Made by a program: the position numbers and the translations under genes. From Cymodocea nodosa (Eukaryota > Streptophyta > Magnoliopsida > Alismatales > Cymodoceaceae), in assembly GCA_036874045.1 (NCBI GenBank), contig JAZBRI010000011.1, positions 682,001-746,000 on the forward strand: 64,000 bases of DNA, read 5' to 3'. A model generated the notes under the pieces. That model made no database searches. It saw nothing but the letters and a program-made list of their open reading frames with translations, and was not told the origin of the DNA. Shown in pieces: positions 1 through 64,000 of this stretch (its first letter is position 1; each line of letters begins with the position of its first letter).

Positions 1-2949
1 GTCTAACCTCTATATGCTTTGCTCTTGAATGTAATACAGGATTTTTGGAAAGATTTATTGCAGAACTACTGTCACAATAAATCTCAGTTGTATCATAAGA
101 TAATCCAAAATCTTCTAAAGTTTGCCTTATCCACAGAATCTGAGTGTAACATAGTGTAGCAGCAACATATTCAGCTTCTGTAGTAGAAAGTGCTACACAG
201 TTTTGCTTTTTACTAAACCATGACACCAAATTATTTCCCAATAATTGACATGTGCCACTAGTACTCTTTCTATCAGATTTAGATCCTGCATAATCAGCAT
301 CAGTATATCCTATAAGATCTATTGAACTATCCTTAGAATAATACAGTCCAAAATTTTTAGTTCCTTGTATATATCTAAATATTCTTTTAACTGCAATTAA
401 GTGTGATTCTTTAGGATTAGATTGAAATCTAGCACAAACACACACAGCAAACATAATATCAGGTCTACTAGCAGTCAAATAAAGTAAAGAACCAATCATA
501 CTTCTATATTTTCTTTGATCTATAGATTTTCCTATGTCATCAATATCTAACTTTAAAGTAGTACTCATAGGAGTTCCTCGAATCCTTGTATCATTAAAAT
601 TAAATTTCTTAAGCATTTCATCTACATATTTTTCCTGATTTAAAAATATACCTTTATCCATTTGCTTAATTTGAAGTCCAAGAAAATATGAAAGTTCTCC
701 TATCATACTCATTTCAAACTGATTAGTCATCTCTTTAGAGAATATTTCTATCAACTTATCAGAGGTTGCTCCAAAGATTATATCATCCACGTATATTTGA
801 ACAACAATCTGATCTTTACCATCTCTCTTAATAAATAGAGTATGATCCACTTTTACCATGATATAGCCTTTTTCTATTAAAAAAGTAGACAATCTTTCAT
901 ACCATGATCTAGGTGCTTGCTTCAAACCATATAAGGCTTTCTTCAATTTATACACAAAGTCAGGATTTTTAATATCTTCAAATCCAAGTGGTTGTTTTAC
1001 ATAGACTTCTTCATTAATTAAACCATTTAGAAATGCACTCTTCACATCCATTTGATATTAATATAACAAGCATAGGCCAATAATATTCTAATACTTTCTA
1101 ACCTAGCCATAGGAGCAAATGTTTCATCATAATCTAATCTTTCTTCCTATGTATAACCTTGTGCAACTAATCTAGCTTTATTCCTTATAATTTGACTAGT
1201 TTCGTTAGTTTTGTTTCTAAAGATCCACTTTGTACCTATTATGGACTGATTTTCTGGTGGAGAGACTAATTCCCATACATCATTTCTGATGAATTGATTT
1301 AGTTCTTCTTGCATTGCCACTATCCAATTTTCATCAGATAATGCTTCTTGTATATTCCTTGGTTCTACCATAGAAACAAATATACACATACTATTTAAAT
1401 TTACTGAAGCTCTAGTTTTAACTCCCTCATTAATATTACCAATGACTTGAGTAATGGGATGTGATGAAGAATAACGCCAATTTCTCTGATTTTCCTCAAT
1501 ATTCTCATCAACTTCTGAAAGTCCATCACTTTCATCATTAGTTTGATCATTTAAGTTCATATTTTTCATTTTCTCAGATAAATCATCAATCTCTCTATTG
1601 ATCTCTAACTCATTTGGAAAATTGATCAAGTCATCATTATCAACTTTAGATTGAGATTCTCTAAGAGAATTTTCATTGAAGCTTACATGGAGGGTTTATT
1701 CAATAGTCCTAGAAGTCTTGTTATATACTCTATAGGCTTTACTTCTAGTAGAGTAACCTACAAAAATTCCTTCATCCGATTTGGCTTGAAATTTATCCCT
1801 TTTATCCTTAGTATTAAGAATAAAACACTTGCACCGAAATGGTTTCATATAGGAAATTTTTGGAACCCTATTAAACATAATTTCAAAAGGAGTTTTATTA
1901 ACATGAGATCTTAAATGACTTCTGTTAATAACATAACAAGCTGTATTTACTGCTTCAGCCCAAAGATTTTGAGGTAACTTATGTTCATTCAACATAGTTC
2001 TGGCCATTTCTTGAAGTGATCTATTCTTTCTCTCAATAACACCATTTTGACACGGTGCTCTTGGAAAAGAAAATCTGTGATCAATGCCATGCTCATTACA
2101 ATAGTTATCCATTTGATCATTATCAAATTCAGTTCCATGATCACTCCTAAGTTTTTGAATAGTGGCACTTTGCTCATTTTGAACAAAATTGCAAAACATT
2201 TTAAATTTTTCAAAAACTTCTGTCTTAGATGCTAGAAAATATACCCAAGTGTATTTGGAGAAGTCATCTACTAAAACAAATACATACCGTTTACCACCAA
2301 GACTCATGATTCTTGTTGGTCCAAATAGATCCATATGTATAAGTTCTAAAACTCTCTTGCTTGAAATATCAGTTTTGGATTTAAAAGAGTTTTTGTGAAG
2401 TTTACCTAACTCACATGCATCACACATAAAGTTCTTTGAGTATTTAATCTTTGGTAAACCTCTCACTAAATGTTTTCTAGATAGTTTATGTAACAGTCTC
2501 ATATTTATATGCCCAATCCTTCTATGCCATAGATATGCATCACTAGTTTCAGCTAGCAAACATGAATTTAAATCAACTACACCAGAAGGTAAAGATAAAA
2601 TACATACAGAACCTTTTCTTTTAGCAATAAACTTAATTTCATCTATATTTTTATCAATTATTTTGCATACATTATCTTCAAACACTACATAATATCCATT
2701 TTCAGTTAGTTTTATGACACTCAGCAAATTAAATCCTAGGTTTTCTACATATAGTACATTCGAAATAACACAAGTAGGAGTTATTTGAACATTGCCCATA
2801 CCTATGATTTTATCTTTGCTTTTGTTTCCAAATGATACACTTCCTTTCATGGTATTTGTAAAATTTTGTAATAGACTTTTTTGTCCGGTCATGTGACTTG
2901 ATGCTCCACTATCCAAGATCCATTTTGACGTTGTTTCCTCCTGCAACAC
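1..2949 (-). pseudogene. Copia-1 pol: protease, integrase, RT, RNase H (partial)
   Basis: Polyprotein part for proteolysis, integration and reverse transcription in the element's particle. The protease motif DSGASSHMT is near 2900. The GAG-pre-integrase motif WHRRIGHINM and the integrase core follow, with RSDHGTEF and an ERKNRSLQEMA segment holding the catalytic glutamate. The RT N-terminus has WVAMQEELNQF-like and GTKWIFRNK motifs near 1200-1320. The RT catalytic YVDD is near 790 and the RNase H block DADYAGSKSDRKSTSGTC near 230-300. Frame breaks include an in-frame TAG after QGYT near 1147 and a small deletion near 1055 just before the MDVKSAFLNG motif. The frame is the same as gag, from which it is separated by one TAA. 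Its C-terminus lies outside the window. Confidence 0.9.
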
Positions 2950-2952
2950 AAA

Positions 2953-5211
2953 TTAAGAAAAACTTTTTCTTGGTACCCAATGTTGTTGAGGACCAAGTTC
3001 ATTAAACGCATATTTCTTCTTTTTGTTTAAAAATAGTTTAACATTTTCATTTATATTCTTATTAGTTGTAAGTACTATTGATTTATCATTAGCTTCATAC
3101 TCACATATAGCATTATTGCTTTTGCAATCATTCTTTTTGTTTTCAGATGTAGTATAATCAAGACCAAACATATTTTTATCAGATGTTAATTTATTTTGGT
3201 CATGCTTATACATTTCTGTAAGTTCATACCAAGATTTTGTACTTGTATTAACACTTTCCGTACATACAAAATCTTTTTCTACACAAGAATTTTTTGTTTT
3301 ATCACATGCAGAATGAGTAATTGGTCTAATACTAGTGTATTGAATTACATGCTCAGGTTTCTGAATTTTCAGTTTACTATAATTATCTGAAATTTTAGAA
3401 ACATTAGAAACTGAATTTCCAGAACAAGAAACAAGATTTTTAGAAACATTTATAATCATGTTAGAAGTACAATTTGACAAATCACATTGATTTATATTAT
3501 TACTACATGATTCATCCCTTGAAGTATCTACTTCTACATATTTATTACCTTGTTTCATAATAAAAGGAATTTTAGTCTTAGATTTACTTGAACTGCAACT
3601 AATAAATCCTTTATTGGTTTGTGATTCAGGATATTTAGGATAATCAAATCCTAAGCCAAATTTATAAGACACCACAAGGGTACTAGTTAGTTTGTCTAAC
3701 TTAGTTTGACTTAAATTCCATTTCTCAAAGGTAGAATTTAAATCTTGCTCTCTCAGTTTTAATTTATCTATCTCTAATTCAAGTTCATTTATATTGTTTC
3801 TCAACATTTCATTTTCAGATTCTATCTTTAATTTTTCAGCATTTATATTCTGTATTTGTTCATGCAAGATACATTTATTAAATCTAAATTTTTGCAAATC
3901 TCTAGCATGATTTTCATTATCACATTTAAACTTTTCTAAAGTAGTAGACAAGAAACAATTTTCTTCTTCCATAATGGATGAAGATTTTCTAATGTTCTTA
4001 TTTTCCAGTTTACATACTTTAAGTTTTTGTAATAATGCATGATAAGCACATAATAATTCATCAAAGTTGAAATCTGAATGACTTTCAGGATCAGATATTA
4101 CCTCAGACTCATCTTCCATGAAGCACACATGAGCAACGTCTTCTAACTCTTGTTCTCCTTCTGAATGTGAAGATTTTGATGCTGATTCCTTAGATTCAGA
4201 CTCTTCAGACGTGTCATCCCAAGTGACCTTCAAAGCCTTTTTCTTGTAAAACTTTTTCTGAGTTTTCTGAGCCGTCTTCTTCTGATTTGTCCTACTTTGC
4301 TTTTCATTTTTCCTCATACGACAATCTGGGGAAAGATGTCTAGGTTTCTTACAGTTGTAACATACATACTCTCTAGATGAAAAATTCTTGTCATTCAATG
4401 ATTTTGACGTTGAGGGTTTATCATTTTTGTTCCTTTGCTGTTTCCTAGCTTTCCATGCTTTCTTGAATTTCCTAGCCAGCAAAATCAAATCCTTGTCAAA
4501 ATCAGTAGATATATCAGAATCTGAATTAATTTCGAAGGCTATTTCTTTCTTCATTTTTAGTTTGTTGTGACTCAGTGATTCATTTAATTGAACTTCATAA
4601 GCTGTTAAATTTCCTATATGTTCATTCATAGAATAAACATTTAAATCTTGTGATTCCTCAATTGATGTTACTTTCTGAGACCATTTAGAACTTAGGGATA
4701 TGAGAATTTTCCTCACCAAATCCTTCTGTTCAAAATTCTTTCCTAAACATTTTAAAAAGTTTATGATATCAAGAAATCTGGAAAACATCTCAGAAATATT
4801 TTCGTCTTCATGCATCTTAAAGAGTTCATATTTATGTATCAACATGTTTATTTTTGTCTCTTTAACTTGAGAAGTACCTTCATGTGAAACTTCTAATGCA
4901 TGCCACACCTCATAAGCAGATTTATATGCCGACAGTTTACTGAACTGTTCATAACTCAATGCACAAAATAAAATATTTAAGCCCTTAGCATTCAGAGTTT
5001 CATTTTCTTTTTCAGTAATTGTCCAAGTATTATAAGGAGTAGTTAACGGAGTATAAGGTTTAGAAATCATGAATCATAACTTATGATCTATACTTTGAAG
5101 AAAAACAATCATCCTGTATTTTCAATATTCAAAATGTATTCCATCAAATAAAGGAGGACGATTAAGATTTTGGCCTTCATATAAAGAAAAATTACCATTT
5201 CCAGTAGCCAT
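2953..5211 (-). pseudogene. Copia-1 gag, long SIRE-type with CCHC and coiled coil
   Basis: Structural protein that would assemble the element's particle and bind its RNA. I place the start at the ATG at 5211, about 165 bases inside the PBS, because the frame then begins MATGNGNFSLYEGQ and reads into RPPLFDG, the usual copia gag opening. Two in-frame TGA codons follow before the open stretch beginning at 5070. A UBN2-type domain covers roughly residues 60-190 (VWHALEVSHEGTSQVKETK). The knuckle CYNCKKPRHLSPDC lies near 4320-4370. A glutamate/lysine-rich coiled-coil tail of about 400 residues follows and ends in WVPRKSFS. A single TAA at 2953-2955 separates it from pol in the same frame; this could be decay or a suppressible stop. 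The Copia-2 gag is the same type but shorter. Confidence 0.88.
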
Positions 5212-5376
5212 TTTACCTTAGATTTTTTCAACCTATTTGATTTTAAACAGTCTAAAAACTTCAATAGAGTTAAATGTATGCTCAGATATTAATTTATGTT
5301 TAAAAACAAGGAAGGTAGAATAAGCAATGATATTAAATAAGTTGGTATCGATTTTATATCAAAGATTATTAACAAA

Positions 5377-5388
5377 GCTCTGATACCA
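5377..5388 (-). promoter_or_regulatory. Copia-1 primer-binding site (tRNA-iMet)
   Basis: On the minus strand the sequence TGGTATCAGAGC lies two bases inside the LTR end. It matches the complement of the 3' end of plant initiator tRNA-Met, the usual primer of Ty1/copia minus-strand synthesis, and it fixes the LTR/internal boundary at 5391. Confidence 0.92.
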
Positions 5389-5390
5389 CT

Positions 5391-7003
5391 TGTAGGATCG
5401 TATGACTACACAAGAGGGGGGTGAATTGTGTATTTTTAATATTTTCTGAAATATAATTGAAACTTTAAAACTCAAAAACAAGTCGAGACATTGTTTTCAT
5501 AAAATCATTTTTATTCAAGGTTTCAATTACAATATACAATTCAATTCTCCTCAGAAATTGTGGATGCAATTATATTTCGATACCATGTATGATCTAAACA
5601 ATTTCATAACTACAAACAGAGAAAACTAATTTGCGGAATTTAAAACTTTTCTCCCTGTTTGAGATCTTTCTTCTTCTTCTTTTTCTTCTTCAACAATTCT
5701 TCAGTAACGAATATCTTGTCTTTTCATGCTTCACCAAATTTGCTTTCTTCTGAAACTTCAAATCTTCAGTGACGAAAATCTTACCTTTCTATGCTTCACT
5801 GAACTTTCTTCCACTTGAGAGATTGTCCCCGAGAAGGTGTTTTTGATCCCTGAAAAAGATTTTTCTTTTGGTGTGCAGGGATGGTTTGATCCTTGAAAAG
5901 ATTTTTTGTTTTGTGTGCAAGGATCAATTGATCAACGAGAATTCTATGCCTTTTATACTGTATCTTCATTTCATGCATATCCTTCACGTTTATCCACCAT
6001 CAGTTTTCCACTTCTCCACGTCTTTTCTTTTTCCTTCATCGAAACATACACGTTCTAACCCACGTTTATATTTCAAATTTTCTTTAATCATCAGTCCTGA
6101 ATCTTTGAAAAATTTCCTGCAAAATAAACTTTCTCGTCCAAAAGTTTTTCATCAGTGTAATAAGAAGTCGTTACTTTAATGTTAACTAAACGAGTAACAC
6201 AAGTATATATATAACTTAACGTTTCTAGCTTAATGAGTTCCTCATGTGCCATTTCACGTGACAAGTACTGTAGCTAACTCAACGAACTATGTCCGTGGTG
6301 TTATGCTGTCTCAATGAACCATCTCCGTTGTGTTATGATAACTCAACGAACCATCTCTGTTGTGTTATGATAACTCAACGAACCAGTAATAAACAAATGT
6401 TTTTATAATAAGAATTTTACCATGTGCAAAAATAACAACTTAAGTTTATAACGCTAACCTAACGCGTTGCCTTAGTGTTCAATATAGCAACTCAACGCGT
6501 TTAGTTATGTTAACTTAACGAGTTAAACATGTGCACGTCACGTGATATAATACAACATTCGTAACTTATAATTTCACCACGTGTATAACACTAACTTAAT
6601 GAGTTCGTCTCTTCTTTTACTCACTAACTTAACGAGTTATCACGTGACCTATTTTAACCTTTAAGCCTCTAACTTAACGAGTTCTCACGTGACCTCTATA
6701 CAAACAAAACTCTAACTTAACGAGTTGTCTAAACGTGCAATGTTCATGATATAGAAGATATAACATTAAAACATACCATGCTTTTCAATAAAAACACACG
6801 TTAACTTAACGTTTAGCTCAATGAGAAATTAATGCAACGAAACGACTAGTTATTAACTTCAGATCCAATACAGACAAGTATTTATATCAGTAAGCTTTTT
6901 CTGTATTAATTGATGATTTTAATTTCTTTTCACAAGCAATAGTAATTGAGCAAATATGATTATTTTCATTCAGCATACATCATCAAAACAAAAATACTCA
7001 ACA
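5391..7003 (-). repeat. Copia-1 5' LTR (about 1.6 kb)
   Basis: Bounded by TGTAGGATCG on the plus strand (LTR 3' end, minus sense) and ACTCAACA at 7003. In element sense it begins TGTTGAGTATTTTTG and ends CGATCCTACA. The half from 6180 to 6830 is packed with short quasi-palindromes of the type TAACTTAACGAGTTA and with CACGTG cores. A run of about 37-base direct repeats containing CTCAACGAACCATCT lies at 6300-6390. The pyrimidine- and A-rich segment at 5640-5880 is probably the U5 side. Positions 6440-6720 resemble the gypsy-A LTR (see findings). A target-site duplication ACTTA at 7004-7008 is possible but not testable here. Confidence 0.85.
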
Positions 7004-10000
7004 ACTTAGCTGTAGGTATAAATGTTATGCTAAGTGATATATTTGCATCCTTAGGATTAGAAGGCTTAACTCCTACTAGTACGGTTATTCAATTAGCTGA
7101 TAGAAGTATAAGATACCCTAGAGGAAAAATAGAGGATGTCTTAGTTAAAATAAAAAATTTTATATATCCTATTGATATTGTAATACTAGATTCCTAACAA
7201 ATTAAGCATAAAAATAGTGATACATCTTTAATTTTGGGAAGTCCATTTTTAACAACATTAGGGGATGTTATAAATTGTAAGACTGGAGTAATGAAGTTAG
7301 CATATGGAAATGAGGATACTCAATTAAATATTTTCAAACCAGAAAGGTTTGAGGAGTTAGAAATGTCCTTACATACCATAGACTTTTTAGAGGATGAAGG
7401 AGATATGTTAGATGATGTGATTTAAGAAGTATTAAATCGGCAAATCAATTTTGAAATTTTAGAAGAAAGTGAAAGCATAAATATAGAAGAAGATCGGAAA
7501 GAAATTAATTTAAAAAATGATGATGTTCAATTAGGAGCTCTAGCTTCTGATGGGAAACATTTAGAATTAAAACCTTTACCTCCTAAATTAACCTATATAT
7601 TTCTTGAAGAGAAATGAACCTGTCCAATCATTATTGCTTCAGATTTAAAAGAGGATCAAATAGCTAAATTAAAAGATGTAGTAAAAAGTTATAAAGAAGC
7701 GATAGAATGGACTATGACTGATATAAAAAGGTTAAGTTCAACTTTATGCTATCACGACATATATTTAGAAAAGAATGCTAAACCTATTAGAATTCTTGAG
7801 AGGAGATTAAATCCAAACCTTAAAAAAGTAGTCAGGAAGGAAATAGTTAAATGGTTAGATAATGACATAATTTATTCGATTTCTGATAGCTTGTGGGTTA
7901 GTCCAATCCATGTAGTTCCCAAGAAATCAGGATTAATAGTTATTAGGAATGAAAGTCAAGACTTGATACCTACTAGAATTCAATCAGGCTAGAGAGTATG
8001 TATAGACTATAGAAAGTTGAATGCAGTGACTAGGAAAGATCATTTTCCCTTACCTTTTATAGATCAAATGCTGGAAAGATTAGCAGGGCAATAATATTTT
8101 TGTTTCTTAGATGGGTATTCAGGGTATAATCAAATTCCAGTAGCATTAGAGGATCAAGAGAAAACAACTTTCACCTATCCTAATGGAACTTATGTTTTTA
8201 AGAGAATGTCATTTGGATTATGCAATGCGCCAGCTACCTTTCAAAGGTGTATGCAGGGCATATTTACTGGAATGATTGAAGATTTTTTTGAAATATTTAT
8301 GGATGATTTTATTGTATATGGCAACTCATATGAAGTCCGTTTAAAAAATTTAGACCTAATATTAAAACGCTGTGTGGAAAAAAATCTGGTTTTAAATTAG
8401 GAAAAATGTCACTTCATGGTTAAACAAGGAATAGTCTTAGGGCATGTTGTTTCTAAGAAAGGGTTGGAAGTAGATATAGCTAAAATAGAAATAATTTCTA
8501 ATCTACCAGAACCTAAATCAGTAAAAGATATTAGATCATTTCTAGGACATGCTGGTTTTTATAGAAGATTTATTAAAGATTTTAGCAAGATAGCTAGACC
8601 TTTAACTAATCTATTAAAAGATGTTCCATTTAACTTTGATAAAATTGCAAGGAAGCATTTTTCAGACTTAAGACTAGCTTAATTTCAACTCCTATAATTT
8701 AAGCACCTGATTGGAACCATCCATTTTACTAATGTGCGACGCTTCTGATTTTACTGTAGGAGCAGTGTTAGGACAGAAGATAGAAAAATCTCCTAGAGTG
8801 ATTCATTATGCAAGCAAAACCTTAAATGATGCTCAAGTTAGTTACACAACTACTAAAAAAGAATTATTAGCTGTTGTGTTTGTTTTAGAAAAGTTTAGAT
8901 CATATCTGATTGGAGCTAAAGTAATAGTATACACGGATCATTCAACTCTAAAACATCTAATAAAGAAAAAAGAAACTAAACCCAGATTGATTCGATGGGT
9001 ATTATTATTGCAAGAATTTGATCTAGAAATTAAAGATAAAAAAGGTTGTGGGAATGTAGTAGCAGATCATTTATCAAGATTACAAATAGAAAAATCAAAT
9101 ATTGAAATTAAGGATAATTTTCTTGATGAACAATTAATGACCATCAACAGAATACCTTGGTATGTAAACATAGTTAATTACTTAATTGCTGGTCTAACAC
9201 CTAAGGATTGGAATAGATAGGATAAGAAATTATTTTTCTCAAGAGTAAAATATTACTATTGGGAAGACTCATACTTATTTAAGAAATGTCCTGATCTGGT
9301 ATTAAGGAGGTGTGTTCTAGAAACTGAATATCTAAGCATATTGTCTTTCTGTCATGATCAAGCTTGTGGAGGGCATTTTGGTTCAGGGAAAACTGCTGCA
9401 AAAATTCTGCAATGTGGGTTTTATTGGCAAACACTATTCAAAGATGCTCATAAATATTGCTTAAGTTGTTTAAGATGTCAACAAATAGGAAGAATATCAA
9501 AGAGGAATATGATGCCTCTTAATCCTATTGTTGAGGTTGAAATCTTTGATGTGTGGGGAATAGATTTTATGGGTCCATTTCCTATGTCTAATCAATTTAA
9601 TTACATATTGTTGGGGGTGGATTATGTATCTAAATGGATAGAAGCTATTCCTACAAAAACTAATGACAACAAAGTGGTAATACAATTTATAAGAACAAAT
9701 ATATTTGCCAGATTTGGAATACCTAAAGATATTATCAGTGATCTAGGAACTCATTTCTATAATAGAAGTTTTGAAGCCTTAATGAAGAAATATGGAGTAA
9801 ACCACAAAATTGCAACATCATATCATCCGCAAACAAGTGGACAAGTAGAAAGTGCAAACAAACAAATTAAGTTAATCTTAGAAAATGTAGTAAATCCTAC
9901 TAGAACAGATTGAGCTAATAGATTGGTAGATGCACTTTGAGCTTATAGAACTGCTTATAAAACGAGCTTAGGTTAGTCACGTTTTAGGCTAGTATATGGA

Positions 10001-10453
10001 AAAAGTTGTCATTTACCTGTTGAAATAGAACATAGAGCTTATTGGGTATTAAAAACTCTGAACACTAATTTAAATCAAGCTGCTGAAAATAGAAAAATGT
10101 AATTAATTGAATTAGAAGAATTTAGAATTGAAGCTTATTCGAAGATTGTAAGAGAAAAGGAGAAAACTAAATTCTGGCATGATAGAAAAATTATTCCAAA
10201 AAGCTTTGAAATAGGACAAGAAGTATATCGTTATATGGCTAGACTCCATAACCATCCAGGAAAATTAAGATCTAGATGGGCAGAACCTTACATATTTCGA
10301 AATATTTATCCTTATGTTGAAATTGAAAATCCTAAAAATCAGAATATATTTAAAGTAAATGGACAAAGACTTAAGCCTATTCTGAAAACACCAAAAAGCT
10401 TTTTTGGAATTCTAGAAGAAGTCAGAGTAGAGGACTACTCGAGCTTTACTTAG
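7004..10453 (+). pseudogene. Gypsy-A1 pol: protease, RT, RNase H, integrase
   Basis: Decayed Ty3/gypsy pol. The copy starts inside the retropepsin motif; INVMLSDIFASLGL follows, while the DLGA part was destroyed by the Copia-1 junction. RT shows DYRKLN, LPFIDQML, MSFGLCNAPATFQ and the catalytic FMDD at 8296-8307. RNase H shows [17 protein letters not shown] and VVADHLSR. Integrase has an HHCC finger (CHDQACGGHF to CLRCQQ) and a core with [17 protein letters not shown] and [16 protein letters not shown]. The C-terminus ends EDYSSFT at 10453. Stops occur at 7197, 7424, 7615, 7990, 8092, 8398, 9218, 9912, 9938 and 10102, and there are frameshifts near 8650 and 8735. Stops at 7990 and 8398 are shared with A2. 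Confidence 0.9.
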
Positions 10454-11009
10454 TAAGAAGTAAGTTTTTATGTTTATATATATATATAAAAAACATTAAA
10501 AAAATATATAAAATATAAAAATCATAGCGGTTCAACCGATTGGATCCATCGGTATGACTGGAACATAAAAAAATATGTATATTAATTTTCAAAAAAAATG
10601 TTGGTTTTACCGAAACATAGTATCGGTTCAACCGAAAAAAAATTAGGTCTGACCGAAACATAATATCGATTAAACCGGTAAAAAAAACAAAAAAACTATT
10701 ATCTTTAGTATTTTTATTATTATATCTGTTTGTACGAGGAGTCCGTTTAGTTACGCTTAACTCAACGAGCTTACTCCATTGAGTCTTGAGTTAGTCAACA
10801 AGCTTATTCTATTGAATTATAACGGAGTACTGTAGCTAAGACCTCAGATAAAATAGTAATAGTTGGTTCGGGAAATGACCTGATTACCCGCCTAAACTTA
10901 GGGCTTATTTAAACTAAAACGTAGGGTTTTGGGGGCATTATCCAGCAAATCATTTAGAATCTAGAAGAGTAGAAATTAGAGTGATTTCGTGCTATTGTGT
11001 AACTCCACG
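10454..11009 (+). other. Gypsy-A1 spacer between pol and PF20167 ORF
   Basis: Non-coding. It starts with a TA-rich run (10469-10520). A cluster of CGGTTCAACCGA-like quasi-palindromes and CATCGGTATGAC follows (10525-10680), then TAACTCAACGAGC/TCCATTGAGTTA motifs (10740-10830). The same order recurs at 20500-21016 and, inverted, at 33250-33846. The stretch before the next ATG (10900-11009) carries AG-ending acceptor-like sequences that could serve splicing of the downstream ORF. Confidence 0.7.
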
Positions 11010-12298
11010 ATGAGGAAGATGAAGACTGAATTCTGGGAAGAGGTAGTGGACACCGCACAGTTTCTGAAGAAATCTGAAGAATGGCACACGAGGCAGAAGA
11101 AACAGAAATTAGAGTAGAAACTGAATTGCCCGTGACTCCATCCCAATTTGTTATAGAATTAGAAAGAATAGTAACATAACAGATTGGTAGTTAGGAGGAA
11201 AAAGAAAGAGCAGAAAATGAAGAGGCTAAAAGAAGCCATTTGGACAAAACTAATTTTACAAATTCCACTAAAGAACAAGAAACTCTTCAGCAATTTATGG
11301 AGAGAATTCATGACAAAGTGGAGAGTTCTGCCGGCTCACCACCACAAACAGAAATAGAAATTCAGGAATCTTTAGAAAATATTCAAATGCAACCTATAGA
11401 AGAGGAAGAACAAGAGTAAACCCCTCTAGAGCAACAAAGTCACCTTCCTAACCTGACTGAAACAACAATTTTGAATGAAGTACATTTTTGTAGTTAGGAA
11501 GCTTATACCAAATACCAAGAAATAAGTGGTTGCGACATTATTTACAGTAGACCAGTAAATTGAGATGGAATGCAAGAAATCAAAGATTTATTTGAATTCC
11601 AAGGTCTACTGCAATTCATTTCTCAAGAAAGAGGGCATGCAATATATGAGAATTTAGTGCCCTATTTTTATGCAAATTTAAGAGAAGGAGAAAGAGGATT
11701 AATTTCCAACGTGGAGGAAGCTGATGTACAGATAACACTAGAGCTTCTCCACAACATTTTTGGTTTAAAGAATGACGGAATAACAATTTTGGAAGATACA
11801 ACTGCAGTTGAATGGATTGAACAACAAATTAAGGATTGTTTAGCTGTCAATCTTGGTGTGCCATTATTAAACAGATTGAAGTATTTAAATGGTAAAGCAC
11901 ACCTGGTAGCTAACATTCTGATTAAGAATGTCTATCAACGATAGGGCCATGACTTAGAATTAAGTCAATTTGTCAAATGGGCCACATATGCAGTTGTAAA
12001 TAAGATCCAAATAAATTGGTCTGCAGTTTTTATCTCCAAGTTGAAAACAGTGAAGAAAAAATTATTTTAAGGAGATTTGATTCCACTACTGATGGTGGAT
12101 TGTATCGATTTCACGAAATGGACATCAAAAAGGATCAGATCTAGAACCATTTCAGTGAAAGAATACAGAAATTTTGTAGTTGCAGAACTAGTTGTACCTC
12201 TTGGAGGAATTACAGGAGTAGTAGAGAGGATTAATCAATTAGAGCTTCAATTAGAAAAACTCTAGAAGGAAGTAGATGAACTTAGGCATAGAGATTAA
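11010..12298 (+). pseudogene. Gypsy-A1 additional ORF with PF20167 domain, internally deleted
   Basis: Extra ORF downstream of integrase. It begins MRKMKTEFWEEVVDTAQFL and ends DELRHRD. The C-terminal half (11490-12120) matches the 'putative plant transposon protein' family: YQEI..., LVPYFYANLRE, ITLELLHNIFGLKN, LNRLKYLNGKAHLVANILIKN. No catalytic activity is established for that domain. Compared with A2, about 0.9 kb of the acidic, glutamine-rich N-terminal half is missing; the join falls at an AGAAGAAACAG stretch near 11095, consistent with short-homology deletion. Stops at several CAG or TGG codons and a TAG at 11943 make it a pseudogene. Confidence 0.78.
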
Positions 12299-13055
12299 AT
12301 TATATTGTTCGTCTACTTGTATAAAATTGTATGAAATTATATGATGTACTTGTAATGTAATTGATTCATATTAATGAATGTAATTTTTTTCAAATGCAAT
12401 TTTCATACGTGTTTTGGATGTGAAATGAATGGAATTTATTGAATATTATGTCATTGTGGAACTTTATGAATGAATATGTAACTGATTTACAATTTGCTGA
12501 ATGACAAGATAATTGCTTAAAAATTTCTACATGTTGTAAGGTAAAATGTAAATTCTACATAACATAAAATAACCTGCAAGTTAAATCTTTATAGAAGATT
12601 CAGATTTAAATGAATTTTAATCAAAATGATGCATTAATGACATAGATTTAACTTTATTTTAGTTAGCAGAATGAAAAAGAAAGAAAAAAAAAAAACAAAG
12701 AGGAACTTACGAGAGTAAAACTTAGAAGTTGCCAAGTGTTAACTCAACGAAGTAAGTCTGTTGAGTTAAATGTAACTCCACAAGGTCAGTAATATAATAT
12801 AAGGTCACTCTGTTGAGTTATATGTAACTCAACGAAGTTAGTCCATGGAGTTAGCAACAGTAACCAACTGTGTTCTGTTGAGTTTTCTGTTACTCAACGA
12901 GGTTAGTTCATGGATTAAGCAAAACAGTTATTCTTTTAACCACGAACAAAACTTCATCAATTTAGCGGTTACCAAAATTTGAAATTAGTAGTGGTACACG
13001 TACCCATAAAAACAACCACGATAGGAAAAGCATTGCCGACACTTGACTATTTCAG
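12299..13055 (+). other. Gypsy-A1 spacer downstream of PF20167 ORF
   Basis: Non-coding. It is AT-rich to 12640, then has an A-rich run (12670-12705) followed by about eight TAACTCAACGA/TCTGTTGAGTTA motifs (12735-12920). It is collinear with the A3 spacer between the PF20167 ORF and gag (30185-31021, inverted), which shows that A1 once continued toward gag. Confidence 0.7.
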
Positions 13056-13255
13056 ATCTTTTAACGAAATCAGTGGGGTTGTAAAGCTAATCCAATGAAT
13101 ACTCAGTATGTATTTTTACTGTATTTTACCGTTAAGATACTAAGAGGAGGATATGTGTGAACTTGACTGAATTTCGAGATTCTGTGCTGTAGTGAGTTAG
13201 TGTTTTATGAATGGAAATGAGGAATTTATACTCTATTGAGTGAATTTTTGATAAG
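13056..13255. other. Unassigned sequence between A1 and an LTR fragment
   Basis: About 200 bases with no ORF and no recognisable match elsewhere in the window. It may belong to the same LTR as the next segment. Confidence 0.4.
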
Positions 13256-13463
13256 TTTTGAATCACTTGTAATTATTATTATTTTTGCACCTTAGAAATA
13301 TTTTGTAAAAGCCAAATCCTTGTGGATTCGACCCGTACTCGCTGGAGTATATTACAATTGCACCGTGCGCTTGCAGTTATTTTAAAATGAGTTTAATGTT
13401 TTATCATTTTGGTCCCTTTGTAAGTTTTAAGATCTTATTTTGGGGACAACAAAAACTCCAACA
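13256..13463 (+). repeat. LTR 3'-end fragment, family C (copy 1)
   Basis: Contains TTGTGGATTCGACCCGTA and GCACCGTGCGCTTGC, the layout seen just upstream of the LTR end in gypsy-B (52510-52590), and stops at CTCCAACA. It is nearly identical to 63497-63717, with only a handful of substitutions and two short indels by eye. At 13464 it abuts a gypsy-A LTR that lacks its first 63 bases. Confidence 0.65.
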
Positions 13464-15763
13464 CTTGTCATATGAGAATTAAGCCATTATGTTATAATTG
13501 CACTGTTATATGCTTTAATTAAAGAATTTGCTTAAGTTTGGGGAATTAATATTAATTTAGTACATTTCTGAACTGTCGGTAAGTTGCAGGCTATGAAATC
13601 CTTAAGTATCTGAATTTTTTGTTATTTCGGATAGTTATGTTTAACATACTGAACATGTATCGGATAGTTATGTTTAACATACCGAACATGTACCGGATAG
13701 TTATGTTTAACATACCGAACAGTTATGTTTTAAAAGAATACTTTATTATTTCCTGAAGTACACGTGTCGAAACCATAATGCATGACTTAAGTGAACTTTC
13801 GGTGAGTATCTATAACTATCCGAAATTGCAGTTGAGCATCGGATAGTTATATGTGTAACTCTCCGAAATCTCTTTTTTAGTTGTGGACACGTGTCATGTT
13901 ATGGGAACGTGACTTAAGTGGATTTTCGGTGAGTTATCTGTAACTATCCGAAATGCATTTGAGCATCGGATAGTTAAACCTGTAACTCTCTGAAATGTTT
14001 CTTTTATTATTAAACGGCTGATGACACGTGTAGCGATCTGGTAGATTTACTTAAGTTATATATCGGTGAGTTATTTGTAACTATCTGAAATGCATCTAGG
14101 CATCGGATAGTTAAGTTTGTAAGTATCCAAAATGCACTTGAGCATCGGATAGTTAAATTTATGCACGTGTTGATTTTAAATGCTTTAGTATATCACATGA
14201 GATGCACATGTTTAACTCGTTAAGCTAGCATAACTGTACGTGTTGAGTTACATGAATACAAACTAAGGTAACACGTTATGTTAGCGGCTTATTTCTTTAT
14301 TGCACGTGTTTTATAGTTAAATCAACGAGGTAAGTTCGTTGAGTTATCTGTAACTCCACGGACTATTTATTTTCTAATATGCCACTGTAGTGGTTGTAGA
14401 AACAGGACAGTTGGATGGAAAAACCATAATCGCATGTATCACGTAGGGAGAAGAGATCATCGTCGTTGATATGAATGAAGGAAATTCAACCGACCATTCA
14501 AACAGAAGCAGTTACCACTAAAGAAATATAAAAGAAAAAAAGAGAAAAAGAAGAAAGTGTGATCGATGGGTGTGGCCAGTGTGTACAGAGGAGGAGCACC
14601 GAGATTTCTACAGACAGCATCGGCAATTCTCTGAAGTACCACACCAACCGTCTTCACCACCACCATAATCACCAACCATCGGAGGTCTGTGAGGATACTT
14701 TCCTGATGTCGAGTTGATTCCAAGCCAAACATAGTGCCTGACAACCACTGCAAGGAGTGATCGCGTCGCGGGAAGGAAACCCATTTTCACCAAGCGCCGA
14801 CTCATATCTCAAGAGATCGTAAAGCTTCTAGCCTTGGCTTCAGGTTGATGCTTGTATGCTGAAGAGGAGATCATTTTGCAATTCTGGACTTGCGATTCTA
14901 TAGGGAGAGGAGACAGAATTGTAAGTGGTTTAATTTTCAGTAGTGTAATCGTGTCGCATGTAGTGACGGAAGTATTTACTATTGACTGAGATTACTTTAC
15001 ATTTCACCTTTCGCCCATTTCCATGTTCATATTAAAACAAAAATACCAAAAACAACTTATCTGTATTTGTATTTTGTATTTGAGTGTTGTACTGTTTGTG
15101 TTGTATTGTGATTAATGTTATCTTTGTCAGTGTTGTGATTGTTTTATGTTTGTTTTAGTTTTACAGTTTACTTAAATTGGTTCGTTTAAAAGACTAAAAG
15201 ATTTTAATGGTTACTGTTTGAATTAGCTAAATGTTAGTATTGCATAATGATAAATCCAATGTTTACTAACATTAAAGAGTTGAATTGATGCTATTTACAA
15301 TTTGTGGAACTGCCCAATGGTTAGCCGAATTCCTCTGTAAATAGCAGTATTAAATAGGAAATGCAGGCTCGTGGAGTTAACTTAAGTCCACGAGGTTAGT
15401 CCGTTGAGTTAGCCATAACTTAACGAACTTTGTCCGTTGAGTTAACTGTAATTCAACGGAGAGCTTATTGAATATATAAATTTGATTGTTAAAAACGAAA
15501 CAGTTCTCAATTCTTAAGAAATTCCCTGTGTGATCGACCTATACTTGCACACTAATACAATAGACACTGTGCACTTGCAGTTAAAATACAAATTTGAATT
15601 AATATCTAATTTGTGTGAAAGGTTGTTTGTTTACTTCTAAAAAAGGAATAGGCATAAAGATAAATTAACTAAGTAAAAACAAAAGTTAACAAATCAAAGT
15701 TTTTTTTGGTGCATTGCTAGAGATCCAAACAAGTTTTCTAGTGTTGTGCTAGCCAAGCGAACA
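13464..15763 (+). repeat. Gypsy-A2 5' LTR (first 63 bases missing)
   Basis: Matches the A4 LTR (46047-47990) from 46110 on and the inverted A3 LTR (23741-25748). The left half (13600-14170) holds repeated TCGGATAGTTA/TAACTATCCGAAAT, TTTCGGTGAGTTA, ACTTAAGT and CACGTG elements. The block at 14200-14300 carries TTAACTCGTTAAG and TAACACGTTATG. The segment 15480-15600 with TGTGTGATCGACC and CACTGTGCACTTGCAGTT is the U5-like region shared by all A LTRs. The right end is taken at AGCGAACA just before the PBS. The loss of the first 63 bases coincides with the end of the family-C fragment. Confidence 0.85.
14608..14805 (-). other. Conserved antisense ORF in gypsy-A LTR (copy A2)
   Basis: A 65-codon ORF antisense to the element begins MSRRLVKMGFLPATRSLL and continues with WLGIN and MVGDYGG. 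Equivalent ORFs lie in the other two A LTRs, at 24661-24960 (plus) and 46897-47106 (minus), with the same start codon and mostly the same residues. I do not recognise it. Conservation may simply reflect DNA similarity of the LTRs. Confidence 0.35.
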
Positions 15764-15770
15764 AGTTTTA

Positions 15771-15788
15771 TAGCGCCGTTGCCTGGGA
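15771..15788 (+). promoter_or_regulatory. Gypsy-A2 primer-binding site (tRNA-Asp type)
   Basis: TAGCGCCGTTGCCTGGGA differs only slightly from TGGCGCCGTTGCC, the complement of the plant tRNA-Asp 3' end used by Athila/Tat elements. It lies seven bases after the LTR end. The pol ATG is only about 77 bases further on, leaving no room for a capsid gag at the usual place. Confidence 0.88.
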
Positions 15789-15864
15789 ATTAATATAAGC
15801 AACTGTTAGAGCTATTTTGTTTTAATAACTAGAGTGTTGTGTGTTTTCTTCTGTAATTGAGAAT

Positions 15865-18800
15865 ATGGCATATGCTTATGCACAAAGATTTTTGAAACCT
15901 GTAGTTAGCATATGTGAATTTTGCAATTCTGAAGGTCACAACTTTTCTGATTGTTTGAAACTAAGACATTTGCAGATGGCTAGATCCCATGAACAACAAA
16001 TGAATTATCCTCAATATAATAGAGCCGAGTATGAGAATCCTATAGTTTACCCAACTGATGGTCAGTATAGAATGTGTAATATGTTGAGAGACACAGAAGT
16101 TTGGGATAGGTATGACAAACTAGAGCGTAGTATAGAGCAAAACCTGGACAAACTAGAATACTTTATGTATTAGCAACAAGAAGTCAACCAATTAAACTAT
16201 AAGGAAGCATATTCAGAACCTAAAAAGGATATAATTTAGGAAATTGAAAAAACCATAATGAAAATTGATCAAAAATTGAATGCATTGAGACTAGATGATC
16301 TGGAAAGAAAATTAAAAGCATTAGAAGAATATACAATGAAAATACAAGTTATGCAATAGGATAATGAAAATTATAATATTATAAACCTACATAATTTGTA
16401 AAATATACAGTAAACAGAAAATACTAATGCAATAGAATTTAAAGAATGCACTTTAAAACTTAAAACAATTGAAGATCATAATCACGAAAATGATATACAA
16501 AAACATCATAAGAGTAATGAAAATTTGGAAGATGTATGTGTAACATTAAGATCTGGAATTGATATACCACCAAGAACTTAAAATGAAAATAATATGAAGG
16601 TGGATAAGAGTAAAAATCAAAATGATAATGAAAATGTAATAGTCGAAAATCTAGAAATCACTGAAGAACAATCTGAATCTGCTAATGAAGCTAAAAATGA
16701 TCAAAAAAATCAACTAAAAGAAAAAGAATCTCTTAAATCAAAATCTTTAACACCCTATCCTGAAAGATTACAACAAACAATACCTAAAAAATAAGAAAAA
16801 ATCAGAGAAATTTTTGAAAAAGTACAAGTTAACATTCCTTTATTAGATCTATTGCAGAAAATGCTACCTTATGCTAAATTTCTGAAGAATTGGTGTACTA
16901 AGAAAAGAGAGCGAAAAGTTATTAGAAAGACTTTTTAGCTGAGCAAAGTAGTTCCCTATTTCTGCCCAAAATTCCTAAAAAGTTATCTGATCCTGGAATC
17001 CTTGTTATATCATGCACCATAGGAAATACCATTCTAGAAAGAACCTTAATAGACTTAGGTGCAGCTATAAATGTTATGCCAAGTGATATATTTGCATCCT
17101 TAGGATTAGAAGGCTTAACTCCTACTAGTATGATTATTCAATTAGCTGATAGAAGTATAAGATACCCTAGAGGAAAAATAGAGGATGTCTTAATTAAAAT
17201 CAAAAACTTTATATATCCTATTGATAATGTAATTTTGGATTCCAAACAAATTAAGCATAAAAATAGTGATACATCTTTAATTTTTGGAAGGCCATTTTTA
17301 GCAACATTAGGGGATGTTATAAATTGTAAAACTGGAGTAATGAAGTTAGCATATGGTAATGAGGATACTCACTTAAATATTTTCAAACTAGAAAGGTTTG
17401 AAGAGTTAGAAATGTCCTTACATACCATAGACTTTTTAGAGGATGAAGGAGATATGTTAGATGATGTGATTCAAGAAGAATTAAATAGGCAAATCAATTT
17501 TGAAACTTTAGAGGAAAGTGAAAGCATAAATATAAAAGGAGATCTGGAAGAAATTAATTTAGAAAATGATGATGTTCAATTAAGAGCTCTTGCTTCTGAT
17601 GGGCAACATTTAGAATTAAAACCTTTACCTCCAGAATTAACCTATTTATTTCTAAAATAGAAACGAACCTATCCAATCATTATTGCTTCAGATTTAAAAG
17701 AGGATCAAATAGCTAAATTAAAAGATGTAAAAAGTTATAAAGAAGCAATAGGATGGACTATGACTGATATAAAAGGGTTAAGTTCAACTTTATGCTGTCA
17801 CCACATATATTTAGAAGAGAATGCTAAACTTGTTAGAATTCCTGAGAGGAGATTAAATCCAAACCTTAAAGAAGTAGTTAGGAAGGAAATAGTGAAATGG
17901 TTAGATAATGACATAATTTATTCGATTTCTGATAGCTCGTGAGTTAGCCCAATCCATGTAGTTCCCAAGAAATCAGGATTAACAGTTATTAGGAATGAAA
18001 GTCAAGACTTGATACCTACGAGAATTCAATCAGGCTAGAGAGTATGTATAGACTATAGAAAGCTGAATGCAGTGACTAGGAAAGATCATTTTCCCTTACC
18101 TTTTATAGATCAAATGTTGGAAAGATTAACAAGGCAAGAATATTTTTGTTTCCTAGACGGGTATTCAAGTTATAATCAAATTCTAGTAGCATTAGAGGAT
18201 CAAGAGAAAACAACTTTCACCTGTCCTAATGGAACTTATGCTTTTAAGAGAATGCCATTCGGATTATGCAATGCACTAGCTACCTTTCAAAGCTGTATGC
18301 AAGGCATATTTACTAGAATGACTGAAGATTTTTTAGAAATATTTATGGATGATTTTATTATATATGGCAACTCGTATGAAGTTTGTTTAAGCAATTTAGG
18401 CCAAATATTAAAATGCTATGTGGAAAAAAATCTGGTTTTAAATTAGGAAAAATGTCACTTCATGGTTAAACAAGGAATGGTCTTAGGGCATGTTGTTTCT
18501 AAGAAAGGGTTGGAAGTAGATAAAGCTAAAATAGAAATAATTTCTAATCTACCAGAACCTAAATCAGTAAAAGATATTAGATCATTTCTAGGACATGCTA
18601 GTTTTTATAGAAGATTTATTAAAGACTTTAGCAAGATAGCTAAACCTTTAACTAATCTATTAAAAGATGTCCCATTCAACTTTGATAAAAATTGCAAGGA
18701 AGCATTTTTTAGACTTAAAATTAGCTTAATTTCAACTCCTATAATTCAAGCACCTAATTGGAGCCATCCATTTGAATTAATGTGCGATGCATCTAATTTT

Positions 18801-20499
18801 GCTTTAGGAGCAGTGTTGGGATAGAAGATAGATAAATCTCCTAGAGTGATTCATTATGCAAGCAAAACCTTAAATGATGCTCAAGTTAATTACACAACTA
18901 CTGAAAAAGAACTATTAGCTATTGTGTTTACCTTAGAAAAGTTTAGATCATATCTGATTGGAGCTAAAGTAATAGTATACATGGATCATGCAGCTTTAAA
19001 ACACCTAATGAAGAAAAAAGAAACTAAGCCTAGATTGATCCGATGGATATTATTATTACAAGAATTTGATCTAGAAATTAAAGATAAAAAAGGATGTGAG
19101 AATGTAGTAGCAGATCATTTATCAAGATTATAAATAGAAAAATCAAATATTGAAATTAAGGATGATTTTCCTGATGAACAATTAATGACCATCAATACAA
19201 TGCCTTGGTATGCAGACATAGTTAATTACTTAGTTACTAGTTTAACACCTAAGGATTAGAATAGACAAGATAAGAAATTGTTTTTCTCAAGAGTAAAATA
19301 TTACTATTGGGAAGACCCATACTTATTTAAGAAATGTCTTGATATGGTTTTAAGGAGGTGTGTTCCAGAAACTGAATATCAGAGCATATTGTCATTCTGT
19401 CATGACTAAGCTTGTGGAGGGCATTTTGGCTCAGGGAAAACTGCTACAAAAATTCTACAATGTGGATTGTATTAGCCAACACTATTCAAAGATGCTCATA
19501 AATATTGCTTAAGTTGTTTAAGATGTCAACAAATAGGAAGAATATCAAAGAGGAATATGATGTCTCTTAATCCTATTGTTGAGGTTGAAATCTTTGATGT
19601 GTGGGGAATAGATTTTATGGGTCCATTTCCTATGTCTAATCAATTTAATTATATATTGTTGGGGGTGGATTATGTATCTAAATGGATAGAAGCTATTCCT
19701 ACAAAAACTAATGACAACAAAGTGATAATACAATTTATAAGAACCAATATATTTGCTAGATTTGGAATACCTAAAGCTATTATCAGTGATAGAGGAACTC
19801 ATTTCTATAATAGAAGTTTTGAAGCCTTAATGAAGAAATATGGAGTAAACCACAAAATTGCAACATCATATCATCCGCAAACAAGTGGACAAGTAGAAAG
19901 TGCACACAAACAAATTAAGTTAATCTTAGAAAAAGTAGTAAATCCTACTAGAACAGATTGGGCTAATAGATTGATAGATGCACTTTGGGCTTATAGAACT
20001 GCTTATAAGACAAGCTTAGGTATGTCACCTTTTAGGCTAGTATATGGAAAAAGTTGTCATTTACCTGCTGAAATAGAACATAAAGCTTATTGGGCATTAA
20101 AAACTCTGAACACTAATTTAAATCAAGATATTGAAAATAGGAAAATGCAATTAATTGAATTAGAAGAATTTAGAAATAAAGCTTACCCGAAGACTGTAAG
20201 AGAAAATGAAATTCTGGCATGATAGGAAAATTATTCTAAAAAGCTTTGAAATAGGACAAGAAGTATATCTGTATATGGCTAGACTCCATAACCATCTATG
20301 AAAATTAAGATCTAGATGGGTAGGACCTTACATAGTTCGAAATATTTATACCTATAAAGCTATTGAGATTGATAATCCTAAAAATCAGAATATATTTAAA
20401 GTAAATGGACAAAGACTTAGACTTATTCTAAAAATACCAAAAAGCTCCTTTGGAATTATAGAAGAAGTCAGAGTAGAAGACTACTCGAGCTTTACTTAG
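15865..20499 (+). pseudogene. Gypsy-A2 ORF1: CCHC knuckle, protease, RT, RNase H, integrase
   Basis: The start is the ATG at 15865 (MAYAYAQRFLKP), the first ATG after the PBS that is also kept in A3. A knuckle CEFCNSEGHNFSDC lies at 15913-15954, followed by a charged, coiled-coil-prone spacer to about 16800 containing LRSGIDIPPR. The retropepsin motif DLGAAINVMPSDIF starts at 17052. RT has LPFIDQML, MPFGLCNALATFQ and FMDD at 18342-18353. RNase H has MCDASNF and VVADHLSRL. Integrase has the CLRCQQ finger, [17 protein letters not shown] and [16 protein letters not shown]. The frame ends EDYSSFT. From 17076 to 20222 the frame is single but carries about nine stops, mostly TGG or CAR codons changed to TAG, TGA or TAA. 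The usual capsid domain is absent from the N-terminus. Confidence 0.92.
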
Positions 20500-21016
20500 T
20501 AAGAAATCAGTTTTTATTTTATTTTCATATTTATAAAAAAAAATTAAATATAAAAAATCGTTATGGTTCAACCGACTAGATCCATCGGTATGACCAGAAC
20601 ATAAAAAATCTATATTAAGTTTTAGTAAAAAAATTTCGGTCTGACCAAAACATAGTATCGGTTAAATCGATAAAAACAGAAAAAAAAACTATTATCTTAA
20701 TTATTATTATTATTATTTTATTATACCTATCTGTACCGGAAGTCCATTGAGTTATGCTTAACTAAACGAGCTTACTCCGTTGAGTCTTGCGTTAGTCAAC
20801 GAGCTTATTCCATTGAGTTAATTGTAACTCTACGGAGTACTGTAGCTAAGACAGCGGATGAGAAAGCAATAGTTGATTTGGGAAATAACCCAATTACCTG
20901 CCTAAACTTAGGGCTTATTTAAACTAAAACCTAGGGTTTTGGGGGCATTATCCAGCAAACCATTTAGAATTTAGAACAGTAAAGATCAGAGTGATTTTGT
21001 GCTATTGTGTAACTCC
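20500..21016 (+). other. Gypsy-A2 spacer between pol and PF20167 ORF
   Basis: Non-coding and collinear with 10454-11009. It has an AT-rich start, GGTTCAACCGA and CATCGGTATGACC motifs (20565-20660), then TTGAGTTA/TAACTCTACGG motifs (20740-20840). AG-ending acceptor-like sites lie near 20967-20980, before the ATG at 21017. Confidence 0.7.
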
Positions 21017-23240
21017 ATGATGAGGAAGATGACACCCGAGTTCTGGGAAGATGTAGTTGACATAGCACAATTTCTAAAAGAGTTAGAGGAATGGCACACA
21101 CGGTAGAAGATCAGGAATACAACAAGAAAAAAAGAGCTACAAAAGGTAGAATCAGAACTTTTCAACTTAAGGAAATTTTTGGTTGATTTGGGTATACAAA
21201 TACCCCAAATAGTAGAAACAAAAATAAAAGTAGCAATAGAAATTGCTTTAAGCAAAGAAAGAAAAATTAGGCCGAACAATGAAGTAGCCCTAGAGTTAAT
21301 CCAGCGTAAAGCCAGATTATAGTTTAAAAAGTGCATTGCTGGTCGTGCAAGGGGTGCAATAAGGCGATAACAACAAGCTGAGGAAGAACAAGAGAAGTCA
21401 GCTGTTGAAAGACCTCTTCCTAAGGAACAGTAGCTAGGACCTTCAGTTCCACCATTCAAGCCAAAAATGTCGAGGCCTTCTACTGAAGAAGAAAGAAGAG
21501 AATTTCAAGAACTGGTTCAAATAGGAAAAGACCAAGGAGAACCAGAAGAATTGGCAATAGCTATAGCACATCTGGTGTTTGATGCACAGTGCAAAAGAGG
21601 GTTGTAGAAAAATTGAAAGCCCAATATAAAATTAAAGTAGAACAACATCAAGAAGCTACTACTAGAACTACTATCAGATTTACTGCAAAAGAAGCTGAAG
21701 CTAGTACCTCGAGACTAGCAAATATTGAAAGAATTAAATAGGAAGAGCTAGTACCTGTGGCTCAAAGGCGTGTAGAGCCTTTATTTTTAGATTTAATCTC
21801 AAAAGAAGAAGAGGAAGACCAGGCACAATTAATTACACGAAGGAAAGGAAAAGAGATGGTGCCTGAGTGTCAAAAAGAGATTAAATTTGAAGCACCAATA
21901 TCAAAAGGGCCTGTAGAACCAATTTTTATAAACTTGCTATCCGATTCTGAGGAGGAGAAGGAGCAGTAGCAGCAAGAGCAAAGAAAAGAACAAAAATAGG
22001 CTGAAATTAGTCTACAGCCTGTACAAGAAGAAGAAACAGAAATTAGGGTAGAAACTGAATTGCCCGTGACTTCATCCCAATCTGCCACAGAATCAGAAAG
22101 AATAGTGACAGAGTAGATTGGTAGTCAAGAAGAAGAAGAAAGAATAGAAACTGAAGAAGAAGCTGAACGAAGCCATTTGGACAAAAATGACTTTGCAGAT
22201 TCCACTGAAGAGCAAGAAACTCATCAGCAATTTATGGAAAGAATTCAAGACATAGTGGAGAGTTCTGTCGGCTCGCCACCACAGACAAAAGCAAAATCAA
22301 AAATTCAGGAATCTGTAGAACATGTTCAAATGCAGCACATGGAGGAGGAAGATCAAGAACAAACCCCTTTAGAGCAACAAAGTCACATTCTTGACTCGAC
22401 TGAAGCAACAATTTTAAATGAAGTACATTTTTGGAGTCAGGAAGCTTATACTAAATACCAAGAAATTAGGGGTTATGATATTATATACAGTAGACCAGTA
22501 AATTGGGATGGAATGCAAGAAATCAAAGAATTATTTGAATTCCAAGGTCTACTGAATTCTATTTCTCAAGAAAGAGGGCATGCAGTATATGAAAATCTAG
22601 TGCCCTGTTTTTATGCCAATTTAAGAGAAGAAGAAGGAAAATTAATTTCCAACGTGGAGGAAGTTGATGTACAGATAACATTAGAGCTTCGCCACAACAT
22701 TTTTGGATTGAAGAATGAAGGAAAGGAAATTTTGGAAAGTACAATTGCTGTTGAATGGATAGAACAGGAAATCAAGGACAATTTGGCTATCAAGCCTGGT
22801 GTGCCTTTATTAAATAGACTGAAGCATTTAAATGGTAAAGCACACATGATAGCCAACATTTTGATTAAGAATATCTATCAACGACAAGGCCATGACATAG
22901 AACTGAGTCAATTTGTCAAATGGGCCACGTTTGTAGTTGTAAATAGAATTCCAATAAATTGGTCTGTAGTTTTTATCTCCAAGCTTAGAATAGTAAAGAA
23001 AAAATTATTTTATGGAGATTTGATTCCACTGTTGATGGTGGACTGTATCGATTTCACTAAATGGGCATAAAAAGAATCAAATCAAGAACCATTTCAATGA
23101 AAGAGTACAGAAATTTTGTAGCTGTAGAAATTGTTGCACCTTCTAGAGGCATTACAGGAGTCGTAGAGAAGATTAATCAATAAGAGCAACAATTAGAAAA
23201 ACTCCAGAAGGAAGTAGATGAACTTAGGAATAGAGGCTAA
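21017..23240 (+). pseudogene. Gypsy-A2 additional ORF: acidic/coiled-coil region plus PF20167 domain
   Basis: About 740 codons. Residues 1-45 include PEFWEDVVDIAQFLKELEEW. A lysine/glutamate-rich coiled-coil region follows (ELFNLRKFLVDLGIQIPQ, then NEVALELIQRKA). Next come a repeated acidic motif, VEPLFLDLISKEEEED then VEPIFINLLSDSEEEKEQ, and a Gln/Glu-rich linker. The PF20167 domain spans roughly 22420-23070 (YQEIRGYDIIYSRPVNWDGM, CFYANLREE, HNIFGLKNEG, LLNRLKHLNGKAHMIANIL). A coiled-coil C-terminus ends DELRNRG. There are frameshifts near 21600 and 23070 and several stops. The family's function is unknown; such ORFs occur next to pol in plant gypsy elements. The frequent CAG-to-TAG changes follow the Gln-rich composition. 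Confidence 0.8.
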
Positions 23241-23740
23241 ATTGTATTGTTTGTCTACTTGTATATAATTGTATGAAAAATATCTGATTTGATTGTAATG
23301 TAAATTGATTCATATGAAGGAATATAAATTTTCAAATATACTTTTCATGTGTGTTTCGAATGTGAAATGAATGAACTATATTGAATGTTATATAATTTGT
23401 GGAACATCATGAATGAATGTCTAACAGATTTACAATTTGCTGAATGATAGGAAAAAAATACAATCTGGAAAATATCTGCATGTTGTAAGGTAAAATGTAA
23501 ATTCTGCATAACATAAAATGACTTGCAAGTTAAATATTTATATAATGTTCAGATTTAAACGAATTTTGATTAGAATGATGCATTAATGACATAGATTTAA
23601 CTTTATTTCAGTTAGCAAAATGCAGAAAAAAAAACAGAGAAGTACATACGAGGAGTAAGTTTTAGAAGTAGAAGCAGTTGATTCGACTTCATTCGTCAAC
23701 AAATATTTACTGAATGGAAAGCTTTAGACTGGTATGTAAT
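23241..23740 (+). other. Gypsy-A2 3' spacer and junction with A3
   Basis: AT-rich and non-coding. It follows the A1 and A3 spacers to about 23668 (AAGTTTTAGAAGT). The last 70 bases (AGAAGCAGTTGATTCGAC onward) have no match in the other A copies and separate A2 from the end of the A3 LTR. Confidence 0.6.
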
Positions 23741-25748
23741 TATTTGTGTTTTCCTAGCACTACGCTAGAAAAGCTTGGATTTGTTACTTCTATTTTTACT
23801 TAGTTAATTTATCTTTGTGTCTATTCTTACTTTTAGAAGTAAACAAACAACCTTTAATACAATTTAGATATTAATTCCAATTTGTACTTTAACTGCAAGT
23901 GCATAGTGTCTATTGTATCAGTGTGTAAGTACAGGTCAATCCCATAGGGAATTGCTGAAGAACTAGAGAACTGTTCATTTGTTAACAATCAAATTTATAT
24001 ATTCAATAAGCTCTCCGTTGAATTACAGTTAACTCAACGGACTAAGTTCGTTGAGTTATGACTAACTCAACGAACTGACCTCGTGGACTTAGGTTAACTC
24101 CACGAGCTTGTCTTTTCTTTTTAGTACTGCTATTTACAAAGGAATTTAGCCAACCATTGGGCGATTCCATAGATTGTAAATAACATCAATTCAGCTCTTT
24201 AATGTTAGTTAACATTGGATTTATCATTAAGCAATACTAACATTCAGATAATTTAAATAGTAACCATTAAAATTTTTAAGTCTTTTGTACGAACCAATTT
24301 TAGTAAACTATAAAACTAAAATAAACATAAAACAATCACAACACTGACAAAGATAACATTAATCATGATACAACACAAACAATACAACACTCAAATACAA
24401 CATACAAACATAGATAAATTGTTTTTTTTTTTAATATGAACATGGAAATGGGCGAAAGGTGAAATGTAAAGTAATCTCACTTAACAGTAAATACTTCCGA
24501 CACTACTTGCAACATGATTACACCACTAAAAATTAAACCACTTACAATTCTGTCTTCTCTCCCTATAGAATCGCGAGTCCAGAATTGCAAGATGATCTTC
24601 TCTTCAACATACAAGCATCAACCTATAGCCAAGGCTAAAAGCTTTACGATCTCTTGAAATATGAGTCGGCGCTTGGTGAAAATGGCTTCCCTTCCCGCGA
24701 CACGATCACTCCTCATAGTGGTTGTCAAGCACTGTGTTTGGCTCGGAATCAACCCGACATCAGGCAAGTATCCTCATAAACCTCCGATGGTTGGTGATTA
24801 TGGTTGTGTGATGATTGTGGTGATGATGATTGTTGGTGTGGAACTTCAGAGAATTGCGACGCTCATCCTCCTCTACACACACTGTCTGCTCATCGATCAC
24901 ACCTCTTCTTTTTTTCTTCTTTTCTTTTATATTTCTTCAGTAGTAACTACTTCTGCTTGAATGGTCGGTTGGATTTCCTTCATTCGTATCAACGGTGATG
25001 ATTTCTTTCCCTATGCGATACGTGCAAACGTGATTTTTTCTCTTCCAACCGTCTGCTCCTACAACCGCTACAATGGCATTTTAGAAAATAGATTTAACTA
25101 TAAAATACGTGCAATAAAGAAATAAGCCGCTAACATAACACGTTACCTTAGTGTGTATTCATGTAACTCAACGCGTATAGTTATGCTAACTTAATGAGTT
25201 AAACATGTGCATCTCACGTGATATTCTAAAGCATTTAAATTCAACACATGCATAAATCTAACTATCCGATGTTCAGGAGCATTTCGGATACTTATAAACT
25301 TAACTATCCGTTGCTCAGATGCATTTCGGATAGTTACAAATAACTCACCGAAATATAACTTAAGTAAATCTACTAGATCTCGACACGTGTACTTCAGGAA
25401 ATAATAAACTATTCTCTCAAAACATAATTGTTCGGCAATTTAAACATAACTATCCGATACATATTCAGTTTGTTAGACATAATTGTCTGAATATGTTCGA
25501 TATGTTAAACATAACTGTTTGAAATATCAGAAAATTTGGATACTAAAGAATTTCCCAGCCTGCAACTTACCGACAGTTCATAAATGTACTAAATTAACAT
25601 TAATTCCCCCAATTTAAGTAGATTCTTCAATTAAAGCATATAACAGTGCAATTATAACATAATGGCTTAATTCTCATATGATAAGCTAAATATTATGCAA
25701 TTAACCATCATTTAACCATTAATAATATACACTTTTTCATTCTAAACA
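23741..25748 (-). repeat. Gypsy-A3 3' LTR (about 2.0 kb)
   Basis: In element sense it begins TGTTTAGAATGAAAAAGTG directly after the PPT and ends CACAAATA (the terminal CA has probably mutated to TA). It contains the same blocks as the A2 and A4 LTRs in reverse: U5-like segment near 23890-23960, TAACTCAACGGA motifs at 24020-24110, an antisense ORF at 24661-24960, the TAACACGTTACC/GTTAAACATGTG module at 25128-25230, and TAACTATCCGA motifs at 25260-25330 and 25450. Confidence 0.88.
24661..24960 (+). other. Conserved antisense ORF in gypsy-A LTR (copy A3)
   Basis: 99 codons antisense to the element, beginning MSRRLVKMASLPATRSLL, then WLGINPTSGKYPHKPPMVG. The first 50 or so residues match the ORFs at 14608-14805 and 46897-47106; the C-terminus differs because of frame changes. 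Function unknown. Confidence 0.35.
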
Positions 25749-25760
25749 CTTCCCCCATAC
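25749..25760 (-). promoter_or_regulatory. Gypsy-A3 polypurine tract
   Basis: In element sense GTATGGGGGAAG is directly followed by the LTR start TGTTTAG. It sits in the context GACTAGCAAAATTTAGG, which is repeated at A4 (46020-46046). Confidence 0.85.
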
Positions 25761-27498
25761 CTAAATTTTGCTAGTCCCTTAGCAAACTAAGATCTAATTA
25801 GTTAGTCTTTCAAAAAGTGCTAGAAATAATTCTTCCCCTTTGTTTTTCTTCTGTTTAGCATAAAAATATATTCTGTATGTTTCAGTAATCAACCTGCAAA
25901 TATACTTAGAATATATGCAAATTACATACAAAGTATATCATCATCACATAAGTGTTAATTATATTATCGTTTGTTCTTCTTTTCATCATCTGTCATCCTG
26001 AATTTTCTAATAAGATTTCTAGAAGAAATTTCAACAACATACGAATTAAAGTACAATCCAATTCAATCTGATTGAGATAAGTAGAATAAAGCATTGTATC
26101 TCCATTAAACAACTTCAAAAGTCAATTCTAGATTCATATTACAACAATTCTAGATAACAGAAAATATACTCGATTCATAAGATATCTGTATTTCACAAAA
26201 CACTTGTATCTTTTCAGAACAGTATATATATATATATTTTTTTCATACTTTAAAAGTTAATTTGATAAGCTTGAATCATACAAGAGTTTTCTAATGTACC
26301 CATGTAATGAGCTTTCAATCAACAATCCCAGATTTGAACAGGATCTTAGGTTGCCAGATTTCAATAGTCCTTGTTCAGGTCAACAATCCTTACATACCTA
26401 TTTACTCAAGTACAAAAGGCTCGTGATCAAACAAGTCAATAAACTCTCAAAATTTTTCCTTTTTTTTTTTTTTAAATCAAACTTCAAACACAAAACAAAA
26501 CATTAATCACATACTATATATGTATGTATTTCATTAATACAGATGCAGTAACACACCAATCTCATATAGTTCTGCTTCTATCATCTACTGAAAATATGAA
26601 TCCATAACAATAAGCTCATACTTTTTCTATAGTTTAATAAGATCTACACATAAATCATTCTACAAGTTCAATCAGTCAAATTAAATGTATCTCTAATCAT
26701 ATGTGTTTCATTTAATCTAGAATTCACATCTCACTTCTTTCAGGACTTTAGATAATTTACTGATTTTTTCATTAAGAATTCTGATTTCATTTTAAAATTG
26801 TGAAACTGTTAAACTCATGAAATTCATAAAAAACATAAGATACTATATCTAGATTTGCATAAATAGTAAATTCAATAGCATCTTATATAGACTTCTAAAT
26901 ATAACATTCAAGTAGTTTATAAAAATTTTATAGTCTCATTTATCAGATAGTTACAGCAAGTTCATAAAAATTTTCAATTTCCACAACTTTGCAATATCAT
27001 TTTAATTCCTTTAATTAACAAACTTACATGGTTGTTACTTTAATTACCTGCCCCCCATACCTACATTTTGCATTGTCCTCAATGTAAAAGATTTGACAAT
27101 AAGTACAGTAATTGAAGCAGGCATGAATATAGTTTTGTTTGATTTAAAATTCAGGATGAGTAATTAGTTACATACCTTGTTTCATTTATATCACCTTCTA
27201 TATATTCTGATTTTTGATTTTGAAAAACTTTTCATGCATAGATAAACGTAGACTATATAACAAAATAACACTTACAGATATTAATAAATTAGTGTCTTGT
27301 GTGGAACCCACGCTCCTATGCCTTTGGTGGCTCACAAGCAAGCTAGTTGGTTTCCTAGAACAGATATCAACAAACTGGATTGATATTTTGTTTTGTTTTT
27401 TTATTATAAAACAATCATGAAAACTTCAAAATTCTCTTCTTCTTCTTCTTTTTTAAAAATAAAATAAAATAAATGCAAAATACACACAAAATCACAGC
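25761..27498 (-). other. Gypsy-A3 3' untranslated region
   Basis: About 1.7 kb of AT-rich, non-coding sequence between the F-box ORF and the PPT. It matches A4 (44503-46030, inverted) and A5 (47991-49257) in order and content. It has a TA run at 26224-26240 and T-rich runs at 26456-26475 and 27440-27460. The G-tract motif at 27046-27090 is the only strongly conserved block. ORFs of 60-70 codons here look like chance. Confidence 0.75.
27046..27090 (-). promoter_or_regulatory. G-tract motif (second PPT-like site), A3
   Basis: In element sense: TTTACATTGAGGACAATGC, then AAAATGTAGGTATGGGGGGC. The same block recurs at 44739-44786, 48725-48770, 61039-61080 and 63346-63387, always downstream of the last ORF and well upstream of the LTR. 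It resembles the true PPT context (GCAAAATTTAGGTATGGGGG). Such a block is familiar in Athila/Tat elements; whether it primes plus-strand synthesis is not known to me. Confidence 0.7.
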
Positions 27499-28638
27499 TT
27501 AAGAACATGATTGAAAAGTAGAAACAAATGGAATAAATGTATCAGTCCAAGCAAACTTTTTAGGCATAGTTCTTTTTGCTATTAATTCTGTTTTAATGCA
27601 TTTCTTGTTCCTTCTTAATTTGTAAACATGTAATATATTATAAATTCCAAATACAAGTGTATTACCATTGATGATATGCAGTGCAGAAAGGGATCCTTTT
27701 TGGTTCCAAGGTAATGTAGTAGTTTCTATTTCTACATCTATTTTAATATACTCCTCTTCCCACTTTCATTCATTTATGTCTTCCATAATCCATATTTGAA
27801 ATTTCATCAGTTCATCCCACCATCTTATCAGACATAACGTAGGATCATCTTTTTCATTATACCACATTCCTATTTGAATTTCATTAAATTCTGCAGATGG
27901 TGGTTTAGCTATTTCACTCGGTATAGGTAAAATTTCTATATATTCATCATAACTGTCTATGCTCACTATGTATAAATCAGATCTATATGCTATTGATATC
28001 TTTGTGACTAGATATATATATCCATCAAGTATGACATGTGTTTGGTTAATTAATGATTTCTGTCCTAGATATATCATAATATTTTCATTCCAAGATCTAT
28101 TCAGAAAGTTATACACACTTAAGCGTAAATCTTCACCCCAATTTCCTGTAGGTCTCCAATAATATAATTTTTCAGGAATTGCAGAATTTTTATTAGAAAA
28201 TATTAAAGCTGACCCACAATTTATAGTTGGTGCTTCAAATCTATTAGGTCTTTCTATATTCCATTCTTCTCCTGTTATAGGATTTCTTATCAAAATATTA
28301 GGTAATAATAAACTTGCATACCTTGGTCTCGTACTGTATATGATTAATCCTTCATCTATCCCTATAATATGATTTATTCCTTCTAATGTATTGGGTGGAA
28401 TTCTAGTAGTTTCTTCCATAGCAAGATATTCATGGGTATTTGAACTACGATTAAATGACCTCCATATGAATCCATCTCTAATCTTAGTCATTTTTGCAAC
28501 TTGTAGTCCCTGAAAATATTTTTCTTCAATACAGTCTTTAATTTCTTTTGATACACAACACAGCCTGCACAAATCTTTAGCTGACAAGTTACTTAGTACT
28601 TCCCTTAGTGCATCCAACAATAATTGCATCAATTCCAT
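27499..28638 (-). pseudogene. F-box protein ORF carried by gypsy-A3
   Basis: 380-codon frame, sense to the element, between gag and the PPT. The N-terminal F-box covers residues 4-42 (LLLDALREVLSNLSAKDLCR, then LCCVSKEIKDCI). A C-terminal F-box-associated-like region follows with ILIRNPITGEEWNI, YYWRPTGNW and SDLYIVSIDSYDEYIEILP. F-box proteins link targets to SCF ubiquitin ligases through SKP1. One TGA at the NE-stop-KW position (near 27766) interrupts the frame; the A5 copy has TGG there, so this is a Trp-to-stop change, and the frame then continues to TAA at 27499. A polypyrimidine acceptor ending at 28648 lies ten bases before the ATG. This looks like a captured host gene kept as an element ORF. 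Alternatively it is a host gene trapped between elements, but the second copy with the same neighbours argues against that. Confidence 0.82.
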
Positions 28639-28647
28639 TTGTTGATT

Positions 28648-28668
28648 CTGTAAAACACAAACAAAAAT
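28648..28668 (-). promoter_or_regulatory. Possible 3' splice site before the F-box ORF
   Basis: In element sense the run TTTTTGTTTGTGTTTTACAG ends just before AATCAACAAATG, where ATG is the F-box start. It has the polypyrimidine-plus-CAG shape of a plant acceptor and could yield a spliced mRNA for this distal ORF. No donor is assigned. Confidence 0.45.
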
Positions 28669-28822
28669 TTAGTAGAGACAAAAATTAACATAACTACTGC
28701 ACATCCTCATGGAGTTAAGGCATAACTCAACGGACTAAGTTCGTTGAGTTAAAAATTAACTCTGCGATTAACTATAAATAAAAACATATATACATACAGA
28801 TAGGTTCTTCAAATATGTTGCT

Positions 28823-30184
28823 TCATTTAGCTACCCTCCCAAAAGAGGTATCAATTTCATTAACAGTTCTATTGATAGGATTAGGTATTGCTTGTATTGG
28901 CAATCCTCTAGTAGGTCTAACATCCATTGGTTCCTTCTGTCTAAGTGGTAAATTTCTATTCTGATTTTGAATTGCAGCATTTCCAAATAAAAAATCTAGA
29001 CGATTGTTTAATTGTTGGATTATCTTTTCTAATTTCTCTATTCTAGATCCTTGTTCAATTAATGCTTCATAACTTATGTTCTTATCATTTATATTTTCTC
29101 CTCCCTGGAAATTGTTGTTTCTCCAAGATAAATTCAGGTGATTTCTCCAATTAGGATGATAAGAATTTCCCAAGTTATCTCTCTGGTTTCTAGCATAAAT
29201 AATATCTAAGTCATTTATGTTTGCATTCTTTTCTGCTAGCTTTTGATTTAATGATAACTCTTCTATTTTCTTTGTTAATTCATTTAATTTCACCTCAAGC
29301 ATAGTACTTGAATCTATTTCATGTATTCCTCTTGGCAATATTTTTTTATCTGCAATAGCTTCAGCCGAGTTTTCCCACTGTGTAGTTCTTTTTGCAAAGT
29401 TTTCTAAATATGCCCATGCTTCTTCATTGCATAACTTTAAAAATCCATTTTGACAAGTAGATTATAATAAAGATTTTGTTGAAACATCTATGCCTTCATA
29501 AATTATACCTATTAATTGTGCTTTACTCATTGCATGATGTGGACATTGAGTCAATAAATCTTTAAATCTTTCAAAATATTTCCAGAATGATTCACCCTAT
29601 TTTTGGCTACACATTAATATTTCTTTCTTCTTTTTAATCATTTGATGTGTTGGATAATATTTTTCCAGAAAAACAAAGCAAAATTCAGTCCATGTAGAAA
29701 TTAAATCAGGCGACAGAGTATATAACCATCTCTTAGCTGTGTCTTTTAAAGAAAAAGGGATATATCTAAGTTTAATAGCATCTATACTCATGTTCGGCAT
29801 TTTCATCATTTGACAAACTTCGTTAAATTCTCTAAGGAAATAATAGGCATCCTCTCTTTCTAATCCATGAAAATGTGGCAATTGACTAATATAATTAGAT
29901 TTCAATTCAAACCTATCTCCCTCAAAGTTTGGCAATCGAATACATGAAGGTTCATCAACTAATTCAGGATATAGAATCTCTCCTAATGGTTTTTCTACTG
30001 GAGCAACCATTTCTACGTTCTCTTTTAAAGAAAGGTTAGATACATCCCAAAGAATTTTGTTAAAGTTCAGTTCAAAAAATTTTTCAATATTCCTGTACGA
30101 TGAAAATTCCTAGATATGTGTTCTTACTAATCGTTTAGTGCTAGGAGAACGGGTCCATATGTTCTTCCAGTTCCTCCAACGCAT
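28823..30184 (-). pseudogene. Gypsy-A3 gag (capsid-type), located downstream of integrase
   Basis: 454-codon frame starting at the ATG at 30184 (MRWRNWKNIWTRSPSTKRL) and staying in one frame to the stop at 28823 despite several internal stops (for example after LMCSQK at 29597). The retrotransposon gag domain (PF03732 type) covers roughly residues 60-200: LVDEPSCIRLPNFEG, FELKSNYISQLPHFHGL, IKLRYIPFSLKDTAKRWL and FLEKYYPTHQMIKKKKEIL. The Athila-type motif YHPNWRNHLNLSWRNN follows, then a coiled coil and GLPIQAIPNP. No CCHC knuckle is present; the family's knuckle sits in the 5' ORF. It would form the particle shell. Its position after the PF20167 ORF is opposite to the canonical gag-pol order. 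Confidence 0.88.
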
Positions 30185-31021
30185 TCTCCTTTCTTTTAAA
30201 AGTACTGGTAACTCGTAAATAACATTTTGTTTTATATATATACTACACATCCATAAAGTGAATAAATCTCGTTGCAAGAATGTGTCTTACAATGTGCATC
30301 ATGGTTCCTATTTTTATGGGTTTGTGTACCACTACTCATTTCAAATTTTGGTAACCACTAAACCGACGAAGTTTCGTTCATGGTTAAAAGAATAACCGTT
30401 CTGCTTAATCCACGAACTAACCTCGTTGAGTTACAGATAACTCAATCGAATACAGTCGGTTACTATTGCTAACTCCATGGACTAACTTCGTTGAGTTACA
30501 GATAACTCAACGGAGTGACCTTATACTATATTGCTGACCTCGTGGAGTTACATTTAACTCAACAGACTTACTTCGTTGAGTTAACACTTGGAAACTTCTA
30601 AGTTTTACTCTCGTAAGTTCCTCTCTGTTCTTTTTTTTCTTTTTTTTTCATTCTGCTAACTGAAATAAAGTTAAATCTATGTCATCAATGCATCATTCTA
30701 ATTAAAATACGTTTAAATCTGAACATTATATAAAGATTTAACTTGCAGGTCATTTTATGTTATGCAGAATTTACATTTTACCTTACAACATGCATAAATT
30801 TTTAAGCAGTTATCTTGTCATTCAGCAAATTGTAAATCTGTTAATATTCATTCTTAAAGTTTCACAATGACATAATATTCAATAAATTCTATTCATTTCA
30901 CATCCAAAACATGTATGAAAATTGCATCTGAAAAATTTACATTCATTAATATGAATCAATTACATTACAAGTACATCATACAATTTCATAAAATTTTACA
31001 CAAGTAGACGAACAATACAAT
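30185..31021 (-). other. Gypsy-A3 spacer between PF20167 ORF and gag
   Basis: Non-coding, 0.84 kb. TAACTCAACGA/TCGTTGAGTTA motifs cluster at 30410-30600 and a T-rich run lies at 30630-30650. It is collinear with A1 12299-13055 and A2 23241-23668. No LTR, PBS or TSD is visible. Confidence 0.7.
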
Positions 31022-33249
31022 TTAATCTCTATGCCTAAGTTCATCTACTTCCTTCTGGAGTTTTTCTAATTGAAGCTCTAATTGATTAATCCTCTCTACT
31101 GCTCTTGTAATTCCTCCAAAAGGTACAGCTAATTCTGCAGCTACAAAATTTTTGTATTTTTTCACTGAAATGGTTCTAGATCTGATCCTTTTTGATGTCC
31201 ATTTCGTGAAATCAATACAGTCCACCATCAGCAGTGGAATCAAATCTCCATAAAATAATTTCTTCTTCACTATTTTCAACTTGGAGATAAAAACTGCAGA
31301 CCAATTTATTTGGATCTTATTTACAACTGCATATGTGGCCCATTTAATAAATTGACTTAATTCTATATCATGGCCCTGTCGTTGATAGATGTTCTTAATC
31401 AGAATGTTAGCTACCATGTGTGCTTTACCAGTTAAATGCTTCAATATGTTTAATAATGGCATACCAGGATTGATAGCTAAACAATCCTTAATTTGCTGTT
31501 TAGTCCATTCAACTACAGTTGTATCTTCCAAAATTTTTGTTCCTTCATTCTTTAAACCAAAAATGTTGTGGAGAAGCTCTACTATTATCTATGCATCAGC
31601 TTCCTCCACGTTTGAAATTAATCCTCTTTCTCCTTCTCTTAAATTTACATAAAAACAGGACACTAAATTCTCATATACTGCATGCCCTCTTTCTTGGGAT
31701 ATAAATTGCAATAGACCTTGGAACTCAAATAAATCTTTGATTTCTTGCATTCCATCCCAATTTACTAATCTACTATAAATAATGTCGTAACCCCTTATTT
31801 CTTGATATTTGGTATAAGCTTCCTGACTACAAAAATGTACTTCATTCAAAATTGTTGTTTCAATCGGGTCAGGAAGGTGACTTTGTTGCTCTAGAGGGGT
31901 TTGCTCTTATTCTTCCTCTTCTATAGGCTGCATTTGAATATTTTCTACAGATTCCTGAATTTCTGCTACTGCTTCTGTCTATGGTGGTGAGCTGGCAGAA
32001 CTCTCCACTCTATCTTGAATTCCCTCCATAAATTGCTGAAGAGTTTCTTGTTCTTCAGTGGAATTTGTAAAATTATTTTTGTCCAAATGGCTTCTTTCAA
32101 CCTCTTCATTTTCTACTCTTTCTTTTTCCTCCTAACTACCAATCTGTTCTGTTATTGTTCTTTCTGATTCTGTAACAGATTGGGATGGAGTCACGGGCAA
32201 TTCAGTTTCTGCCCTAATTTCTATTTCTTCTTGTACAAACTGTAGACTAATTTCAACCTGATTTTTTTCTTTTCTTTGCTCATATTGCTGCAGCTCCTCT
32301 TGTTCCTCCTCAAAATTGGATAACAGGTTAATAAAAATTTGCTCCACAGGCCCTGTAAAAGTTGGTACTTCAGATTTAATTTCTTCATATTCAAGCACTT
32401 TCTCTTTCCTTTCTTTTTTTCGATTAGTTGTGCCTGTTCTTCCTCTTCATCTTCTGAAATTAAATCCACAAAAGTAGGCTCTACAGGCCTTTGAGCCATA
32501 GGTACTGGCTCTTCCTGTTTAACTCTTTTTATAACTACTAGTCTCGAAGGACTAGCCTCTCCTGCAGCACTTGATTTAGTTGCTGCTTGATACTATTCAA
32601 CCTTTATTTTATATTGGGCCCTTATCCTTTCTTCGACCCTTTTTTTCTTAATGGTATCATATAAAATATGCACCTTAGTCATAACTATCTCTTGAGTATC
32701 ACCTTGGTCTCTTGCTGTCTTGACCAAGCTAGTAAACTCTTTCTCTTCTTCTTCAGTTCTCGACTAAGCAAATGCAACTCGTGGCAATGGTTTTGTTGGC
32801 TGAACTTGAGGTACTGACTGTTGTTCTTTAAGAACAGGTCTTTCAGTAGTTGGTTCCTCCTGTTCTTCAGTTGCCTCTTCTTCATTTTCTTTCCTTCCTT
32901 GCTCCCAGATCGCCCATTTAGCTCGTCTACAGATTCGTCTTTTGAACCCGAGCTGAGACTTACGTTGGATTAATTCTAGGGCTACTTCATTGTTTGATCG
33001 TATCTTTCTTTCTTTACTTACTGCAATTTCAGTTGCCACTCTAATTCATGTCTCCATTATCTATGGTATCTGTATTTCTAATTCAACCAAAATTTTCCTC
33101 AAGTTAAAGAGTTCTGATTCTAACTTTTGTAGCTCTTTCTCTCTTGTTGTATTTTTGATCTTCTGCCTCGTGTGCTATTCTTCAAATTCCTTCAGAAACT
33201 ATGCGGTGTCCACTACCTCTTCCCAGAATTCAGGCTACATCTTTCTCAT
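31022..33249 (-). pseudogene. Gypsy-A3 additional ORF with PF20167 domain
   Basis: Same architecture as the A2 copy and nearly full length (about 2.2 kb). The N-terminus is MRKM, a stop, then PEFWE, at 33249. A coiled-coil region follows with NEVALELIQRKSQLGFKRR. The acidic repeats VEPTFVDLISEDEEEEQ and VEQIFINLLSNFEEEQEEL lie at 32300-32480. The PF20167 domain spans about 31200-31850 (YQEIRGYDIIYSRLVNWDGM, SCFYVNLREGE, LLNILKHLTGKAHMVANIL). The C-terminus ends KEVDELRHRD. It lacks the 0.9-kb deletion seen in A1. It is broken by several stops and at least two frameshifts. Confidence 0.8.
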
Positions 33250-33846
33250 CGTGAAGTTACACAACAGCACAGAATCGCTTTGATTTCTACTGTTCTAGAT
33301 TCTAAATGATTTGTCGGATAATGCCCCCAAAACCCTAGGTTTTAGTTTAAATAAGCCCTAAGTTTAGGCGGGTAATCGAGTCATTTCCCGAACCAACTAT
33401 TACTATTTTATCTGAGGTCTTAGCTATAGTACTCCGTTGAGTTATAGTTAACTCAACGGAATAGGCTCGTTGACTAACTCAAGACTCAACGAAGTAAGCT
33501 CGTTGAGTTAAGCGTAACTCAATGGACTCCCCATACAAGCAAATATAATAATAAAAATATTACAAAGAATAGTTTTTCTATTTTTTTACCGATTTAACCG
33601 ATTCTATGTTTCGATTAGACCTAAAATATATATATTTTTTATTTTATTTTTTCTTTTGGTTGAACCGATACTATGTTTTGGTAAAACCAACATTTTTCTG
33701 AAAATTAATATACATATTTTTTATGTTTCGGTCATACCGATGGATCAGTCGGTTGAACCGCAACGATTTTTCTATTTTATATATATTTTTAATGTGTTTT
33801 ATATATATACATATATATATATATAAACATAAAAACTGATTTCTTA
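33250..33846 (-). other. Gypsy-A3 spacer between pol and PF20167 ORF
   Basis: Non-coding mirror of 10454-11009 and 20500-21016. TAACTCAACGGA motifs occur at 33430-33530, GGTTGAACCGATAC and CATACCGATGGATC motifs at 33580-33770, and a TA-rich run at 33800-33830. Confidence 0.7.
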
Positions 33847-35424
33847 TTAAGTAAAGCTCGAGTAGTCCTCTACTCTGACTTCTTCCATAATTCCAAAGGA
33901 GTTTTTTGGTGTTTTCAAAATAGGTTTAAGTCTTTGTCCATTTACTTTAAATATATTCTGATTTTTAAGATTTTCAATTTCAATAGCTCCATAAGGATAA
34001 ATATTTCGAACTATGTAAGGTCTTGCCCATCTAGATTTCAATTTTCCTAGATGGTTATGGAGTCTAGCCCTATAAAGATATACTTCTTGTCTTATTTCAA
34101 AGCTTTTAGGAATAATTTTTCTATCATGCCAAAATTTAATTTTTTCTTTTTCTCTTACAATCTTCGAATAAGCTTCATTTCTAAATTCTTCTAATTCAAT
34201 TAATTACATTTTTCTATTTTCAGCTGCTTGATTTAAATTAGTGTTCAGAGTTTTTAATGCCCAATAAGCTTTATGTTCTATTTCAGCAAGTAAATAACAA
34301 CTTTTTCCATATACTAGCCTAAAAGGTGACATACCTAAGCTCATTTTATAAGTAGTTCTATAAGCCCAAAGTGCATCTATCAATCTATTAGCCCAATCTG
34401 TTCTAGTAGGATTTACTACTTTTTCTAAGATTAAGTTAATTTGTTTGTTTGCACTTTCTACTTGTCCACTTGTTTGTGGATGATATGATATTGCAGTTTT
34501 GTGGTTTACTCCATATTTCTTCATTAAGGCTTCAAAACTTCTATTACAGAAATGAGTTCCTCTATCACTGATAATAGCTTTAGGTATTCCAAATCTGGCA
34601 AATATATTTGTTCTTATAAATTGAATTACCACTTTGTTGTCATTAGTTTTTGTAGGAATAACTTCTATCCATTTAGAGACATAATCCACCCCCAACAATA
34701 TGTAATTAAATTGATTAGACATAGAAAATGGACCTATAAAATCTATTCCCCACACATCTTCCAAATTTGCATTACTTTCATGATGTTTTTGTATATCATT
34801 TTCATGATTATGATCTTCAATTGGTTTTAGTTTTAAAGTGCATTCTTTAAATTCTCTTGCATTCGTATTTTCTGTTTGCTGTATATTTTACAAATTATGC
34901 AGGTTTATAACATTATAGTTTTCATTGTCTTATTGCATAACTTGTATTTTCATTGTATATTCGTCTAATGCTTTTAATTTTCTTTCCAAATCATCTAATT
35001 CCATTGCATTCAATTTTTGATCAATTTTCATTATGGTTTTTTCAGTTTCGTAAATTATATCCTTTTTAGGTTCTGAATATGCTTCCTTATAGTTTAATTG
35101 ATTGACTTCTTGTTGTTGACACACAAAGTATTCCAGTTTGTCTAGTTTTTTCTCTATACTATGCTCCAGTCTGTCATACCTATCCCAAACTTCAGTGTCT
35201 CTCAACATATTACACATTCTATACTAACCATCAGTTGGGTAAACTATAGGATTCTCATACTCGGATCTATTATACTGAAGATAATTCATTTGTTGTTCAT
35301 GGGATCTAACCATCTGTAAATGTCTCAGTTTCAAACAGTCAGAAAAGTTGTGTCCTTCAGAATTGCAGAATTCACATATGATAATTACAGGTTTCAGAAA
35401 TCTTTGAGCATAAGCATATGTCAT
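33847..35424 (-). pseudogene. Gypsy-A3 ORF1: CCHC plus integrase core, PR-RT-RH deleted
   Basis: Begins at the ATG at 35424 (MTYAYAQRFLKP) about 96 bases after the PBS. The knuckle CEFCNSEGHNFSDC and the coiled-coil spacer follow. Near 34750 the sequence jumps directly into the integrase core ([44 protein letters not shown]). It ends EDYSSFT at 33847. Against A2, about 3.05 kb (protease, RT, RNase H and the integrase zinc finger; A2 16528-19600) is missing, and both sides of the join share GATGTGTG-like sequence. This copy could not replicate on its own. Confidence 0.88.
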
Positions 35425-35519
35425 ATTCTCAAATACAAAAGAAAACACACAACTCTGGATATTAAAATGAAACAACTCTATCAGTTATTTATATTAATTC
35501 AATTCCATTCAATTCAATT

Positions 35520-35536
35520 CCCCAGCAATAGCGCCA
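35520..35536 (-). promoter_or_regulatory. Gypsy-A3 primer-binding site (tRNA-Asp type)
   Basis: In element sense TGGCGCTATTGCTGGGG, a close variant of the Athila-type tRNA-Asp PBS, lies seven bases after the LTR end. Confidence 0.85.
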
Positions 35537-35543
35537 TAAAAGT

Positions 35544-36065
35544 TGTTTGTGCTTTCCCAGCACTACACTAGAAAAACTTGGATTTGTTACTTCTATTTTT
35601 ACTTAGTTAATTTATCTTTATGTCTATTCTTACATTTAGAAGTAAACAAACAACCTTTAATACAATTTAGATATTAATTCCAATTTGTACTTTAACTGCA
35701 AGTGCATAGTGTCTGTTGTATCAATGTGCAAGTATAGGCCGATCCCACAAGGAATTGCTGAAGAACTAGAGAACTGTTCTTTTGTTAACAATCAAATTTA
35801 TATATTCAATAAGCTCTCCGTTGAATTACAGTTAACTCAACGGACTAAGTTCGTTGAGTTATGGCTAACTTAATGGACTAACCTCGTGGACTTAAGTTAA
35901 CTCCACGAGCCTGTCTTTTCTTTTTAGTACTGCCATTTGTAGAGGAATTCAACCAACCATTGGGCAATTCCACAGATTGTAAATAACATCAATTCAGCTC
36001 TTTAATGTTAGTTAACATTGGATTTATCATTAAGCAATACTAACATTCAGATAATTCAAACAGTA
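35544..36065 (-). repeat. Gypsy-A3 5' LTR, truncated by Copia-2
   Basis: Only the last 0.52 kb of the LTR (element sense) remains. It matches 23741-24270 of the A3 3' LTR. It breaks at AGTAA near 36065, where Copia-2 LTR sequence begins. Confidence 0.85.
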
Positions 36066-37665
36066 AAAAGCAGCAAGACTATCAGATAGTTAGAAGGATC
36101 ATATTCTCGAATTTTATAAAGCCTTTAGAGAGTTATTTAATCATATAGTTAAGGAGATTGAATGATCGGATAATTAAGGAGTTAGCTATTCGGAAGCTTA
36201 AAGGACTTTCCAAAGAGTTACAGGTATAACTATCTGAAAGTTAAGTCATTCAATAAACCACGTGCAGAAATACAGAATGGAAGCTTAAAAGACTTGTTGG
36301 AGAGTTAGATAACTATCCGAGTTTTCTTTTCGGAGAGTTAGATAACTATTCGAGTTTTTCGGTAAGTTATAGGCATAACTTTCTGGAACTTAAGTCATTT
36401 TATTACGCACGTGCAAAATGGAGAAGCTGGCAATTGAAAGCTTAAAAGGGAAAATCGGAGAGTTAGATAACTATCCGAAATTTCAAAGAGAGTTTCGGTA
36501 AGTTACAGTTTAACTATCTCAAACTTAAGTTAGTGAATTTCCCACGTGCAGAAATCCAAACAGATGCTCAAATGGGTCTTTGGAGAGTTAGAAAGATAAC
36601 TATCCGAAATTTCAAAAGAGTTTCGGTGAGTTACAATTTAACCATTCGAAACTTAAGTCATTGAATTTCCCACATGCAGAATTCCAGAGAGGCTCAAATA
36701 AGTTTTCGGAGAGTTAGAAAAATAACTATCCAAAATCCTGAAGCATTTCAGTGAGTTACAAGGATAACCTTCCGAAACTTAAGTCAGTCCTTTATGCACG
36801 TGCTAACTTAAAGCAATCGAAAAGTTGACAGAGGCAAACTATCTGACAAGTATATAACTGTTCGGTGAGTTACAGTTATAAGTATCCGATTGGATGATAG
36901 CTCACATTTAAATATTCTGAAATCCTTCCTAGTAGTAAAGGTTAAGTGATCTTTTAGTGAGTTACAGTTACTCTTCGGAGAGTTGCATAGCTAACCATCC
37001 AAAAGAACAGGAAAATCGATAAGATATCTTGAAACGATTTTCTGAGCGGTCACTTGCCGTATTGGGACTTGATCCTAATCAAGTACAGTAGAATACATCC
37101 GTTGGAGGAAAATATGATTGTTATACATATCAAGTATACATTCAAAATACAGACAACGGATATACGGCAGAGATACACAGTGAGCTACACTAAAAATTCC
37201 AATTACACTCAAGTCTGCAAACAATGAAGAATATTTAGAAGATCTATTGTAGAAAAAGCTCTTGCGCCGAAACTCTGATTGAAGGTTTAAAGTTGTTGGT
37301 TCGTGGCTTCAACCTGAAAGCTACACACAGTGTTGGTTTGAGTTTCGACCTGAAAACTCTAGAGGTTGGTTTATTGAAGTTTTTACCTGAAAACTTCTGT
37401 GTAGTTGGTTCTTTCTTTGACCTGAAAGCAAGTGTGTAAGTGTTGAAACACTTAGTGAAGCCCAAGTGAATCTTGGGGGTGGACTAGCCAAATTGGTGAA
37501 CCACCTAAAAAATTTACTGTGTGTTTCTTATCTCTGTTGATTTGCATTATATTAGTTTCATCTCATTACATTTCTGTTGAATCATTCGATTCAACATTAA
37601 AAGAATTTTAAAACTACACACTTTCACCATTTACCTCCCCTCTAGTGAGCCTATCGATCCTAACA
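36066..37665 (+). repeat. Copia-2 5' LTR with 125-145-bp internal repeats
   Basis: Equivalent to 42952-44502 of the 3' LTR; the first part of the LTR is missing. Positions 36220-36800 contain about five tandem units of 125-145 bases. Each has CGGAGAGTTA, TAACTATCCGAAA, TTTCGGTGAGTTA, ACTTAAGTCA and CACGTGCAGAA. The end ATCCTAACA is two bases before the PBS. Confidence 0.88.
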
Positions 37666-37667
37666 AT

Positions 37668-37679
37668 TGGTATCAGAGC
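37668..37679 (+). promoter_or_regulatory. Copia-2 primer-binding site (tRNA-iMet)
   Basis: TGGTATCAGAGC directly follows the LTR end and matches the complement of the initiator tRNA-Met 3' end. Confidence 0.93.
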
Positions 37680-37716
37680 AAGGTTAATCCTTTATAAGCT
37701 TTAACCATCTGGATTT

Positions 37717-39044
37717 ATGGCTCAATTTGCTGAGAGACAAAACATCCACAAACCTCCTCTATTCGATGGTTCCAATTATAACTATTGGAAGAATAGAATG
37801 GAGTACTTCCTTAGGAGTTCAGATGTTAAACTCTAGAAGACTGTTGTTCTTGGAACTACACTTCCAACCAGTGATATTTCAAACTGGTCTGAGGAGGATG
37901 AGAAAATCATCTAGTTGGATGCTAGAGGGCTAAATGCCATTTATTGTGCACTAACTACTGATCAATATAATAAGGTATCTACATGTAAGTCTGCTCATGA
38001 GGTTTGGAAAATCCTTCAAGTTACTCATGAAGGTACAAGCCAAGTTAAGGATACAAAAATCAATATTCTTTTGAAAAAACTAGAACTGTTTAGAATAAAT
38101 GATAATGAAAACATAATTGAAATGTTTTCTAGATTTACTGAGATCATTAATAGTCTGAAAGGCTTGGGAAAGGAGTTCTCTTCACGTGAACAAGTACAGA
38201 AGATCCTAAGGAGCTTAACTGTTGAGTGGAAATAGAAGTCCACATCTATTCAAGATTCCAAGGATCTCAACAATTACACAATTGAAGAACTGTTGGGCAA
38301 TCTTCTAGCCCATGAAGCTCAGATGAAGGACTGGAAAAAGCAAGAAGGAGTTGTTGAAAAGAAAGCTAAAAAGAAAAAGGAAATGACATTTCCATCTACA
38401 AAGGAAGCTCTAAGCTCAGATGATGATGAAATCATGTTGTTGGCAAGGAACTTCAGAAAGTTTATGAAGAAAAAGAATAAGTCCAGCTCTTCTAAAAGAA
38501 CGGTCCCTACATGTTTCAAATGTAAAAGGCAAGGGCACATACAGACCTTTTGTCCATTTCAGACAGAAGAGGATCAAGGAGATAAAAAGAAGAGATTGAA
38601 GGAAAAAAAGAAGATGGCTCTCAAAGCTACATGGATGACAATAGCTCTTCAAGCTGTTCATCAGATTCTGAAGAAGAAGCAACAGCCAATGTTTGTTTTG
38701 CAGCACAAGAGGTATGCTCTACTTCCTCTAGTTCAGAAAATGAGCATGATGAGTTAGACATAAACAGTCTTCTATCTACTGTAGATAATTTATATGTGAA
38801 ATGTAGAGATTTTAAGAAAGAAATTAAAAGATTAAATCATTGCTTAGAAAATTCATTTGCTAAATTAGAATCAACTATAGTTGAAAATAGAAATCTAAAA
38901 TCAAATTTAGATAAGTATAGTTGTGATAACTATGGATTAAAAGATGAAAATAAAAATCTATTAACTACTATATCAGATTTGAAAGATACTATATGTAAAT
39001 TCACTCAAGGACAAAAAGGATTAAATAAAATAATAGGATCTTAA
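37717..39044 (+). pseudogene. Copia-2 gag
   Basis: Begins MAQFAERQNIHKPPLFDG at 37717, 37 bases after the PBS. A UBN2-type region follows (NYWKNRMEYFLRSSD, CKSAHEVWKILQVTHEGTS), then the CCHC knuckle CFKCKRQGHIQTFC at 38514-38555 and a serine/acidic and coiled-coil tail to the stop at 39042. Stops at 37834 (TAG), 37912 (TAG) and 38233 (TAG) and a frameshift near 38630 (ALKATW to MDDNSSSS) break it. It is about 440 codons, shorter than the Copia-1 gag, mainly in the coiled-coil tail. Confidence 0.88.
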
Positions 39045-39273
39045 CGATCAAATGGGAATAAATATGGCCTAGGGTATGCTACACTACAGGAAATACCTTA
39101 TTGTGGTGGAGTGATTCGATCTTATAGAGATGGCACCACTGTGTTTGCCATCAAACAAAGATCAGGCCATATGTGGCCGCCAAGAGACAATAGATTTAAT
39201 GTTTTAAGGACTAACTCCACTAGACCCAAGAAGATTTGGGTACCAAAAGCTTTAATTTCAATATGATTTGTAG

Positions 39274-42200
39274 GGTGACAAGGAGTTTCAAGCACGTTCA
39301 ACTAAATGGATTGTGGACAGTGGATGCTCAAAGCACATGACAGGTAAGAAAAGCTTTCTTGACTCAGTTAAAAACTTAAGTTCAGGATCTATTAAGTTTG
39401 GAAATAATGAAAAGTGTAAAATAACTACAATAGGAAATATTACATCTAAAAATGGTATAGTTGAGAATGTCTTGCATGTAAATGGATTAAAACAAAATTT
39501 GTTAAGTGTAGGACAATTATGTGATAAAGGCTATACTGTTTCTTTTAATGCTAAAAACTGCTACATTATTGATCCTACCACAAATGAAACAAAATTTACT
39601 GGTATTAGAAATTGCTCAATATATACATTAAACTTTCCATGTGAAAATTCTGCAAGCAATTCCTATTTGGTAGCAACTGGTGAAGACGATTGGGTGTGGC
39701 ATAGAAGACTTGGTCACATCAGTATGAAGAATATCAAAAAGCTATCCATGGGTAATCTTGTTAGGGGTCTGCCTAAACTCACTTTTAAGAAGGATAGAGT
39801 GTGCAGTGAGTGTATGCTAGGGAAGCAGAAGAGAACTGCTCTTCACAGCAAAAGTGTTGTTTCCACCAAAAGGCCAGTAGAACTACTACATCTAGATTTG
39901 TTTGGTCCTTCTTAAGTATCAAGTCTTGGGGGTCGAAAATATACCTTTGTTATTGTTGATGATTTCTCTAGATTAACTTGGGTGATATTTTTGACACATA
40001 AAAATGAAACTTGTAATGAGTTCAAGAACTTCTGCATAAGAGTTTAGAATCAGAAGGAACTAACAGTGAAGAAAATTAGAAGTGATCATGGAGGTGAATT
40101 TGAAAACTATGAATTTGAAAACCTTTGCAATTCATTTGGAATTCTACATGAATTCTCTTGTCCTAGAACTCCTGCTCAAAATGGAGTTGGGGAAAGGAAA
40201 AATAGGACATTACAAGAAATGGCTAGAACTATGTTAAATGTCATGGATCTACCTAAATTTCTCTAGGCAAAAGCTGTAGGAACAGCTTGTCACATTTCCA
40301 ACAGAACTCACATTAGATCCATATTGAATAAGACACCCTTTGAAATTTGGTTCGATAAAACTCCAAATGTTGACTATTTTAAGACATTTGGATGCAAATG
40401 TTTTGTCTTAAATACAGGAAATGTTAAAGACAAGTTTGATGCTAAGTCTAAACCTGCCATACTTGTTGGTTACTCCTCGAGAAGCAAAGCTTACAGAGTA
40501 TATTTTGCTGAAGATAGAAGAGTGGAGGAAAGTATAAATGTTTAGTTTGATGAAGATCTGTTACAGAATTTCAAAAAGTTGAAGATTAATAATGATAGTG
40601 AAAATGAATACTTTGAAGATGATAAAAGCAAGCAGAATACCAATTTACAAGTGTTAGACCAGAATCTCGACCATAGATATCAGAATCATAACAATTGGAA
40701 GTTTAGATCTGATCATCCCGAGGAACAAATTATTGGAAATATATCTAAAGAGGTACAAACTAGAAGCAAAGCACAAGATTTCTGCAATTTTTGTGCATTT
40801 GTATCAGAAATGGAGCCAAAATCAGTAGATGAAGCTTGTAAGGATACTTACTGGACAATAGCTATGCAAGAAGAATTAAATCAGTTCCAGAAGAACAATG
40901 TGTGGGAACTAATAGAAAAACCTGCAGGAAAATCCATCATTGGAACTAAATGGATTTTCAAAAACAAATTAGATGAAGAAGGTAACATTCTCAGAAATAA
41001 AGCTCGATTAGTTGCACAAGGCTACAATCAGGAGGAAGGTATTAACTATGAAGAAACTTTTGCTCTTGTAGCCAGGATTGAAGCTATCAAAATGTTGCTT
41101 GCCTTTGCAAGTAGTATGAAGATAAGATTGTTTCAAATGGATGTGAAAAGTGCCTTCTTAAATGGAGAAATTCAAGAAGAAGTGTTTGTTAAACAACCTC
41201 CTAGATTTGAAGATGAACTCAAGCCGGATCATGTCTACAAACTGAGAAAGGCTCTATATGGTTTGAAACAGGCACCTAGAGCTTGGTATGAGAAATTGAA
41301 AAAAATTTTAACTGAAAACAATTTTTCTATAGGCAAAGTGGACAACACTTTGTTTATCAAAACTTTTGATGTGCACATGTTGATTGTACAGATATATGTT
41401 GATGATATAGTCTTTGGAGCCACTTCAAAAGATCTCTATCATGAATTTTAGAATTTGATGAAAAATAAATTCGAAATGAGCATGATGGGAGAATTGAAGT
41501 TTTTCTTGGGATTACAGATTCATCAAGTGCATAATGGTATCTTTGTCAACCAAGAAAAATACTACAAAGAGATGAAGAAATTTGGTTATGAAAACATCAA
41601 ATCCGCAAATACTCCAATGAGTTCAAGCATTAAAATGGAAATGGATGATTCAAGTGTTGTAGTGGATCTAAGGCAATATAAAGGTATGATTGGATCCCTG
41701 TTATACCTTTTAGTCAGCCGGCCAGATATTATGTTCAATGTATGCTTGTGTGCTAGATTTCAAGCATCACCAAAGGAATCACATTTGAAATCAGTCAAAA
41801 GGATTTTCAGATTTCTACAAGGAACAAAAGATTTCGGATTATTCTACTCAGCTGATAGTAGTTTGATTTTAATAGGCTATAGTGATGCAGATTATGCAAG
41901 CAGCAGATCTGATAGAAAAAGCACTAGTGGTACTTGTCAATTACTTGGATGTTCTTTAATCTCATGGTTCAGTAGGAAACAAAATTGTATAGCTTTATCT
42001 ACTACTGAAGCTGAGTACATTGCAGTTGGATTGTGCTGTGTACAAATCCTTTGGATGCAGCAAACTCTAGCAGATTATAGATTGAAAATTCAGAATACAA
42101 TCATATTTTGTGATAATAGTAGTGCAATCAATCTATCTAAGAATACAGTACTTCATTCAAGAGGCAAGCATATCGAGATCAGACATCATTTTCTAAGAGA

Positions 42201-42342
42201 TCATGTGGAGAAAGGGAACATTTTACTTAAGTTTGTGCCAACAGAAAATCAACTTGCAAATATTTTCACCAAACCTTTAAATGAATCAACTTTTAATCAT
42301 ATTAGACGAAATCTAGGAATATGTTCTTTACAAGATCTTTAA
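39274..42342 (+). pseudogene. Copia-2 pol: protease, integrase, RT, RNase H
   Basis: A single 1023-codon frame broken only by in-frame stops (39913, 40046, 40264, 40543, 41449). Protease: WIVDSGCSKHMTG at about 39310. GAG-pre-integrase: WHRRLGHISMKNIKKL. Integrase: HLDLFGP, IRSDHGGEFEN and ERKNRTLQEMARTML supply the D,D,E residues. RT: FQMDVKSAFLNGEI, KALYGLKQAPRAWYEKL and the catalytic YVDD at about 41395-41406. RNase H: YSDADYASSRSDRKSTSGTC and RGKHIEIRHHFLRDHVEKG. The frame is shifted relative to the end of gag (IWVPKALISI). With so few lesions this is the best preserved pol in the window, yet still inactive. Confidence 0.92.
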
Positions 42343-42466
42343 ATATTTTATTCATCAAGCTCACAATATGGGAGCTTGTTTTTCTGCTAACCTACTCGTG
42401 CAGGTTATAGTCAATATCAGTTTTACAGAAAATCAATTTTACAGTCCTCACCTTTTTATATAATGA

Positions 42467-42732
42467 TAAAAAGGGGGAGAAGAATTTGGAAATTTGTCAA
42501 GTATATGGTCACTTATAGTATTTCTAGCAAGAATTAAAAGAGAAAAACTCAGCACACAGATAGGGGGAGAAGTCTACTCAAAGTCAAGGGGAGGAATCCC
42601 TCCTCGTCAATATAGTTTTGATAAATTCCTATTTTATGTTTCTCTATGTGACTAAATGTATAGAAATATACTAGGGAGTGAAATACATGTAAATAATTGT
42701 AAAGGTTTTTGTCATTATCAAAAGGGGGGAGA
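42467..42732 (+). promoter_or_regulatory. Copia-2 multiple polypurine tracts
   Basis: Four purine tracts lie between the pol stop and the 3' LTR: GATAAAAAGGGGGAGA (42465-42480), AGGGGGAGAAG (42562), CAAGGGGAGGAA (42585) and AAAAGGGGGGAGA (42720-42732). The last abuts the LTR. Repeated PPTs are a known Sirevirus trait. Confidence 0.8.
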
Positions 42733-42733
42733 T

Positions 42734-44502
42734 TATTAGAACTCGAGTATTTTGATAATGCAAAACCTATGTGAGGAAACATATTGTATTTCACAGTTAA
42801 GTCTATATTGCATTAGATCAGAAGGCTGTTAGAACAAATTCCAAGCGGATGAACAGATCGAGAAGGTTCCAGATGATAATAATTTCAAGATACAGCAAAA
42901 TCGGACAGTTACAGGTTCAAGTATCTGAAGAGTAAAAAGCAGCAAGACTATCAAACAGTTAGAAGGATAACTATCCGAATTTTACAAAGCCTTCGGAGAG
43001 TTATTTAATCAGACAGTTAAGGAGATTGAATGATCGGATAGTTAAGGAGTTAACTATCCGAAAGCTTAAAGGACTTTTTGGAGAGTTACAGGTATAACTA
43101 TCCGAAAGTTAAGTCATTCAATAAACCACATGCAGAAATACAGAACAGAAGCTTAAAAGACTTGTCGGAGAGTTAGATAACTATTCGAGTTTTTCGGTAA
43201 GTTACAGGCATAACTTTCCGAAACTTAAGTCATTTTATTACACATGTGCAAAATGGAGAAGCCGGTAGTTGAAAGCTTAAAAGGGAAAATTGGAGAGTTA
43301 GATAACCATCCGAAATTTCAAAGAGAGTTTCGGTAAGTTACAGTTTAACTATCCGAAACTTAAGTCAGTGAATTTCCCACGTGTAGAAATCTAGACAGAT
43401 GCTCAAATGGGTTTTCGAAGAGTTAGAAAGATAACTATCCGAAATTTCAAAAGAGTTTTGGTGAGTTACAGTTTAACCATCCAAAACTTAAGTCATTGAA
43501 TTTCCCACGTGCAGAATTCCAGAGAGTGGCTCAAATAAGTTTTCGGAGAGTTAGAAAAATAACTATCCGAAATCCTGAAGCATTTCAGTGAGTTAGAAGG
43601 ATAACCTTCCGAAACTTAAGTCAGCCCTTTATGCACGTGCTAAATTAAAGCAATCAAAAAGTTGATAGAGGCAAACTATCCGACAAGTATATAATTGTTC
43701 GGTGAGTTACAGTTATAAGTATCTGATTGGATGACAGCTCACATTTAAAGATTCTAGAATCCTACCTGGCAGTAAAGGTTAAGTGATCTTTCGGTGAGTT
43801 ATAGTTACTCTTCGGAGAGTTGCATAGCTAACCATCCGAAAGAACAGGAAAATCGGTAAGATATCTTGAAACGATTTTCTGAATGGTCACTTACTGTATT
43901 GGGACTTGATCCTAATCAAGTACAGTAGAATACATCCGTTGGAGGAAAATATGATCGTTGTACATATCAAGTATATATTCAAAATAAAGACAACAGATAT
44001 ACGACAGAGATACACAGTGAGCTATACTAAAAATTCCAATTACACTCAAGTCTGCAAACAGTGAAGAATATTCAGAAGATCTACTATAGAAAAAGCTCTT
44101 GCGCCAAAACTCTGATTGAAGGGTTAAAGTTGTTGGTTTGTGGCTTCAACCTGAAAGCTACATACAGTGTTGGTTTAAGTTTCGACCTGAAAACTCTAGA
44201 GGTTGGTTTACAGAAGTTTTTACCTGAAAACTTCTGTGTAGTTGCTTCTTGCTTTGACCTAAAAGCAAGTGTGTAAGTGTTGAAACACTTAGTGAAGCCC
44301 AAGTGAATCTTGGGGGTGGACTAGCCAAATTGGTGAACCACCTAAAAAATTTGCTATGTGTTTCTTATCTCTATTGATTTGCATTATATTAGTTTCATCT
44401 CATTACATTTCTGTTGAATCATTCGATTCAACATTAAATGAATTTTAAAACTACACACTGTCACCATTCACCCCTCCTCTGGTGAGCCTATCAATCCTAA
44501 CA
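42734..44502 (+). repeat. Copia-2 3' LTR (about 1.77 kb)
   Basis: Begins TATTAGAACTCGAG after the PPT (TG probably mutated to TA) and ends ATCCTAACA. It has the same 125-145-bp tandem units as the 5' LTR, at about 43080-43640. The 3' part (44060-44300) contains a region that reads open on both strands (for example 44061-44276), which is probably a low-complexity coincidence. Confidence 0.9.
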
Positions 44503-46035
44503 ATATTTTCTGCTTTTAATTGTGAATGAAAAGTTTTTCAGAAAAAAAAGGGGCGCAAAACATATAGAAGGAGATACAAAAGAACAAGGTATGTGATTAA
44601 TTACTTATCCTAAATTTTCATTTAAACTCAGTTTGTGGAGTTCTTCATTAACTCAACGAATTAAGTTCGTTGAGTTAGGTGCTAAGTCAACGAAACAATA
44701 TTCATGCCTACTGCAATTACTGTATTTATTGAAAAATCTTTTACATTGAGGACAATGCAAAATATAGGTATAGGGGGGAGGTAATTAAAGTAACAGCCAT
44801 GTAAATTTTGTTAGTAGAAGAATTAAAATAGAACTGAAAATTTTTAAAGAACTGTAACTATTGAAATGTTATATTTATAGTAACTGTTGAAATGTTATAT
44901 TTATAATCTAATATAAGATGCTACCAATTTTACTACTCATACAAATCTAGATATAGTATCTTATGTTTTTGCTGATATTTATGAGTTTAACAATTTCATG
45001 ATTTTAAAAAGAAATCAGAATGTTTAACTAAAACTCAGTAAATGATCTGAAATCCTGAATGAGTTGAAATGCTGATTTTTGGATTAAAGGAAATACATAT
45101 GATCAATGATACATTTAATTTGATTGATTAAACTTGTAGAATGATTTATGTGTAGATCTTGTAAAATTACAGAAAAAGTATGAGCTTATTGATATGGATT
45201 CATATTTTCAATAAATAATAAGACTAGGAATATATGAGATTTGTGTTTTATTGCATTTGTATTAATGAAATACATACATATACTGTGTAAAAAAAGAAAA
45301 AAAAAGAAAGGAAAAAATTTTGAGAGTTTATTGACTTGTTTGATCACGAGCCTTTTGTACTTGAGCATATAGGTATGTAAGGATTGTTGACTTGAAAAAG
45401 GACTCTTTAAATCTGGCAACCTAAGATCCTAATTAGATCTAGGATTGTTGATTGAAAGTTCGATACATGGGTAAACTAGAAAGCTCTTGTATGATTCAAG
45501 CTTGTCAACTTAACTTTTGAAAGTACAAATATGCATATACTGTTTTGAAAAGATACAAGTGTTTTGTGAAATACAGATATCTTTTGAATCGAGTATATTT
45601 TCTATTATCTAAAATTACTGAAATATGAATTTAGATTTGACTTTTGAAGTTGTTTATTTGAGATACAATTCTTTATTCTACTTGTCTTAATCATATTGAA
45701 TTGGATTGTGTTTTGATTCATATGTACTTGAAATTTATTCTGGAAATCATATTGGAAAGTTCAAGATAGATGCTGAGAAAAGAAAAAAATGATAATATAA
45801 TTAACACCTAAGTGATGCTGATATATTTTGTATGAAATTTACATATATTCTAAATATATTTGCAGGTTGAAGTAGGAGAAAACAAAGTTAAAATAGATTA
45901 CTGAAGCATACAGAATATATATATAGTAATCTAATTTATTATTTTGAAGAAGAGCAAAATGAAGAATTAAGTCTAGCACTTTAGAAAGACCAATTAGTTA
46001 AATCTTAGTTTGCTAAGGGACTAGCAAAATTTAAG
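44503..46035 (+). other. Gypsy-A4 3' untranslated region
   Basis: AT-rich and non-coding, matching 25761-27250 in reverse. It contains TAACTCAACGAATT motifs at 44650-44690 and A-rich runs at 44540 and 45290-45320. Confidence 0.7.
44739..44786 (+). promoter_or_regulatory. G-tract motif (second PPT-like site), A4
   Basis: TTTTACATTGAGGACAATGC, then AAAATATAGGTATAGGGGGG. Same position relative to the LTR as in A3, about 1.3 kb upstream of the true PPT. Confidence 0.7.
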
Positions 46036-46046
46036 TATGGGGGAAG
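46036..46046 (+). promoter_or_regulatory. Gypsy-A4 polypurine tract
   Basis: GTATGGGGGAAG-type tract preceded by GACTAGCAAAATTTAA and followed immediately by the LTR start TGTTTAGAATG. Confidence 0.85.
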
Positions 46047-47990
46047 TGTTTAGAATGAAAAAGTGCATAATATTAACAATTAAATGATGGTTAATTGCAT
46101 AATATTTAGCTTATCATATGAAAATTAAGCCATTATCTTATAATTGCATTGTTATATGCTTTAATGAAAGAATCTGCATAATTTCAAAGAATTAGCGTTA
46201 ATTTAATACATTTCTGAACTATCGGTAAGTTGTTAGTTTTTAATTCTTTAGTATTAGAATTTTTTGTTATTTCAGAGAGTTATATTGCATGTACCAGACA
46301 GTTATGTTTTAAATGCTAAAAGAATATTTAGGTGAACAGTAACAAGGTGTTGAGTTACAGGTTTAAAGGTATAAAAAGATCACGTGAGAACTCGTTGAGT
46401 TAGCAAGTAAAAATCTTAAGGGATATATATGAACTCGTTAAGTTAGATTTATGCACGTGTTGAATTTAAATGCTTTATTATGTCACGTGAGATGCACATG
46501 TATAACTCGTTAAGTTAGCATAACTATACGCGTTGAGTTACATGAATACACACTAAGGTAACGCGTTAAGTTAGCAGCTTATTTCTTTATTGCACGTGTT
46601 TTATAGTTAAATCAACGAAGTAAGTCCATTGAATTATCTATAACTCCACGGACCATTTATTTTCTAATATGCCACTATAGTAGTTATAGAAACATGACAT
46701 TCGAAGGAAAACCACGATTGCACGTATCACGCAAGAATTCACTCGTGGAAGGGAGAAGAAATCACCATCGTTGATATGAATGAAGGAAATCCAACCAATC
46801 ATCTAAGCAGAAGTAGTTACCACTAAGAAATATAAAAGAAAAGGAGAAAAGACGAAGAAAAGGGGGGTCAGTGTGTGCAGAGGAGGAAAAGCCAAGCTAT
46901 CTACAGGTAGCGTAGGAAGTTCTCTGAAGTACCACACCAGCCACCACAACCACAACCATCACACCATAATCACCAACCATCAGAGGTTTGTGAGGATACT
47001 TTCTTGATGTCGGGTTGATTCCGAGCCAAAGACAATGCTTGACAACCACTGTGAGGAGTGATCGCGTCGCAAGAAGGGAAGTTGTTTTCACCAAGCACCG
47101 ACTCATATTTTAGGAGATCGTAAAGCTGCTAGCCTTGGTTTTGGGTTGATGCCAGTATGCTGAAGAGGAGATCATCTTGCAATTCTGGACTTGCGATTCT
47201 ATAGGGAGAGGAGGTAGAATTGTAAGTGATTAAGTTTTCAGTGGTGTAAACACGTCGCATGTAGTGATGGAAGTTTTTTCTATCAATAGAGATTACTTTT
47301 ACATTTCACTTTTCGCCCATTTCCATGATCATATCAAAACAAAAATACCAAAAACAACTTATCTATGTTTATAGTTAGTATTTGAGTGTTGTATTATTTG
47401 TTTTGTATTGTGATTAATGTTATCGTTGTTAGAGTTTTGAATGTTTCATGTTTGTTTAATTTAGAAAATAGAAAATAGTTTTACAGTTTACTGAATTGAA
47501 TCGTTCCTGATACTTAAAGATTTTAATGGTTACTGTTTGAAATATCTAAATGTTAGTGTTGTTGAATGATAAATCTAATATTGACTAGCATTATAGAGCT
47601 TAATTGATGTTATTTACAATCTGTGGAACCACCCAATGGTTGGCCGAATTCCTCTGTAAATAGCAGTATTAAGCTGGATTGATAGCTTCGTTGAGTTACT
47701 TCAATTCCACGAGGTTAGTCCGTTGAGTTAGCTATAACTCAACGGAGTGCTTACTAAATATATAAATTTCATTATTAAAAATAGAACAGTACACAATTCT
47801 ACCTCAATTCTCTATGAGATCTACCTGTACTTGCACACAAATACAATGTACACTGTGCACTTGCAGTTAAAAATACAAATTGGAATTAATATCTAATTTG
47901 TGTGAAAGAGTGTTTGTTGACTTCTAAAAAGGAATTACTGATAAGCATAAAGATAAATTCACTAGGTTAAAAAAAGGAAGTTAACAAACC
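46047..47990 (+). repeat. Gypsy-A4 3' LTR, 3' end truncated
   Basis: Begins TGTTTAGAATGAAAAAGTGC. Positions 46335-46600 hold TTGAGTTACAGG, CACGTGAGAACTCGTTGAG, CTCGTTAAGTTAGAT, TATACGCGTTGAGTT and GGTAACGCGTTAAG elements; this is the block shared with the Copia-1 LTR. An antisense ORF lies at 46897-47106 and the U5-like block at 47810-47880. The LTR stops at AGTTAACAAACC instead of reaching a PBS-side end. Confidence 0.85.
46897..47106 (-). other. Conserved antisense ORF in gypsy-A LTR (copy A4)
   Basis: 69 codons, beginning MSRCLVKTTSLLATRSLL, then WLGINPTSRKYPHKPLMVG. Third copy of the antisense LTR ORF; product not recognised. Confidence 0.35.
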
Positions 47991-49257
47991 TGAACAGGTT
48001 GCTAGATTTAAAGAGTCATTTTTTAAGTCAATAATTCTTATATACCTATATGTTCAGGTACAAGAGGCTTGTGATCAAACAATTCAATAAACTCTTAAAG
48101 CTTTTCACTTTATCCTCATTTTTTTCTTTTCAACATAGTATTTATGTATTTCATTTATATAGATTCCATAAAGTACAAATCTCATATAATTCTACCTCTA
48201 CAATCTACCGAAAAATATGAATCCACATCAATAAGCTCATACTTTTTTCTGTAGTTTAATATGATTTACACATAAATCATTCTACAAGTTTAATCAATCA
48301 AATTAAATGTATCCTTGATCATATGCATTTCATTTACTTTAAAAATCAACAGTTCAACTCTTTCAAGATTTCAGCTAATTTTCTAAGTTTCACTTAAGCA
48401 TTTTGATTTTCCTTTAAACTTGTAAAACTATTAAACTCATAAAATTCAGTAAAAACATAAAATAATCTATATATGTAAATATATTTTGACTGAGATATCT
48501 TATCTAATGTAAGATCCTAAATATAATATTTAGACAATTACAATTGTTAAAATATTTTTATAGGTTTAGCTATCAGAAGATTTTTGATAATTTTTGGATA
48601 GTTATAATGAACTTTTGGAAGGTTACAACAAAATTCATAAAAAAACTTTATCAAAATCTATAGAAATTTGAAAAACAATCCTAATTTCTATAATTAACAA
48701 GATTACTTCACTTTTAATCTAATTACCTCTCTCCCATACCTACATTTTGCATTATCCTCAATGTAAAAGATTTACAGAAAATATAGTAAATGATAGCAGA
48801 CATGATAAACTATTTCATTAACTTAGCACCTAAATCAACGAACTTAGTTCATTAAGTTACTAAATAACTCCATAAACTGCACATGAATATAAATACAAGA
48901 TAAGTAATTAATTAACATACCTTATTCATTTGTGTCTCCTTTAATATCTTTTGACTTTTGATTCTGAAAAATTTTTCATTCATAGATAAAAGTAAAGCAT
49001 ATAACAAAATAGCAATAAAACATATATTGTTAAATATGTGCATTGTGTGGAACCCAAGCTTCTATGCCTTTGGTGGCTCCAAGCAAGGTAGTTGGTTTCT
49101 TAGAATAGATACCAACAAACTAGATTGATATTTTTATTTTTCTTGTAAGACAAATAAAACATAAACTAAAATTTTTCTTTTCTCTTTTTTTCATCTTTTA
49201 TACATTAAAAAAAAAATATGTAGAACACACAAAATGTTAAAAATATAGAATCACAGT
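47991..49257 (-). other. Gypsy-A5 3' untranslated region with G-tract motif
   Basis: AT-rich and non-coding, collinear with A3 26335-27498. The motif at 48725-48770 reads, in element sense, TTTACATTGAGGATAATGC then AAAATGTAGGTATGGGAG. Confidence 0.72.
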
Positions 49258-50394
49258 TTAAGAACAAGACTGAAAAGTAGTAACAAATAGAATGAATGTG
49301 TTAGTCCAAGCAAAACCTTTAGGAATTATTCTTCTTGTTGTTAATTCTATTTTAATCCAATTTGTTTGTCTTTTTAATTTATAAACTTACAATATGTTAT
49401 CAACACTAAAGATGAGCGTATTATCATTAATGAAAGGAAATGCAGATAGGGATCTTTTTCTCGACCATGATGATGTAGGTGTTTCTATTTCCACATTTAT
49501 TTCAATGTACTCATCTTCCCACTTCCATTCATTTAGGTCTTTCACTATCTATATTTGAAATTTCATCAAGTCATCCCACCATCTTACTAAACATAAAGTA
49601 GTATTATCAAATTCACTATACCATATTCTAAGTTGAATTTTATCATATTCTGTAGATGGTGGTTCAACTATACTTTCGGGTAAAGGTAATATCTCTATAT
49701 AGTTATCATAACTATCTATGCTTACTATGTATAAATTAGATCTAAATGCAACTAATATATCTATGACTAGATATATATATCCATCAAGTATCACATGTAT
49801 GTTATTAACTAATACTTTTGCTCCTAGATATACCATAACATTTTCATTCCAAGATCTATTCATAAAATTATAAACATTTAAACATAATCCTTCATCCCAA
49901 TTTCTAGTTGGTCTCCAATAAAATAATTTTTCAGGAGTCATTGAATTCCTATCAGAAAATAGTAAGGTTGCCCCACAATTTTCTATTGGTACTTCAAATA
50001 TATTAGGTCTTCCTATATTCCATTCTTCTCTAGTAATAGGATTTCTAATAAAAATATCAGGTAATAGAATAACATACCTTGGTTTGGTTATATATACGAT
50101 AAATTCTTCATCTATTCCCATAATATAATATATTCCTTCTAATGAATTGGTTAGAATTCCAATAGTTTATTCTATATTCAAATATTCATAACTGATTGTA
50201 CTATAGTTGAATAATTTCCATAAAAATTCATCTCTAATGTTGATCATCTTCATAGCTTATAATCCCTAAAAATATTTTTCTATAACACATTCTTTAATTT
50301 GTCGTGAGACACAACACAATCTACATAAATCTTTAACTAATAAATTACTCAATACTTCTCTTAGTGCATCCAATGGTAATTTCATCAATTCCAT
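49258..50394 (-). pseudogene. F-box protein ORF carried by gypsy-A5 (second copy)
   Basis: 379-codon frame from the ATG at 50394 to TAA at 49258, one codon shorter than the A3 copy and collinear with it. The F-box reads MELMKLPLDALREVLSNLLV, then CRLCCVSRQIKECV. The C-terminal part has DIFIRNPITREEWNIGRPN, FYWRPTRNWDEGL and SNLYIVSIDSYDNYIEILP, and the last 100 residues (NEWKWEDEYIEI to TFQSCS) remain similar. Stops lie at different places from A3 (near 50270, 50165, 49549 and 49390), so the two copies decayed separately from an intact ancestor. LxRNPxT and WxP-type spacing matches plant F-box-associated domains. It stands alone with its 3' UTR because gypsy-B cut it from gag. Confidence 0.8.
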
Positions 50395-50467
50395 CTACTG
50401 TGATTCTGTATTCATCAGCATAAAACAAAATTAAAAAGATAAATTAAAATAGCTACTTACGTCTACT

Positions 50468-52646
50468 GTAAAGTATCAATTTGTGCATTTTATATATGTT
50501 AATTCATGCATATTAAGGATTATAAGTCATCATTATATATGTTCTTATGAAAGATTACATGAAAATCATATTTTAGAACTATGCATGTTTTATTGGTTAA
50601 ATAGTCAATAATGCACAAATTTATCCCTTATTAAATTAACACCTAGTCAATTAGCTCATGTGTAAATATAAGTAATTTATATATTGATTTCATGCATATC
50701 TTAAAAGAATTATCATTAAGATATGAAATCAAATAATCCTCAATTGAGCAAGCAATATATTATGCACATTTCATTTTTTTGCTTTATAATTGAGTAGCAA
50801 TTTATGTGTAATGTGCATATGCATTTAATGTTATCTTTTGAGTTGTTGTAGGTGAGGACGTGAACCCTTGGATTAAATCATGGGAAATCAACAATTCATG
50901 GTCGTCCAATTCAAACTCCAAATCAATCCACCAATCAATCAATCAATGATTAAAGCTTGCCTAAATTAGAAGGTCTCAATTGGAAGGAGTTTGAATTCTT
51001 TCCATAGATGAATGACAAGGGAAGAGAAAAGTGCATGGCCGACTAAGGAAACATCTCATCTCCTTTCTCCTCCACACAAAGGACCAAGAAAAGAACTCCA
51101 AAGAAAAATTTCATCCTCCCTTCTTCCAGCCAAGGTTGTGGACGAGCTCTCCTCCAAGATTGGTGAGCTAGACGTCTTCCCCCTCATACTAGAAGACCTT
51201 CTCTCCACTCCAAGCCGACATATGGAAGGACCTCCACAGGTAAAATCGGTGGTATTGGAGGCACGTGTGCATCATTGGAAGAGCTTGGGATGTGATCTTC
51301 AAGATGAGGTAATAGGAAGCGTCAACATTGAGAGGAAAGCCAACAACTTCATACATCTTGGAAGTGGTTGAAGACGTGCAACCACCACTTCAAAGCAACC
51401 CTAGAGACCTCTTTTGGATGTGCTACAGGTGGTGACAATCCTGTGGTGTGATGGTGTGACGTGATTCAAGGTTGAAAGGGAGCTGGTGCTTGAAGAAAGG
51501 TGGAGAACTCAAAGGTATATTGGAGAAGAGAGATCCTCATACTTGAATATCAAATTTTCATATCATATGTGTATGAGTATTTAGGTTTTTAATTCAATTG
51601 TTATGTGCATATGTAGTATGTTATTTAAATGATGATTTTGTTTAAGAATATTAGTTGTTTTACAATATATTTCGTGGAATATAGTTGCTTCATGTGAATA
51701 TGTGAATGTTGTGCATAAAACTAACTCTTAACCCTTGTGAATGTGTGTATATCCTATTTGCTGTAAATTCCTGTATGAGCCTTGTTTTGTTATATGTTGT
51801 ACAACTTGATTTCTCTAAGTTATATGTCGTGTTATAGCTTTTTTTGTATGTACTTTAAGTTTACAATACGTATGTAGTGTTGTTGGAATTTTTTAGAATG
51901 CATTTCTTTGGTTTTTCGATTATTCTTTCGAAGGTAGCATCTACTCTGTTTTACTGGTCGAGTGACAGAAATTATGCTTGACACCTTCATGTTGCCTTGC
52001 TTTTGTGCATTCCGAAATGTTTTCCTGTAAATTTTCTTGATTAGAGAAACAAGTTATCTTTCAAGGTGCGGTAATTTCCTCGTGTTTCATGAAGATTTGA
52101 TTGAGTTATGATTTTTACACCAACAACGTATTTTTGGAAAGTTTTCAGAATCGTTTTGCGCATTGTTTGTATATCCGACTTTTGTAACAACTAGAGTGAA
52201 TTAGTCCTGGAAATCACTACCATTTTAAAGATAACTCGATGACCTTTCCAACCAATATTTTCTCTAGATTTTTCAATGTCCAAGTTGGAAGGAAGAATAG
52301 TTAGAATTCAGACTAATTTATGTGATTCCAGAAACATAAACTTAAGATTTTCTTGAGTTTCCTAGCTATTAGCCCTAAGAATTAACAAGTTTTATGCTAC
52401 CTTTGAAATCTTTATTGTATTTTTGTAAATTGTAACTTAATTTCATGTAATTATAGTTTTAATTATGGATTTAATGGAGTGGATGTTTTATCAAACAATC
52501 ATTTTAATAAAATTATTTAAAACAAACTCCTTGTGGATTCGACCCGTACATGCACATGCTTATTACAATGAGCATCGTGCGCTTGCGGTTATAAATGTAA
52601 AATTTATACTTTTACCGTTAATTTAACAACATATAAAAGCATTACA
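50468..52646 (+). repeat. Gypsy-B 5' LTR (about 2.18 kb)
   Basis: Begins TGTAAAGTATCAATTTGTGC at the break in A5 and ends AAAGCATTACA, seven bases before the PBS. The block TTGTGGATTCGACCCGTAC and CATCGTGCGCTTGCGGTT at 52510-52590 is the conserved pre-end segment. A 119-codon ORF at 51012-51371 (MTREEKSAWPTKETSHLL start) lies inside; I do not recognise it and treat it as incidental. Confidence 0.8.
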
Positions 52647-52652
52647 AGTTTT

Positions 52653-52670
52653 TGGCACCGTTGCCAGGGA
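52653..52670 (+). promoter_or_regulatory. Gypsy-B primer-binding site (tRNA-Asp type)
   Basis: TGGCACCGTTGCCAGGGA matches the Athila/Tat tRNA-Asp PBS with two or three differences. Confidence 0.88.
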
Positions 52671-54701
52671 GTTTTGGTGCTTTAAAATGATTTATTAGAT
52701 GATTTGCAAGATTTAATATCCTTTATATCATTCTAGTTTTATTTGTTTTCTTATTTTCTATGAGTTATTATTTTTCTTTGTGTGTTTGCAAGGAAATGAA
52801 TTTATGGATTGGCCACTTCATGTATTCATCTTCCTTGATTTTTGAATTGCTTGTTACATGTTTAATTAAAGTATATAAGTTGGAGACAAGTAGCTTAATG
52901 GAGTAATGATAATCTTTGTGTACAAATTATTAAGACAGAATCTCTCTGTCTGGAAATTTAAATATTTGATGTGCACGAGATTAGAACTCATTTTTATGAT
53001 ATTTTTCCTGAAATACTCGGATTCTGAGTTTTCTTTTGAGTACTTATGCATAAAATTCTGATTAGTATGTTAAAAGATAAAAATCTTAGAAAACAGGGAT
53101 GTTTTACAGAATTTTGGATTGGTTTCTGCTATTGAATTTTGAAAATATGATATTATGAAAGTATCTAAAATTTAATTCAGTGATTTGTTTCAGAAACTAG
53201 ATGAAATTATCTTTCCAACGAGTATTTATATGCTTCATTTGGATTTATATAAATTTCTGTGTGAATTTTTGAAATTGATATAGTGAGTTGTTAGCAATTT
53301 TGGAAGGTTAACATGTAACCCTCCGAAATCTGCTTGGGGCTTTTCCTTATCGGAAGGTTAGAACCTTCCAAAAAATTTTTTCCATCAGAAGGTTATGCTG
53401 CTAACCTTCCAATATTTTTTTTTGGTCATCGAAAGGTTATGCTGCCAACCTTCCGATAATGATGGTGTGGCAGTTTTCAGGTTTTTTTTTTTATGTATCT
53501 GAAATCTTTTAATTGAAGTTGCACCTACATTTCTTAGTAAAATTTATTTTTATTATTTTTTCATGAAACTACAAGAGTTTACCTTTACAACAAGGTATTA
53601 TACGTTATATTTTGAATTATATATATTTTTGGAGAATTTTTCTAAGATGATATGTTCTGCAGATTACGAGTTTGAGTTGTTTGAGATTTTACATAATTTT
53701 GATAATACTTCATTTTTGGAAATTTTTGTCTCTGATTTTTTATAGAAAATAGAAGTAATTACCTTACAGACAAGTATTTATTTGTAAATTTGGAGCTGTA
53801 TAAATTTTTGTGTGATTTTTTCAAGTTGAGATATTAAGCTTTCAGCCAAATCGGAAGGTTTCCCTCTAACCTTCCGAAATTTTTTTGCCATTTCGGAAGG
53901 TTGGGTAGTTAACCTTCTAAAATATTCATATATTTCTGTTCTTCGGAAGGTTAACCAGTTAACCTTCTAAAAATTTTTCCTTTCCGGAAGGTTAGGTGGC
54001 TAACCTTCTGAACTCCTTATGGGTGCAATTTTTTTTTTTCTGGTATTTTTTTTATCTGCATTTTTATAATCAAAACTGTAATTAAATGTTGAGCTAAAAA
54101 TTAATTTTGTAATTTTTCCTTGAAACTACAGTAGTTTATCTTTCAAACAAGGTATTATACGTTGTATTTGGATTTATATACATTTCTGGAGAATATTTCT
54201 AAAATGACATGTTTTGCAGATTACGAATTCTGAGTTATCTGAGTTTCACACGATTTTGACAATACTTCAGTTTTGGAAATTTTTGTCTCTAATTTTTCTT
54301 AGAAACTAGAAGTAATTACCTTTCAGAAGAGTATTTATTTGTGAATTTACAAGCTATATGAATTTCTGTCGAAAACTTTTAAACCAATGTAGTACAGTTT
54401 AGTTTCAGAAATTCCATGACTACTTGTTTTAGATGAAACTCAGATTATATACAATGTTTGTGAGATATATGCTTTGCTGTTTGTATCTAGAATTTAGTGG
54501 CATGATAATAGAATAGTTACTGAATGAATCTACAAAAAATTAAGTTTCAAGTAAAAGAAAAAAATAATTGTTTATTAATTTCTCTATTATGTTGCAAATT
54601 TGCTTAAATCACTTGAAGATTGTGCTTAATTGAAATACATTCGGTTTGTTCATTTAGTTGAAAATTTGCATGCCATTCTAGATAAATATTTAATTTATAA
54701 T
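52671..54701 (+). other. Gypsy-B 5' leader, 2 kb, with GGAAGGTTA palindromes
   Basis: No ORF of consequence. Positions 53290-53460 and 53850-54020 contain repeated pairs such as TCGGAAGGTTA facing TAACCTTCCGA. The AT-rich segment 53540-53760 is duplicated as 54110-54330 (GAAACTACA...GTTTACCTTT; TTACGAGTTTGAGTTGTTTG). The repeats suggest a structured leader. Confidence 0.65.
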
Positions 54702-57700
54702 ATGGATGAAGTTAGTTTTGATTTGACACTTACATGTTCCAAATGCAAATTGAATAACCACGTTGATGCTAATTACTCATTTTATATGCTAAATAGCAAT
54801 GTAGGTGCATGTTCTAGTTCTAATGTTAGCCTATTTATGCCAAATTTAAATTATAATGCTGATGCTTATGACACTAGTAGCTATAGTTGTGAAATTAAAA
54901 TGAAAAAGCCTATAGGAAATATTCCCTATGTTGAATCTTCAGTCAACGTAGCTAAGGCAATTGCTGAACTTAACACCTCTATGGATTTATTAAACTTAGC
55001 AAAAGCCTCTAGTGCCCCCATGGACATAGATGGTTATGAAAACATAGATTTAATATCAACATCCTTGGTTGAGGATGAATCAGTTGAAACTTATGTTGCT
55101 TTAATGTCCAGGAGAGAGCTGAGCATTCCTGAAAAGGAAACTCCTTCTCTTCTACCAATGAGTGTTCCTATAGATGATTTAGGTTCATCCAATCAACTAA
55201 ATAAAGAATCTGAAAATGAAATTTTATTGGGTGATAAAAAGGGTAAAGGTAAGTTATCCGAGGTAAGTATCCCTTTAGAAAGTCAACATACCCCTTTTCC
55301 CCATAGATTAAGAACTCCACATAAGGATATTGATCAGAATATTAAGATGAGAGAAATCTTTGAATAGGTTAGGATCAACATTCCATTACTAGATGCAATA
55401 GAGCAAATACTTGCCTATGCCAAATTTTTAAAGGAGTTATGTACAAAGAAGCGAGCTAGGAAGACACCTATGAAAGTGTGCTTAGCTAAATCCGTTAGTG
55501 CCTATTTCTGTCAAGACTTGCCTAAGAAGTTTAGTGATCCAGGTACTCCAACCATTTCTTGTACAATTGGAGATACCTATTTTGATAGAGCATCGATAGA
55601 TTTGGGAGCAGGAGTAAATGTTATGTCATCTAGTGTTTATGTAGACTTAATGGTATTCAACCCACTAAGGTTCTCATTCAACTAGGTGACCATTCTTTTA
55701 AAACTCCCTTAGGAATTGTTGAAAACATATTGATTAAGATTAAAGATTTTTTCTATCCCATAGATTTTATTGTTTTAGAAAATCAACCTTCACCTAGTAG
55801 AAAGCAGAATGTGCCCCTTATTTTAGGAAGACCCTTACTAGCCATAGTAGATGCATATATAGGATGTAGAGATGGGTCTATGCAAATAACATATGATGAT
55901 GCTAAGGTTGATTTAAATATTTTTAAATCTCACCCAGAAGTTAAAATTTTAGATAATAAAAATTTTAATGTGAGCTTATTAAACATTATGGATGAAGGTG
56001 AGGGGGTAGAAAATTATAGTTTATCTGAAGATGAAGATTATCCACCTATAGAATATGAGGTTGATCTAGGACATATCTATGACTTAGATGATGACATTGG
56101 TGAGAGTGATAGTATTTTTGAATTAAATTATATAGAGTCTTTAGAAAGAGATTTAGGAGAGATTAAGAAACCATCTATTGTAGAGCCACCTTCTCTTAAA
56201 CTAAAACCCTTGCCTCAAGACCTTAAGTATGCCTATTTGGGAAAAGAGAACACCTTGCCAGTTATTTTGTCTTCCCATCTTTCTAAAGAGCAAGAAGAGA
56301 AGTTGTTGGTAATTTTAAAAGAACATAAGGAGGCCATTAGTTGGATCATGGTTGACATCAAAGGAATCGACCCTAGTTTATGTCAGCATAGAATTCATTT
56401 GAATAATGATAGTACACCTTCTAGGGACCCATAGAGAAGATTAAACTCAAACATAAAAGATGTGGTTAGAAAAGAAATTATTAAGTGGCTAGATCATGAC
56501 ATCATTTATCCTATTTCTAATAGTCCTTAGGTTAGCCTTGTTCAGGTTGTCCCAAAGAAATCTGGTATCACAGTTGTAAAATAGTAATCATGTACTAGTC
56601 CCTACTAGAGTGCAAATAGGATGGCAAGTGTGTATTGATTATAGGAAACTAAATATCGCCATTAGGAAAGACCATTTTCCCTTGCCTTTTATGGATCAAA
56701 TGTTAGAGAAGTTAGTTGGGCAAGAGTATTATTGTTTCCTAGATGGTTATTCTAGGTATAACCAAATTCCTATAGCACCCTATGACCAAGAGAAAACCAC
56801 ATTCACATGTCCTTTTGGTACTTTTGCATTCCGACACATGTCCTTTGGTTTGTGTAATGCTCCTGCAACTTTTCAAAGGTATATGATTGGAATCTTTTCG
56901 GACATGATTGATAACTTCTTAGAGATTTTTATGGACGACTTTTCTGTGTTAGGATCCTCCTTTGATGTGTGTCTTAAGAATTTAGAATTGATTTTAAAAA
57001 GATGTATAGATAAAAATTTGATTTTAAATTAGGAGAAATGCCACTTCATGGTGCAACATGGAGTTGTGTTGGGCCATGTTGTTTCTAAGAATGGGTTGGA
57101 AGTAGATAAGCCCAAAGTAGACTTGATAGCCAACCTACCACCCGCTAAATCTGTTAAGGATATAAGAGCATTTTTGGGTCATGTTGGGTTTTATAGACGG
57201 TTATTAAAGATTTTAGTAAGATTGCCCATCCTTTAACTAGTTTATTATCAAAGGACCATAAGTTTGAATTCTCTGGAGAATGTCAAGATGCCTTTGATAA
57301 GCTTAAGGGAGTCCTCACCTCAACCCCTATTGTGTATCCACCCAATTGGTCTCAACCATTCGAGTTGATGTGCGATGCATTGGATTATGCAATTGGTGCT
57401 ATGTTGGGGCAAAAAATTGATAAATTACCTAGGGTAATCTATTATGCTACTAAAACTCTTAATGCAGCCCAATTGAACTATACAGTTACAGAGAAAGAAT
57501 TTTTAGCTATAGTTTTTGCTCTTGAGAAGTTTAGATCTTATTTGTTAGGCTCTAAGGTTATAATTTTCACTGATCACTCTGCCATTAAATTTTTATTAGC
57601 TAAAAAAGATGCTAAGGCTAGATTAGTTAGATGGATTCTTCTCTTGCAAGAATTTGATATTGAGATAAAAGATAAGAAAGGATGTGAGAATGTAGTTGCT

Positions 57701-59069
57701 GACCACTTGTCTCGTATTGTCACGCCCCAAGGGGAGTTACCCATTGATGAATCATTTCCTGATGAGCAGTTGATGGCTATAACTCCAATCCCTTGGTTTG
57801 CAGATATTGTGAATTATCTTGTGACAAAATGACTACTTGGCAATTGGTCAAGGCAAGATATTAAGAGATTTTTAGCTAGGGTCAAAGAATTTTATTGGGA
57901 TGACCCCTATCTTTATAAGTTAGGTCCTGATTTGATTTTGAGGAGATGCATTCCAGATTTGGAAATTCATAGTGTACTATCTTTTTGTCATGACCAACCT
58001 GTTGGTGGTCATCTTAACCCTATTAAGACTACAGCTAAAGTTCTTCAATGTGGTTCTTTCTAGCCCACATTGCATAAGGATTCATATTTCTATGTTAAGA
58101 ATTGTAGAGATTGTCAAAAAGCGGGAAGACTAATTAGAAGAAATATGATGTCGCTTACACCAATTACTAAAGTTGAAGTATTTGACGTGTGGGGTATTGA
58201 TTTCATGGGACCCTTCCCTAATTCTAGAGGTTATTTGTATATTCTGTTAGCTATTGACTATGTGTCAAAATAGGTTGAAGCTATTCCCACACGGACTTGT
58301 GGTTCTAAGGTAGTAATCAATTTTATTAAGAGCAACATTTTGGCTAGATTTGGCATTCCTAGAGCAATCATTAGTGATAGGGGAACACACTTTAATAATA
58401 GAAGTTTTGAAGTATTAATAAAAAAATTTGGAGTAAATCATAAAATGACAACCCCCTATCACCCACAAACCAATGGACAAGTAGAGAATGCCAATAAGTA
58501 AATTAAGTAAATTTTGCAAAAGATAGTAAGAAAGACAAGAAAAGATTGGGTAGAAAAGTTAGATGAGGCATTATGGGCTTATCGGACTACTTTTAAGTTT
58601 GTTTTAAATATGTCTCCATATAGAGTAGTGTTTGGAAAGACATGTCATTTACTAGTAGAGCTTGAGCATAAGGCAAGATGGGCTATTCAAAGGTTGCTAG
58701 TAAGAAAAGAAATTTTCAATTGACTGAATTAGAAGAAATACGGAGAGAGGCATATGAGAATTCATGATAGCTAAGGAGAAAAATAAAGTATTCCATGATA
58801 GCAAGCTCTTCCGTAAGAATTTTGAAGTAGGACAACAGGTATTGCTGTATAATTCTAGATTACATTTATTCCCTGGTAAGCTTAGATCACGGTGGATAGG
58901 ACCTTTTATGGTAAAAAGTACATTTCCTCATGGAGCAGTTGAGATAGAGAACATTAAAAATGGGGTAATTCTTAAGGTCAATGGACACTGGTTAAAACCA
59001 TTTTTGCAGCAAGAAGTATTTGGTAAAGGAGAGAATATTAATTTAGTAAATGCTATCTATGCTGAATAG
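54702..59069 (+). pseudogene. Gypsy-B ORF1: knuckle-like N-terminus, protease, RT, RNase H, integrase
   Basis: Starts at the ATG at 54702 (MDEVSFDLTL). It has a knuckle-like CSKCKLNNHVDANY in which the last ligand is Tyr instead of Cys or His. A spacer leads to YAKFLKELCTKKR. Protease: DLGAGVNVMSSSVY at about 55605. RT: DYRKLN, LPFMDQML, MSFGLCNAPATFQ and FMDD at 56928-56939. RNase [27 protein letters not shown]. Integrase: [48 protein letters not shown]. Frameshifts occur near 55680, 56600, 57220 and 58725. Stops at Trp or Gln codons include 56433, 56527, 57030, 58062 and 58271. The N-terminus has no capsid domain. Confidence 0.9.
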
Positions 59070-59343
59070 GACAATAGTTTTTCTTTTTCTTTTCTTTTCT
59101 TGTATAGTTATTCTATTCCTCTTATTTCTTTTCTGTTATGCATTTTGATTCATGCTACTCACTCATCTAACATGCAGGTTAGACTTGGAGATTGCTTCAT
59201 TGTAAGTGTTATTCTCCTCTACACTTGCTATTTCAATATCTTTCTATTGCATGCAACCTTCTGGTTGGGTGAGAGATCGCACTTCTAGGCTTGTGAGAAG
59301 TACATCCATAGAAGAGGGTAGAACATTAGGAGAACCATTAGGA
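59070..59343 (+). other. Gypsy-B spacer between integrase and gag
   Basis: 275 bases with a pyrimidine-rich tract (59082-59145). An acceptor-like CTAACATGCAG ends at 59177 and a donor-like TGTAAGTG lies near 59200. This could mark splicing for gag expression. There is no LTR or PBS here, so gag and pol belong to one element. Confidence 0.55.
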
Positions 59344-60645
59344 ATGGCAGAGCAATAGGGTAACCAACATTTACCTTCTCTTGAGGACATCTGCTATCCT
59401 CAAATACATGACCATCCCTCTTGTCTTGTTTTGCCACAAGTAGATGGACATAAATTTCAATTGCATATGAATTATGTCAATCAGTTGCCTAGATTTCATG
59501 GACTAGATAAGGAAGATGCATATGCATTTTTGAATGACTTTAATGATGTTTGCAACATGATTAATCTACCTGAAGTGCCTGTTGATGCAATAAAGTTGAG
59601 ATTTATTCTTTTTGCCCTTCAAGATGACGCAAAGTTATGGTTGAACACCCTTCCTATTAATTCAATTTGTACTTGGACTGATTTTTATACTATCTTTATT
59701 AAGAAATTTCATCCTTTGCATAAGACCATTCAAGCTAAGAATGTTATTCTAAACATCTGCTAGCAAACCAATGAACCTTTTTGGAAATATTTTGAACGTT
59801 TCAATAAACTAGTAGCAAGATGTCCTAATCATGGTCTACCTAAATCAAGACAGTGTCAAGTAATCTATGAAGGATTGGATTATCAGAAAAAGTTGATGCT
59901 AGAATCTATATGTCCTAGATGATTCATGAGATTAGATGAAGTAAGTGCATGGGATAGACTTGTAGACCTTGTTGAGAGAACAATGGAAATGGAAAGTTCA
60001 TTAGATAGAACATTTGATAGAACTTTGGCAAGGGGAATGCACACAATAGACCCCTTGGTAGGCATGGAAGCTAGGATGTCGTCCATGGTTAAAAAGGTAG
60101 AAGACTTAATTATAAGTCAACAAAAAGGAAAAGATAAAGTGGTTGAAGTAAAGTGTATAGCATGTGGAATTCTTGGGCACATCATGGAAGAATGCCTTAC
60201 AATGCTAGGACAACAGTTTGAGGAAGTTAATGTCATTGGTATGGGACAAAGGTCATTCCAACCGTCATCACACTATACCCCGGGATGGAGAAACCATCTC
60301 AATTTTTCGTGGCGACAACCAGAAGCACCTGGAAACCGTATTGAGCATCATGGACCCACTCAACCATTTTTAAGTGATAGAAAGTCCGCTTTGGAGAAAA
60401 GATTTATTGAAATGGAGAAAGGGATTCAATCCCTAATTCAAGTTAGCGGACAAGTAAATCCCATTTTAGCTAGCCATGACCAAATCATTAAGGGATTAGA
60501 AGCAAAGTTTGATAAGTTGTCTACTTCATCTGGAGGTAGAGCACGGGGAGAATTACCAAGTAACACTGTACCAAATCCTCACATGGCAGGTGTGCACTTG
60601 GCACAAGGAGAGACTTCAGGAACCAACTCTTTACCATATGCATGA
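59344..60645 (+). pseudogene. Gypsy-B gag (capsid plus CCHC), downstream of integrase
   Basis: 433-codon frame from the ATG at 59344 (MAEQ, stop, GNQHLPSLEDICYPQ) to 60645, all in one frame with three stops (59356, 59761, 59920). The capsid-type gag domain covers residues about 30-170 (FQLHMNYVNQLPRFHGLDKE, IKLRFILFALQDDAKLWLN, FYTIFIKKFHPLHKTIQAK, CPNHGLPKSRQCQVIYEGL). The knuckle CIACGILGHIMEEC (60160-60201) follows, then the Athila-type motif YTPGWRNHLNFSW and a coiled-coil tail with GELPSNTVPNP. It aligns with gypsy-A3 gag over its length and likewise lies after integrase, opposite to canonical order. Confidence 0.9.
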
Positions 60646-61729
60646 GTGGTTATATATATATATAAAAAATATAAAAAAATTCTTTTTGTCAGTATTTTTA
60701 TTCTTAATCGCATGCTATAGTTCTGTTTATATAAATTTTTTTTCTGTTTTGATATGTTTGTTAGTTTTGTAGTTTATTATTTTTCTTCATCAAGCAAGGT
60801 ACGCACTCTTAGCCTTATTTCTTTATGATGCATTTGAATGATACATATATTGAACATTATTTCTTTAGCATACTACTCAATCTCCATTGTATGTTGTAGA
60901 AATAATACAATTTACATTTATATAGTGCATATGGATTGCATGCTAGGTATGGGGGTGTAATCTTTCCTTGCTTGTCATAGTTTGTTTCTTTTGTTTTTGT
61001 CGTCTTCATGCTTTTTATCTTATTGCCTAAATACTTTCTTTTACATTAGGGACAATGCAAAATTTAGGTATGGGGGGAGGCATTTGACGACAGTTTTTTT
61101 TCGATTTTGTGTTTTTTCTTGTTTATTTTATTTTATAAATGCTCTTAGGACCTAATGGATAGAATCTCTTAGGTATAATTGAGACCTAAAAGTGAATCCT
61201 TTAGGAAAGAAACCTTGAACCTTAAGGGGAGGAGAAGAATAAAATTCAAAACCATTCATATTTTTGAGCTTATATGTAGTATTGCACTTACATGAGGCCT
61301 TGACTAGGAAGGAACCACTCCTCTTGAAGGGAACTTAAGTAAAAACTTAGGAATATACCTTGAGGTTGTCCTATGAGAAGGGTAGAATAAAAGGGCTAAG
61401 GTAAAATTGTTCGTTCCCACACATTGATGTGGGAGGCACTCTTAAGGGTAGAGGGCTAGAGAGAAAAGAAAAGAAAAAGAAAAACAAGAAAATTGATGAA
61501 AAAGAAAAGAAAAGAAAGAAGAAGAAGAGAGATTGATTACTTGTTCTTACAAGGCTACTAAGTAACTTGTCAACTTTTCCCTAAGTAAGGGATTGTGGTC
61601 GCATAAAAAGGTGCTGGAGTAGGAGGTAATCTAAAAAAAAAAAGAGTCAAAATAAAGGGACAATGGACTCAAGGATAGACCTTTAGGATTACCTAGGTAA
61701 CTTGGAAGGAGTTGAGTAGGTTATTGTAG
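60646..61729 (+). other. Gypsy-B 3' untranslated region
   Basis: Non-coding. TA run at 60651-60665; TAGGTATGGGGGTG at 60950; main G-tract motif at 61039-61080 (TTACATTAGGGACAATGC, then AAATTTAGGTATGGGGGGAG); an almost pure purine run at 61455-61535 (AAAGAAAAGAAAAAG type). GGAAGGAGTTGAGTAGG before 61730 is a possible PPT. Confidence 0.65.
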
Positions 61730-63391
61730 AGTCATAATTTATGCATATTTTATATAGTTAATTGATGCATTTTATGTACTTAAAGTCATATACTCATAAG
61801 TGCTTAATGAAGATTTAAGTTATAATGCATTTTGGGCAAATAATGTAGTTATGGGCTTAAATGAAGAAAGTAATGCATAAATGAGACTCTATTTAGTATT
61901 TCGCATTTCATGAAAACACATTTACATCTTGGTGGCAATACAATTGCATTTTATTAAGTAGATTAATTTTACTTTAGCACTTAGGATTAATTATTTAAAT
62001 AAGTACATGGGCATTTTTGGAATTCAATGAAAAATGTGATTTTTGCCCCTTTTGAAGTATCCATGTTTAGGAATATATCTTATCTTATTTCTTGAGTTTT
62101 TTGATGCATTTTTTTGAGTTTTGTAAGTTGAAAAATAAGAAGAATAAAGCAAATAAGTAGAATTTTATTTCCTAGTGTTTTAAGTGACTTAGGCTCATAC
62201 CCCTATCTTATGGTATCTTTAATTATTGGGTTTATTGTATATCCTTTTGCATTAAGAGATATAATGAGAAGGTAGTGGGGTGACTTAGCTTACTTAAATC
62301 ATTCATCTTATTGTATTACCTTTAATTGTTGTTTAAATTAAAATAGTGAATAATAATAAATGTTGAAGGGAACATTGATGCCATTTTCAAAGTCATTATT
62401 ACAACATTGCCAAATTTTTGCATATAGATGTATACTTTTCATCACCATGTGAACTTATTGAAATATTTAAGTGTGGCGGTGCGAGCTTCTTGTATTTATG
62501 TGTAAACTTCTTAATGCAAGCTTACTTTTATATCTGGAGAAAAATTTTCATGACATTCAACTACTTACCTGCTATGATCAAGGATAATGAATATGAGATT
62601 TAATATTTTTTCTAAGTTATACACACCCTATATTTTAATATGGAACTTGAATTGTTTTAGTTGGATATGTATAATTTTCTGAATAGTTGTAGGGGTTGTC
62701 ATTTGCATATATTGCTAATTTGAAAGTTCGTATTCCTTTCACTTAGGTTTTATTTTCTTTCATTTTTATTATATTCATGATGCTAGTGGTGAAGTTCAAC
62801 TTTGTTTTTGAATGTATTATTAATGCATGATATGTGTGACTTAAGCTTTGTGATATGCCTTTTATAAGTTTCTTTGTATGTTATTACTCAAATAGGCATT
62901 TTGGTACATTCATGTGGTCATTTACTATGATGCAAAAGATAAACTTATATTTGCTACGAACTCACCATCAAAATAATAATAATAATAATAATATTCAAAA
63001 AAAAAAAAAACACCTTATGTCTTTTGTGTTTTGTCATATTTGTTGTATTTGTTATTTTCCCATTTGATGTGTTTGTTAGTAGTGTAGTTTGTTTCTTTTC
63101 TATGTACATGCCAGGTACACCCCCTTGTACTTATTCTTTTTCATGCATGTATATTTTTCATGTTATACTCTTGTTCCATTTGCATGTTTATCACTTCTTG
63201 TATGAGTTTTGCAAATGGCATGCTATTATTTTGAATGTGCATATGCAGTTTATGATAGGCATGGGGGGGAAATTTCTTGACTTGTAAAGTGTGTTTTATG
63301 TTTATCTTTATCGTTTGCATGCTTTCAACTTAGCTTAGTTATCTCTTTACATTGAGGACAATGCATAAACTAGGCATGGGGGGGAGGCATT
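61730..63391 (+). repeat. Candidate gypsy-B 3' LTR start and a second gypsy-B-like 3' UTR
   Basis: 61730 begins TGTAGAGTCATAATTTATGC, resembling the 5' LTR start for about 70 bases and then diverging. Positions 63060-63400 resemble 60740-61090, including two G-tract motifs (GATAGGCATGGGGGGG at 63252 and ATTGAGGACAATGC...GGCATGGGGGGGAGG at 63346-63387), so a second gypsy-B-like 3' UTR is present. A trinucleotide run (AAT)n is at 62968-62992 and a poly-A run at 62997-63010. No credible ORF. Confidence 0.4.
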
Positions 63392-63496
63392 TGATGATAA
63401 TCTATGATAGTCTATTTATTTTGTTATTATTTTCACGTTATTAGTATGTGTTTAGTTGTTTTTGTTGTTTTTATGTGGTGTTTAAAAAAATTTTGT

Positions 63497-63717
63497 AATT
63501 TTGAATCACTTGTAATTATTATTGTTTTTGCACCTTAGAAATATTTTGTAAAAGCCAAATCCTTGTGGATTCGACCCGTACTCGCCGGAGTAAATTACAA
63601 TTGCACCGTGCGCTTGCGGTTATTTATTTTAAAATGAGTTTTGAGTTTAATGTTTTATCATTTTGGTCCCTTTGTGAGTTTTAAGATCTTATTTTGGGGA
63701 CAACAAAAACCTCAATA
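63497..63717 (+). repeat. LTR 3'-end fragment, family C (copy 2)
   Basis: TTTTGAATCACTTGTAATTA through TTGTGGATTCGACCCGTAC and CGTGCGCTTGCGGTT to AACCTCAATA. Nearly identical to 13256-13463. It follows the G-tract motif by only ~110 bases, so the LTR it belongs to is internally deleted or the join is secondary. Confidence 0.65.
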
Positions 63718-64000
63718 GTTATTTCTTAGTCTTGGCTATTTTCACATACACTTATTTATATAGTACTTTACTTTCTTAAGATGGAAATTGAATGATTATT
63801 TGAATCCAAACTAAAAAGGTGAGAGGTGATTGAATAAAGGTGAAGCTAATAGGTTAAGACTACTTAAGAGTAATTTTATCCATGTTTAGGAAACCAAGAG
63901 CATATTTTTGTCATTTTTGTCTTTCAATTGTGTTGTTTTATGTTTTGTTTTGGATTTTGTGGGTATATCCGCTGAAAACCTTCTAGAGACATAACTCCAC
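63718..64000. other. No recognisable feature
   Basis: AT-rich sequence with no supported ORF and no repeat match that I can see elsewhere in the window. Confidence 0.5.

What the first reader, a model, noticed from the sequence alone, without database searches (positions are those of the whole stretch)
28823..35424. Gypsy-A has gag downstream of pol (permuted gene order)
Seen: in A3 the capsid-type gag (28823-30184) lies after integrase and the PF20167 ORF, all on one strand between one PBS and one PPT. In A2 and A3 the first ORF starts only 77-96 bases after the PBS and begins with a CCHC knuckle, so there is no capsid at the 5' end. Known: Ty3/gypsy elements are normally gag-PR-RT-RH-INT. 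Inference: the capsid part of gag moved to the 3' side, leaving the knuckle fused to protease. This changes how Gag could outnumber Pol; it would need a separate or spliced mRNA.
Basis: partly seen in the sequence, partly recalled or inferred. Interest (0 to 1): 0.92.

Follow-up and report, generated by a model that had tools for sequence, protein, structure and literature searches.

The report
Plant retrotransposons with gag placed last
In this plant-like genome a group of virus-like jumping genes carries its shell-protein gene (gag) after the enzyme genes instead of before them, a reversal of the usual layout, which raises the question of how such an element makes enough shell protein.

Summary
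A3 reads PBS, knuckle ORF, integrase, PF20167-like ORF, gag, F-box gene, PPT, LTR, but is a decayed copy without PR-RT-RH. Gypsy-B in the same window is complete (TSD TCTAC, LTRs 94.5% alike) with gag right behind integrase. Two complete family-A copies elsewhere, with perfect TSDs, read LTR-PBS-knuckle ORF-PR-RT-RH-INT-PF20167-gag-F-box-PPT-LTR. In the copies read from five families (A, B, B', C, E) gag follows integrase. A conventional gag-PR protein matched 67 of 67 scored places by its gag half only; among separately found PR and gag places, gag lay downstream of 9 proteases and upstream of none. A conventional relative read by the same pipeline shows gag first. The permuted integrases fall in one supported clade, together with one integrase of unknown order. 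Gag is a free-standing ORF with its own start; Pol begins with its own CCHC knuckle. Likely mechanism (inferred): Pol from the LTR transcript, Gag from a separate mRNA, in family A from an internal promoter (LTR-like repeats, conserved TATA box). No RNA evidence was available; no printed precedent was found in the library searched.

The parts
35543..36066 (-). A3 5' LTR, remnant only
   Evidence: 93.7% to 23740-24263; ends at 36066 where the LTR of another element (36059-37667) starts
35519..35536 (-). A3 primer binding site (tRNA-Asp type, name recalled)
   Evidence: TGGCGCTATTGCTGGGGA right after the 5' LTR
35224..35484 (-). A3 first ORF = start of Pol; first Met at 35424; CCHC knuckle CEFCNSEGHNFSDC
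33847..34887 (-). A3 integrase core (34204-34887) and C-terminal part (33847-34203)
   Evidence: PF00665 E 7.3e-16 for the core; homologous to A2 and B integrase
33431..33540 (-). block like the promoter-near LTR part, before the PF20167-like ORF
   Evidence: 75% to LTR 35903-35816, E 8e-12
31022..32592 (-). PF20167-like ORF of A3, broken
   Evidence: 79% to the A2 ORF over 32092-31196; A2 ORF hits PF20167 at E 4e-4, below the family cut-off
30404..30600 (-). LTR-like blocks before gag
   Evidence: 77% to LTR 35907-35819, E 3e-12; the 9-mer AACTCAACG occurs 32 times in the window, 0.16 expected
30230..30242 (-). TATA box before gag (TATATATATAAAA)
   Evidence: same alignment place is TATAAATA in 5 of 5 other A-like subfamilies
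28823..30184 (-). A3 gag (capsid type), downstream of integrase; one frame with two stops
   Evidence: PF03732 E 2.4e-7; frame
28705..28767 (-). LTR-like block before the F-box gene
   Evidence: 75% to LTR, E 6e-5
27499..28668 (-). F-box gene carried by the element (ORFs 27766-28668 and 27499-27765)
   Evidence: PF00646 E 5.4e-8; F-box downstream of gag in 27 of 30 gag loci
25749..25765 (-). A3 polypurine tract
   Evidence: TTTAGGTATGGGGGAAG directly before LTR start TGTTTAG
23741..25748 (-). A3 3' LTR, followed by ATTAC
14024..23740 (+). A2: LTR 14024-15704, knuckle ORF 15829-16173, PR 16926-17660, RT, RH, INT 19476-20222, PF20167 ORF 22117-23070, gag leader to 23740, where A3 is inserted
   Evidence: Pfam, tblastn, alignment to a complete copy
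50467..52646 (+). Gypsy-B 5' LTR, preceded by TSD TCTAC (50462-50466)
   Evidence: 94.48% to 64217-66390; ends and TSD
52653..52670 (+). Gypsy-B primer binding site TGGCACCGTTGCCAGGGA
54630..55367 (+). Gypsy-B start of Pol with a degenerate knuckle; the knuckle is intact in a distant relative, L068 (37% to it)
55368..59069 (+). Gypsy-B PR, RT (PF00078 E 1e-17), RH (PF17917 E 7e-35), INT (PF00665 E 4e-9)
   Evidence: PR has no Pfam hit there and is named by similarity to A2 PR
59251..60645 (+). Gypsy-B gag behind integrase, broken by stops; own Met (59251) and own knuckle CIACGILGHIMEEC
   Evidence: PF03732 E 1.9e-6; knuckle; Met
49261..50406 (-). F-box gene of a third A-like copy (D), into which Gypsy-B inserted; the C-terminal half of D's gag lies beyond B at 66542-66937, outside the window

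Best explanation
This is an old lineage of Athila-like Ty3/gypsy retrotransposons in which gag lies 3' of pol: LTR-PBS-[knuckle-PR-RT-RH-INT]-gag-PPT-LTR; family A adds a PF20167-like ORF before gag and an F-box gene after it. Shown: the order in three complete proviruses and in copies of five families, one supported integrase clade (with one row of unknown order), a free-standing gag ORF with its own start, a knuckle at the N-terminus of Pol. Inferred: gag was duplicated behind integrase once, and the 5' capsid was then lost. Pol is translated from the LTR-driven full-length RNA and reaches the particle through that RNA, helped by its own zinc knuckle, rather than as a Gag-Pol fusion. Gag is made in excess from a separate mRNA: in family A from an internal promoter (LTR-like repeats plus a TATA box), in the other families from an internal promoter or by splicing.
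For: Gypsy-B is complete, with TSD TCTAC on both sides and INT then gag. Two A copies fetched in full (chosen from 40 integrase places because RT lay upstream), TSDs ATCCT and AGGCT, carry the whole order. P20167 lies upstream in 27 of 30 gag-selected A loci, A3 included. Of 6 places fetched from 150 PF03732 places, 5 have INT and 1 has P20167 upstream. 2 of 2 places fetched from the 67 have INT upstream. A conventional gag-PR protein (P0001, LPSQ at residue 423, TLRSG at 453): 67 of 67 scored places match it only up to residues 417-443. 81 PR places against 217 gag places within 9 kb: gag downstream of 9, upstream of 0, opposite strand at 1, none listed near 71. Control: L065/L066 show gag first in one frame. 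One starred clade 98/96. Gag dN/dS 0.14-0.33 in the 5 of 19 between-family pairs that could be estimated. TATA box and LTR-motif blocks before gag in A and 5 of 5 other A-like subfamilies. Knuckle-LRSG-PR in open Pol ORFs of L067 and L068.
Against: No RNA, protein or particle data. No LTR-like block was found before gag of Gypsy-B; B', C and E were not tested for it because their LTRs were not fetched, so the internal promoter is not shown to be general. The clade takes in P0035, a 289-aa integrase of unknown gene order; holding it out is not rejected (AU p 0.079), and gene order is known for only one of the 26 other rows (L065). In two A copies the Pol knuckle is damaged (C6 copy L051 and L027). 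Only a small part of several thousand candidates was scored and fewer were read. The dS values behind the gag ratios are near saturation. The plant is unnamed, and order in its relatives is untested.
Confidence: 0.8

Rival explanations
1. Gag is made from a spliced subgenomic mRNA of the LTR transcript, as reported for env-class plant elements, not from an internal promoter.
For: Gag occupies the place of the env-like gene. In B the roughly 180 bases between INT and the first gag Met are pyrimidine-rich with acceptor-like CAG. In A a donor-like GTATGTAATTAAT is identical in all six subfamilies aligned and an acceptor-like stretch precedes the F-box ATG. Splicing of env-class plant elements is cited in the reference list of PMC11963269.
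Against: In A and 5 of 5 A-like subfamilies a TATA box and LTR-motif blocks lie between the PF20167-like ORF and gag. The derivatives with pol parts missing that I inspected (L027, L044) do not join at GT-AG.
Confidence: 0.35
2. The 3' gag is an added passenger and the real Gag comes in trans from conventional elements; the elements are gag-defective parasites.
For: Gag-less plant elements are known (BARE-2, cited in PMC11963269), and Arabidopsis Athila has many partial, recombinant elements (PMC2410132 passages).
Against: No gag-PR arrangement among 67 of 67 scored places; 9 downstream against 0 upstream; gag is constrained between families where this could be estimated.
Confidence: 0.08
3. 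A local nest, rearrangement or assembly error put gag behind integrase in A3.
For: The window is heavily nested and A3 is truncated and internally deleted.
Against: Complete copies with perfect TSDs on other contigs, five families, PR-gag spacing of 4.15-4.46 kb in 7 of 10 pairs (10 pairs from 9 PR places).
Confidence: 0.02
4. Gag is translated from the full-length RNA by internal initiation, without a second mRNA.
For: Gag has its own start codon.
Against: The gag start lies thousands of bases from the cap; a TATA box precedes it in A.
Confidence: 0.1

Closest known systems
Athila lineage of plant Ty3/gypsy (Diaspora, PMC1142308 passages; Neumann et al. 2019, PMC6317226 passages)
   Same: integrase of family E is 46-72% identical to the 120 listed hits (plants where named, apart from one bacterial label; most unnamed); homologous Gag, PR, RT, RH; PBS of the same look; 5-bp TSD; long LTRs; extra ORF behind integrase
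   Different: Diaspora has gag-Zn-PR-RT-INT in one ORF; here gag is a separate ORF behind integrase and Pol starts with a knuckle
Foamy viruses (PMC3196705, start of abstract seen in the listing)
   Same: Pol made apart from Gag, packaging helped by viral RNA (inferred here)
   Different: foamy viruses keep gag before pol (recalled); not related as a family
Grande retrotransposon accessory gene with its own promoter (cited in PMC11963269 reference list)
   Same: a gene in the 3' internal region transcribed from its own promoter
   Different: there an accessory protein; here gag itself
Non-autonomous and recombinant Athila of Arabidopsis (PMC2410132 passages)
   Same: gag-only or gag-env elements and recombination between families, a possible source of a second gag
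   Different: no pol-gag order is described in the passages seen

Membership tests
Ty3/gypsy LTR retrotransposon | LTRs, PBS, PPT and target site duplication | tested here: met
   3 of 3 complete copies (B, C6, C12) have LTRs, PBS, a purine-rich tract before the 3' LTR and 5-bp TSDs
Ty3/gypsy LTR retrotransposon | pol order PR-RT-RH-INT | tested here: met
   B, A2, C6 and C12 copies
Ty3/gypsy LTR retrotransposon | gag upstream of protease | tested here: not met
   gag downstream of INT in the copies read from five families and downstream of 9 PR places, upstream of 0
Athila lineage | integrase groups with Athila integrases | tested here: inconclusive
   in a tree with 26 other integrases, one of them the conventional L065; the protein sources do not label lineages, so the name Athila is recalled from the look of the element
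Athila lineage | tRNA-Asp primer site | tested here: inconclusive
   TGGCGCCGTTGC(C/T)GGGG and TGGCACCGTTGCCAGGGA after the 5' LTR; tRNA identity recalled, no tRNA gene compared
Athila lineage | no second RNase H (unlike Tat) | tested here: inconclusive
   only RT_RNaseH-type hits in the pieces scanned and the RH and INT frames overlap in L053; no dedicated search for a second RNase H
Athila lineage | Athila ORF-1 (PF03078) | tested here: not met
   not hit by the ORFs scanned; found in 16% of Athila according to PMC6317226, so not defining
Foamy-virus-like separate Pol | Pol made apart from Gag and packaged through RNA | not testable with these tools
   own Met and N-terminal knuckle seen; no RNA or particle data

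The most novel reading that the evidence does not exclude
A single ancient event placed gag behind integrase and founded a pol-first clade of LTR retrotransposons that has multiplied for a very long time (synonymous sites near saturation between families), with Pol carrying its own RNA-binding knuckle and Gag made from its own transcription unit: a replication strategy in which the usual Gag-to-Gag-Pol ratio control (frameshift, readthrough or proteolysis) is replaced by separate promoters.
Probability: 0.55. Interest if true: 0.92.

Novelty: new variant of a known kind. Interest (0 to 1): 0.86.

Why it matters
Gag before pol is treated as a fixed feature of LTR retroelements and underlies how Gag outnumbers Pol. 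A thriving lineage with pol first would show that the order can be broken, offers a natural experiment on Gag:Pol ratio and Pol packaging, and means that annotation tools which demand gag-PR-RT-RH-INT order would call these elements incomplete.

Tried and rejected
Rejected: that A3 is a chance nest (complete copies with TSDs); that the 94-base segment missing before A3 gag is a lost intron (its ends in the other copies are not GT-AG); that the pol-less or pol-reduced derivatives L027 and L044 are spliced retrocopies (joins not GT-AG); that A2 naturally lacks gag (A3 sits in its gag leader). The B_PR hit beside P20167 in L031 was taken as noise. The one family-A integrase place with a gag place downstream (C21) does not count: the gag belongs to L027, which has its own LTR between the two.

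Dropped while checking: an earlier reading as a test of the gag tail. Its query begins just behind TLRSG, so it only supplies protease places.

Led nowhere: F-box relatives (no hit at E 1e-5 among 962 candidates); viral contigs; PDB by sequence. A model of the 170-aa gag piece (mean pLDDT 74) has no PDB match at E 0.001 or better, but its first ten matches are all capsids, of Rous sarcoma virus or dArc1. The plant was not identified. Literature: searches listed no title or abstract start that reports gag behind integrase; four of them found no paper at all, and the five papers (HIV, Ty1, MPMV by title) were not read. The library lacks most subscription papers and preprints.
Full report
WHAT WAS CHECKED. 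The window is part of an unnamed 374.6-Mb genome (G000:C11:682001-746000) with many nested LTR elements. On the minus strand, A3 reads: 5' LTR remnant, PBS, a first ORF with a CCHC knuckle, integrase, a PF20167-like ORF, gag, an F-box gene, PPT, 3' LTR. The gag call rests on PF03732 (E 2.4e-7) and on 35-52% identity to ten gag proteins from outside sources. A3 is decayed: PR-RT-RH are missing, the 5' LTR is cut, and gag has two stops.

GYPSY-B IS THE STRONGER CASE IN THE WINDOW. It runs from 50467 to 66397, just past the window end: LTRs 94.48% alike over 2174 columns, TSD TCTAC on both sides, a PBS after the 5' LTR and a purine-rich tract before the 3' LTR. Inside it are RT, RH and INT and then gag (PF03732 E 1.9e-6), whose first Met lies about 180 bases behind the INT frame. 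It too has stops. A and B are 67-70% alike in DNA over the aligned pol parts. B sits inside a third A-like copy, D, in which gag precedes the F-box gene.

COMPLETE COPIES ELSEWHERE. Of 40 family-A integrase places listed (of 3969 first-look candidates) ten loci were cut, and two with RT upstream (C6 and C12) were chosen for longer stretches. Both read LTR-PBS-knuckle ORF-PR-RT-RH-INT-P20167-gag-F-box-LTR on one strand, with TSDs ATCCT and AGGCT and LTR pairs 94.2% and 94.7% alike. Their frames are not intact (for C12), and the knuckle of the C6 copy is damaged.

COUNTS. The gag DNA search scored 40 of 4846 first-look candidates, and 30 loci were cut. P20167 lies upstream in 27 of 30 and F-box downstream in 27 of 30; these include A3 itself. 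Without P20167: L025 and L029 (nothing recognised upstream on the same strand) and L027 (LTR and knuckle ORF directly before gag, a derivative without pol). Without F-box: L025, L028, L032. Of 8 PF20167 loci, 5 show gag downstream and 3 show no gag within the short locus. The PF03732 search scored 150 of 4640 candidates. Six were fetched: INT upstream in 5, P20167 in 1. Two of the 67 places were fetched, both with INT upstream. The ten loci around family-A integrases were too short to reach gag.

TESTS NOT STEERED BY A. P0001, a 666-aa protein from an unnamed source in which gag runs into protease (LPSQ at residue 423, TLRSG at 453), matched 67 of 67 scored places (of 12198 candidates) only in its gag part, ending at residues 417-443. 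A query from the linker behind TLRSG through protease of a conventional element gave 81 protease places (of 6932 candidates). Setting these against 217 gag places (67, 150; a few are the same copy), within 9 kb, gag lay downstream on the same strand of 9 protease places, upstream of 0, on the opposite strand at 1; 71 had none listed nearby. Seven of the ten pairs are 4.15-4.46 kb apart. For 39 family-A integrase places (window copy left out) one gag place lay downstream, but it belongs to L027, which has its own LTR in between, so it does not count.

POSITIVE CONTROL. L065 and L066, plant-like sequences inside two bacterial assemblies, carry a relative with integrase 65% identical to family E. 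The same annotation finds gag, PR, RT, RH, INT in that order in one open frame. The pipeline can thus see the usual order.

ONE CLADE. In a tree of 34 integrases the eight rows of the permuted families (A three, B one, B' one, C two, E one) fall together with P0035 at 98/96; P0035 (289 aa, 1168-base contig) has unknown order. Holding the eight alone is not rejected (AU p 0.079). Of the 26 other rows only L065 has a known gene order. Between families integrase synonymous divergence is 1.2-2.5 in the 13 of 14 pairs that could be estimated, so the lineage looks old. Gag dN/dS is 0.14-0.33 in the 5 of 19 between-family pairs that could be estimated; 14 were saturated, and the five have dS of 1.8-3.1, so the ratios are rough. 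Gag in its new place has probably been kept by selection. The F-box gene looks less constrained (0.54 against D, 0.90 within A).

ANATOMY OF THE SWITCH. In conventional relatives gag ends with an LPSQ stretch followed by TLRSG and protease in one chain (P0001, P0012 and L065). Here the free gag ORF ends soon after the matching stretch (L063, L064). Pol starts with Met, a CCHC knuckle, an LRSG motif, then protease in the open frames of L067 and L068, whose families were not settled; in the C12 copy a stop separates the knuckle from LRSG. Gag keeps a knuckle in B, B' and E; none was found in 30 of 30 A gag loci scanned nor in the C loci L055-L057. I read this as duplication of gag, loss of the 5' capsid, and later loss of the 3' knuckle where the Pol knuckle remained; this is inference.

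HOW GAG MAY BE MADE. In A3 blocks resembling the promoter-near part of the LTR precede each of the three 3' genes; their core 9-mer occurs 32 times in the window against 0.16 expected. Five other A-like subfamilies (L002, L005-L008) have the motif and a TATAAATA box at the same alignment place before gag, and A has TATATATATAAAA there. A donor-like GTATGTAATTAAT downstream of the box is identical in all six. I favour an internal promoter in A. In B, B' and C the INT-gag gap is a few hundred bases and poorly conserved between the five sequences aligned, so splicing and an internal promoter cannot be told apart. There is no RNA evidence.

COMPARISON WITH PRINT. Diaspora (PMC1142308, passages) has gag, zinc finger, PR, RT, INT in one ORF. 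Neumann et al. (PMC6317226, passages) describe extra ORFs in the group but, in the passages seen, no gag behind integrase. PMC2410132 (passages) reports gag-only and gag-env Athila and recombination between families, a possible route. PMC11963269 (passages and part of the reference list) cites Grande's own-promoter gene, spliced env-class elements and BARE-2. PMC2577118 (passages) notes one CCHC array as usual for Athila/Tat. Foamy viruses separate Pol from Gag (PMC3196705, abstract start in a listing). Searches listed no earlier report.

LIMITS. One genome, unnamed; a few dozen copies read out of thousands of candidates; searches return the best-scoring copies; expression and packaging are inferred.

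Noticed in passing
27499-28668 (-), 49261-50406 (-): Family A carries an F-box gene behind gag in 27 of 30 gag loci; an acceptor-like TTTTGTTTGTGTTTTACAG lies just before its ATG in A3. Possibly a captured host gene; a search for relatives found none.
   Followed up: partly
window-wide, 32 sites: AACTCAACG/CGTTGAGTT motif, 32 against 0.16 expected, in A LTRs and before each 3' gene of A3, often as facing pairs that could form hairpins.
   Followed up: partly
about 61049 and 63357: Gypsy-B has PPT-like ggacaatgca..ggtatgggggg stretches besides the tract before its 3' LTR (just outside the window); repeat 60737-61090 and 63052-63397 (69%).
   Followed up: no
53168-54369: The 2-kb Gypsy-B leader holds two diverged tandem copies, with AACCTTCCGA-like motifs.
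   Followed up: no
14024-15704: One LTR seems to serve as the end of A1 and the start of A2; A1 has a stretch at 13243-13456 that is 91.6% alike to Gypsy-B 63488-63710.
   Followed up: partly
L027, L044: Internal-deletion derivatives without pol or parts of it; joins are not GT-AG.
   Followed up: yes
L065, L066: Plant-like retrotransposon sequences, 99.6% alike, in genome assemblies named Solirubrobacter and Geminicoccus; probably contamination.
   Followed up: partly
22117-23070 (+), 31022-32592 (-): The PF20167-like ORF of family A matches its Pfam family only weakly; its function is unknown. Its dN/dS within A-like copies is about 0.3.
   Followed up: partly
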